Origin: a virus
Strand: one strand, 5' to 3'
IMG/VR virus record: IMGVR_UViG_3300030000_000036
Location: 1 to 29,778 of that record
Length of the DNA: 29,778 nucleotides
Shown: in pieces, positions 1 through 29,778 of the stretch
How positions within the stretch are numbered: the first letter of the stretch is position 1
Layout: each line of letters starts with the position of its first letter
Program-made: the position numbers and the translations under genes
Notes under the pieces: generated by a model
What the model was told of the DNA's origin: nothing
Database searches by the model: none
Seen by the model: the letters and a program-made list of their open reading frames with translations, nothing else

Positions 1-109
1 CTCCTGGTACATCTTTCACGCCCAATCGTGATGCGACGCGCGAAAAATAGGCTTTGAATTCTGAGATAAATGAATTATTAATCTGTTGCAGCCACTGCAA
101 TGGAATAAC

Positions 110-138
110 AAAAAAGGCCGAGGGTGTCGGCCTTTTTT
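110..138 (-). terminator. Strong intrinsic terminator at the end of the tail-fibre section
   Basis: A perfect 6-bp GC stem (116-121 with 127-132, loop of 5) is flanked by six A on one side and six T on the other, so it can work in both directions. It starts 14 bases after the stop of the 101-aa membrane protein gene and closes the minus-strand late transcript. The remaining bases 1-109 hold no gene that I can support. Confidence 0.9.
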
Positions 139-151
139 GTACTGGCGCTTT

Positions 152-457
152 TCAGGGCTTCCCTTCGTCCAACTCGATGTTGTTTTCACAGTGATCGGGA
201 TCAAACCAGTCGAGCCACTTGCACAACATGCAGCCCCAGCGTCGGCCCTTGAGCCGGGCTTTACCGGCCCGTGAGCTGATCGTCTCGTCCTCATCGCCAC
301 CAAACGCGGTGTTGGCCAACTGGTCGAAAGACACCGCCAGCCGCCACCCACGAGCGCTGTTGGCCAGCACGGCGCAGAACATCCACACCAGACCCAGCAC
401 AGCCGCCAGCGCGCACACCAGCAACAGGGCCAGGCCCTGTACGATCCGCTTCACCAT
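152..457 (-). CDS. Small phage membrane protein with Cys-rich tail
   Basis: A 101-aa protein with one clear N-terminal membrane segment (about residues 6-32, rich in Leu, Ala and Val) and a C-terminal soluble part of about 65 residues. The soluble part contains a CMLCKW motif and a DPDHC motif, spaced like a metal or disulfide site. The start codon overlaps the end of the fibre chaperone gene by 7 bases, so translation is probably coupled. It is the last gene before the terminator. I do not know a function; short membrane proteins of this kind occur next to tail-fibre genes in Pseudomonas prophages. It is too unlike a classical holin to be called one, although a lysis role cannot be excluded. 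Confidence 0.75.
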   Translation of the reverse strand: MVKRIVQGLALLLVCALAAVLGLVWMFCAVLANSARGWRLAVSFDQLANTAFGGDEDETISSRAGKARLKGRRWGCMLCKWLDWFDPDHCENNIELDEGKP

Positions 458-1020
458 ACGATGACACCGACTTCCTCCAGGTTTTCCGCCTGCTCCAGCA
501 GATCCTCGGCGGCTTGGCGCTTGCCGATGATCGCCCCGGAATAGGCGGCGTAGCCCTCGGCCTTGGCCTGCACCCGCGCAGCCAGATCCGCCACAGTCAG
601 GCCGCGCACCCCGGCGATGGCCGCCAACAGCAACGTGGGGCCAGGCGGATCGAGCTGAAACGCCGCTGCTTCCTGCACCTGTTGCGGCCAGCTCTGCAGC
701 TCACCGGGCGGGTAGGTGCTGGTCAGTGCCGCCAACGCCAGCTCGCAGGCCGCGTTGATCTCCACCAACTTGGCGGCTTTGGCGGCGTCCAGCTTGTGCG
801 GCTCGGCCGCGGGGTACGCCAGCTCGCCCAAGTACTCGGCATCGGCCAGCGAACACGCCGGGATCTCGTCCGGCTGGCCGGGCAGACTCACCACCACGAA
901 CAGGCCGTTTCCACGGTACTCAAGAGGCACCGACCAGACGCGCACAGTAGCGTCGGCTTGAGTCAGAGGCAGTGCAACGGTCTGGCCGTTAACGGTAAGG
1001 GTTCCATTTTCAATGTTCAA
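451..1020 (-). CDS. Tail-fibre assembly chaperone, DUF4376-like
   Basis: A 189-aa protein. The N-terminal third has short beta-type segments. The C-terminal half (about 105-185) is helical and carries the pattern of phage tail-assembly proteins with a DUF4376-type domain: INAACELALAAL, then YPPGELQSWPQQ, then a helix ending in GKRQAAEDLL. Such proteins help fold or attach the fibre encoded just upstream. The start is a TTG preceded by a good ribosome site (TAGGAG, spacing 8). It follows the fibre gene after a 74-base gap containing a stem-loop and overlaps the next gene. The family call is from motif memory, not a search. Confidence 0.8.
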   Translation of the reverse strand: MNIENGTLTVNGQTVALPLTQADATVRVWSVPLEYRGNGLFVVVSLPGQPDEIPACSLADAEYLGELAYPAAEPHKLDAAKAAKLVEINAACELALAALTSTYPPGELQSWPQQVQEAAAFQLDPPGPTLLLAAIAGVRGLTVADLAARVQAKAEGYAAYSGAIIGKRQAAEDLLEQAENLEEVGVIVW

Positions 1021-1041
1021 AAGCGCTCTCCTAAGAGCAAA

Positions 1042-1066
1042 GGGCGCCCGCTCGGCGGGCTAGCCC
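1042..1066 (-). terminator. Stem-loop between fibre and chaperone genes
   Basis: GCCCGC (1046-1051) pairs with GCGGGC (1055-1060) around a 3-base loop, and the outer GGGC/GCCC can extend the stem. On the minus strand it is followed only by a short CCCTTT, so it is a weak terminator or attenuator at best. It may lower chaperone expression relative to the fibre. Confidence 0.45.
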
Positions 1067-1094
1067 AAAGACATGACACAGGTCACAGGACCCA

Positions 1095-3659
1095 TTACAC
1101 CTTCGCGAGGCGGCCGCCGACGCCCGGGCTCGCGTACGACGCGACGCTGTAGATGTGCAGACAGAACAGCCCGGCGCCCGCGCTGCCGGTGTGGGCGCCA
1201 CCGTGATACGCCACGGCACTGTAACTCTGATAGAAAATGTCGCCATAGCTGCCATTGCTGGCCGTCGTATCACCGGTGGCCGGGGCAAAGATGTCGCGCA
1301 AGTCATAGTCGACGCCCGTGTCCTCGGCCATGGTCACTGGGTAGGTGCCGCTGGTGGGGGCGGCTCGGGTGGTGGTTAGGTACGACTTGTTGCCATTGCG
1401 GTCCCATATCTTGAACTTGCTCGATGCATCAGTCTGCAGGCCATCGACCATCTGATAGACATTGCCCCACAGCCCGACGATGCCGCGCCAGGTGGCTAGC
1501 GCTACAGTCCCCTGATTGACGTATACGACAATTCCAGTGTTGACATTGCCCTGGCCAATCAGCGCTTGCGAATCGGCGCCGCCCATTTCGATCATCGCCA
1601 GCGTCTGAATGGCTGACAGCTGGTAGATCGACCACAGCGCAAAACCGCTGACACCCGCCGTATTGCGTGCGGCAGCGCGGGCCTGCATGGTCGGGAAGTC
1701 GATGTCGGTCAGTGGCGCCTGGCCCGGACTGGAGCCCAGCTTGACGCCGTCCGGCGTGCCCTGATACTTGCCGACCCAGAACTGTGCCAGGTCTGCGCCT
1801 GCGTTTTTGAACGCCGGATGCAAGGTGAAGCCTGCTGCAGGCTGGTCGGAGATCCATACAGCCTTCTTACCGACGTTTACGCCCGAGGAAATGGTGCCAC
1901 GCTTCACGTAAAAAGCCGGAATGCGCACCATGTTTTGGCCGTCAATGACCTGATCCTGGATCGCACCAAAGGTGGCATGCGAGCTGAAAAACGAGGCGTC
2001 CGTCACCTTGGTCGCGCCGTTTTCGTCCACGCGAGCCCAAGTCCCTGCGCCGCCACCCGTAGACAGCATCGCAATACCGATCACATTGGCGAAGGCGGCC
2101 TTGGTGGTGATCTTGCTTTCGGTTGACCACTCCGACCAGCCCTTAGCGGCGCCTTTATGACGCACCTGTAGGTAATAGCTCAGCTGGCCCGGCAGCAACT
2201 TACCGGCGGGAACCACTGCCGTGAGCTTGTTCGTGGCGTCCTCTCCGCTGTCCCATACGGGAGCGGCGTAGCTGCCTGCGGCTGCACGAATGCGCCATTG
2301 GCTGGCTGCGTGCGTATCGGTACCACCTGAAACAACAAAGGCCGAGCTGGTCAGTGTTGGCTGCTCAGGCACGTCCGTGGCGTTAGCAGCCGGCCCGGTA
2401 ATGCTCGGCGCCGCAACATAGACAAACGACGACGCAGTGGTGAAGCTTGAGACGACCGAATAATCCGACCACAGGCCCGCCACGTCCTGCACCCGCGCAC
2501 GCCAGTAATAGACCGTATTCGCCAGCAGCACACCCGCCGGTAACGCGTAGGACAAACCAGAAGCCAGCACGCCAGAATCATGCAGCACTGTGGCAAAGGT
2601 CGCAGCAGTCGCAATTTGAAACTGCACGCCGGCCTGGGCGTTGCCTGACGGCGTGCTGTAACCCGCCAGGGCCAGCGTGGGGCGCTCCATAACACCGGTG
2701 GCAGCGGCTAAGGGCGCGCTAATCAGCGGCGTAGTCGGACGCAGATCCGGGTTAATGAAGCCGCCAAGCCCCGTCGTATTACCCAGCGCCACGATGTGCG
2801 CAATGGTCATCGCCTCGCCTTCGACATCCAGGCGCAACCCACCATCGCCGCGCATCGGCAGGATGTATTCGTAATCGGCAAAACCGACCGGGATATCACC
2901 ACCGGTACGACGCTGCGACCAACCGGTTTCTTTCCAGGTCGGCTGGTAGCCGTCGCGGTAGTACAGTCGAGCCATCCCGGAGTTCAGCGTGCGACGAATG
3001 ACAACGGCGCCACCGGCCTGATCGGTGCCGATGTTGATCGAGCGGGTCAGGTAGATATCACCCGGCACCGCCGCTGCATTCGAGGCGCCCAGCACCTTGA
3101 TACTGGAACGCAGCACTGACGCCGCAGCCCCCCAGTTACGCGACAGGTTCGCCGTCAGACGCACGCGCTGGCTCGACAGGATCGCCTGTACCTGCACCAG
3201 CGCCGAGACAGGCGCAGGGTTACCCGATCCATCCAGGGCGGTCGGATCGTTCAATACATAGAACTCACCGACGCGCAGGCCGCTGGTGTCGGCCACGTCG
3301 AGCGAATCGTCGCCGTTCACGCCCTGCATCACGGCGACCGGCGCCAGATCGATCAAGGTGTAACCCTTCACGAACATTTCGAAGTTGATCACGTTGTTGC
3401 GGTACATCCAGTCGAGTGCCTGGGCCTTCTGCACCGATACCGCGCTGGAGGCTTCCACGCCGTCCAGGCGCTGGGCGAGTTGACCAGTAGCTTGGTCCGT
3501 CGCCTGTTTGTTCGATTCGACGGCCGCCTTCACTACCACGGTGTTGTCGAGCAACTTCTGGTAATTCCCGTTCCACGTATCGGGATGGGCCACACTGTTG
3601 CTGGTCAATGCCGGAAGACTGCTAGAAAATTCCGGGTTAGGGCTTGGGTTCAATGGCAT
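1095..3659 (-). CDS. Tail fibre with FN3-like repeats and a C-type-lectin-like tip
   Basis: An 854-aa protein. Residues 1-75 look like a virion attachment region with a short helix. About 80-290 is a beta-rich shaft. Two similar segments follow (about 300-405 and 412-520), each starting with E-R/Q-PTL and ending in a W-S-x-x-S/W...TT stretch, as in fibronectin-III-like repeats. The last 320 residues contain FALWSIYQLSAIQTLAMIE, GLWGNVYQMVDG and a terminal GVGGRLAKV. This pattern is known from phage receptor-binding tips with a formylglycine-enzyme/C-type-lectin fold. The ribosome site is GGAG 7 bases before the ATG. It lies downstream of gpI and the collar protein and upstream of its chaperone, as expected for the P2 gpH position. 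The receptor is unknown. Confidence 0.88.
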   Translation of the reverse strand: MPLNPSPNPEFSSSLPALTSNSVAHPDTWNGNYQKLLDNTVVVKAAVESNKQATDQATGQLAQRLDGVEASSAVSVQKAQALDWMYRNNVINFEMFVKGYTLIDLAPVAVMQGVNGDDSLDVADTSGLRVGEFYVLNDPTALDGSGNPAPVSALVQVQAILSSQRVRLTANLSRNWGAAASVLRSSIKVLGASNAAAVPGDIYLTRSINIGTDQAGGAVVIRRTLNSGMARLYYRDGYQPTWKETGWSQRRTGGDIPVGFADYEYILPMRGDGGLRLDVEGEAMTIAHIVALGNTTGLGGFINPDLRPTTPLISAPLAAATGVMERPTLALAGYSTPSGNAQAGVQFQIATAATFATVLHDSGVLASGLSYALPAGVLLANTVYYWRARVQDVAGLWSDYSVVSSFTTASSFVYVAAPSITGPAANATDVPEQPTLTSSAFVVSGGTDTHAASQWRIRAAAGSYAAPVWDSGEDATNKLTAVVPAGKLLPGQLSYYLQVRHKGAAKGWSEWSTESKITTKAAFANVIGIAMLSTGGGAGTWARVDENGATKVTDASFFSSHATFGAIQDQVIDGQNMVRIPAFYVKRGTISSGVNVGKKAVWISDQPAAGFTLHPAFKNAGADLAQFWVGKYQGTPDGVKLGSSPGQAPLTDIDFPTMQARAAARNTAGVSGFALWSIYQLSAIQTLAMIEMGGADSQALIGQGNVNTGIVVYVNQGTVALATWRGIVGLWGNVYQMVDGLQTDASSKFKIWDRNGNKSYLTTTRAAPTSGTYPVTMAEDTGVDYDLRDIFAPATGDTTASNGSYGDIFYQSYSAVAYHGGAHTGSAGAGLFCLHIYSVASYASPGVGGRLAKV

Positions 3660-3668
3660 GACGGCTCC

Positions 3669-4034
3669 TCAATATTCAAAGACGATTTCAATTTCGAGTT
3701 CGGTGGAATCCTCGAACTCTTTGGGCTTCATCACGCGACGCCCCATCAGCACACCCGCCGCCGTGAACACCGCCACTTCGCGCAGCACGTTGGTCCCCGC
3801 CTGGGCACCGGTCAGCACGCCGGTAACTTTCAGCTCGGGGCCGACCACCTCGACGGCGACGGGCACCCGAACAAACTCGGAGGCCAGCGCGTTGTCCTCA
3901 TCCGGCGAATACGGCTTGTCGCCGGAACCGAAAGCCATGAACGCGGCCGGGGAAATGGCGGCGCCGGTCGCCGCGCTCAGCGCGACCTGATGCCGATAGG
4001 CAATGGCTACCGGGGTAGCAGTTGGATTGCTCAT
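3669..4034 (-). CDS. Tail-collar / fibre-adaptor protein
   Basis: A 121-aa protein starting MSNPTATPV. It has the pattern of the N-terminal tail-collar domain of phage fibres: a conserved AFGSGDKPY segment, an acidic Asp-Glu segment, and a LREVAVFTAAGVLMGRRV segment like the 'REIGLFD..G.L' motif of that domain. Here it is a separate gene rather than the N-terminus of the fibre, and probably joins the fibre to the baseplate. The start was chosen because this ATG overlaps the gpI stop (ATGA). A longer reading frame upstream would overlap gpI heavily and lacks a ribosome site. Confidence 0.72.
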   Translation of the reverse strand: MSNPTATPVAIAYRHQVALSAATGAAISPAAFMAFGSGDKPYSPDEDNALASEFVRVPVAVEVVGPELKVTGVLTGAQAGTNVLREVAVFTAAGVLMGRRVMKPKEFEDSTELEIEIVFEY

Positions 4035-5146
4035 AGCGGTTCCTGTGTAGTGAGGCCGTTTTGTTTGGTGCGTATCACGCCGCTGAACCACAGCCCCGGG
4101 CCACCCAGCTCACCGCCGAGCAGCCAAGTACCATCGAGACGCGGCAATGCGAGGTGATCGAGCTGGGCACTGGCGAGGCTTAACCCCTCATCCATCGGCC
4201 AGCCCTGCAGGGTCATTTCGCCTAACGTCCAGCTGCCATCGAGCGGCCGCCAGACGTCACCCAGTGCCTTAGGTGGGTCGCAGCGCGGCCCGGCCATGGT
4301 CATGCTCAGGCGCATGGTGATTTTTTGTCGGCTGTCGATATGGCCGTTATCCAGGGGCACCCCGGTCAAGGTCCGACCATCGAGCGGCCGCCCGTCCAGC
4401 GTCCAGCTGCCATCGAGCAGCAACGGCACTTCTCCACCGTCGAGCTTCCAACAGCCGTCGAGCGTGCGCCGCGCGGCGGGCTGAAAGCGCTTGCACTTGT
4501 CGAGCTTGATGCGCAGCCGGGCCGCCAGTGACTTCAAGGTAATGCGCGCCTCGAAAGCCACCTTGAGGCCCGCGATCAACGACACCAGCTGACTGCGCTC
4601 CGGGGCAAAACTCTCGGCCACCGCGCGGATCTTGCGTTGATGCTCGCGGGTCCAGATGCCCGAGGCGGCATCGAGCCGGATCGCGTATTCGGTCCAGTGA
4701 TTCAACGCGCTACGGCGGATGATTTGCCCGGTGCTGGCCGTGTCCGGCACGGTCAGCACCACCGAGCCGTCGAGCAGCCAACTACCGTCGAGCACATGGC
4801 CACCGGCGGCGACCCATTGCGCGTGGTAGTCCGCTTGCTCGATCAGCTCCAGCACCGGATAACCGAACGCGGCCAATGCCTGTTTAACCGCCCAGGGCGT
4901 GCCGCGCTTTCGGTGCCACTGAATAGCGCCCTTGATCAAATCCCGGCGCTGTTCATCGGTGTCGGCCAGCTCCCAGAAGTCCACCGACAAGGCCCAAGCC
5001 AGGAACGGCAAGAACTCGGGCGGGCACAGGTCCGCGTCCCAGAGCGTGCGAATCACGTCCGGGTCAATGCCTATGACAGAACCCGCCTCGACAATCGACC
5101 GCTCCAACAGCGTGCTATTGGATGGCAGCAGCTGCGCGTTACTCAT
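4031..5146 (-). CDS. I: Baseplate/tail protein I (P2 gpI family), extended
   Basis: A 371-aa protein. The first ~190 residues match phage tail protein I: LLPSNSTLLERSIVEA, PEFLPFLAWALSVDFW, IKGAIQWHRKRGTPWAVKQAL and a WTEYAIRLD strand. This protein caps the baseplate and links to the fibre. P2 gpI is about 176 aa. The extra ~180 residues carry an irregular repeat built on LDGSW-x-LDG (at least five copies between about 115 and 350), suggesting a beta-rich extension. The ATG at 5146 was preferred to an in-frame TTG two codons upstream. The gene overlaps the end of gpJ and its stop overlaps the collar protein start. Confidence 0.85.
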   Translation of the reverse strand: MSNAQLLPSNSTLLERSIVEAGSVIGIDPDVIRTLWDADLCPPEFLPFLAWALSVDFWELADTDEQRRDLIKGAIQWHRKRGTPWAVKQALAAFGYPVLELIEQADYHAQWVAAGGHVLDGSWLLDGSVVLTVPDTASTGQIIRRSALNHWTEYAIRLDAASGIWTREHQRKIRAVAESFAPERSQLVSLIAGLKVAFEARITLKSLAARLRIKLDKCKRFQPAARRTLDGCWKLDGGEVPLLLDGSWTLDGRPLDGRTLTGVPLDNGHIDSRQKITMRLSMTMAGPRCDPPKALGDVWRPLDGSWTLGEMTLQGWPMDEGLSLASAQLDHLALPRLDGTWLLGGELGGPGLWFSGVIRTKQNGLTTQEPL

Positions 5147-5984
5147 AGGCAATCACCGACTCCACCACAATGCCGGTGCAGTACGGCGCGCCCTGGTCGT
5201 CACCACCCACGGCCACCATAGGGCTTGAAAGCTCGATGCCCGTCACACCAACGACACCGAGCGCCGCAATGACCATTTCGCGTGTTACCGAGCCACCTAA
5301 CTCGCGCTGCGCCTCGGCATATGCCGCTGCCGCATCGCGAGCGGCCAACAGGGCCGGTTCCGTGGCCGCACCTGACGGAAACTTTAGGACCGCATTGAGT
5401 TGCCACGGGATGGCATACGCGGGCACCACATGCACCGTGTCACTGAGCGGCCGCACATCCTCAGCATTGAGCCGCAGCGTGACCGCTTCCAGCACCTCGG
5501 CCGACGGCACCCCATCACCCAGGCGACTCAGGACCGTGACGCGGATCGATCCGTCATCGAGCCGTTCCGCCCGCGCATCGAGCACGTCATCGTGCGCGCT
5601 ACGGGCGTGATATTCGTAGGCCTTGCGCGGGCCTGCCGTGCTGTAGCCATACGGGGCTTGGCGGCCCCGCTCGCGGAACGCATCGTCTCCTTCGCCTTCC
5701 AGGCGCTCAGCACCCAGAAGGGACAGCACGCTATCCAGATCGCCTTTGGTCGACGACGGCAGCAGTACCGCCCGAGCCGCCGAGTTGACCCGCGCCCGCA
5801 AGAACACGATGGAATAACAGAAAGTCTCGAACTCTTTCATCACCGGGTCAGACTCAAGCTCAGCCGTCCAGCTGCTGCCCATCGACGCCTTGAACCGCGC
5901 AAGAATCTCTTGGAACTCATCCTCAAAACTGAGGGTGTCAATCACATCAGGAACGGGGAGTTTCGACAGATCAACGATGCTCAA
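5139..5984 (-). CDS. J: Baseplate assembly protein J (P2 gpJ family)
   Basis: A 281-aa protein, close to the usual ~300. Recognisable features are the N-terminal VDLSKLPVPDVID and FEDEFQEILARF, then FLRARVNSAARAVLLPSSTKGDLDSV, a GYSTAGPRKAYEYHARSA segment and a C-terminal strand region with LSSPMVAVG. gpJ forms the baseplate wedge in contractile tails. The start is a TTG overlapping the gp25-like stop (TTGA), consistent with coupled translation. Together with gpV, gp25/gpW and gpI it makes a complete P2-type V-W-J-I cluster. Confidence 0.9.
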   Translation of the reverse strand: MSIVDLSKLPVPDVIDTLSFEDEFQEILARFKASMGSSWTAELESDPVMKEFETFCYSIVFLRARVNSAARAVLLPSSTKGDLDSVLSLLGAERLEGEGDDAFRERGRQAPYGYSTAGPRKAYEYHARSAHDDVLDARAERLDDGSIRVTVLSRLGDGVPSAEVLEAVTLRLNAEDVRPLSDTVHVVPAYAIPWQLNAVLKFPSGAATEPALLAARDAAAAYAEAQRELGGSVTREMVIAALGVVGVTGIELSSPMVAVGGDDQGAPYCTGIVVESVIAYE

Positions 5985-6313
5985 GCGGCCACCTCCGTAA
6001 TTTCGTCGACAGCCTGCCCGAGGTATTCACCCACCAGACGCAAGCCAATTTTCCCGTTGAGCACCGACACCACCACGACCCGCTCCAGCTTTAGCCGAGG
6101 CTCCCAGACCTTGAGCGCCCGAACGGCCTCGGCCTGCACTGAGCCTTTCCAACCCTCGGTGACAGGCATGTCGACGTAATTGGGGATGTTGCTGCCGTAG
6201 GTTGGCCGCATCACCCGGCTACCAATGCGCGTACTCAAGATGTCGCCGCAACACTGGATCAAGTGGGCAATGCCGCTGATCGGCAGGCCCGTGTTCCGGT
6301 CGCGTCCGATCAT
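5981..6313 (-). CDS. W: Baseplate wedge protein, GPW/gp25 family
   Basis: A 110-aa protein with the family hallmarks: the N-terminal GRDRNTGLPISGIAHLIQ, then ILSTRIGSRVMRPTYGSNIPNYVD, and late WEPRLKLERV. This is the T4 gp25/P2 gpW-type wedge component that triggers sheath contraction. The ATG is preceded by AAGGAG with good spacing. It sits 6 bases after the stop of the 86-aa gene and its stop overlaps the gpJ TTG start. Strong call from motif order and neighbours. Confidence 0.92.
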   Translation of the reverse strand: MIGRDRNTGLPISGIAHLIQCCGDILSTRIGSRVMRPTYGSNIPNYVDMPVTEGWKGSVQAEAVRALKVWEPRLKLERVVVVSVLNGKIGLRLVGEYLGQAVDEITEVAA

Positions 6314-6319
6314 CTGTCG

Positions 6320-6580
6320 TTACTCCTTGACCAGCTCGAAGTCCGCGTGCGCCTTCAAGTAAGCCAGCGCTTCTGCGTCATCGGCCGCCACTTGCCCACG
6401 GGCCACGGCCAAGGTGCGACCAGAGGGCAGAACCAGGGTGCGAGAGGTGAATACCGAATCGGCATACAGCGGACTTGGCGGCGCGACAGGCGCAACCACG
6501 GCCGCAGCCGCTACACCGTTAACAACAGGGGTATCAGCCGCCTTTTCAGCAGGCTTTTTTGCAGCAGTTACAGCAGCCAT
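6320..6580 (-). CDS. Small baseplate-cluster protein of unknown function
   Basis: An 86-aa protein. The N-terminal half is a low-complexity Ala/Pro/Val/Lys stretch. The C-terminal half has YADSVFTSRTLVLPSGRTLAV and a final helical stretch ending ADFELVKE. The start at 6580 was chosen because GGAGG lies 8 bases upstream; the in-frame ATG at 6598 is inside the terminator hairpin region. The gene lies between the spike protein and the gp25-like protein, so a minor baseplate role is likely. I do not recognise the family. Confidence 0.65.
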   Translation of the reverse strand: MAAVTAAKKPAEKAADTPVVNGVAAAAVVAPVAPPSPLYADSVFTSRTLVLPSGRTLAVARGQVAADDAEALAYLKAHADFELVKE

Positions 6581-6600
6581 CGGTTTTCCTCCAGGCATGA

Positions 6601-6621
6601 AAAAGCCCGCCGAAGCGGGCC
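6601..6621 (-). terminator. Intrinsic terminator inside the late operon
   Basis: GCCCGC (6606-6611), a CGAA tetraloop (TTCG on the transcript) and GCGGGC (6616-6621) are followed on the minus strand by five T. It lies between the gpV-like stop and the next gene's ribosome site, so downstream baseplate and fibre genes need read-through. See the finding on antitermination. Confidence 0.8.
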
Positions 6622-6633
6622 ATGAATTGACTG

Positions 6634-7215
6634 TTAGTGCTTGTGGTTTGGACTGTTGCCGCCCTTGTCCATGATCGTGCCGTCAGCGTCGACGTTACCC
6701 TTAACGCTCAAGTTGCCTTCTATGGAAACGTTGCCCTTGAGCGTGATGTTCGGCGCATCTACCGTCGCGGTAGTGGTCTTGGCCGCCACCGCGCTATCCG
6801 TAACGGCTACTGTCGACGCGCCGACCTTGATGTTCACGGTTCCCGTGGGCACCGTAATGTCATAGGTCTTGGCCTGCCAGTCGTAAACGATCCGGCCGCC
6901 GTCGTCGAATTCCCAGACCTCGACATGATCCCGATCATCCGGCGCCGTACCGCCATCCCCGTACACACCCCCCATGAACCGCGCCGCCTGGGGCACACCG
7001 CTGGGACTGAACAACGTGCCCGATTCACCCAGGCTGGGCGCTCGCCAGTGCCGCGCCTTACCGGCCGAGGCGCTATGCCAGCGCACGAAAGGGCTTACCC
7101 AGTCGCCGCACTTGATGCGGATCATGGCCCTTTTGAGGTCGACCGCCACCACCTCGCCCGTCTTGACCATGGACGCAATCATGCGGTCATGATCACCCAC
7201 CGCCTCGCGACTCAC
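6634..7215 (-). CDS. V: Baseplate spike, phage baseplate assembly protein V (gpV)
   Basis: A 193-aa protein. The N-terminal half (about 10-100) is an OB-fold-type domain with KTGEVVAVDLKRAMIRIKCGDWVSPFVRW and LGESGTLFSPSG. The C-terminal half is a regular beta-helix built from short V/T/A-rich strands, ending in SPNHKH. Terminal histidines of this kind bind a metal ion at the tip of P2-type membrane-piercing spikes. The start is a GTG overlapping the stop of the preceding gene (GTGA). It opens the P2-type V-W-J-I block. The terminator at 6601-6621 follows its stop. Confidence 0.9.
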   Translation of the reverse strand: MSREAVGDHDRMIASMVKTGEVVAVDLKRAMIRIKCGDWVSPFVRWHSASAGKARHWRAPSLGESGTLFSPSGVPQAARFMGGVYGDGGTAPDDRDHVEVWEFDDGGRIVYDWQAKTYDITVPTGTVNIKVGASTVAVTDSAVAAKTTTATVDAPNITLKGNVSIEGNLSVKGNVDADGTIMDKGGNSPNHKH

Positions 7216-7712
7216 AGAGCCACCAGCTCGACGTCAACTTCACCCGGAGCAGGCGCGAGCCTGACCGGCGTGTTGACGATTTCCGGGAAAGGCCAGTCCT
7301 CGATATCGCCAATATGGATTTCTTGGGCCCACTCCAGACCGAAGACCTCGAAGCCTTCAAGCGCCGGGTTCGGCGCCGGGCCGCCCTTAACGTCCGCCGT
7401 GGTGTCAACGAAGTCCAAGCCCCAATACTGAGCGCGCAACACTTGCGTCAGCTTGAGCGACAGCCAAGCAGCCTGCAAAGCCGCCTTTTCAAGGGTGGGA
7501 TCAGTCAGGACAACAGCCTGAAACCGGGCGTTAATCACCGTCACGCCCGTTCCCGGGTCGTCTGCCGGAACCCAGTCAGTCATAGCGAAGAACACGGCCG
7601 GCAGATTGAAACCGTCTTGCAGATCCGGCTGCCAGTCGACAAGCACGTTTTCTGGCAGCGCTGCCTGAAACGTGGCCTTGATCGCCCCATACAGCTGCTC
7701 AAGCTCGTTCAT
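7212..7712 (-). CDS. Putative head-tail/tail-terminator protein
   Basis: A 166-aa protein starting MNELEQLYGAIKATFQAALP, with a short helix, then a beta-rich core containing FNLPAVFFAMTDW, a variable charged loop and VFGLEWAQEIHI near the end. Size, position after the gpFII-like joiner and before the spike, and the overall pattern fit a tail-terminator or neck protein. I do not recognise a specific family. The ATG overlaps the previous stop (TAATG) and its own stop overlaps the gpV GTG, so it is in a translationally coupled run. Confidence 0.65.
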   Translation of the reverse strand: MNELEQLYGAIKATFQAALPENVLVDWQPDLQDGFNLPAVFFAMTDWVPADDPGTGVTVINARFQAVVLTDPTLEKAALQAAWLSLKLTQVLRAQYWGLDFVDTTADVKGGPAPNPALEGFEVFGLEWAQEIHIGDIEDWPFPEIVNTPVRLAPAPGEVDVELVAL

Positions 7713-8065
7713 TACTCGCGCCTCAATACCAAAACAGCCATACCGGTGCCGTCCGGCTTGATTTGCGTGACGGTGTGACGGCCACCCCCCTGCGCCAGGG
7801 ACAACTGGACGTCGACGACATCGCCCTTTTTGAGGGCCAGCACGTCAGCGGCACGCATTTCAAACGTCGGCTCTGTCACCTCGTCCGGCGTGGCGACATT
7901 GCCCAGGTTGATACGGTGCGTGCCCTTGGCCTTGTCGCCGCTGTAAGGCGAGATGAACTCGCCCGACAGTTCGCGCCCGTCATCGAGCAACGCCCGGTCG
8001 CCCAGGGTATTTACCAGCACCGCGTCCATTTTGGCCGCCTGCGCCCGAAAGGCCGCGACCGGCAT
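7712..8065 (-). CDS. Head-tail joining protein, gpFII-like
   Basis: A 117-aa protein, the same length as lambda gpFII. The C-terminal part, MRAADVLALKKGDVV followed by RHTVTQIKPDGTGMAVLVL, matches the gpFII pattern (a short helix, L-x-x-GD, then V-x-x-I-x-PDG and hydrophobic strand residues). gpFII binds the filled head at the connector so that the tail can attach. Its ATG overlaps the stop of the DUF2190-type gene. The call rests on pattern, length and location between capsid and tail genes. Confidence 0.7.
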   Translation of the reverse strand: MPVAAFRAQAAKMDAVLVNTLGDRALLDDGRELSGEFISPYSGDKAKGTHRINLGNVATPDEVTEPTFEMRAADVLALKKGDVVDVQLSLAQGGGRHTVTQIKPDGTGMAVLVLRRE

Positions 8066-8379
8066 TACTGGATCAACAACGCTTCGGCGTAACCGCCCGT
8101 AGCGTCAGTCATCAGCTTTCCGAAACGCACCGAGTCGGCGGTATCTACCGCCACCAACGTGCCCGCCAGCACACTGACGGCCTTGCCGGCCTTAAGCGCG
8201 CCGGTCACCGGCAACACCCAGACGTCCCCCAGGACGGCGGTGAAGGGCTGCCCCTTGACCGTGGATTCCAGCGGAATCACCACCATGTCGTTTATCACTA
8301 CCGGCTGCCCGGAGGTGGTGCCCCCCGTAGGCGATGTGAGGGTGATGGTTCTGCCCGTACCCGAATAATTTCCAGCCAT
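8065..8379 (-). CDS. DUF2190-type capsid cement protein
   Basis: A 104-aa protein starting MAGNYSGTGRTITL. It is almost wholly beta, with the Gly/Thr/Val-rich pattern of DUF2190 proteins: VVINDMVVIPLEST, FTAVLGDVWVLPV, GKAVSVLAGTLVAVD and a final GYAEALLIQ. These are head-decoration or cement proteins found next to the major capsid gene. The internal ATG at 8379 was preferred because GGAG lies 9 bases upstream; the in-frame ATG at 8394 has no clear ribosome site. It overlaps the next gene by TAATG. Confidence 0.82.
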   Translation of the reverse strand: MAGNYSGTGRTITLTSPTGGTTSGQPVVINDMVVIPLESTVKGQPFTAVLGDVWVLPVTGALKAGKAVSVLAGTLVAVDTADSVRFGKLMTDATGGYAEALLIQ

Positions 8380-8411
8380 TACTTGATTCTCCATGCCACA
8401 GAAACGACAAA

Positions 8412-8428
8412 CCCCGCACAGAGCGGGG
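8412..8428 (-). terminator. GC stem-loop after the capsid-protein stem-loop position (late-operon attenuator)
   Basis: CCCCGC (8412-8417) pairs with GCGGGG (8423-8428) around a 5-base loop, followed on the minus strand by TTTG. It lies between the DUF2190-type gene's start region and the end of the capsid gene (8448). The T tract is short, so it is either a weak terminator or an mRNA-stabilising hairpin downstream of the highly expressed capsid gene. Confidence 0.55.
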
Positions 8429-8447
8429 CTTTGAGGAAAACGGCGAA

Positions 8448-10529
8448 TTATTTGCCGTTGGACTTGTACAGACCGCGATAGTCGAGCGGCGCCACGCCGG
8501 CATCGATCCGCACCTTGGTCATGACGCCGTCCGAGGTGAAGCCTTCTGTCTGCTCCACATACGGGGTTTCGATGCCATCCAGATACGCGACCTCGATGGT
8601 GTCAGAGCCTTGTTTCGCCGCCAGATACCACTGATCCGGGGAATTATCATCCAGACGCGGCTCGCCGATCACTTCGGCAAAGTTGCGGATTGGGTTCGCG
8701 ATGCCAGCATTAGAAGTCGTCCCGGGCATCGACTCCGAAGTGATGATTTGGCGCGCCTTGTCTTCCAGGGCAATCGGGGTCAGCACGAAGGCCGGGCGGA
8801 TGTTCAACGTGCGCGGCTTGCCGCCCTTCACGTCGACTTTCTGCAAGGCCATGGCGGTCTTGCCCGCACTCAAGGCTTCCACCGACAACGCAGAACCGGC
8901 ACCGGTACCGAGGTTTTTGCGCGACGCATCAAACAAAAGCTTGTCGTCGCTCAGCTTTGGCGGACTGGTCAGGATCGCATACACCAGGTCACCGATGGTC
9001 GCGCGTGCCGCCTGTCCCATCTTGTACGGAATGTCGCTCAACAGCGACAGGTCGTCGTTGATGATTGCCTGGCGGTTGATGCCGAATAGCTCGCCGTAGG
9101 TCGCCAATTGGATACGCTCCCCTCGGTCGCCCAGGGTGATGTGCTTGTACTCGGCGCCCGGGCGCACTTCGCGCAGGCTTGGAAACTCGCCCAGGCCAAC
9201 CCGCGCCACCGTTTTAAAGTCGCTCAAGCGGCCTTTACGGGTCCATTTCTGGAAGGTCTCGTCCGACTCTTCCCAGCCGAGCAATACCGACTTGCCCGCG
9301 ATGTCGAGCAGGATCTGGCCGAAGTCGCTGGACGTGTGCGTGAACGCCATACCGACCATCTGCATCGGCGCAAGGGTTGCCACCAGAATTCCGCGCTCGG
9401 TCAAGGAGGCTCGCGCCAACTCGCGCAGGCTCATGTTATTGAAACCGTTACTGGCTTCGATTTCCGCGTGGCCCACACGGGCCATCAAAGAGGAACGAAC
9501 CGAATCGCCCACCAGATTGCCGTTGGAAATATGACCTGGATGCTGGCCCGGGGCCGCGACTGTAGAGGCCGTGGCGCCTTCGCCCAGCTTGGCAAGCAGC
9601 TTTTCTCGGGCCACTGCAACTGAGCAGTTCATGTCGGTAATGCAAGCGTTCAGCAACTCGGTCTGGGACGCAGCAAAACCGCCAAAGGCAGCGGTAATTT
9701 CAGTACGGCGAACGCCGTCTTCAGCCACGACCTGGGCGCGGATCTGTTCGACCGTCAGGGTGTTAACAGGCGCAGCTACTGGCGCGACAGGGGCTGACTG
9801 CGCAGGCGCATTGCCGCGCGGGTTCATCAGGGTTTGAAGCGCTGCTTCTGGTGGCATGTTGGTAAACTCCTGCATGCGTTTGGATGTGAGAGAGGCGGCA
9901 ACCTTTAACGGCTCGATCAATTCGTCAGCGAAACCGGCTGCCACCGCTTCGCCGCCTTCCATCCACGTCTCCGCTGAAAGCAGCGCGTGAATTTCTTCGG
10001 GGGTTTTGCCGGTTTTGCCGACGTAAGCCTGAACAAGGTTGCTTTCCACCTTGTCGAGCAGAGCCGCGTATTGGCGCATAGCCTCGGCGTCACCGCCCTG
10101 CACGCCCCACGGCTTGTGAATCATCATCATGGCGTTGGCCGGGATATAAACCCGGTCGCCCGCCATCGCCACTACGCTTGCCATAGAGGCGGCCAAGCCA
10201 TCGATGTACACGCTCACGTAAGCCGGGTGGCCCTTGAGCGCGTTGTAAATCGCCATGCCTTCGAACACATCACCGCCGGGCGAATGAATGCGCACATTGA
10301 TCTGTGACACGTCACCGGCTGCGAGCAGATCCAGAACAAACTGTTTGGCGGTGATTCCCCACGCGCCAATCTCGTCATACATCATGATTTCGAGGGTGCC
10401 GCCTGCCAGGGCGCGCATGGCGTACCAGCTTTCTTGCGGCTTGTTCTCGACGGTGATAGCCGTCGTGATGGCCGCCACAGATGCACGGGGCATCATTAGC
10501 GGCTCAGGACTTCTTACTGAGGTCTGCAT
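8448..10529 (-). CDS. Fused ClpP-like prohead protease and major capsid protein
   Basis: A 693-aa fusion. Residues ~35-205 are a ClpP-like serine protease: IHSPGGDVFEGMAIYNAL, GLAASMAS with candidate nucleophile Ser115, MMMIHKPWG with His138, and a C-terminal ETWMEGGEAVAAGFADEL. About 230-330 is a Pro/Ala linker plus helices, a likely scaffold-type region. About 340-693 is the capsid domain, with strands such as RIQLATYGELFGINRQAIINDDL and a C-terminal VRIDAGVAPLDYRGLY. Fused protease-capsid proteins are known in some lambda/HK97-type phages; self-cleavage during head assembly is expected. The start is uncertain: ATG 10529 overlaps the portal end by 26 bases, while ATG 10496 or 10493 would remove the overlap. 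Neither has a strong ribosome site. Confidence 0.93.
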   Translation of the reverse strand: MQTSVRSPEPLMMPRASVAAITTAITVENKPQESWYAMRALAGGTLEIMMYDEIGAWGITAKQFVLDLLAAGDVSQINVRIHSPGGDVFEGMAIYNALKGHPAYVSVYIDGLAASMASVVAMAGDRVYIPANAMMMIHKPWGVQGGDAEAMRQYAALLDKVESNLVQAYVGKTGKTPEEIHALLSAETWMEGGEAVAAGFADELIEPLKVAASLTSKRMQEFTNMPPEAALQTLMNPRGNAPAQSAPVAPVAAPVNTLTVEQIRAQVVAEDGVRRTEITAAFGGFAASQTELLNACITDMNCSVAVAREKLLAKLGEGATASTVAAPGQHPGHISNGNLVGDSVRSSLMARVGHAEIEASNGFNNMSLRELARASLTERGILVATLAPMQMVGMAFTHTSSDFGQILLDIAGKSVLLGWEESDETFQKWTRKGRLSDFKTVARVGLGEFPSLREVRPGAEYKHITLGDRGERIQLATYGELFGINRQAIINDDLSLLSDIPYKMGQAARATIGDLVYAILTSPPKLSDDKLLFDASRKNLGTGAGSALSVEALSAGKTAMALQKVDVKGGKPRTLNIRPAFVLTPIALEDKARQIITSESMPGTTSNAGIANPIRNFAEVIGEPRLDDNSPDQWYLAAKQGSDTIEVAYLDGIETPYVEQTEGFTSDGVMTKVRIDAGVAPLDYRGLYKSNGK

Positions 10530-12021
10530 TGAGGGTCACTTTCCCGTAGAACGTGTGATAGGCGTCCGAGCTGAACACCAGCCCCGCCGCCCGGTTGGTT
10601 TTGATTTCCGCCGTGCGTGAGGCCTTGAGTTCCTGCGGATTGCGACCGCGCGCGCGCGACACCTCGGCCTCATCGGCAAAGCCCGCCTCAACCAGCAGTT
10701 TCCAGGCGTTGGCCTCTTGAACCGGGTTGATCCAGGGCATCACCGGCCCCTGATACACCGCGTTGTAAACAGAGGTCATATCAAGATCAGGCGGCGCCCT
10801 GAGCACCCCACTAAGCAAGGCCATTTCGACAAACGTCCGGTACACCTTGCGGGACCAATAGTCGATAAACTCATGCTGCAACTGGTCATAACCCAGCTGG
10901 CTCTCCACCAGCTCTTGACGTTGCGCCGAGTAGGTGCCGTTGTAACTGCGCGTGGCCGTCGAATAACCCATACGGGTGCCCGCCGCGACTGCCCGCAACT
11001 GCCCGTTGCGGAAGCTCTCAACAAACTGACTTGGCCGGTTGCTTTCGATCATGCCCACGTCTTCACCGGGCATCAGGCCATCGAACACCATGCCCGGGGC
11101 AATCGGGATGCTCCGAGCACCAACGGCCTGACCGTCACCGCCTGCGGCGCCCGGGCTGGGCGTGTAGTCATCGGGCGAACCCTTCTTGATGAACATCGCC
11201 AAAGCGGCACTGATCCGCGCGGCAACCCGCTCGCTTTCCTCGTAATCCTTGATGTCTGCAAGGCGTGTCAGTACGGCATGCAGCAGTGGTTGCCCACGGC
11301 TCTGCCCGATCCGCTTACGGTTCGCGATATGCAACATGCGGTCGGCCGGGACAAACTTGGTCTTGAACGACGAGGCATAACCCAGCACGCTGCCCGGGTG
11401 CTGGGTCAGCAGGTTGAAACCCTTGACCCGCCGCCACGCATCGCGGGTGATGCCCTGCACCACACCGTTGGCCGCATCGTTGTAATTCCAGGGCAGGTAG
11501 TCCGGCTCCAGCAACTCAATGGAAAACGGCACTGCGTGCAAGTGCGTGAAGTTGGAAACTTTGCCCAGCAGCAGTTGGCCCAGCGCCTCACCATCACGCA
11601 ACCACGTCCGACACACCAGCCGCTCCATCTGCGGGCGAGTCAGTTCGCCCGAGGTTTCAGGGCACAACGACCATTCGGCGTAAGCCCGCTTCAGTTGTGC
11701 CGCAAAGATGGTGTGGACGTCCCCGGACTTATCCAGCGGTAACGGCTCCACCGCAATGCCCGAGCCACCCACTACCCGCTCTTCCAGGCGGTCGAAAATA
11801 CCGGTTACAAGGTCGTGATTCTCGTCCAAGTGGCGGCTTTGCTCGCGCAACGACACACCCGCTATCTGCAACGAAGCGTCAGCACTTTTTGACTGTCGCG
11901 CGGCCTTGTGCGTGCGCGTCACCTTGGCCGCTTCGAATGCCTGAATTGCATGGTCTGCGGCTATGCGCTTGAGCACTAGCCCGGGGAAAACCGGCTTCAG
12001 AATCCGGTCGACGATGTTCAA
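10504..12021 (-). CDS. Portal protein, lambda gpB family
   Basis: A 505-aa protein of the lambda portal family. It has RLEERVVGGSGIAVEP, WSLCPETSGELTRPQMERLVCRTWLRDGEALGQL, LLEPDYLPWNY, YEESERVAARISAALAMFIKKG, a GEDVGMIESNRPSQFVESFRNGQLRAVAAGTRMGYS stretch and MPWINPVQEANAWKLLVEAGFA. The portal forms the ring through which DNA enters the head. Translation appears to begin at TTG 12021, overlapping the stop of the gpW gene (TTGA). Its 3' end overlaps the protease-capsid start if the longer start is used. Confidence 0.93.
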   Translation of the reverse strand: MNIVDRILKPVFPGLVLKRIAADHAIQAFEAAKVTRTHKAARQSKSADASLQIAGVSLREQSRHLDENHDLVTGIFDRLEERVVGGSGIAVEPLPLDKSGDVHTIFAAQLKRAYAEWSLCPETSGELTRPQMERLVCRTWLRDGEALGQLLLGKVSNFTHLHAVPFSIELLEPDYLPWNYNDAANGVVQGITRDAWRRVKGFNLLTQHPGSVLGYASSFKTKFVPADRMLHIANRKRIGQSRGQPLLHAVLTRLADIKDYEESERVAARISAALAMFIKKGSPDDYTPSPGAAGGDGQAVGARSIPIAPGMVFDGLMPGEDVGMIESNRPSQFVESFRNGQLRAVAAGTRMGYSTATRSYNGTYSAQRQELVESQLGYDQLQHEFIDYWSRKVYRTFVEMALLSGVLRAPPDLDMTSVYNAVYQGPVMPWINPVQEANAWKLLVEAGFADEAEVSRARGRNPQELKASRTAEIKTNRAAGLVFSSDAYHTFYGKVTLNADLSKKS

Positions 12022-12230
12022 CGAAAGGTCGCCAGCGAGTAACCCGGGTTACCACGGGCCGCAGCAGCCTGGGCATTCACCCGGCGCTCCCACTCCTTGC
12101 GACCCGCGATGATTTGCGGCAGATCCGCGCGGACCAGCTTGCGACCGTTGAAGTTGATTTCCTTGCCTTCCAGAACCGCCGCCTCAGCGTCAAGGTACTT
12201 GTCCAGCATTTCCTGAGCGGTCATAGCCAT
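12018..12230 (-). CDS. Head-tail joining protein gpW (lambda family)
   Basis: A 70-aa helical protein, the size of lambda gpW (68 aa). It has MTAQEMLDKYLDAEAAVLEGKEI, then a short beta turn FNGRKLVRADL and a helix GRKEWERRVNAQAAA. This two-helix-plus-hairpin pattern is typical of gpW, which plugs the connector after packaging. It overlaps the terminase stop and the portal start. Note that this lambda-type gpW is unrelated to the P2-type W at 5981-6313. Confidence 0.88.
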   Translation of the reverse strand: MAMTAQEMLDKYLDAEAAVLEGKEINFNGRKLVRADLPQIIAGRKEWERRVNAQAAAARGNPGYSLATFR

Positions 12231-14266
12231 CCGTTGTTCTCCATACCGAGCCAGTCACCAGTGGCGGCGGGCTGGACTGTTTGCGGGACAGCCGAAGGCG
12301 GCGGCGCAGATCGCACCGGCTCGGGCTGTTCGATTTCTTCGGGTTCATCTTCCGGCGCTTCTGGCACTTCCCACGTACCCGACTCGGGCACGTATTGGGC
12401 CTCCATTGCGAGCCGGTCCAGGTCCAGGCCAAAACGCTCCTGACTGATCCGCAACGCGGCCAGCGCGTACACAAAACAGTCGAGCGCTTCGTTACGCCGC
12501 TTGCTGGCATCCCAGCGCAGCACGCGCCGACCCTTCGCCAAGATCCATTTCTTGGTTTCGCTGGTCAGCTGCTTCAGCTCGTCGTCGTCACAGATCAGGT
12601 CGTCTGCCGGGAAGTGGATCAGGCCCGCCATGGCGCGATTGCCGTCCGGCTGCAATTTGAGCCGGTTGTAAATGACCTCTTTGGCGTTGTCGGTGCCGAT
12701 TTCGGTCAAGTACGTTTTGGACTTTTTCTCCTTCTTGCGCGGGAAGTTGGCAATGGGTTTGCCGTAGGTGCTTGCCCCGAATATCGGGATAACCCAGTGC
12801 AAGCCGTGCTTGCGGCTCTGCGCCCTGACCGTCTCAGAGTGGTGTCCACCCGAGTCCCAGCACCAGCGCATAACGCCCATTTTGGTCCCGTCAGCCCGGG
12901 TGAACTGCCTGTGCAGCTCTAACCCAACCTGACGCAACAGCTCGGCGCTGGCCGGGTCGCCCGTCAGTACGCGGCGATAGATCAACCATGACTCTTCGCC
13001 AGCACCAAAGCCCCACACCCGCAATTCGTAGCGGTCGTCCTGCGTGTCGATCCCGCCCGTCAGTACCACGCAACGGGCCGGAACATCGGCCGTATACACC
13101 TCTCGACGGGCGCGCAACTGCTCCCAGTCGACCTTTTCGGTGAAGTCTTCTTCCCATGGCTCGCCCAGTGTCGTGTTGACAAAGGTCTTGAGCTTGCCCC
13201 GATCCTTACCGGCCTTATCTCGCTCGTCCGCGATCTTCACCCAGGTGGTGAAGGTGGAATAGATCGTCCAGATATGGAACGTGAGACGGCGGGGTGTGGG
13301 GATAGGCGCATCATCAGCGCCAAACCACTCCATGCTGTCACGGGTCCAAATGCCCGTTTTCTCGCAGATGTAGCGACCCGAACGCGAACCCTCGACCATC
13401 TCGTGATGCTCGAAGGTGCAGCCGTTACCCGACTCGCACAGATACCAAGCCTTATCGACCTCACCGCGCGCGTCCTTCGACCACTTGAGGCCATACGGCT
13501 CGTCCTTACCGCCCCACTTGAGGGTTTGCTCAGTGTTGCAGCACGGACAGCGGACATGGAACCGGAGCAGGTAGGCCGACTCTTCGGCCGCCCGCGTGAT
13601 CTGGCAACTACCGGCAAGCTTGGGGGTAGAGCCGCGTATGGACTTAGGAAAGGTCGCACCCTCAAGTCGCTTATCCCCGAGAAAGGTGGGAGAACCCTCG
13701 TTGTTGATGTCCGCGTCAAAGCTGGACAACTCGTCGTAACCCACCTCGTCCGGGCTTTTCTCGCGGTAGTTGCCAGCGGCCTTGCCACCCAGCCACCACA
13801 GAACCTTGCGGTTCTCAAATGTCTTTTGGTCCTCGGTGTTGTCCTTGTGTTTCTTGCCGAACCAGGGCGCCATGGCCTTGATAACGGGCACGTCCCGGAT
13901 CATCGGGTCAACGTGCTTTTTCATGATGCCTTTGGCGTCGTCGTCCGTAGGACTCCACATGCAAATGCTGCGTTTCTTGTGCTTGATCTTGTAGGCAATG
14001 TTCGCCAACAGCATCTTGGTGTAACCGATCCGTGCCGATTTCGGCAGGTTCAGTTCGTGAATCAGGTCGTTACCCATAGCGTTCAGCAACGCCACCTGGA
14101 ACGCCTCGGTCTTCCACTTGCCCTCGCCATAGGACGACTCTGAGGACATGTAGAAATATTCGTCTGCGAATTCAACCGCCGTCATGGGCGGATCAACTTC
14201 AAGATTCTTTAAGCCGCGCCGAACCGCCTCAACCAGTGCTTTCATCCAGAGAGGAGACGTATTCAT
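12221..14266 (-). CDS. Terminase large subunit, lambda gpA family
   Basis: A 681-aa packaging motor. The ATPase half has PKSARIGYTKMLLANIAY (P-loop type, about 76-93), YLKHKK-like region with ICMWSPTDDDAKG (~101-113), and Walker B in GYDELSSFD (Asp178-Glu179). A Cys cluster (Cys240, 242, 243, 277 and 283) looks like the zinc site seen in gpA-type enzymes. The nuclease half has GGIDTQDDRYELRVWGFG and later conserved acidic residues. It is a two-part ATPase/nuclease acting with the small subunit at cos or pac. The Pro/Glu-rich tail (~625-670) is probably the procapsid-binding end. The start ATG overlaps the small subunit by 38 bases; an internal ATG at 14245 is also possible. Confidence 0.95.
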   Translation of the reverse strand: MNTSPLWMKALVEAVRRGLKNLEVDPPMTAVEFADEYFYMSSESSYGEGKWKTEAFQVALLNAMGNDLIHELNLPKSARIGYTKMLLANIAYKIKHKKRSICMWSPTDDDAKGIMKKHVDPMIRDVPVIKAMAPWFGKKHKDNTEDQKTFENRKVLWWLGGKAAGNYREKSPDEVGYDELSSFDADINNEGSPTFLGDKRLEGATFPKSIRGSTPKLAGSCQITRAAEESAYLLRFHVRCPCCNTEQTLKWGGKDEPYGLKWSKDARGEVDKAWYLCESGNGCTFEHHEMVEGSRSGRYICEKTGIWTRDSMEWFGADDAPIPTPRRLTFHIWTIYSTFTTWVKIADERDKAGKDRGKLKTFVNTTLGEPWEEDFTEKVDWEQLRARREVYTADVPARCVVLTGGIDTQDDRYELRVWGFGAGEESWLIYRRVLTGDPASAELLRQVGLELHRQFTRADGTKMGVMRWCWDSGGHHSETVRAQSRKHGLHWVIPIFGASTYGKPIANFPRKKEKKSKTYLTEIGTDNAKEVIYNRLKLQPDGNRAMAGLIHFPADDLICDDDELKQLTSETKKWILAKGRRVLRWDASKRRNEALDCFVYALAALRISQERFGLDLDRLAMEAQYVPESGTWEVPEAPEDEPEEIEQPEPVRSAPPPSAVPQTVQPAATGDWLGMENNGWL

Positions 14267-14774
14267 CTAAAAGCTCCGGAATGCGATCAGCCAACCCGGC
14301 CGCCGCGTTACGCGTAACGGCGATTTCTGTCTCGACCGCCTCAAGGTGCCGAGCGCCAATATCCGGGTGTTTGCGCTTTACGTTCTTGTGGACGGTGTTA
14401 AGGGTTGAAGCCAGCTGCGCCGACAGACTTGCCAGCGCGTAAATCATGAAACCGACAGGGACAAGCTCCTTGTCGCCTACCTTGTTTTTGCGTGCCTGGG
14501 CATCGGCCTGTTCTTTGGTCAGGCGCAAGCGCTCGACATCGATCTTGTAACCAATCAGCGGATCGACTTCATCCGAGCCAGGTTGATGCTTCACGCCTTG
14601 GTGCTTGAGCCGGTTATCCAGCACCGACCGAACGTCGTAAAAGGACTCGCGGCCGATCTTCGCGACTGCCTCAACGCCCCATTTGTCAAAGGCCTGCGTC
14701 GAAATTCCGAGACTATCGGCCATGCTTTTTTTGTTCAGCCAGAACGGCTGACGTGTGATCGTTGTGATTTTCAT
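14229..14774 (-). CDS. Terminase small subunit-like, DUF1441 type
   Basis: A 181-aa protein. The N-terminus has a winged-helix pattern like Nu1 (QPFWLNKKSMADSLGISTQAFDKWG, about 8-32), which recognises the packaging site. It is followed by a charged helix (YKIDVERLRLTKEQADAQARKNK) and a C-terminal helical half likely to bind the large subunit. It corresponds to DUF1441/Nu1-like proteins that precede gpA-type terminases. It follows a 150-base noncoding stretch, as expected if cos lies just upstream. Its coding sequence contains a perfect GTTACGCGTAAC palindrome (14307-14318), part of a repeated family. Confidence 0.85.
   Translation of the reverse strand: MKITTITRQPFWLNKKSMADSLGISTQAFDKWGVEAVAKIGRESFYDVRSVLDNRLKHQGVKHQPGSDEVDPLIGYKIDVERLRLTKEQADAQARKNKVGDKELVPVGFMIYALASLSAQLASTLNTVHKNVKRKHPDIGARHLEAVETEIAVTRNAAAGLADRIPELLDEYVSSLDESTG
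14307..14318. repeat. 12-bp palindrome GTTACGCGTAAC, internal to the terminase gene
   Basis: A perfect 12-bp palindrome and the only fully symmetric member of the GTTAYNNGTAAC family. It is inside coding sequence (Val-Thr-Arg-Asn), so it may be fortuitous. Confidence 0.5.
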
Positions 14775-14926
14775 AAAGAAACAACAACCAACCTCTAGAA
14801 AAGGGTCATACGTAGCGAAACGACGGGCCTCGAATTACCCCCTAGGGGGCGGTACGTCCGGGAGTACCTTTTTGGAAAAGCGCAAGACTTTTCGTAGATT
14901 TTTCGATCTTTTTTTTCATGGCCTCA
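14775..14926. other. Noncoding stretch upstream of terminase: candidate cos/packaging region
   Basis: There is no convincing gene in these 152 bases. They contain a perfect palindrome CCCCCTAGGGGG (14838-14849), a neighbouring GGTAC...GTACC inverted repeat (14850-14868), and an A/T-rich segment with repeated TTTTCG (14889-14908) ending in eight T. Its place just upstream of the small terminase gene in the direction of transcription matches where cos lies in lambda. The cleavage position cannot be read from this alone. Confidence 0.4.
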
Positions 14927-15649
14927 TCACTTCGCTGTGAGCACCGCCGCCGTCATTGCCAGCTCAGCCTCGACAGGCAGTCGAGCCGATACGATCCGAT
15001 CAGCGATGCCGTAGAAGTCGAACAGCGAGCCATACGACGGGTCTTTACCGAACGCGAACAACATGTTGATTGAGCCGCCTTTCTTGCCGACCCTTTCAGC
15101 AATACCCAGCGCACCACTACCTTTGCCCAAGACAAAGAAGCGGCGTTGATTGCCAGCACTGCGCCTGCTGTCGGTACTGTTCGAATGCTTATCGCCTTGA
15201 GCGCCGAGACCCGAAAGAATCTTTTGCAGCTGGCCGCGACTGATGTTGCCGTGAGCATCCAACTTCATGCCCGCCCCAGGCATAAGCGACTTACCCGAGG
15301 GCAGCAGGCCACGCGCGGCGAATAGCGATTCACTGCGCTTACGTGGCCGAGCGCCACCCATCACCTCGGGCATAAGCCATTTGGTAGGGGCCGCGCCCTT
15401 AGACGCGTAATCCTTCACGCCCAGTCGAGCCTCAAGGCGCCCTTTCTTGGCGAACTTGATAAACAGGCTGTTGAGCGTGAACTTGGTGGGCCGGTCGAAA
15501 GCGGCTTTCATGGCCGCTATCTCGGCGTCCCTTGCCTGCTCTGCCGTCTTGTTGAGGGCAGTAGCAAGGGCGAACGGCAATTGCCGCTGCTCAAGGTCGG
15601 ACAACTTACGGCTCAGCAAGGCCGCGCCTTGCGTGGATATTCTCAACAC
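14927..15649 (-). CDS. Minor tail protein Z (gpZ)-like
   Basis: A 240-aa basic protein. The N-terminal part has the pattern LPFALATALNKTAEQARDAEIAAMKAAFDRPTKFTLNSLFIK, followed by EARLGVKDYASKGAAPTKWLMPEVMGGARPRKRSE, which resembles the gpZ family (lambda gpZ is 192 aa). gpZ acts late in tail completion. The C-terminal half carries Lys/Gly-rich loops and FFVLGKGSGALGIAERVGKKGG. It is unusual to find it ahead of the terminase rather than among tail genes. The start ATG at 15649 follows 12 bases after the noncoding gap. The 3' end abuts the candidate cos region. Confidence 0.68.
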   Translation of the reverse strand: MLRISTQGAALLSRKLSDLEQRQLPFALATALNKTAEQARDAEIAAMKAAFDRPTKFTLNSLFIKFAKKGRLEARLGVKDYASKGAAPTKWLMPEVMGGARPRKRSESLFAARGLLPSGKSLMPGAGMKLDAHGNISRGQLQKILSGLGAQGDKHSNSTDSRRSAGNQRRFFVLGKGSGALGIAERVGKKGGSINMLFAFGKDPSYGSLFDFYGIADRIVSARLPVEAELAMTAAVLTAK

Positions 15650-15853
15650 GGGGCGACCTCGCTAACCAATGAATGACTGCCGGTTACGTCTCCGGCGTCC
15701 GTGCTGCAGGACCGCACTAGGGGCACACAGGGCCGCTGTCGGGGCCAGTAGCAAACTGGCGCACTCCGGGTCGGTATTCAGGTACACCGCCGACCATCGC
15801 ACCCGTTCTTTCGTGTGGCTCAACGCCCCTTTACGGCCGGGGAGGCCTGCGAA
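15650..15853 (-). other. Gap of about 200 bases with three hairpins; weak 53-aa TTG ORF
   Basis: Hairpins are visible at 15679-15696 (GCCGG/CCGGC, with GAC/GTC outside) and 15744-15760 (GCCAGT/ACTGGC), and a GGCC/GGCC pair lies near 15837-15849. A TTG-started frame from 15823 to 15662 (53 aa) is open and lies in the same frame as the preceding 129-aa gene beyond its TAG. It has only AAAGGGG two bases before the TTG, which is poor spacing. I therefore list it as structured noncoding sequence with an uncertain ORF. Confidence 0.3.
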
Positions 15854-16243
15854 CTACTTCATATCAAAACCTCCCAGCGCCCAGATCACACCCACCACAA
15901 TGGCAAAACCGTAAAAGGTCACAAAAGGCCACCAGCGGCGCTGCTGAATAAACCGCGCTGGCTGGGTGGTTGGCGGCGGCTCTGGCGGTCCCGGCTCCGG
16001 CGTCCACTCACTCAACGACCTTGGATCATGGAACATCACAAGATCAACAATGGCGCGGGGCGCGCTGCGATTCTGAGAGTAATCCACTCCTAGAACCTGT
16101 ACGCGCTCCACCTTGACATTGGGCGCAGCCAGGTCGAACTCAGAAGCTTTAGCCGCAGCCTCGGACAGCAGTGCGTTAAGCTCGGGACCTTCCAAAATGC
16201 ATCGCACCGAAGTGAGATTGGTTCGATTTGGAATGACTTTCAT
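15854..16243 (-). CDS. Phage protein of unknown function with C-terminal membrane segment
   Basis: A 129-aa protein. The soluble N-terminal part (1-80) alternates strands and helices (LTSVRCILEGPELNALLSEAAAKASEFD, VKVERVQVLGVDY). A Pro-rich linker (PEPGPPEPPPTTQP) leads to a C-terminal membrane segment (about 108-126, WPFVTFYGFAIVVGVIWAL). The topology is N-in or N-out tail-anchored. The gene follows the 130-aa gene with a nearly identical ribosome site (GAGGGTTTGAG). The position near holin suggests a lysis-cassette or virion-release link, but that is only context. Confidence 0.65.
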   Translation of the reverse strand: MKVIPNRTNLTSVRCILEGPELNALLSEAAAKASEFDLAAPNVKVERVQVLGVDYSQNRSAPRAIVDLVMFHDPRSLSEWTPEPGPPEPPPTTQPARFIQQRRWWPFVTFYGFAIVVGVIWALGGFDMK

Positions 16244-16255
16244 CTCAAACCCTCG

Positions 16256-16648
16256 TTAACCGCGCTCTACCGACTGGCGATGATCCATCAAGCCCTGAAT
16301 CTGCGCGGCGATGGATGCGGCGCATTCAGGCGTCGCGCCTGTGATGCTGATCGTGCCAATGGTGACAGTCGGCGGCAGATCAACCGCGAAGGCCTCACCG
16401 GGAGCCAGATCAGTAACGACCGATTTCAACAGCTCCACAGACGCCGCAGGCGCTGCCAGCACGCGACTGGCATCGGCCGAAACCACGCAGGTGTCAGGGG
16501 GAAAGTGCGCGGTCAAGTTGTTGGACTCATCGCGGAAGTTAACGCCCTGCTCGGTAATGCAAAAACAAGCGGCCACTACCGTGGTGCGCGAAAGCAAATC
16601 ACCAAACACAACAAAACTTTTCAGCGGGTGTTTTTGCTGATCGTTCAT
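16256..16648 (-). CDS. Phage protein of unknown function in the lysis region
   Basis: A 130-aa protein with an SFVVFGDLLSRTTVVAACFCITEQGVNF start, then mixed beta and Ala-rich helical segments; four Cys. There is no signal peptide or membrane segment that I can be sure of (the early CFCI stretch is only weakly hydrophobic). The ATG overlaps the stop of the 42-aa gene (ATGA), and the ribosome site GAGG lies 7 bases upstream. No family recognised. It is part of a tight run holin, 42-aa, 130-aa, 129-aa. Confidence 0.6.
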   Translation of the reverse strand: MNDQQKHPLKSFVVFGDLLSRTTVVAACFCITEQGVNFRDESNNLTAHFPPDTCVVSADASRVLAAPAASVELLKSVVTDLAPGEAFAVDLPPTVTIGTISITGATPECAASIAAQIQGLMDHRQSVERG

Positions 16649-16773
16649 TTCAAACCCTCGTTATGCGTAACGGCCGAGACCTGACAGGCCTCAGACTCTC
16701 GACAATCCACATGCCCCATGAAGGCGTAAGCCAGCAGAAGCACCAACAACGTCACCAGCGGCCGGCAACTCAC
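16645..16773 (-). CDS. Small membrane or secreted protein, 42 aa
   Basis: A GTG-started frame of 42 aa that fits exactly between two genes: its GTG overlaps the holin stop (GTGA), and its stop overlaps the next ATG (ATGA). The N-terminal half is a hydrophobic segment, PLVTLLVLLLAYAFMG, followed by a short tail with three Cys in the protein (HVDCRESEAC). It is too short to be listed by usual gene finders, but the double start-stop coupling and hydrophobic pattern support it. A single-span lysis accessory (spanin-like or holin partner) is possible; there is no lipobox that I can defend. Confidence 0.65.
   Translation of the reverse strand: MSCRPLVTLLVLLLAYAFMGHVDCRESEACQVSAVTHNEGLK
16660..16671. 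repeat. 12-bp palindrome GTTATGCGTAAC
   Basis: One mismatch pair from perfect symmetry. It lies near the 3' end of the 42-aa gene, directly upstream of the ribosome site of the 130-aa gene. It is a member of the GTTAYNNGTAAC family. Confidence 0.6.
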
Positions 16774-17096
16774 AGCGCATCCGCCTTTTTCTCAGCCCAG
16801 CGACGGCCGAGCTGGCGAACCCACTCGACGCCGAGAATCCCGACAAACCCGGCGACGGCGTAGGACAGCCCGCCACCCATGCCGAACTTCTCGGCACCGA
16901 CACCGACCAGGAACACCAGCACACCACCCAGCGACGCCTCAATCAGGCGTCGATCCCATCGCGGCTCTTTGTCGTCGTAAAGAATGCGCAGATAGCTCAG
17001 ACCGAAAGCCAGCAAGCCGGCAAAACCGTGATCCTTGAGGGCTGCAATGACAATGACCCAGAAAGTCGGGTCTTTTTCTGGGGGCATGGTCGGCAT
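16770..17096 (-). CDS. Holin, lambda family
   Basis: A 108-aa membrane protein starting MPTMPPEKDP. It has FWVIVIAALKDHGFAGLLAFGLSYLRIL (first membrane region), a charged DDKEPRWDRR loop, a second segment (GGVLVFLVGVGAEKFG) and a third (SYAVAGFVGILGVEWV), ending in a basic tail. This is the pattern of lambda-family phage holins (the HP1/P2-like type, not lambda S itself). Holins set lysis timing by opening the inner membrane. ATG 17096 was chosen because GGAG lies at good distance. A second in-frame ATG at residue 4 could give a dual-start product, as in lambda S. It is the first gene after the leader terminator. Confidence 0.85.
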   Translation of the reverse strand: MPTMPPEKDPTFWVIVIAALKDHGFAGLLAFGLSYLRILYDDKEPRWDRRLIEASLGGVLVFLVGVGAEKFGMGGGLSYAVAGFVGILGVEWVRQLGRRWAEKKADAL

Positions 17097-17129
17097 CTCG
17101 TTTTCTCCCGAAGCACGGGGAATAGGCAT

Positions 17130-17160
17130 AAAAAAACCCCCGACCTATAAGGGCCGGGGG
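17130..17160 (-). terminator. Leader terminator in front of holin (tR'-like)
   Basis: A near-perfect 9-bp stem (17137-17145 with 17152-17160, one mismatch), followed on the minus strand by seven T (17136-17130). Only 33 bases separate the T tract from the holin start, which leaves no room for a promoter. Transcription of the late operon must therefore pass this terminator. Confidence 0.88.
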
Positions 17161-17217
17161 CTGAATTGACTGATACTGGATGAGCATCGTGGCCGGAACA
17201 ACACCACAATGACGCAA

Positions 17218-17246
17218 ACGATAGGGGAAACTGCAAAGCCAGTCAA
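17218..17246 (-). promoter_or_regulatory. Candidate late promoter
   Basis: Minus strand -35 TTGACT (17246-17241), 17-base spacer, -10 TATCGT (17223-17218). The start would be near 17211, giving a leader of about 80 nt to the terminator at 17130-17160. This is the arrangement of a Q-dependent late promoter. A second, weaker -35 (TTGACA, 17294-17289) lies upstream. Confidence 0.62.
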
Positions 17247-17252
17247 CAGTTC

Positions 17253-17275
17253 GTGTAAAAAAACACTATTCGTGC
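17253..17275. promoter_or_regulatory. Operator-like site beside the late promoter
   Basis: ACAC-TATTC-GTGC (17263-17275) is one base from the ACAC-N5-GTGT operators of the immunity region, and a GTGTAA half-site sits at 17253-17258. Both are directly upstream of the -35 element. Binding by the CI-like repressor is inferred. Confidence 0.42.
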
Positions 17276-17316
17276 AAAACCCGCGCACTGTCAACCCTGC
17301 TTTTTTTGGCCCCGCC

Positions 17317-17775
17317 TCACAACGCCAGGGCGATCTCCGACCGCGCCAGAAGGCACCGCGACTCACGCCCCCAAGTGCCGCCGCAGCCCCGTGGCAGCTC
17401 CTTCTGACAGTTTTTGCAAAGCCGCCCGGCCAACTTGCCCTGCTCATGCCGCAACCGCTTCACGTCGTTACGGATCAGCGTTTTGATGTACTCGGTTGTT
17501 GTGTACGGCTCACCCTGAGAGCCCCGGCCCGCGCGGCGTTCGTCCAGCTCGGCGCGCTCGTACGGGCTAAATTTCAGTTCCAACACCTCAACCCCGGCCG
17601 CCTTTTCGCGTTCGCGCTGCTCGCGCTTGCGCTGAGCCTCGGGGCTCAGGTCGCTTTCATCCTCGCCGTGACGTGTCACAAGCCCGCTTTCCTCGGTCAG
17701 CTCGACGCACGCCTCGATAGTGGCTGCGAGTTTTTCGGTCTGGTCGTACCGCTCCAGGGCGCTTTTGGTGCTCAT
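17317..17775 (-). CDS. Unknown phage protein with C-terminal CxxC motif
   Basis: A 152-aa hydrophilic protein. It has a helical N-terminus, a highly charged middle (LSPEAQRKREQREREKAAG, about 62-80), then VLELKFSPYERAELDERRA with a YTTTEYIKTLIRNDVKRL helix pair, resembling a ribbon-helix-helix-type pattern. A possible zinc site follows (LCKNCQKELPRGC). A DNA-binding role is plausible but unproven. The ribosome site is GAGGAT before the ATG. It sits 37 bases after the integrase stop and 70 bases before the late promoter. It is also the last gene of the leftward early operon, if that operon reads through. Confidence 0.65.
   Translation of the reverse strand: MSTKSALERYDQTEKLAATIEACVELTEESGLVTRHGEDESDLSPEAQRKREQREREKAAGVEVLELKFSPYERAELDERRAGRGSQGEPYTTTEYIKTLIRNDVKRLRHEQGKLAGRLCKNCQKELPRGCGGTWGRESRCLLARSEIALAL
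17668..17679. repeat. GTGACGTGTCAC, near-palindrome inside the 152-aa gene
   Basis: A one-mismatch relative of GTGACGCGTCAC, inside coding sequence. Recorded for completeness; another relative (GTGACACGTCAC) lies at 10307-10318 in the capsid fusion gene. Both may be chance. Confidence 0.3.
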
Positions 17776-17812
17776 ATAAATCCTCTTAGATGATTAATTT
17801 TGGTTTAGGGCT

Positions 17813-19081
17813 CTAGGCCAGCCAGCCGGCGGGGTCCAGGGCAACCGGCTTAACGGCGCGTCTTGCTCCTGTCTTGTCGTGCAACACGTCAAAGCCCTGC
17901 GCATCGAGCCAGGCGTGCCAGCGCTCCAGGGCGTTGCGTTTGAGGACTTCCCCACGCGATTGGAAGTAGGTCGCCTCTAGATCCGTCAGGGAATGATTGA
18001 GCAGCAGCTTGGCCACAAGACCGTCCACGTCCAGTTCGCCCCAGGTGGTCCGGGCCAGTTTGCGCAGGTCGTGACTGGTCCACTCGCCGGCGCCGAACTG
18101 GGTAAAGATGGCAAAGGCATGGCTACGGGACATCGGTCGGCCGGAACGCGCAGACGATGGGAACAGATAGGCCCCGTCATAGCCCTGGGCCTGCTGCTGG
18201 TCTCGGTGACGCTGCAGAAAGGCCACGGCTTGCGGGGTCAGCGGCAACAGGTGGTCGCGGTGGGATTTGGTGTCGAGTGCCGGTATGAACCACTCCCCCG
18301 CGTCCAGATGGATGTTTTTCCACTTGGCCAAGCGGGTTTCGGTGATGCGGGTCGCATGGGCCAGCATCATCACCAGCAGCGCCACGGCCGCCGGATCACG
18401 CGCGAAGCCATCGGCCCAAGCGGCCAGCAGATCGACCACGGCCACATGTCGCAAGCGCGCGCCCTTAGGCCTGATCCTGGCCTTGGTGAAGTGCTTAAAG
18501 GTCAACTCTTTGACCGGGTTGACGGTGACCTTCTTCAGCTCCAGGGCAGCACCAAACACCACCTTGAGCACGTCCAGCACCGACTTGACATAAGACAGGC
18601 TGTATTCGGCTTGCATGTGCCGGATCAGGTGGCAATCAAGGGTGTCGGCATTGAGTTTGCTCAGGTGCAGCTCGCCCAAGGCAGGCAACAGCTGGCACTT
18701 GATGGCCGACAACGTCGAGCCTCGGCGACTCTTAGACAGGCTGTTATCGGTCCTCAGGCGCTCGGCGTACCACTCCAGCACCTGGCCGACGCGCTCCCAG
18801 CCATCCACCGTGGCCGATGCCGCCGGATCAGCCAGCAGCCGAGCATGGACCACCGGCAAACTGTCGAGCATGACCCGGGCCGGCACGTCGGGCCAGTTGG
18901 CCGCCTTTCTCCACTTGGCGCCGCCGTCATAGCGCACCAGATACCAGCTGCCTTTGCTGCGTTCGTTACGGTAACGAAAGCGCAGCGGGTGCCGGGGGTC
19001 TTTCAGCTCGCCAATGCTCGGATCACCGGCATAGCGCTTAATGACGGCATCGGAGATTTGGACTTGTAGGGTTTGTGCCAT
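17813..19081 (-). CDS. int: Tyrosine recombinase / phage integrase
   Basis: A 422-aa integrase. The N-terminal part (~1-90) is an arm-binding type domain with FRYRNERSKGSWYLVRYDGGAKWRK. The core-binding domain is ~95-200. The catalytic domain has Arg245 (HATRITETRLAKW), Lys272 (DTKSHRDHLLPL), His337 and Arg340 (TSHDLRKLART), His363 (LLNHSLTD) and Tyr372 (ATYFQSR), so all residues of the active site are present. It catalyses site-specific integration and excision. The ATG follows GAGG with spacing 7. It lies in the middle of phage genes, not at an end, which is unusual (see findings). The nearby 133-base intergenic region is the obvious place to look for attP. Confidence 0.95.
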   Translation of the reverse strand: MAQTLQVQISDAVIKRYAGDPSIGELKDPRHPLRFRYRNERSKGSWYLVRYDGGAKWRKAANWPDVPARVMLDSLPVVHARLLADPAASATVDGWERVGQVLEWYAERLRTDNSLSKSRRGSTLSAIKCQLLPALGELHLSKLNADTLDCHLIRHMQAEYSLSYVKSVLDVLKVVFGAALELKKVTVNPVKELTFKHFTKARIRPKGARLRHVAVVDLLAAWADGFARDPAAVALLVMMLAHATRITETRLAKWKNIHLDAGEWFIPALDTKSHRDHLLPLTPQAVAFLQRHRDQQQAQGYDGAYLFPSSARSGRPMSRSHAFAIFTQFGAGEWTSHDLRKLARTTWGELDVDGLVAKLLLNHSLTDLEATYFQSRGEVLKRNALERWHAWLDAQGFDVLHDKTGARRAVKPVALDPAGWLA

Positions 19082-19214
19082 GTACGGGCCTCACTGGTGC
19101 CCACGGCCGGGCCGGCGGGCGGCGTTGTCTTTCTTCAGGCAAAGCGAACCCACAGGCGATACTTCGCCTCACTCGCTTTTGATGGGTTAGAACCTTGTTA
19201 TGCGTAACGCGACG
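19082..19214. other. Intergenic region before int, with a two-tier hairpin; possible attP
   Basis: No gene seen. A composite hairpin is made of AAAGCGA (19141-19147)/TCGCTTT (19173-19179) outside and AGGCGA (19154-19159)/TCGCCT (19164-19169) inside. A palindrome follows at 19197-19208. The region ends in the integrase ribosome site. It could hold a leader, a terminator before int, or attP with arm sites; no tRNA-like end is visible. Confidence 0.4.
19197..19208. repeat. 12-bp palindrome GTTATGCGTAAC, 6 nt after a stop codon
   Basis: Identical to the sites at 16660 and 21075. It lies exactly 6 bases downstream of the stop of the 46-aa gene. Confidence 0.65.
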
Positions 19215-19355
19215 TCAGTAGCTTTCGACTTCAGCGGTAGGCCAAATTACCCGGGCGGCACTCAAAGCATCGGCTTCGGTACAGGGTGGGCACAGCATTG
19301 GAAACGCGGCATAGCCCGGCACTCGGACCAGCCATGCCCCGCGCAAAATCGGCAT
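19215..19355 (-). CDS. Small phage protein with CPPC motif, 46 aa
   Basis: A 46-aa protein starting MPILRGAWLV, with GYAAFPMLCPPCTEADAL and a C-terminal SAARVIWPTAEVE. It was found by reading the frames: its ATG shares a base with the stop of the 103-aa gene (TGATG). The Cys-Pro-Pro-Cys pair and the 'ARVIWPTAEVE' ending match short proteins that I recall from Pseudomonas prophages, function unknown. It is below usual length cut-offs and overlaps other frames that are not coding. The palindrome begins 6 bases after its stop. Confidence 0.7.
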   Translation of the reverse strand: MPILRGAWLVRVPGYAAFPMLCPPCTEADALSAARVIWPTAEVESY

Positions 19356-19666
19356 CAGCTACCGGCCGCCTCAGATGCCAGATCGCCCGCCCCGGTATAG
19401 CCAAGCCCTTCATGAAGGCAGACCTCGGCAAAGGCCGTCAGCGGCTTAACAAACAGCAGGCAGTGCGCGCCCGGCGCGTCCCAGCCACCGGCATAATGAA
19501 AGCCGGCCAGATCCTCACCGGACAACTGACGTTGCCGATGTTCGGGCGACAGACATGCAGGCAGTGCACCCCGGGCGCATTCGGCGTGCACGGCAAAACC
19601 CAGGGCCTGACCGACCGCATACAGGTTGGCACCGGAAAACCCGGCAAAAAGTGGGTGCATGCTCAT
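19355..19666 (-). CDS. Unknown small phage protein
   Basis: A 103-aa protein starting MSMHPLFAGFSGANLYAVGQALGFAVHAEC, then a stretch with SGEDLAGFHYAGGWDAPGAHCLLFV and a helical region ending LHEGLGYTGAGDLA. There is no clear motif. Its ATG overlaps the stop of the Q-like gene (ATGA) and its stop overlaps the 46-aa gene, so it belongs to a coupled set. No family recognised. The low complexity of the N-terminus (Ala/Gly/Phe) makes a domain assignment unsafe. Confidence 0.62.
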   Translation of the reverse strand: MSMHPLFAGFSGANLYAVGQALGFAVHAECARGALPACLSPEHRQRQLSGEDLAGFHYAGGWDAPGAHCLLFVKPLTAFAEVCLHEGLGYTGAGDLASEAAGS

Positions 19667-20088
19667 GTGATCCCCAGCAACGTTTGAATGGTGTCGCGCG
19701 CTTCAGCCAGACGACTGCGATAGGTTCTCAGGCTCACGCCCAGGGCTTCGGCCTTCTCAAACTGGCCGATACCCTCCTGCTCATAACTGGCGATGTTTCG
19801 ACGAATAACCACCGACCACCAGTTAGCGCCGTACTCCAGGCGCAACACGTCAGCACGCAACGGATGGGCGACAAACATGCTGTACACCGCCGCCTCGATC
19901 ATGCTTTCCAAACCATCGACCGGCCCGCTGACTGGGCCTGAGCCACCGAAAAAAATCTCACCTTTGTTGTCGATGAGCTTGGCCAGCATTGATTTACCGC
20001 CGGCCGTTCCAACGCTCTCCGGCCAGCTCCAGCGCGCCCAAAGCTCAAGGGCCTGATCGAGACGGTTATTGTTTTTGCGCCTTGCCAT
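19663..20088 (-). CDS. Late antiterminator, phage-82 Q-like
   Basis: A 141-aa protein. It has LDQALELWARWSW at the start, GLESMIEAAVYSMF and LRADVLRLEYGANW in the middle, and a C-terminal helix-turn-helix-like stretch EKAEALGVSLRTYRSRLAEARDTIQTLL (about 110-138). This order (helical W-x-RW start, IE-A segment, LRLEY, sigma-region-4-like C-terminus) matches the Q82-type antitermination family. Such proteins bind at a late promoter and modify RNA polymerase so that it ignores terminators. A late promoter with a leader terminator lies 2.5 kb downstream, in the same direction. The ATG follows a good purine-rich ribosome site. Confidence 0.8.
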   Translation of the reverse strand: MARRKNNNRLDQALELWARWSWPESVGTAGGKSMLAKLIDNKGEIFFGGSGPVSGPVDGLESMIEAAVYSMFVAHPLRADVLRLEYGANWWSVVIRRNIASYEQEGIGQFEKAEALGVSLRTYRSRLAEARDTIQTLLGIT

Positions 20089-20104
20089 ACCGCCCCTCCC
20101 CTTT

Positions 20105-20320
20105 TTAGCCGCCGGCTTCGGGCGTTAACTTGTAGCCATTGCGCTGGCCTTTTTTGCAGGACGGAAAGGTCAAGCCGCTGGTGCAGACCGGCAGGTCAAA
20201 CAGGTACTCCACTCGCTGACACACCGCACAACCCAAGGTACGCAACTGCTGCACCTCGACGATCTTGGCCGGGTCGCCGTAGGCATACCTCGGCAAGGCC
20301 GGACTATCGCGCAGGGCCAT
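20105..20320 (-). CDS. Cys-rich small phage protein
   Basis: A 71-aa protein starting MALRDSPALPRYAYGDPAKIVEVQQL. It then has LGCAVCQRVEYLF and CTSGLTFPSCKKGQRNGYKL, an arrangement of four Cys suited to a small zinc ribbon. Proteins of this shape precede Q-like genes in Pseudomonas phages; the role is unknown. The start at 20320 lies inside the end of the preceding gene (17 bases overlap). The longer upstream frame would run deep into that gene and has an unlikely Arg/Trp-rich sequence. Confidence 0.72.
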   Translation of the reverse strand: MALRDSPALPRYAYGDPAKIVEVQQLRTLGCAVCQRVEYLFDLPVCTSGLTFPSCKKGQRNGYKLTPEAGG

Positions 20321-20768
20321 CGGCCAGATCCTCCAGCATTGCGCGCACCGACCCACTGCGCGCCAGATAGGCCAGCAGCGCCTCAGACAGCGCCTCCATC
20401 GGTTCGCGAACGTGGGCAAAGCCCTTCTGTCCATCGGTCACCATCAGGTCGCCCCGGCGAATGCTCACCACGCTGGACGGGCGGCTGTACAGGTGCCAAA
20501 CAAATCCACCACGGCGGCGGATTTCGGCGGCCTCCAGCTCACTCAAACAGTGCGCGACAATCACGCCTTCGACGGCCGAGCGCTCAGCCGCGGCGTCGGT
20601 TGGACCGTCGAGAAAGGCCTGCAGAATCTCGACGCGGCGCGACGGGTAATCCGCGCTTGGCGTGGCCTGGGCATAGGCCGCCAAAGGCCCCTTGCCGGAA
20701 CTGACGAGGCGGTCGGCTATTTCCAGGCGCTCTTTTGGATAGCCGCCAGACAGTGCAATCAATAACAA
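20304..20768 (-). CDS. P-loop-kinase-like protein with degenerate Walker A
   Basis: A 154-aa protein starting (TTG) MLLIALSGGYPKERLEIADRLVS. The first strand and helix look like an adenylate/dNMP-kinase-type fold, but the phosphate-binding loop lacks the GxxGxGK(S/T) signature: SGGYPKE has no GKS or GKT. Further on, RVEILQAFLDGPTD and VIVAHCLSELEAAEIRRRGGFVWHLYSRPSS resemble the strand/helix pattern of these kinases. Catalytic activity is doubtful. GAGGGG lies 7-8 bases before the TTG start. It overlaps the Cys-rich protein gene. Confidence 0.6.
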   Translation of the reverse strand: MLLIALSGGYPKERLEIADRLVSSGKGPLAAYAQATPSADYPSRRVEILQAFLDGPTDAAAERSAVEGVIVAHCLSELEAAEIRRRGGFVWHLYSRPSSVVSIRRGDLMVTDGQKGFAHVREPMEALSEALLAYLARSGSVRAMLEDLADGPAR

Positions 20769-20791
20769 GGAAATTCCCCTCGGGCCGGCCG

Positions 20792-21358
20792 TCAGCGGCG
20801 AGCCACTTCTAATTTTTCTTTGCGCACAGTCTTCAGAAAGTTATGCAGGTTCGGCGGCGTGAGCCCCGCACCCGCTTTCATTGCCAGCTCTATGGCGGCA
20901 TTCATCTCGTCAATCGTGACGTTCGTTGCGCACCAGTGGCGGAACAAAGACTGGTTGTAAGGGTCTTTGCCATGGTGCGCCGGCATGCTCAGTTCGGCGG
21001 CCAACCATTGGCACCACTCATTGGCGACCTTGGGCAGCTGTGAGGCCGGAACAAATCCACCCGGGTCAGCCAGCGTTATGCGTAACGGTGCGCCCGGCTC
21101 GGGGCTTTGCTCCACGGACAAAAAACCGTCCGCCGCCACATAGGTGAGGAACACATTCAGCTCAAGCGGGCCGACCTGCAAAGCGTCACGCCAGTCACTG
21201 GCCGGCAGCTCGATAACCCCTAAGGCATGGTCAGGGCTGGAAGACAGCAGCTCCAGCAACTTGATGAGGCGAGCAAAGCCCGGCAGGCCGAAACGCTGCT
21301 CGACCTTGAGGACGATCGGCAGTGAAGAGAAATTGATAGGGAGATTAAGCGACGCCAT
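20792..21358 (-). CDS. Putative phage replication protein, DUF4373/DnaT-like
   Basis: A 188-aa protein. The N-terminus has LKVEQRFGLPGFARLIKLLELLS (about 18-40), the pattern of the winged-helix DUF4373-type domain found in phage replication proteins. The C-terminus has PYNQSLFRHWCATNVTIDEMNAAIELAMKAGAGLTPPNLHNFLKTVR (~130-180), like the DnaD/DnaT-type module that loads helicase. No helicase gene or Walker motif is present here, so it probably recruits a host helicase. This is the only candidate replication initiator in the window. It contains a GTTATGCGTAAC palindrome at 21075-21086 in coding sequence. Confidence 0.68.
   Translation of the reverse strand: MASLNLPINFSSLPIVLKVEQRFGLPGFARLIKLLELLSSSPDHALGVIELPASDWRDALQVGPLELNVFLTYVAADGFLSVEQSPEPGAPLRITLADPGGFVPASQLPKVANEWCQWLAAELSMPAHHGKDPYNQSLFRHWCATNVTIDEMNAAIELAMKAGAGLTPPNLHNFLKTVRKEKLEVARR
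21075..21086. repeat. 12-bp palindrome GTTATGCGTAAC inside the replication gene
   Basis: Third exact copy of this sequence. It encodes Leu-Arg-Ile-Thr on the minus strand, so it may serve as a site inside the gene or occur by chance. Confidence 0.5.
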
Positions 21359-21361
21359 GCT

Positions 21362-21610
21362 TCACCCCCCGGCCTTCAGCAGCTTGCGGGCGAATGGCGC
21401 AAAAATACCGTTCCAATCAACGGCACCTTCAGACAGCAAAATGATGTTCATGCAGGACGTTAGGCGTGGCATGCGCTCTTTGCGATACCAGGCGGCTACG
21501 GTGCGCGGGTTTTCACCCAGCAGACTGGCTACCAGGCGCAGGCGGGCTAGGCTCACCCTTCCCGGTGGCTCGGCATCGCCGATGGTTTCAATCCACTGGT
21601 TCAGTTCCAC
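21362..21610 (-). CDS. Cro-like early regulator
   Basis: An 82-aa protein starting (GTG) VELNQWIETIGD. It has a helix-turn-helix-like region, LARLRLVASLLGENPRTVAAWYRKERMP (about 23-50), then LLSEGAVDWNGIFAPFARKL. It lies divergent from the CI-like repressor and starts the leftward early operon, the usual place of Cro. I placed the start at 21610 because the longer GTG at 21628 falls inside the operator palindrome and has no ribosome site. The stop is followed 3 bases later by the replication gene start. Confidence 0.75.
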   Translation of the reverse strand: MELNQWIETIGDAEPPGRVSLARLRLVASLLGENPRTVAAWYRKERMPRLTSCMNIILLSEGAVDWNGIFAPFARKLLKAGG

Positions 21611-21626
21611 AAATAGACACTCTTTC

Positions 21627-21670
21627 ACACGATTCGTGTAAGTCTATTTCCAGATCCACCAAACCTTCAA
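21627..21670 (-). promoter_or_regulatory. Leftward early promoter with overlapping operator
   Basis: Minus-strand -35 TTGAAG (21670-21665), 18-base spacer and -10 TAGACT (21646-21641). The operator ACAC-GATTC-GTGT (21627-21639), a perfect 13-bp palindrome, covers about -5 to +8, so a bound repressor would block initiation. It drives the Cro-like, replication and Q operon. Confidence 0.62.
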
Positions 21671-21686
21671 GCTTTTTTTCTTGTGC

Positions 21687-21705
21687 TATACACTTAATGT
21701 GTATA
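21687..21705. promoter_or_regulatory. Operator TATACAC-TTAAT-GTGTATA
   Basis: A perfect 7-bp inverted repeat around 5 bases, 74 bases before the repressor ATG. Same ACAC-N5-GTGT core as the other immunity operators; probably the site for repressor autoregulation. A plain -10-like GATAAT lies downstream at 21721-21726. Confidence 0.7.
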
Positions 21706-21778
21706 TTTCTTCGGGTTACAGATAATATTCATCAATTGACAAGGTGTGGCCATCACGGCGCCCATTGAGAGATTGCGC

Positions 21779-22444
21779 ATGTCCGAATTATCAACAATTG
21801 TTTCCGGCCGCTTAAGGCAGTGCCGACTCCAGGCTGGCTGGACGCAGGTCGGAACGGCGGAACGCCTCAACTCTTTATCGGGTCAGTCGATCACCAAATC
21901 GGCGTACTCGAACTGGGAGCTTGGCCTACGTATGCCACTCCCCGAACAAATCATTCATCTGGCCAAATTATTTGGAAAGCCACCCGCCTGGATTCAGGGC
22001 TTTACTGAAAATGACAGTTTGGGGGCCATATCCGCTAATTATGTGACTGCCAACACCCCTAACATATCCACCAAGACGGGCCTGCTGCCGGTCACGCAAG
22101 CCACGGACTCAACGGCTTATAGCCTGGAGTATCTAGCGGGTCGTGGACTTAACAAGAACAAACTACTGTCCATCCTCCAGCTCGATACCAGCATGCACGG
22201 AGTCATAGAAGAAGGTGACGAGGTATTGCTCGACGGCGACTCGACCGAGGTACGCGGCGCCGGCCTGTTTGGCATCGTTGTCTCAGGTCTGATCTGGATA
22301 CGCTGGATACGCCCGGAAATGGGCGACACCTTTACCTTGTGGGCCGAGGATCGGGAAAACTACCCGCCGAAAACCCTGACCCGCGAAGAGCTGGACGAAC
22401 TGGATATTGTCGGACGCGTGGTCCGTGTCGCCCACGACAGATAA
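21779..22444 (+). CDS. CI-like lysogeny repressor (XRE + S24-like domain)
   Basis: A 221-aa repressor. The N-terminal helix-turn-helix is about residues 8-55 (RLRQCRLQAGWTQVGTAERL, then SAYSNWELGL). The C-terminal half resembles LexA/CI self-cleaving domains, with Ser138 in DTSMHGVIEEGDEVLLD. The position of the catalytic Lys (normally in VKRL) reads LIWIRWI, with Arg175, so cleavage may not occur. No Ala-Gly is visible in the linker. It sits in the immunity region with its operators. ATG 21779 was chosen; a GTG at 21746 would add 11 residues without the usual spacing. Family call is secure, inducibility is not. Confidence 0.88.
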   Translation: MSELSTIVSGRLRQCRLQAGWTQVGTAERLNSLSGQSITKSAYSNWELGLRMPLPEQIIHLAKLFGKPPAWIQGFTENDSLGAISANYVTANTPNISTKTGLLPVTQATDSTAYSLEYLAGRGLNKNKLLSILQLDTSMHGVIEEGDEVLLDGDSTEVRGAGLFGIVVSGLIWIRWIRPEMGDTFTLWAEDRENYPPKTLTREELDELDIVGRVVRVAHDR

Positions 22445-22485
22445 AAAGTAAGCCCTTGATCCGAGGCCTTTTCTATTGTTGCAAT

Positions 22486-22502
22486 TTACACTTTACGTGT
22501 AA
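22486..22502. promoter_or_regulatory. Operator TTACAC-TTTAC-GTGTAA upstream of rightward early genes
   Basis: A perfect inverted repeat of 6 bp around 5 bases, 34 bases before the start of the 81-aa gene. It shares the ACAC-N5-GTGT core with 21627 and 21687. I do not see a convincing -35/-10 pair to place the promoter exactly. Confidence 0.66.
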
Positions 22503-22536
22503 CATCACACGCAACTTAGGAAAGGCAGGGTTCACC

Positions 22537-22782
22537 ATGCAGCAAGGTAGCAATCAAATCGTCAGCGCCGCGACTCCCGGTGGGCTCGCGCAACCGCAGC
22601 AGGCGGCGTGGTATCAGGCCGTGCAGGAAATTGGCGCCATGTGCTCCGGCATTCAGCATATTTCCAGGTACTGCGCCGATCAGGGGCATGTGACCCAAGA
22701 TCACATTGAACAGATTGCGGCGCTATCGAGTGTCATGCACCGACACCTGGCTACTCTCGGCAGCGCGATTGCTGACCACTGA
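22537..22782 (+). CDS. Unknown early protein, 81 aa
   Basis: A mostly helical 81-aa protein, with GGLAQPQQAAWYQAVQEIGAMCSGIQHISRYCADQG and a final helix QIAALSSVMHRHLATLGSAIADH. Two Cys. It is the first rightward gene after the operator, so an early regulatory or establishment role is likely. Only the frame from the ATG at 22537 is credible; the upstream open sequence overlaps the repressor. The ribosome site is GGCAGGG. Nothing similar is recognised. Confidence 0.6.
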   Translation: MQQGSNQIVSAATPGGLAQPQQAAWYQAVQEIGAMCSGIQHISRYCADQGHVTQDHIEQIAALSSVMHRHLATLGSAIADH

Positions 22783-22819
22783 TTCCCCCCTCTTCATCCA
22801 TCGCAAGGAAGCGTCCCCC

Positions 22820-23236
22820 ATGAATGCCCGCGCTCAGATCCACGGCGAGGAAGTCATCGGCTACCCCGGCCAGAACCTCACGGACCACGAGCTGTTTGTT
22901 CTGGTCAAAACCGCCGAGGGCTTTCCCACACCCGTAATCGCCGCTGAATTGCACATTGACGACGTCGGCATGCGTTTGGTGGAGCGCAATATCTTGAGCA
23001 AGCTAGGCGCCAAGAACAAAGCGCACATGATCACGCGCGGCTTCACCTTGGGTGTTCTGGTTCCGCAAGCGCTGTGCGTCATGCTCTGCATGATCGCCGC
23101 CTTGGAAATCGACACCGACTTCAATCGTCCACGCTCCCAGCGCCGTAGCCGCACCCTCACCGAATTTTCGCGCAGCGTACGCACCTCCCCGGCTTCGGCC
23201 GGCGGCCCGCCCTCCAAGCAAATTCTCTACGTCTGA
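22820..23236 (+). CDS. LuxR-type helix-turn-helix regulator
   Basis: A 138-aa protein starting MNARAQIHGEE. The DNA-binding segment (about 25-80) has LTDHELFVLVKTAEGFPTPVIAAELHIDD and VERNILSKLGAKNKAHMITRGFTLGVL, the LuxR C-terminal pattern. There is no receiver or ligand-binding domain. A hydrophobic stretch ALCVMLCMIAALEI (~90-103) follows, then an Arg/Ser-rich tail. Such HTH-only proteins occur in Pseudomonas phages. The start is preceded by AAGGAAG. Its stop is followed by the partition repeats, so it may co-regulate the par region, but that is inference. Confidence 0.72.
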   Translation: MNARAQIHGEEVIGYPGQNLTDHELFVLVKTAEGFPTPVIAAELHIDDVGMRLVERNILSKLGAKNKAHMITRGFTLGVLVPQALCVMLCMIAALEIDTDFNRPRSQRRSRTLTEFSRSVRTSPASAGGPPSKQILYV

Positions 23237-23240
23237 CCAA

Positions 23241-23272
23241 TTCGTTATTTCGTTATTTCGTTAAATCGTTAT
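23241..23272. repeat. parS: Partition-site array A: four 8-bp repeats TTCGTTAW
   Basis: Four direct octamers with 8-bp period: TTCGTTAT, TTCGTTAT, TTCGTTAA and ATCGTTAT. They precede the parA promoter. Binding by the ParG-like protein is inferred from the layout, which is like type Ib partition operator/centromere arrays. Confidence 0.8.
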
Positions 23273-23276
23273 TTTC

Positions 23277-23305
23277 TTGATCCTCGGCATGGGGCGGCCT
23301 ATACT
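23277..23305 (+). promoter_or_regulatory. parA promoter
   Basis: -35 TTGATC (23277-23282), 17-base spacer, -10 TATACT (23300-23305). It lies between two octamer arrays in opposite orientation, which suggests autoregulation of the par operon. Confidence 0.78.
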
Positions 23306-23315
23306 CGCCCATACG

Positions 23316-23347
23316 TTAACGAATTAACGAAATGACGAATTAACGAA
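23316..23347. repeat. Partition-site array B: four inverted octamers TTAACGAA
   Basis: TTAACGAA, TTAACGAA, ATGACGAA and TTAACGAA with exact 8-bp period; this is the reverse complement of the motif in array A. It covers the start of the par transcript, a typical operator position. Confidence 0.8.
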
Positions 23348-23364
23348 ATAAGGGAATTCTCACC

Positions 23365-24012
23365 GTGGCTTTGAAAATTGGCTTTGCAACTCAAAAGGGT
23401 GGCCCTGGCAAATCCACCGACGCACGCGGCACAGCTGTCGGCTTCGCGCAAAACGGCTGGGCAGTGAAAGTCGCCGACTTTGATCTCAACCAATCCACTT
23501 GCACCCGATGGCATCAACGCCGCCTGCAGCGCGGTCACCAACCTGAAGTATCGGTCGAACAGTTCGGCTCTGTTGCTCATGCGCTCAGCCGGGCCGACGA
23601 TTATGACGTGATGATCTTCGACGGCGCACCGCGCGCCAGTAAGGACACCGCCGCGATGGCAGAAGCGTGTGACCTGCTGGTTATCCCAACCGGCCTATCG
23701 GTTGACGACCTCGACCCGGCTGTCGAGCTGGCCGACGCGCTGCACTACAAGCATGGAATCCCCGTTGAGCGCATCGCGTTCGCCTTGAACCACGTCGGCG
23801 ACAGCTTGGCCGAACTGGAAGAGGCTCAAGAGTATTTGAGTCAGAAGCCCTATCACGTTCTGGCCGGCTACCTGCCGCAAAAAGTCAGCTATAGCCGCGC
23901 CATGGACGTTGGCTTGTCGGTGATTGAGGTTTCACACAAGGGGCTGCGCGCCCAGGCCGAACAGCTAATTAGCGCGATCATCCAGCGGGCGACTGCGCTA
24001 CAATCCAAGTAA
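23365..24012 (+). CDS. parA: ParA-type partition ATPase
   Basis: A 215-aa ParA without an N-terminal helix-turn-helix, hence a type Ib form. It has a deviant Walker A KGGPGKST (residues 11-18), a Walker A' region VKVADFDLNQST and a Walker B DYDVMIFDGAP, then LLVIPTGLSVDDL and a C-terminal AQAEQLISAIIQ. ParA uses ATP to move plasmid DNA through ParB-type complexes on the nucleoid. The start is GTG; AAGGG lies upstream. The stop TAA falls inside the next octamer array. The parA/parG pair with octamer operators is rare in a phage context and suggests plasmid-like maintenance. Confidence 0.93.
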   Translation: MALKIGFATQKGGPGKSTDARGTAVGFAQNGWAVKVADFDLNQSTCTRWHQRRLQRGHQPEVSVEQFGSVAHALSRADDYDVMIFDGAPRASKDTAAMAEACDLLVIPTGLSVDDLDPAVELADALHYKHGIPVERIAFALNHVGDSLAELEEAQEYLSQKPYHVLAGYLPQKVSYSRAMDVGLSVIEVSHKGLRAQAEQLISAIIQRATALQSK

Positions 24013-24032
24013 CGAATTGACGAATTAACGAA
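24009..24032. repeat. Partition-site array C: three octamers between parA and parG-like
   Basis: GTAACGAA, TTGACGAA and TTAACGAA with 8-bp period. They start inside the parA stop region and end 17 bases before the parG-like start. Confidence 0.75.
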
Positions 24033-24049
24033 TTAAAGGAAACTGCGCA

Positions 24050-24313
24050 ATGACTGTCGACGCCCCAAAACCACCCAAGCGCAAACCCTCTACCAAGGGC
24101 ACGGCGCCGGCTTCACCACTGGCGGCCGAAGCATTGGCCAAGGCTGGCCATACGACCCAAGCCGCACCCGAAGAACTGGTGACCGCTAACTTCAAGGTCG
24201 ACGCCGCGTTCAAGCATGAATTAAAGATGTTCGCCGCCATGCATAAAATGAGCATGGTCGACGTGCTGCGACAAGGTTATGCCTTGCTTAAGGAAGCCAA
24301 GGGCGGAAAGTGA
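24050..24313 (+). CDS. ParG-like partition DNA-binding protein
   Basis: An 87-aa protein. The N-terminal half is flexible and basic (PKPPKRKPSTKGTAPASP). The C-terminal half has the ribbon-helix-helix pattern ELVTANFKVDAAFKHELKMFAAMHKMSMVDVLRQGYALL (about 42-80). This is the layout of ParG/ParB-type centromere binders of type Ib systems. It probably binds the octamer arrays and stimulates ParA. The ribosome site AAGGA is well placed. It is followed by a strong terminator. Confidence 0.85.
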   Translation: MTVDAPKPPKRKPSTKGTAPASPLAAEALAKAGHTTQAAPEELVTANFKVDAAFKHELKMFAAMHKMSMVDVLRQGYALLKEAKGGK

Positions 24314-24329
24314 TCGCCGACTAACAACA

Positions 24330-24355
24330 AGCCCCGCACTTGGCGGGGCTTTTTT
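24330..24355 (+). terminator. Terminator of the par operon
   Basis: A perfect 8-bp stem AGCCCCGC/GCGGGGCT (24330-24337 with 24343-24350) and six T. It separates the plus-strand par operon from the convergent minus-strand genes. Confidence 0.9.
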
Positions 24356-24363
24356 ATGTCCGC

Positions 24364-24375
24364 GTGACAGGTCAC
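24364..24375. repeat. GTGACAGGTCAC near-palindrome spanning a stop codon
   Basis: Member of the GTGACNNGTCAC family. It covers the TGA of the 80-aa gene at 24372-24374. Confidence 0.5.
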
Positions 24376-24614
24376 GACTCGACAATAAACGCCCGAATGC
24401 CCAGGCTACTGGTGAAACGCTCCAGGGTGTCGAGGCTGGCCCAGGTGCGCACTGCCTCGCGCTGCGAACGTACGGCCAACCAATTCGACGCCGGACCACC
24501 CAGGCGCACATAGACCGCCCAGCGCTCGCCGTGGCGCGCTGCCTTGCACTCGCGCACCGAATGCCCGGCGATCAGCTCCAGCAACTGCCCTTCGTCGAAG
24601 CCTTTGCGCTTCAT
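24372..24614 (-). CDS. Possible partition-associated protein (ParC-like)
   Basis: An 80-aa protein starting MKRKGFDEGQLLELIAGHSVRECKAARHG. It has WAVYVRLGGPASNWLAVRSQREAVRTWASLDTLERF and a beta-type ending FIVES. I recall short partition-associated proteins of this shape in Pseudomonas plasmids (called ParC in some annotations). It lies convergent to parA/parG, 57 bases from the parG-like stop. Confidence in the function is low, in the gene moderate. There is a poor ribosome site; the poly-T before it may reduce expression. Confidence 0.5.
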   Translation of the reverse strand: MKRKGFDEGQLLELIAGHSVRECKAARHGERWAVYVRLGGPASNWLAVRSQREAVRTWASLDTLERFTSSLGIRAFIVES

Positions 24615-24655
24615 AGCACCGCCGGCCTTGCATCAAAAAAAACCACCTCAACCCC

Positions 24656-24970
24656 TCATGCCAAGTCAACACCCGCCAGATACCCCGGGCTGGCCATACA
24701 GCCCGGCCCCGGCATGGCGTCCAGTATGCCGCGCAGCGTACCAATTGACCGCCCTCGACGCGACGACCATTCAAGATCGAGGGTCTGCGCCGTCAGCGGA
24801 ATCACCTCGCGATAATCGAACCCATCGGCACCGAAGTCGCGCAGGGCCAGCACCAGGGCATGGCTACGGGCATAAGCAGCATACAGGTGCGCCGTCCCGA
24901 CCCAATAGGCGCACAACACCCGTTCGGCGGCCGGTACGTCGGCAAAGTCCGGCGCCCCGTTGGCGACCAT
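24656..24970 (-). CDS. Paralogue B of the small 'WVG...PGYLAG' protein
   Basis: A 104-aa protein. AERVLCAYWVGTAHLYAAYARSHALVLAL, then EVIPLTAQTLDLEW and a TLRGILDAMPGPGCMASPGYLAG ending. It is clearly related to the 90-aa protein at 25599-25871. Its ATG overlaps the stop of the 210-aa gene (TAATG), so it is in the same coupled operon. Unknown function. The conserved aromatic W-V-G and PGYLAG parts suggest a structural constraint. Confidence 0.7.
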   Translation of the reverse strand: MVANGAPDFADVPAAERVLCAYWVGTAHLYAAYARSHALVLALRDFGADGFDYREVIPLTAQTLDLEWSSRRGRSIGTLRGILDAMPGPGCMASPGYLAGVDLA

Positions 24971-25602
24971 TATTTGCCCTCGACCAATTCATCAGCCGTT
25001 ACGCCGAAGAACTGCGCACCGAACAGCTGCACGCCCTCACGCCAGCGGGGCAACAGACGGCGGCGAGCAGCCCCGGCAGACTGGACCAGCTGCCGGCGGT
25101 AAGGGGCCACCTCGGCCGCGCTCAGGCCCATGGCTTGCAGCCGGGCCAACAGCGACTCAATGAACCAAGCGTGATGCTGTATCTGCGCCAGACTGTCGAG
25201 CGCAGCAAACTGATCCAGCTCGCCAATCAAGCCGCAGGCCCACGCGTGTCGCTGCGACACCGTGGGCACCGGCAGATCCGCCCAGGCGCGCGCCCTGACG
25301 CGGTAGATACGAAAGGAATACGCGTCGCCCTCCTTGGCGTAGCGGGCCGCGACCCGTCGCTTCCAGTGCCCACGCACCACCCCTTGACCCTCCAGCTCGA
25401 TCAGCAGCCAGCGCGCCCGATTCAGGCCGATGCCAAAGCGGCGCTTCAGCGCCCCGGGACCGGTGAACCGCCGCGCCGCGACAAAGCGCGTCACCGCTGG
25501 CAACAGCGGATCGGACCAGGCCACGCCGCGCGGGGCCGTGTGGCCGATGGGTGCGTAATGGATCGGCAGCGCCTGGAAGTCCTGCAGGATGGGGCCGCTC
25601 AT
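24970..25602 (-). CDS. Protein with a stand-alone FtsK-gamma-like winged helix
   Basis: A 210-aa protein. Residues ~35-80 (AVTRFVAARRFTGPGALKRRFGIGLNRARWLLIELEGQGVV) match the winged-helix gamma domain of FtsK/SpoIIIE, in particular RRF/IG-x-NRA and the LE-x-x-GVV turn. The motor domain is absent. A longer C-terminal part (~95-205) has no known motif. DNA binding is likely; the target is unknown. It is located between the two paralogues and overlaps both (ATGA and TAATG). It may regulate the operon or help segregation beside parA. Confidence 0.65.
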   Translation of the reverse strand: MSGPILQDFQALPIHYAPIGHTAPRGVAWSDPLLPAVTRFVAARRFTGPGALKRRFGIGLNRARWLLIELEGQGVVRGHWKRRVAARYAKEGDAYSFRIYRVRARAWADLPVPTVSQRHAWACGLIGELDQFAALDSLAQIQHHAWFIESLLARLQAMGLSAAEVAPYRRQLVQSAGAARRRLLPRWREGVQLFGAQFFGVTADELVEGK

Positions 25603-25871
25603 TGCTCATACCCCGCCAGATAACCCGGTTCTTTTTGATCCATCAGCAAGCCGCGCAGGGTCCAGGCCAGGCGCCCGGCCTCATCGGCCAGGCGAGCGTC
25701 CAGGGTGTCGGCACTGACCGGCGCCACGTCGTCGACGCTGTAGGTGCCAGGGCCGGCGATGGCATTGGCCAGGGCCAGCGCCTGGGCTTCGTCCTCGGCC
25801 GCATAAATGTCGTCATCACCGACCCAGAAGGCCAACAGCGGCCGGGTCAGGTCGCGCACAGGGCTGCTCAT
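25599..25871 (-). CDS. Paralogue A of the small 'WVG...PGYLAG' protein
   Basis: A 90-aa protein. RPLLAFWVGDDDIYAAEDEAQALALANAI, then DDVAPVSADTLDARL, then LAWTLRGLLMDQKEPGYLAGYEQ. It aligns along its length with the 104-aa protein at 24656-24970. It is acidic and has no membrane part. The ATG overlaps the stop of the 104-aa gene at 25868-26182. Unknown function. Confidence 0.7.
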   Translation of the reverse strand: MSSPVRDLTRPLLAFWVGDDDIYAAEDEAQALALANAIAGPGTYSVDDVAPVSADTLDARLADEAGRLAWTLRGLLMDQKEPGYLAGYEQ

Positions 25872-26182
25872 TGGTCGTCGTCCTCGTCCTCGTGCAGCTC
25901 GATGGACTCGCCGCCGTCCTCAATGATGGCCAGCGCCGCGTCGTCGAACAGGTGATGTAACGGCGTCGCGCCCTGCTCGTCTTCGCGCAGCAGCTGCGCG
26001 ACCAGTTCGGTGACAAAGCGCGGCCGGTTGACGATGGTGGCCGCCGCCATGCCATCGCCCTGGACCGGCCATTGGTCACCCATGGTCACCGAATGACAGA
26101 GGGTGTCGACGTGGATACGAATCACCAGTTCGTCACCCTCACGGGCCACGCTCGGCAGGATCAAGTCAGGGGTAGTCGTCAT
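25868..26182 (-). CDS. Unknown acidic protein
   Basis: A 104-aa protein starting MTTTPDLILPSVAREGDELVIRIHVDTLCHSVTMGDQW. It continues RFVTELVAQLLREDEQGATPLHHLFDDAALAIIEDG and ends in a run of Asp/Glu (HEDEDDDQ). The start was set at ATG 26182 because AAGGAG is ideally placed and it sits in the duplicated leader block; a longer frame upstream reads through another gene. No family recognised. Confidence 0.65.
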   Translation of the reverse strand: MTTTPDLILPSVAREGDELVIRIHVDTLCHSVTMGDQWPVQGDGMAAATIVNRPRFVTELVAQLLREDEQGATPLHHLFDDAALAIIEDGGESIELHEDEDDDQ

Positions 26183-26223
26183 GCGTTGAATCTCCTTTCT
26201 CAGTGAGTTGTGACGCGTCACGC
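26183..26223. repeat. Duplicated ~42-base leader block, copy 1, with GTGACGCGTCAC palindrome
   Basis: The block contains the palindrome GTGACGCGTCAC (26210-26221), a ribosome site and the start region of the 104-aa gene. It matches 26614-26656 with about three substitutions and one inserted base. The palindrome overlaps the stop of the 131-aa gene. Confidence 0.75.
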
Positions 26224-26613
26224 GCCGGACTTGGCCAGAACAGCCGACTTCACACGCTCCGCCTCTAGCAGATCCTCGCCCTGCTGCGACAGCTCCCACA
26301 GCGCCGGGCTGCGCTGTACGCGGATCAGCAACCCCAATTGCGTCAGCAGGTCGAACCAGTGGCGGCCGATATCGGCGCCCTGGTTGTCCTCGGCGCACGC
26401 CCAAAAGCGCTGCAACTTGCTGACGACCTTGGTCGCAAACGGCGCCGGCTCGCCGACAAACTCGGCCTCCAGCAGCACCGCCGGATCGGCGACCTTGGCC
26501 ATGCGCGCGCACTCACGCGCCCATTCGTCGCGGGTGTAGCTGCCCGCGCCGTTCAACATGCGTTCCATCTTGCGGCTGAAGTAATCGACATCGAGGCCGT
26601 GGCTGTTTTTCAT
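26218..26613 (-). CDS. Unknown protein, 131 aa
   Basis: A 131-aa helical protein starting MKNSHGLDVDYFSRKMERMLNGAGSYTRDEWARECARMAKVADP. It has a wing-like C-terminal half LLTQLGLLIRVQRSPALWELSQQGEDLLEAERV, a pattern suggestive of a winged helix. The ribosome site is AAAAGGAG. Its stop lies inside the GTGACGCGTCAC palindrome. Possible DNA-binding protein, unproven. Confidence 0.6.
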   Translation of the reverse strand: MKNSHGLDVDYFSRKMERMLNGAGSYTRDEWARECARMAKVADPAVLLEAEFVGEPAPFATKVVSKLQRFWACAEDNQGADIGRHWFDLLTQLGLLIRVQRSPALWELSQQGEDLLEAERVKSAVLAKSGA

Positions 26614-26656
26614 CGCGTTGAATCTCCTTTTCTCAATGGGTTGTGACGCGTCACGC
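26614..26656. repeat. Duplicated leader block, copy 2, with GTGACGCGTCAC palindrome
   Basis: Palindrome at 26643-26654, six bases after the stop of the 88-aa gene, then TTGAGAAAAGGAG ribosome site. Pair of 26183-26223. Confidence 0.75.
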
Positions 26657-26660
26657 GGCG

Positions 26661-26927
26661 TTATTCGCCCCGTTGCCTCTCAGCCGGCTGGCCGGTCACC
26701 CGCGCCTGTATGGCGGCCCAGGTCGGCGTGTATTCCGGCCAGTCGCTTTCGATGACCAGACATTCGCGGCGTGGCAGATGGGCCAGCAGGGACAACATCG
26801 GTTCAACCAAGCTGCTGCGATAGCCGACCGGAACGTTTTCCAGGTCGCTGCACTTGATGACGATGTAGCGGTCTTCGCGCTGAAAGGGCGGGTGGGGCAT
26901 TTCGCTGTCGCGGGTGGGGTGTTCCAT
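26661..26927 (-). CDS. Unknown protein, 88 aa
   Basis: An 88-aa protein starting MEHPTRDSEMPHPPFQREDRYIVIKCSDL, then YRSSLVEPMLSLLAHLPRRECLVIESDWPEY and WAAIQARVTGQPAERQ. Beta strands IVIKC and CLVIESDWP suggest a small alpha/beta domain. The ribosome site AAGGAG is 11 bases from the ATG. The upstream 60 bases hold an operator-like palindrome. No family recognised. Confidence 0.62.
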   Translation of the reverse strand: MEHPTRDSEMPHPPFQREDRYIVIKCSDLENVPVGYRSSLVEPMLSLLAHLPRRECLVIESDWPEYTPTWAAIQARVTGQPAERQRGE

Positions 26928-26984
26928 GGCGGGCGGTTCTCCTTGGCGAGTGAGTGGCGGTGTGTGCGTAAAATCACTTTAAGC

Positions 26985-27004
26985 ATAAATGATATATCAC
27001 TTAT
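26985..27004. promoter_or_regulatory. Operator-like palindrome ATAAATGATATATCACTTAT
   Basis: A 20-bp inverted repeat with one mismatched pair. A related TCACTTTA half-site is 10 bases to the left (26974-26981). It sits upstream of the 88-aa gene operon and 100 bases after the XRE gene, so the XRE protein is a candidate binder. Confidence 0.55.
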
Positions 27005-27028
27005 GGCACTTCTGATTACCACAGGCGC

Positions 27029-27067
27029 AAAAAAAGACCCCCGGCAGACTCACATCTGACGGGGGTC
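27029..27067 (-). terminator. Terminator after the XRE gene
   Basis: GACCCCCG (27036-27043) pairs with CGGGGGTC (27060-27067). An inner CAGA/TCTG extends the stem, followed on the minus strand by seven T. Confidence 0.88.
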
Positions 27068-27083
27068 ATTGAACATATAACGC

Positions 27084-27095
27084 GTTATCCGTAAC
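27084..27095. repeat. 12-bp palindrome GTTATCCGTAAC, 7 nt after a stop codon
   Basis: It is extended on both sides by CGC, giving CGCGTTA-TCCG-TAACGCG. Located between the XRE stop and its terminator. Confidence 0.65.
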
Positions 27096-27102
27096 GCGCG
27101 GG

Positions 27103-27603
27103 TCACTCGCGCGCGGCGCGGGCCTCTTGCAGCGCCTGGGCGATTTCACCCGATAGGCGCTGTTCATCCTCACCGGTGATCGCCTCGACGGCATACAACG
27201 CCGCGACGTAGGCGATCGCATAGACCCGATTAAACTCAATGTCTTTATCCGTGCGCGCCGCGCGCAGGCTGTCGATTTGGTGGCGTGCCTCGCCCAGGGC
27301 GAAAGCGCGGGGGTTATTGGCGACCGGTTCCGGCGTGTCATGCTCAGGCATCCACAGCGCCGCCGGATCAATGCCTAGGACAACCGACAACGGCTCGACC
27401 ATGTCGCTCATGATGCCGCGCAAGCCCAGCTCCCAGTTGCTGCAAGTGCTCGCCAGGACTTTGGGATAACCCTGCGCCTGGATCAGCTGCGCGAGTTCGT
27501 TCAGGGTCAGCGACTTGGCCGCCCGAGCGGCGCGAATCACCTGGCCAATGCGGGTGACGTCTTCGGCGTATTGCTCAGAAGTGCGGCCGGCGGATGTGCT
27601 CAT
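27103..27603 (-). CDS. XRE-family transcriptional regulator
   Basis: A 166-aa protein starting MSTSAGRTSEQ. The helix-turn-helix is about residues 20-65: VIRAARAAKSLTLNELAQLIQAQG, then LASTCSNWELGLRG. The C-terminal helical part (~95-165) has DKDIEFNRVYAIAYVAALYAVEA, probably for dimerisation. The start at 27603 is preceded by AAGGAA; the longer frame would add ten residues without a ribosome site. It lies downstream of the Zn-finger gene and is followed by a terminator. It is a candidate for the palindrome at 26985-27004. Confidence 0.85.
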   Translation of the reverse strand: MSTSAGRTSEQYAEDVTRIGQVIRAARAAKSLTLNELAQLIQAQGYPKVLASTCSNWELGLRGIMSDMVEPLSVVLGIDPAALWMPEHDTPEPVANNPRAFALGEARHQIDSLRAARTDKDIEFNRVYAIAYVAALYAVEAITGEDEQRLSGEIAQALQEARAARE

Positions 27604-27636
27604 AATCGGGGTTCCTTGGGTATGTGTGCGCATTAT

Positions 27637-27855
27637 TTACAGGTTCGGCCCAGGCGGAAAAGTTTTACCGAAAACGGGTAAGGTTTTTCCGGTCCAGCGC
27701 TCGGCGCGGCTGGCTTCGCGGATACGCGCCGAACCGGCGTCGTAACAGGCCGGGCACCAGCGGCAGCCGTAGACCTGGCACGGTGCGCCGCAGTCCTCAC
27801 AGGTGCCATTGGCGTGATTGGGGTTGTCGGGGAACTTGGGGGGCGGCTCGATCAT
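27637..27855 (-). CDS. Small zinc-finger protein
   Basis: A 72-aa protein with CEDCGAPC...CRWCPACYDAG, that is, two CxxC-type pairs that fit one or two zinc sites (Cys residues about 19-41). The rest is basic: RIREASRAERW. A start at 27855 is supported by AAAGGAAT. It has the size of small DksA/TraR-like or zinc-ribbon adaptors but lacks their other hallmarks. Probably a DNA- or RNA-binding factor. Confidence 0.68.
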   Translation of the reverse strand: MIEPPPKFPDNPNHANGTCEDCGAPCQVYGCRWCPACYDAGSARIREASRAERWTGKTLPVFGKTFPPGPNL

Positions 27856-27881
27856 CGTGGGGGATTCCTTTCAATTGAAAC

Positions 27882-27893
27882 GTTACGGGTAAC
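27882..27893. repeat. 12-bp palindrome GTTACGGGTAAC, 6 nt after a stop codon
   Basis: One mismatched pair. It starts the 44-base gap between the coiled-coil gene stop and the Zn-finger gene start. Confidence 0.65.
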
Positions 27894-27899
27894 GCCGGG

Positions 27900-29201
27900 T
27901 TATTCGCCCGGCTGTTTGCGGTAGTCGGTGGGCAGGCCGGCCGCCTTGAGCCGCGCGGTCAGCACCGCCACGGCGTCGAAGGCCTTGGCGCGGTCGGCAA
28001 TTTCGGCGGCGTTCTGGCTTTCAAGGCTCGCGATTGTCCGGCGAAGCTCGGTCACCTCGTCCACCTTGCCCGACGCCGGCACAGCGCCGCCGACTTCGGC
28101 GACAATTTCCTGCAGGGTGCTTTGCAGGCGCTGGACTTCCGCGCGGGCCTTGGCCAGCTCGCGGCTCAGCTGATCGGTTTGTTTGCGCTCGTCTTCGTAA
28201 GCCTTCCAGCCGCGTTTAGCCTCCTGATCGCGGCGCTTTTCACCATTCAAAATCCCTTGGTCGTGGCCCAGCTGCTCAAAAAAAGCCTCAGTCCACAGGT
28301 GCGAGCCTTTGAAAATGCGGGTCAGGCTGTCGCGATAACTGTCATCGCTCAGGAACGCCAGATCAGCGCGCGCCGTGCAAAACGCATCGATCCCGATATA
28401 CAAATGATCGAAGTCGTTCCGGGTCAACAGCACCGAACGGGCGCCCTGCTCGGCTTTTAATTCGCGCTGCCGCAACCGAAAGGCCCGCTGTCGCGCGGCG
28501 TTGCTCAGCGGCACTTTGGCATCCGGGTCGTGCGGGGCATCGCCGAACATCGCCAGCTGGCCGTCAGGCCGCACACCGGCCAGGGCATCGATCAGCCAGG
28601 CCGGGCGCTTCTCTGGATGAAGGCGCGCCCAGGCATTGGCCGCGATGGGCTTGGCCCCGCCTTCGGCGTGCAGCAGCTCCAGCACCAGGCGCCGCGCCGC
28701 TTGATCCACCGTTTCACCCAGGCACGACGTCACCGTCAGCATCGCCGCGCGAAACCCCTCAGCATTGATAAACGGCTTATCCAGATCCACCGCATGCAAG
28801 GCGCAACCGTGATGGTTGCCGAGCATGTCGGACGACAGCACCACGCGCAGGCGCAGGCCTTCGACCTCTAGCAGAAACTCGCCGTCCTGGCCCCAGCACG
28901 GCACCTGCCCAGGCTTCGCCGCCACCGCGCGCGCCAAGACCCTGGCCGCGCGACTGTCGTCCGCCGCGCACCCTTGAAGGGTTTCCCCGTTGAGCTTGTA
29001 GACCAGCGCGGTATAGGCGCCCTCCATCTGATCCAGCACCGCGACATGCCCCGCGATAACGGCGTCGTGATACTGCTCGGCGCACTGGCGGGCGATGTCG
29101 GGGAACTGCTCAGGCAGGACATTGGCAAGCTCAGCCACCAGCGCCAGAAACTCGGGACGCTCTTCACGGGGGATGTATTGCAGGGGTTTGTTGCGGGCCA
29201 T
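27900..29201 (-). CDS. Large plasmid-type protein with coiled-coil tail
   Basis: A 433-aa protein starting MARNKPLQYIPREERPEF. The N-terminal 200 residues are mixed: an Asp/Arg-rich region and CWGQDGEFLLEVEGLRLRVVLS. Then comes LSNAARQRAFRLRQRELKAEQG (~235-257), a basic segment of a kind common in plasmid proteins. From ~330 to 420 it is a coiled coil (DQLSRELAKARAEVQRLQSTLQEIVAEV, then TELRRTIASLESQNAAEIADRAKAFDAVAVLTARL). This recalls KfrA-like plasmid proteins but is not clearly one of them. ATG 29201 was preferred because GGAG is 8 bases upstream. Function unknown. Confidence 0.65.
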   Translation of the reverse strand: MARNKPLQYIPREERPEFLALVAELANVLPEQFPDIARQCAEQYHDAVIAGHVAVLDQMEGAYTALVYKLNGETLQGCAADDSRAARVLARAVAAKPGQVPCWGQDGEFLLEVEGLRLRVVLSSDMLGNHHGCALHAVDLDKPFINAEGFRAAMLTVTSCLGETVDQAARRLVLELLHAEGGAKPIAANAWARLHPEKRPAWLIDALAGVRPDGQLAMFGDAPHDPDAKVPLSNAARQRAFRLRQRELKAEQGARSVLLTRNDFDHLYIGIDAFCTARADLAFLSDDSYRDSLTRIFKGSHLWTEAFFEQLGHDQGILNGEKRRDQEAKRGWKAYEDERKQTDQLSRELAKARAEVQRLQSTLQEIVAEVGGAVPASGKVDEVTELRRTIASLESQNAAEIADRAKAFDAVAVLTARLKAAGLPTDYRKQPGE

Positions 29202-29221
29202 CGCGGGCACTCCATTGTGAA

Positions 29222-29240
29222 CCCCAGCCACTGGCTGGGG
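29222..29240. other. Perfect stem-loop between the 67-aa and 433-aa genes
   Basis: CCCCAGCC (29222-29229) and GGCTGGGG (29233-29240) around 3 bases. No T tract, so it is not a terminator; it may affect mRNA processing or translation of the 433-aa gene. Confidence 0.6.
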
Positions 29241-29248
29241 CCGCTTCC

Positions 29249-29452
29249 TTAAAGACCGATTTCGTCCATCAGGCTATCTAAAGCGTCGTCGCCTTCGCGG
29301 TTCTGGTAGGCCGTCAGCAGCGCGGCGCGCGTCATGTTTTCTACAGGTGGCAGCACAGCACCACCCATAAAACGGACGACCTCAATTAGACGGGAAGTTG
29401 GGAGTTGGTTGGCCGCTTGTTGCATTAGGGCCGAGTGTTGCGCGGTGGTCAT
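29249..29452 (-). CDS. Unknown small protein, 67 aa
   Basis: A 67-aa protein with a helical profile: MTTAQHSALMQQAANQLPTSRLIEVVRFMGGAVLPP, then ENMTRAALLTAYQNREGDDALDSLMDEIGL. GGAG is 8 bases upstream of the ATG. It is the first gene of the operon downstream of partition array D, which lies 64 bases upstream of it. No family known. Confidence 0.6.
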   Translation of the reverse strand: MTTAQHSALMQQAANQLPTSRLIEVVRFMGGAVLPPVENMTRAALLTAYQNREGDDALDSLMDEIGL

Positions 29453-29515
29453 CGGGTCTGCTCCGGTGGTGGCCCTGGGTGAATCCCCCGGCCTTGGAGC
29501 AGACTTTAAAAACTT

Positions 29516-29555
29516 TTCGTTAATTCGTCAATTCGTTATTTCGTTATTTCGTCAT
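29516..29555. repeat. Distal partition-type array D: five octamers
   Basis: TTCGTTAA, TTCGTCAA, TTCGTTAT, TTCGTTAT and TTCGTCAT with exact 8-bp period. This is the same motif as arrays A-C, 5.5 kb away, overlapping the end of the 79-aa reading frame and upstream of the 67-aa gene. It may be an operator or a second centromere. Confidence 0.82.
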
Positions 29556-29775
29556 TTGAGTAACTGGGCGCATCGGCCAGACCCGCATAGATGCTCAGCA
29601 GGCGCCACACCGCATACGGCGCCTCACCGTCACCGCCGGCCCACTTGCGAATCTTTCGGGCATCGACACCCACCAACATGCCGGCCTGACTGGCCGACAA
29701 CTCAGCCACCCGCAACAGTTCGCGAAACTCGGCTACGCTCGGGGGCTGCCATCCAGGCACGTACGCATCAAACAA
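29536..29775 (-). CDS. Partial HTH-like protein at the right edge
   Basis: The 3' part, or possibly all, of a gene. Read from TTG at the edge: MFDAYVPGWQPPSVAEFRELLRVAELSASQAGMLVGVDARKIRKWAGGDGEAPYAVWRLLSIYAGL. It has a helix-turn-helix-type pattern (ASQAGMLVGVDARKIRKW). The start may lie beyond the window. Its last residues (NDEITK) are encoded by octamers of array D, so the binding site overlaps the coding end. Confidence 0.65.
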   Translation of the reverse strand: MFDAYVPGWQPPSVAEFRELLRVAELSASQAGMLVGVDARKIRKWAGGDGEAPYAVWRLLSIYAGLADAPSYSNDEITK

Positions 29776-29778
29776 TCC

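Follow-up and report, generated by a model that had tools for sequence, protein, structure and literature searches.

Phage-plasmids typically lack an integrase (PMC12977533). The Cluster A mycobacteriophage RedRock has no integrase gene and is maintained extrachromosomally by a parABS system whose two parS loci consist of 8-bp direct repeats, and RepA is found in some related phages (PMC7157519). In P1 the tyrosine recombinase Cre serves multimer resolution, and P1-like phage-plasmids can become integrative prophages (PMC10879196). The general kind of element is known, and what is new in the one described here is a retained recombinase that is not associated with an attachment site, together with dispersed octamer arrays. 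A search of the phage-plasmid literature found no paper treating Pseudomonas members.

The DNA analyzed here (the window) is the whole of IMG/VR record IMGVR_UViG_3300030000_000036, 29,778 bases in length. Like RedRock, the element it represents appears to be temperate and extrachromosomal with partition sites of 8-bp repeats, whereas RedRock lacks an integrase, is actinobacterial and uses a ParB-type centromere binder (PMC7157519). Like P1, it would be a plasmid prophage whose tyrosine recombinase (Cre in P1) has no part in normal lysogenic integration, but the P1 genome is unrelated and Cre comes from another family than the window recombinase. The Vibrio phage 10N.237.312.C11_PE002A (PQ189289), a sequenced virion isolate, shares with the window lineage a recombinase (42 per cent identical) followed by a transcriptional regulator, a ParA (49 per cent) with a small partner, and a RepA in the corresponding place; it differs in its clear RepA_IncFII_LM, its host and its diverged structural genes. 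Two circular plasmids in finished genomes, pPL-38ph (NZ_CP062157.2) and pHN2 (NZ_CP085886.1), have the gene order of the window, with recombinases 71–76 per cent and TerL 63–74 per cent identical. They are unlike it in carrying RepA family B instead of A (see below) and either the octamer TTAGCTAA or none, and pPL-38ph has an unrelated ParA located beside repA. No paper naming pPL-38ph was found in a literature search.

The window itself is a truncated circle, to judge from its sequence, and a fragment of a larger genome. No terminal repeat was found at the ends of the 29,778 bases, the genes at both ends gave no in-frame join on closing the circle, and genes for sheath, tube and tape measure are absent. 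The same phage is represented by a 40,114-base record (IMGVR_UViG_3300028679_000005, hereafter G001), in which positions 1–25308 match window positions 4471–29778 at 99.996 per cent identity and positions 36674–40114 match window positions 201–3641 at 94.7 per cent. By comparison with G001, 11.4 kb are absent between the right and left ends of the window, which is why the end genes are out of frame and why the record cannot be the intact circular form that had been entertained for it. The missing segment encodes the sheath, tube, tape measure, tail proteins, lysozyme and a candidate initiator of 292–330 amino acids. The complete genome is ∼41 kb, of which the window is about three quarters. 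No near-identical phages were found in GenBank, no tRNA genes in the window, and no match in an Rfam scan. Taken with the comparisons below, the best explanation is very probably that the window derives from a ∼41-kb contractile-tailed temperate phage of Pseudomonas whose prophage is a low-copy circular plasmid and whose recombinase is not a tRNA integrator.

The full set of genes expected of a temperate phage (terminase, capsid, tail, lysis and repressor) is present. Late genes for terminase, portal, a ClpP–capsid fusion, baseplate, tail fibre and holin occupy positions 152–17129 on the minus strand, with the sheath, tube, tape measure and lysozyme genes lying beyond the left end. They are followed by a phrog_536 transcriptional regulator (17317–17775, minus strand; PHROG), the N-terminal part of which differs among relatives and which adjoins the recombinase here as in the Vibrio relative. 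The tyrosine recombinase, annotated as an integrase by Pfam and PHROG, is a 422-aa protein encoded at 17813–19081 on the minus strand and preceded by a conserved leader (CTTTGCCTGAAGAAAGACAAC...; 19082–19155, minus strand) that most par-bearing relatives have; in the integrating clade described below a different sequence stands in its place. To the right lie a DUF4373/DnaT-like gene (20792–21358, minus strand), present in 33 par-bearing records and in none of those with a second integrase, a CI/LexA-like S24 repressor (21746–22444, plus strand) and, 5' of parA, a LuxR/sigma-like HTH protein (22820–23236, plus strand). Near the right end are a 443-aa protein of unassigned function (27900–29231, minus strand), kept in 29 records with the rep/par module and missing from prophages with the second integrase, and the C-terminal part of a 138-aa gene (29536–29778, minus strand) that is cut by the window end and complete in G001 at 25066–25482. 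The preliminary description was right that the integrase gene is flanked by phage genes, with late genes to the left and immunity genes to the right according to Pfam and PHROG. It took this mid-genome position to mean that the gene does not mark a prophage end; the position is real, but the argument alone is weak, because int lies centrally on the virion map in ordinary lambda-like phages too.

The partition locus, 4.3 kb from the recombinase (23365–24313), is likewise as first described. The 215-aa ParA (23365–24012, plus strand; PHROG ParA, E 4e-33) is short, lacks an N-terminal HTH and is closest to ParF, as in type Ib ATPases, and its nearest solved structures are 4dzz/5u1g (TP228 ParF/ParA, E 3e-7). 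A parG-like gene (24050–24313, plus strand) starts 37 bp downstream and encodes a candidate centromere-binding protein of 87 amino acids, a predicted ribbon-helix-helix partner; its model has a disordered N-terminal tail and matches ribbon-helix-helix proteins including ParG (1p94) with modest Z-scores of ∼4. The third component of a partition system would be supplied by octamer arrays. One, of TTCGTTAT repeats, lies upstream of parA (23238–23271, plus strand), a second, inverted and made of AACGAATT repeats, is immediately 5' of parA (23316–23348, minus strand), and a third marks the parA/parG boundary (24010–24038, minus strand). A fourth (29514–29558, plus strand) lies away from par and is the first of three downstream of repA, the other two falling past the window end in G001; the earlier reading had listed the par arrays only. 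Arrays of at least three TTCGTYA at 8-bp spacing thus number four in the window, against none in 200 dinucleotide shuffles. Across records, 81 arrays were found at the 8-bp period, compared with 14 at period 9 and 0–2 at periods 5, 7, 10 and 11.

The preliminary description had counted the lack of a standard plasmid Rep against an episome. This proves to be an artefact of truncation: the putative Rep gene is not in the window because the record ends before it, and a winged-helix candidate is encoded in the missing 11.4 kb (G001 26604–27596), where it is conserved. Two candidate RepA families occur at the same genomic place: 13 records, among them that of the window phage, have family A, and 11 have family B. 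The RepA-A model has, at moderate confidence, a winged-helix domain and a long C-terminal helix; RepA-A matched no sequence family, and a Foldseek search returned generic winged helices only, none with E < 0.001. RepA-B has a weak similarity to RepA_IncFII_LM, and the protein in the corresponding place in Vibrio PQ189289 matches that family far above the cut-off (E 6e-85). In hhalign comparisons families A and B were weakly similar to each other (E 0.003, probability 11 per cent), and neither gave a meaningful match to the Vibrio RepA. We infer that RepA-A is the Rep mainly from its position, fold and conservation.

In RepA-A genomes the octamer arrays flank the parA promoter, separate parA from parG and recur three times just downstream of repA (in G001 at 25046–25084, 25533–25555 and 25918–25948), and in two relatives one array sits immediately upstream of the recombinase. 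RepA-B genomes have the variant octamer TTAGCTAA, chiefly at par. Where the octamer is of the TTCGTTA type the ParG beta-strand has the sequence xxNFK, and where it is of the TTAGCTAA type, DLGFK; this pairing would fit ParG as the reader of the arrays but is confounded by ancestry. RepA is an alternative candidate reader, because in G015 and G022, whose ParA is divergent, the arrays still go with the RepA type. The arrays beside repA suggest that one regulator couples partition to replication.

There is direct reason to think that close relatives live as plasmids. The relatives with recombinases 56–81 per cent identical include three circular plasmids from finished genomes: pPL-38ph of P. lundensis, pHN2 of Pseudomonas sp. 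HN2 and pPAC1.3b of P. aeruginosa. Each carries ParA and an apparently complete set of phage genes and is typed as non-mobilizable. Eight viral contigs of 34–43 kb have terminal repeats of 121–127 bp, a sign of circular assembly, and in draft isolates the ParA-bearing members are on stand-alone contigs of 32–40 kb, two of which have end overlaps of 77–95 bp, and a third has ends that are contiguous when placed on the map of a relative. Extrachromosomal prophages thus occur among close relatives, as circular plasmids in finished genomes and as contigs that close into circles, with the reservation that circular assembly alone does not distinguish an episome from packaged, circularised phage DNA. 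Of the 32 viral records with the recombinase, 25 have ParA, and each of the 11 viral records chosen for their ParA has the recombinase. The earlier proposal of an element kept as an episome gains from this, in that the circular relatives share its rep, par, repressor and structural genes, and the phage-plasmid reading of the window element is strongly supported by genome comparison. Comparison likewise establishes the phage-plasmid state of the lineage, its module content and the separation of its recombinase from att; the functions given here to RepA, ParG and the recombinase are our inference. The usual lack of an integrase does not hold for this lineage, and it is a typical, not a strictly defining, feature of phage-plasmids.

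The recombinase has every appearance of a working enzyme. It matches Pfam Phage_integrase (E 3e-14) and the PHROG integrase (E 5e-38), although a PDB sequence search with its profile gave no match at E 0.001. The active-site residues R245, K272, H337, R340, H363 and Y372 are kept in essentially all of 114 relatives, with a single substitution at the second histidine. The gene is present without internal stops in 32 of 32 viral relatives, and its dN/dS is 0.15–0.22. In the plasmid members and the Vibrio relative it is followed by the phrog_536-type regulator and then by lysis and packaging genes, and many chromosomal relatives have it upstream of holin or terminase genes.

Where relatives do integrate at a site that can be located, a different enzyme is found there. 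ParA is missing from seven of the 32 viral records. The four of these that reach at least 15 kb all carry a second integrase (Int2), which occurs in none of the 25 records with ParA (all at least 11 kb; Fisher P = 4e-5). The Int2 members have no RepA, ParA, ParG, 443-aa protein, DUF4373-like gene or octamer arrays. In the Root71 prophage (NZ_LMHY01000022.1), which shares late genes with the window and has a recombinase 80 per cent identical, att repeats at 1585–1701 and 44058–44171 lie in tRNA-Ser; Int2 is beside the left repeat and the window-type recombinase 10.8 kb inside. It is by this second integrase at tRNA-Ser, and by the absence of RepA, ParA, ParG and arrays, that Root71 and its clade differ from the window. 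In a decayed 10-kb remnant (NZ_FYDL01000007, L108), Int2 and the left att repeat are ∼0.1 kb apart, and the window-type recombinase, here truncated, is ∼3 kb inside. Seven chromosomal relatives (recombinases 43–50 per cent identical), and one more with a split copy, have a P4-type integrase with an arm-binding domain at 110–210 bp from a gene for tRNA or tmRNA, and in these the window-type recombinase follows 5–7 kb further in; two more have an Int2-type gene beside a tRNA. At these ten loci the attachment site was assigned to the tRNA from position alone. The recombinase is 5–9 kb inside at L110–L112, L117, L141, L155, L160, L162 and L177. The window-type gene thus does not adjoin att in integrated relatives and, on this positional evidence, is separate from it wherever a site can be located. 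Of the 80 chromosomal relatives, most (67) have no other integrase in a 10-kb range and are not informative here, so that an integrase role for the recombinase is possible in them. In a tree of the recombinase, the Int2 members form one clade (100/99) nested in the ParA-bearing group, which suggests that a plasmid ancestor turned integrative, on the basis of one gene of a mosaic genome.

It might be expected from the annotation that this is an ordinary integrative temperate phage in which the integrase uses an adjoining attP and parA/parG is an accessory pair. The gene is indeed an intact tyrosine integrase homologue with a lambda-like position, and relatives at 43–50 per cent occur in many chromosomal Pseudomonas prophages. 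However, relatives at 56 per cent or above with ParA are stand-alone circles or contigs, the located tRNA sites hold a different integrase, and the rep and par module is conserved. An attB search with 4 kb around the recombinase of isolate G035 found only a repeat ∼1.2 kb downstream and chance matches, so that the duplicated core proposed for the int flanks did not appear as any notable chromosomal match, with the proviso that short att cores would escape such a search. We regard this explanation as very improbable.

That proviso leaves some room for a dual lifestyle, in which a phage-plasmid usually kept as an episome could integrate at a short chromosomal core through a recombinase that looks active and constrained and whose N-terminal part resembles an arm-binding region, as judged by eye only. 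Against this, no integration through the window-type gene was seen among relatives at 56 per cent identity or above, and the integrating clade gained a second integrase despite having the window-type recombinase already. Optional integration, as the preliminary description had it, is on these grounds and on that of the different-family integrases at the tRNA sites not borne out, and we consider it unlikely.

The recombinase might instead be Cre-like and resolve multimers of the plasmid prophage, the role that Cre has in P1. It is kept with ParA in plasmid members from Pseudomonas, Aeromonas, Halomonas, Edwardsiella and Vibrio, but it is also retained in integrated prophages, where plasmid dimers are irrelevant. 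The 82-kb pHN2 record is moreover a dimer of head-to-tail copies with a single deletion of 504 bp, and its persistence, if real, argues against efficient monomer resolution. Inspection of the recombinase flanks by eye showed conserved blocks and no convincing core or res- or lox-like site. This explanation is a serious possibility, if a somewhat less than even one. Since it keeps its catalytic residues and is under constraint, the recombinase probably has another job than tRNA integration, one so far undescribed, and we favor a putative site-specific recombination in which the circular DNA of the phage itself is the substrate.

For the plasmid prophage that we prefer, the following scheme may be proposed. 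A winged-helix RepA would start replication at an adjoining site; ParA (ParF type) and the ribbon-helix-helix ParG would act on the arrays at parA/parG and near repA in segregation and autoregulation; the S24 repressor would keep the late genes off; and the recombinase would most likely have the circular or concatenated DNA of the phage itself as its substrate, as in monomer maintenance. A broader and more doubtful conjecture is that the 'integrase' belongs to a widespread, separate class of phage tyrosine recombinases that do not integrate, act on their own genome and are kept through lifestyle switches, with a ParG–octamer regulon joining partition, replication and, in some relatives, the recombinase.

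An 'integrase' gene is often read as the sign of an integrating phage. Both this assumption and the one that phage-plasmids are without an integrase can fail, in that a conserved 'integrase' is bypassed when relatives integrate. Re-annotation may be due for its homologues, which many Pseudomonas prophages carry under the label 'site-specific integrase'. With the octamer arrays dispersed as they are, a partition–replication regulon is open to direct testing. Within one Pseudomonas lineage, a rep/par module and a tRNA-integrase module replace each other cleanly, which constitutes a natural experiment on prophage lifestyle switching.

A 12-bp palindrome, GTTACGCGTAAC, is dispersed through the window together with its close variants in six copies (positions 14307, 16660, 19197, 21075, 27084 and 27882), against an expectation of 0.01 from shuffled sequence. 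G001, a record of the same phage that extends the window, holds eight copies by the same count, the additional two lying at its positions 31985 and 36605. Plasmid-type relatives mostly carry 4–10 copies each, with low-count exceptions in the circular plasmid pPAC1.3b (one copy) and the related record G030 (three copies), and the integrating clade, which has a second integrase at tRNA-Ser, carries only 0–2. Part of the copies sit in short intergenic gaps, and in this respect the palindromes resemble stoperators. Related palindromes of the types GTGACAGGTCAC and GTGACGCGTCAC occupy intergenic gaps of the right arm of the window, at 24364, 26210 and 26643.

Further observations concern the surroundings of the recombinase annotated as an integrase. 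The phrog_536 regulator that follows it (window 17317–17775) is conserved in its C-terminal part and variable among relatives in its N-terminal part. Downstream of the recombinase of another phage-plasmid, L105, lies a 53-bp sequence (12465–12518) that is repeated at 80–94 per cent at several chromosomal sites of its host, isolate G035, and is possibly a REP-like element.

The partition system was apparently replaced in four relatives, the circular plasmid pPL-38ph (2068–2724) and records G004, G021 and G026, each of which encodes a divergent ParA, with no ParG recognised at the usual place. The divergent ParA adjoins repA in all but G021, where the two are ∼7 kb apart.

The tail-fibre region (window 201–4471) diverges by ∼5 per cent from that of G001, whereas the records are otherwise 99.996 per cent identical, and the contig ends of G001 lack ∼0.8 kb (window 3642–4470); recent recombination in the fibre region is possible.

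The 82-kb plasmid pHN2 (NZ_CP085886.1, whole record) comprises two 41-kb phage-plasmid units joined head-to-tail, 99.97 per cent identical except for a single 504-bp deletion, and may be either a biological dimer or an assembly artefact. In a Pseudomonas aeruginosa relative (L204, CP124676.1 25562–32962), the tail sheath gene is split by a Tn3-family mercury-resistance transposon, and this element is therefore likely to be a defective phage that is retained as a plasmid.
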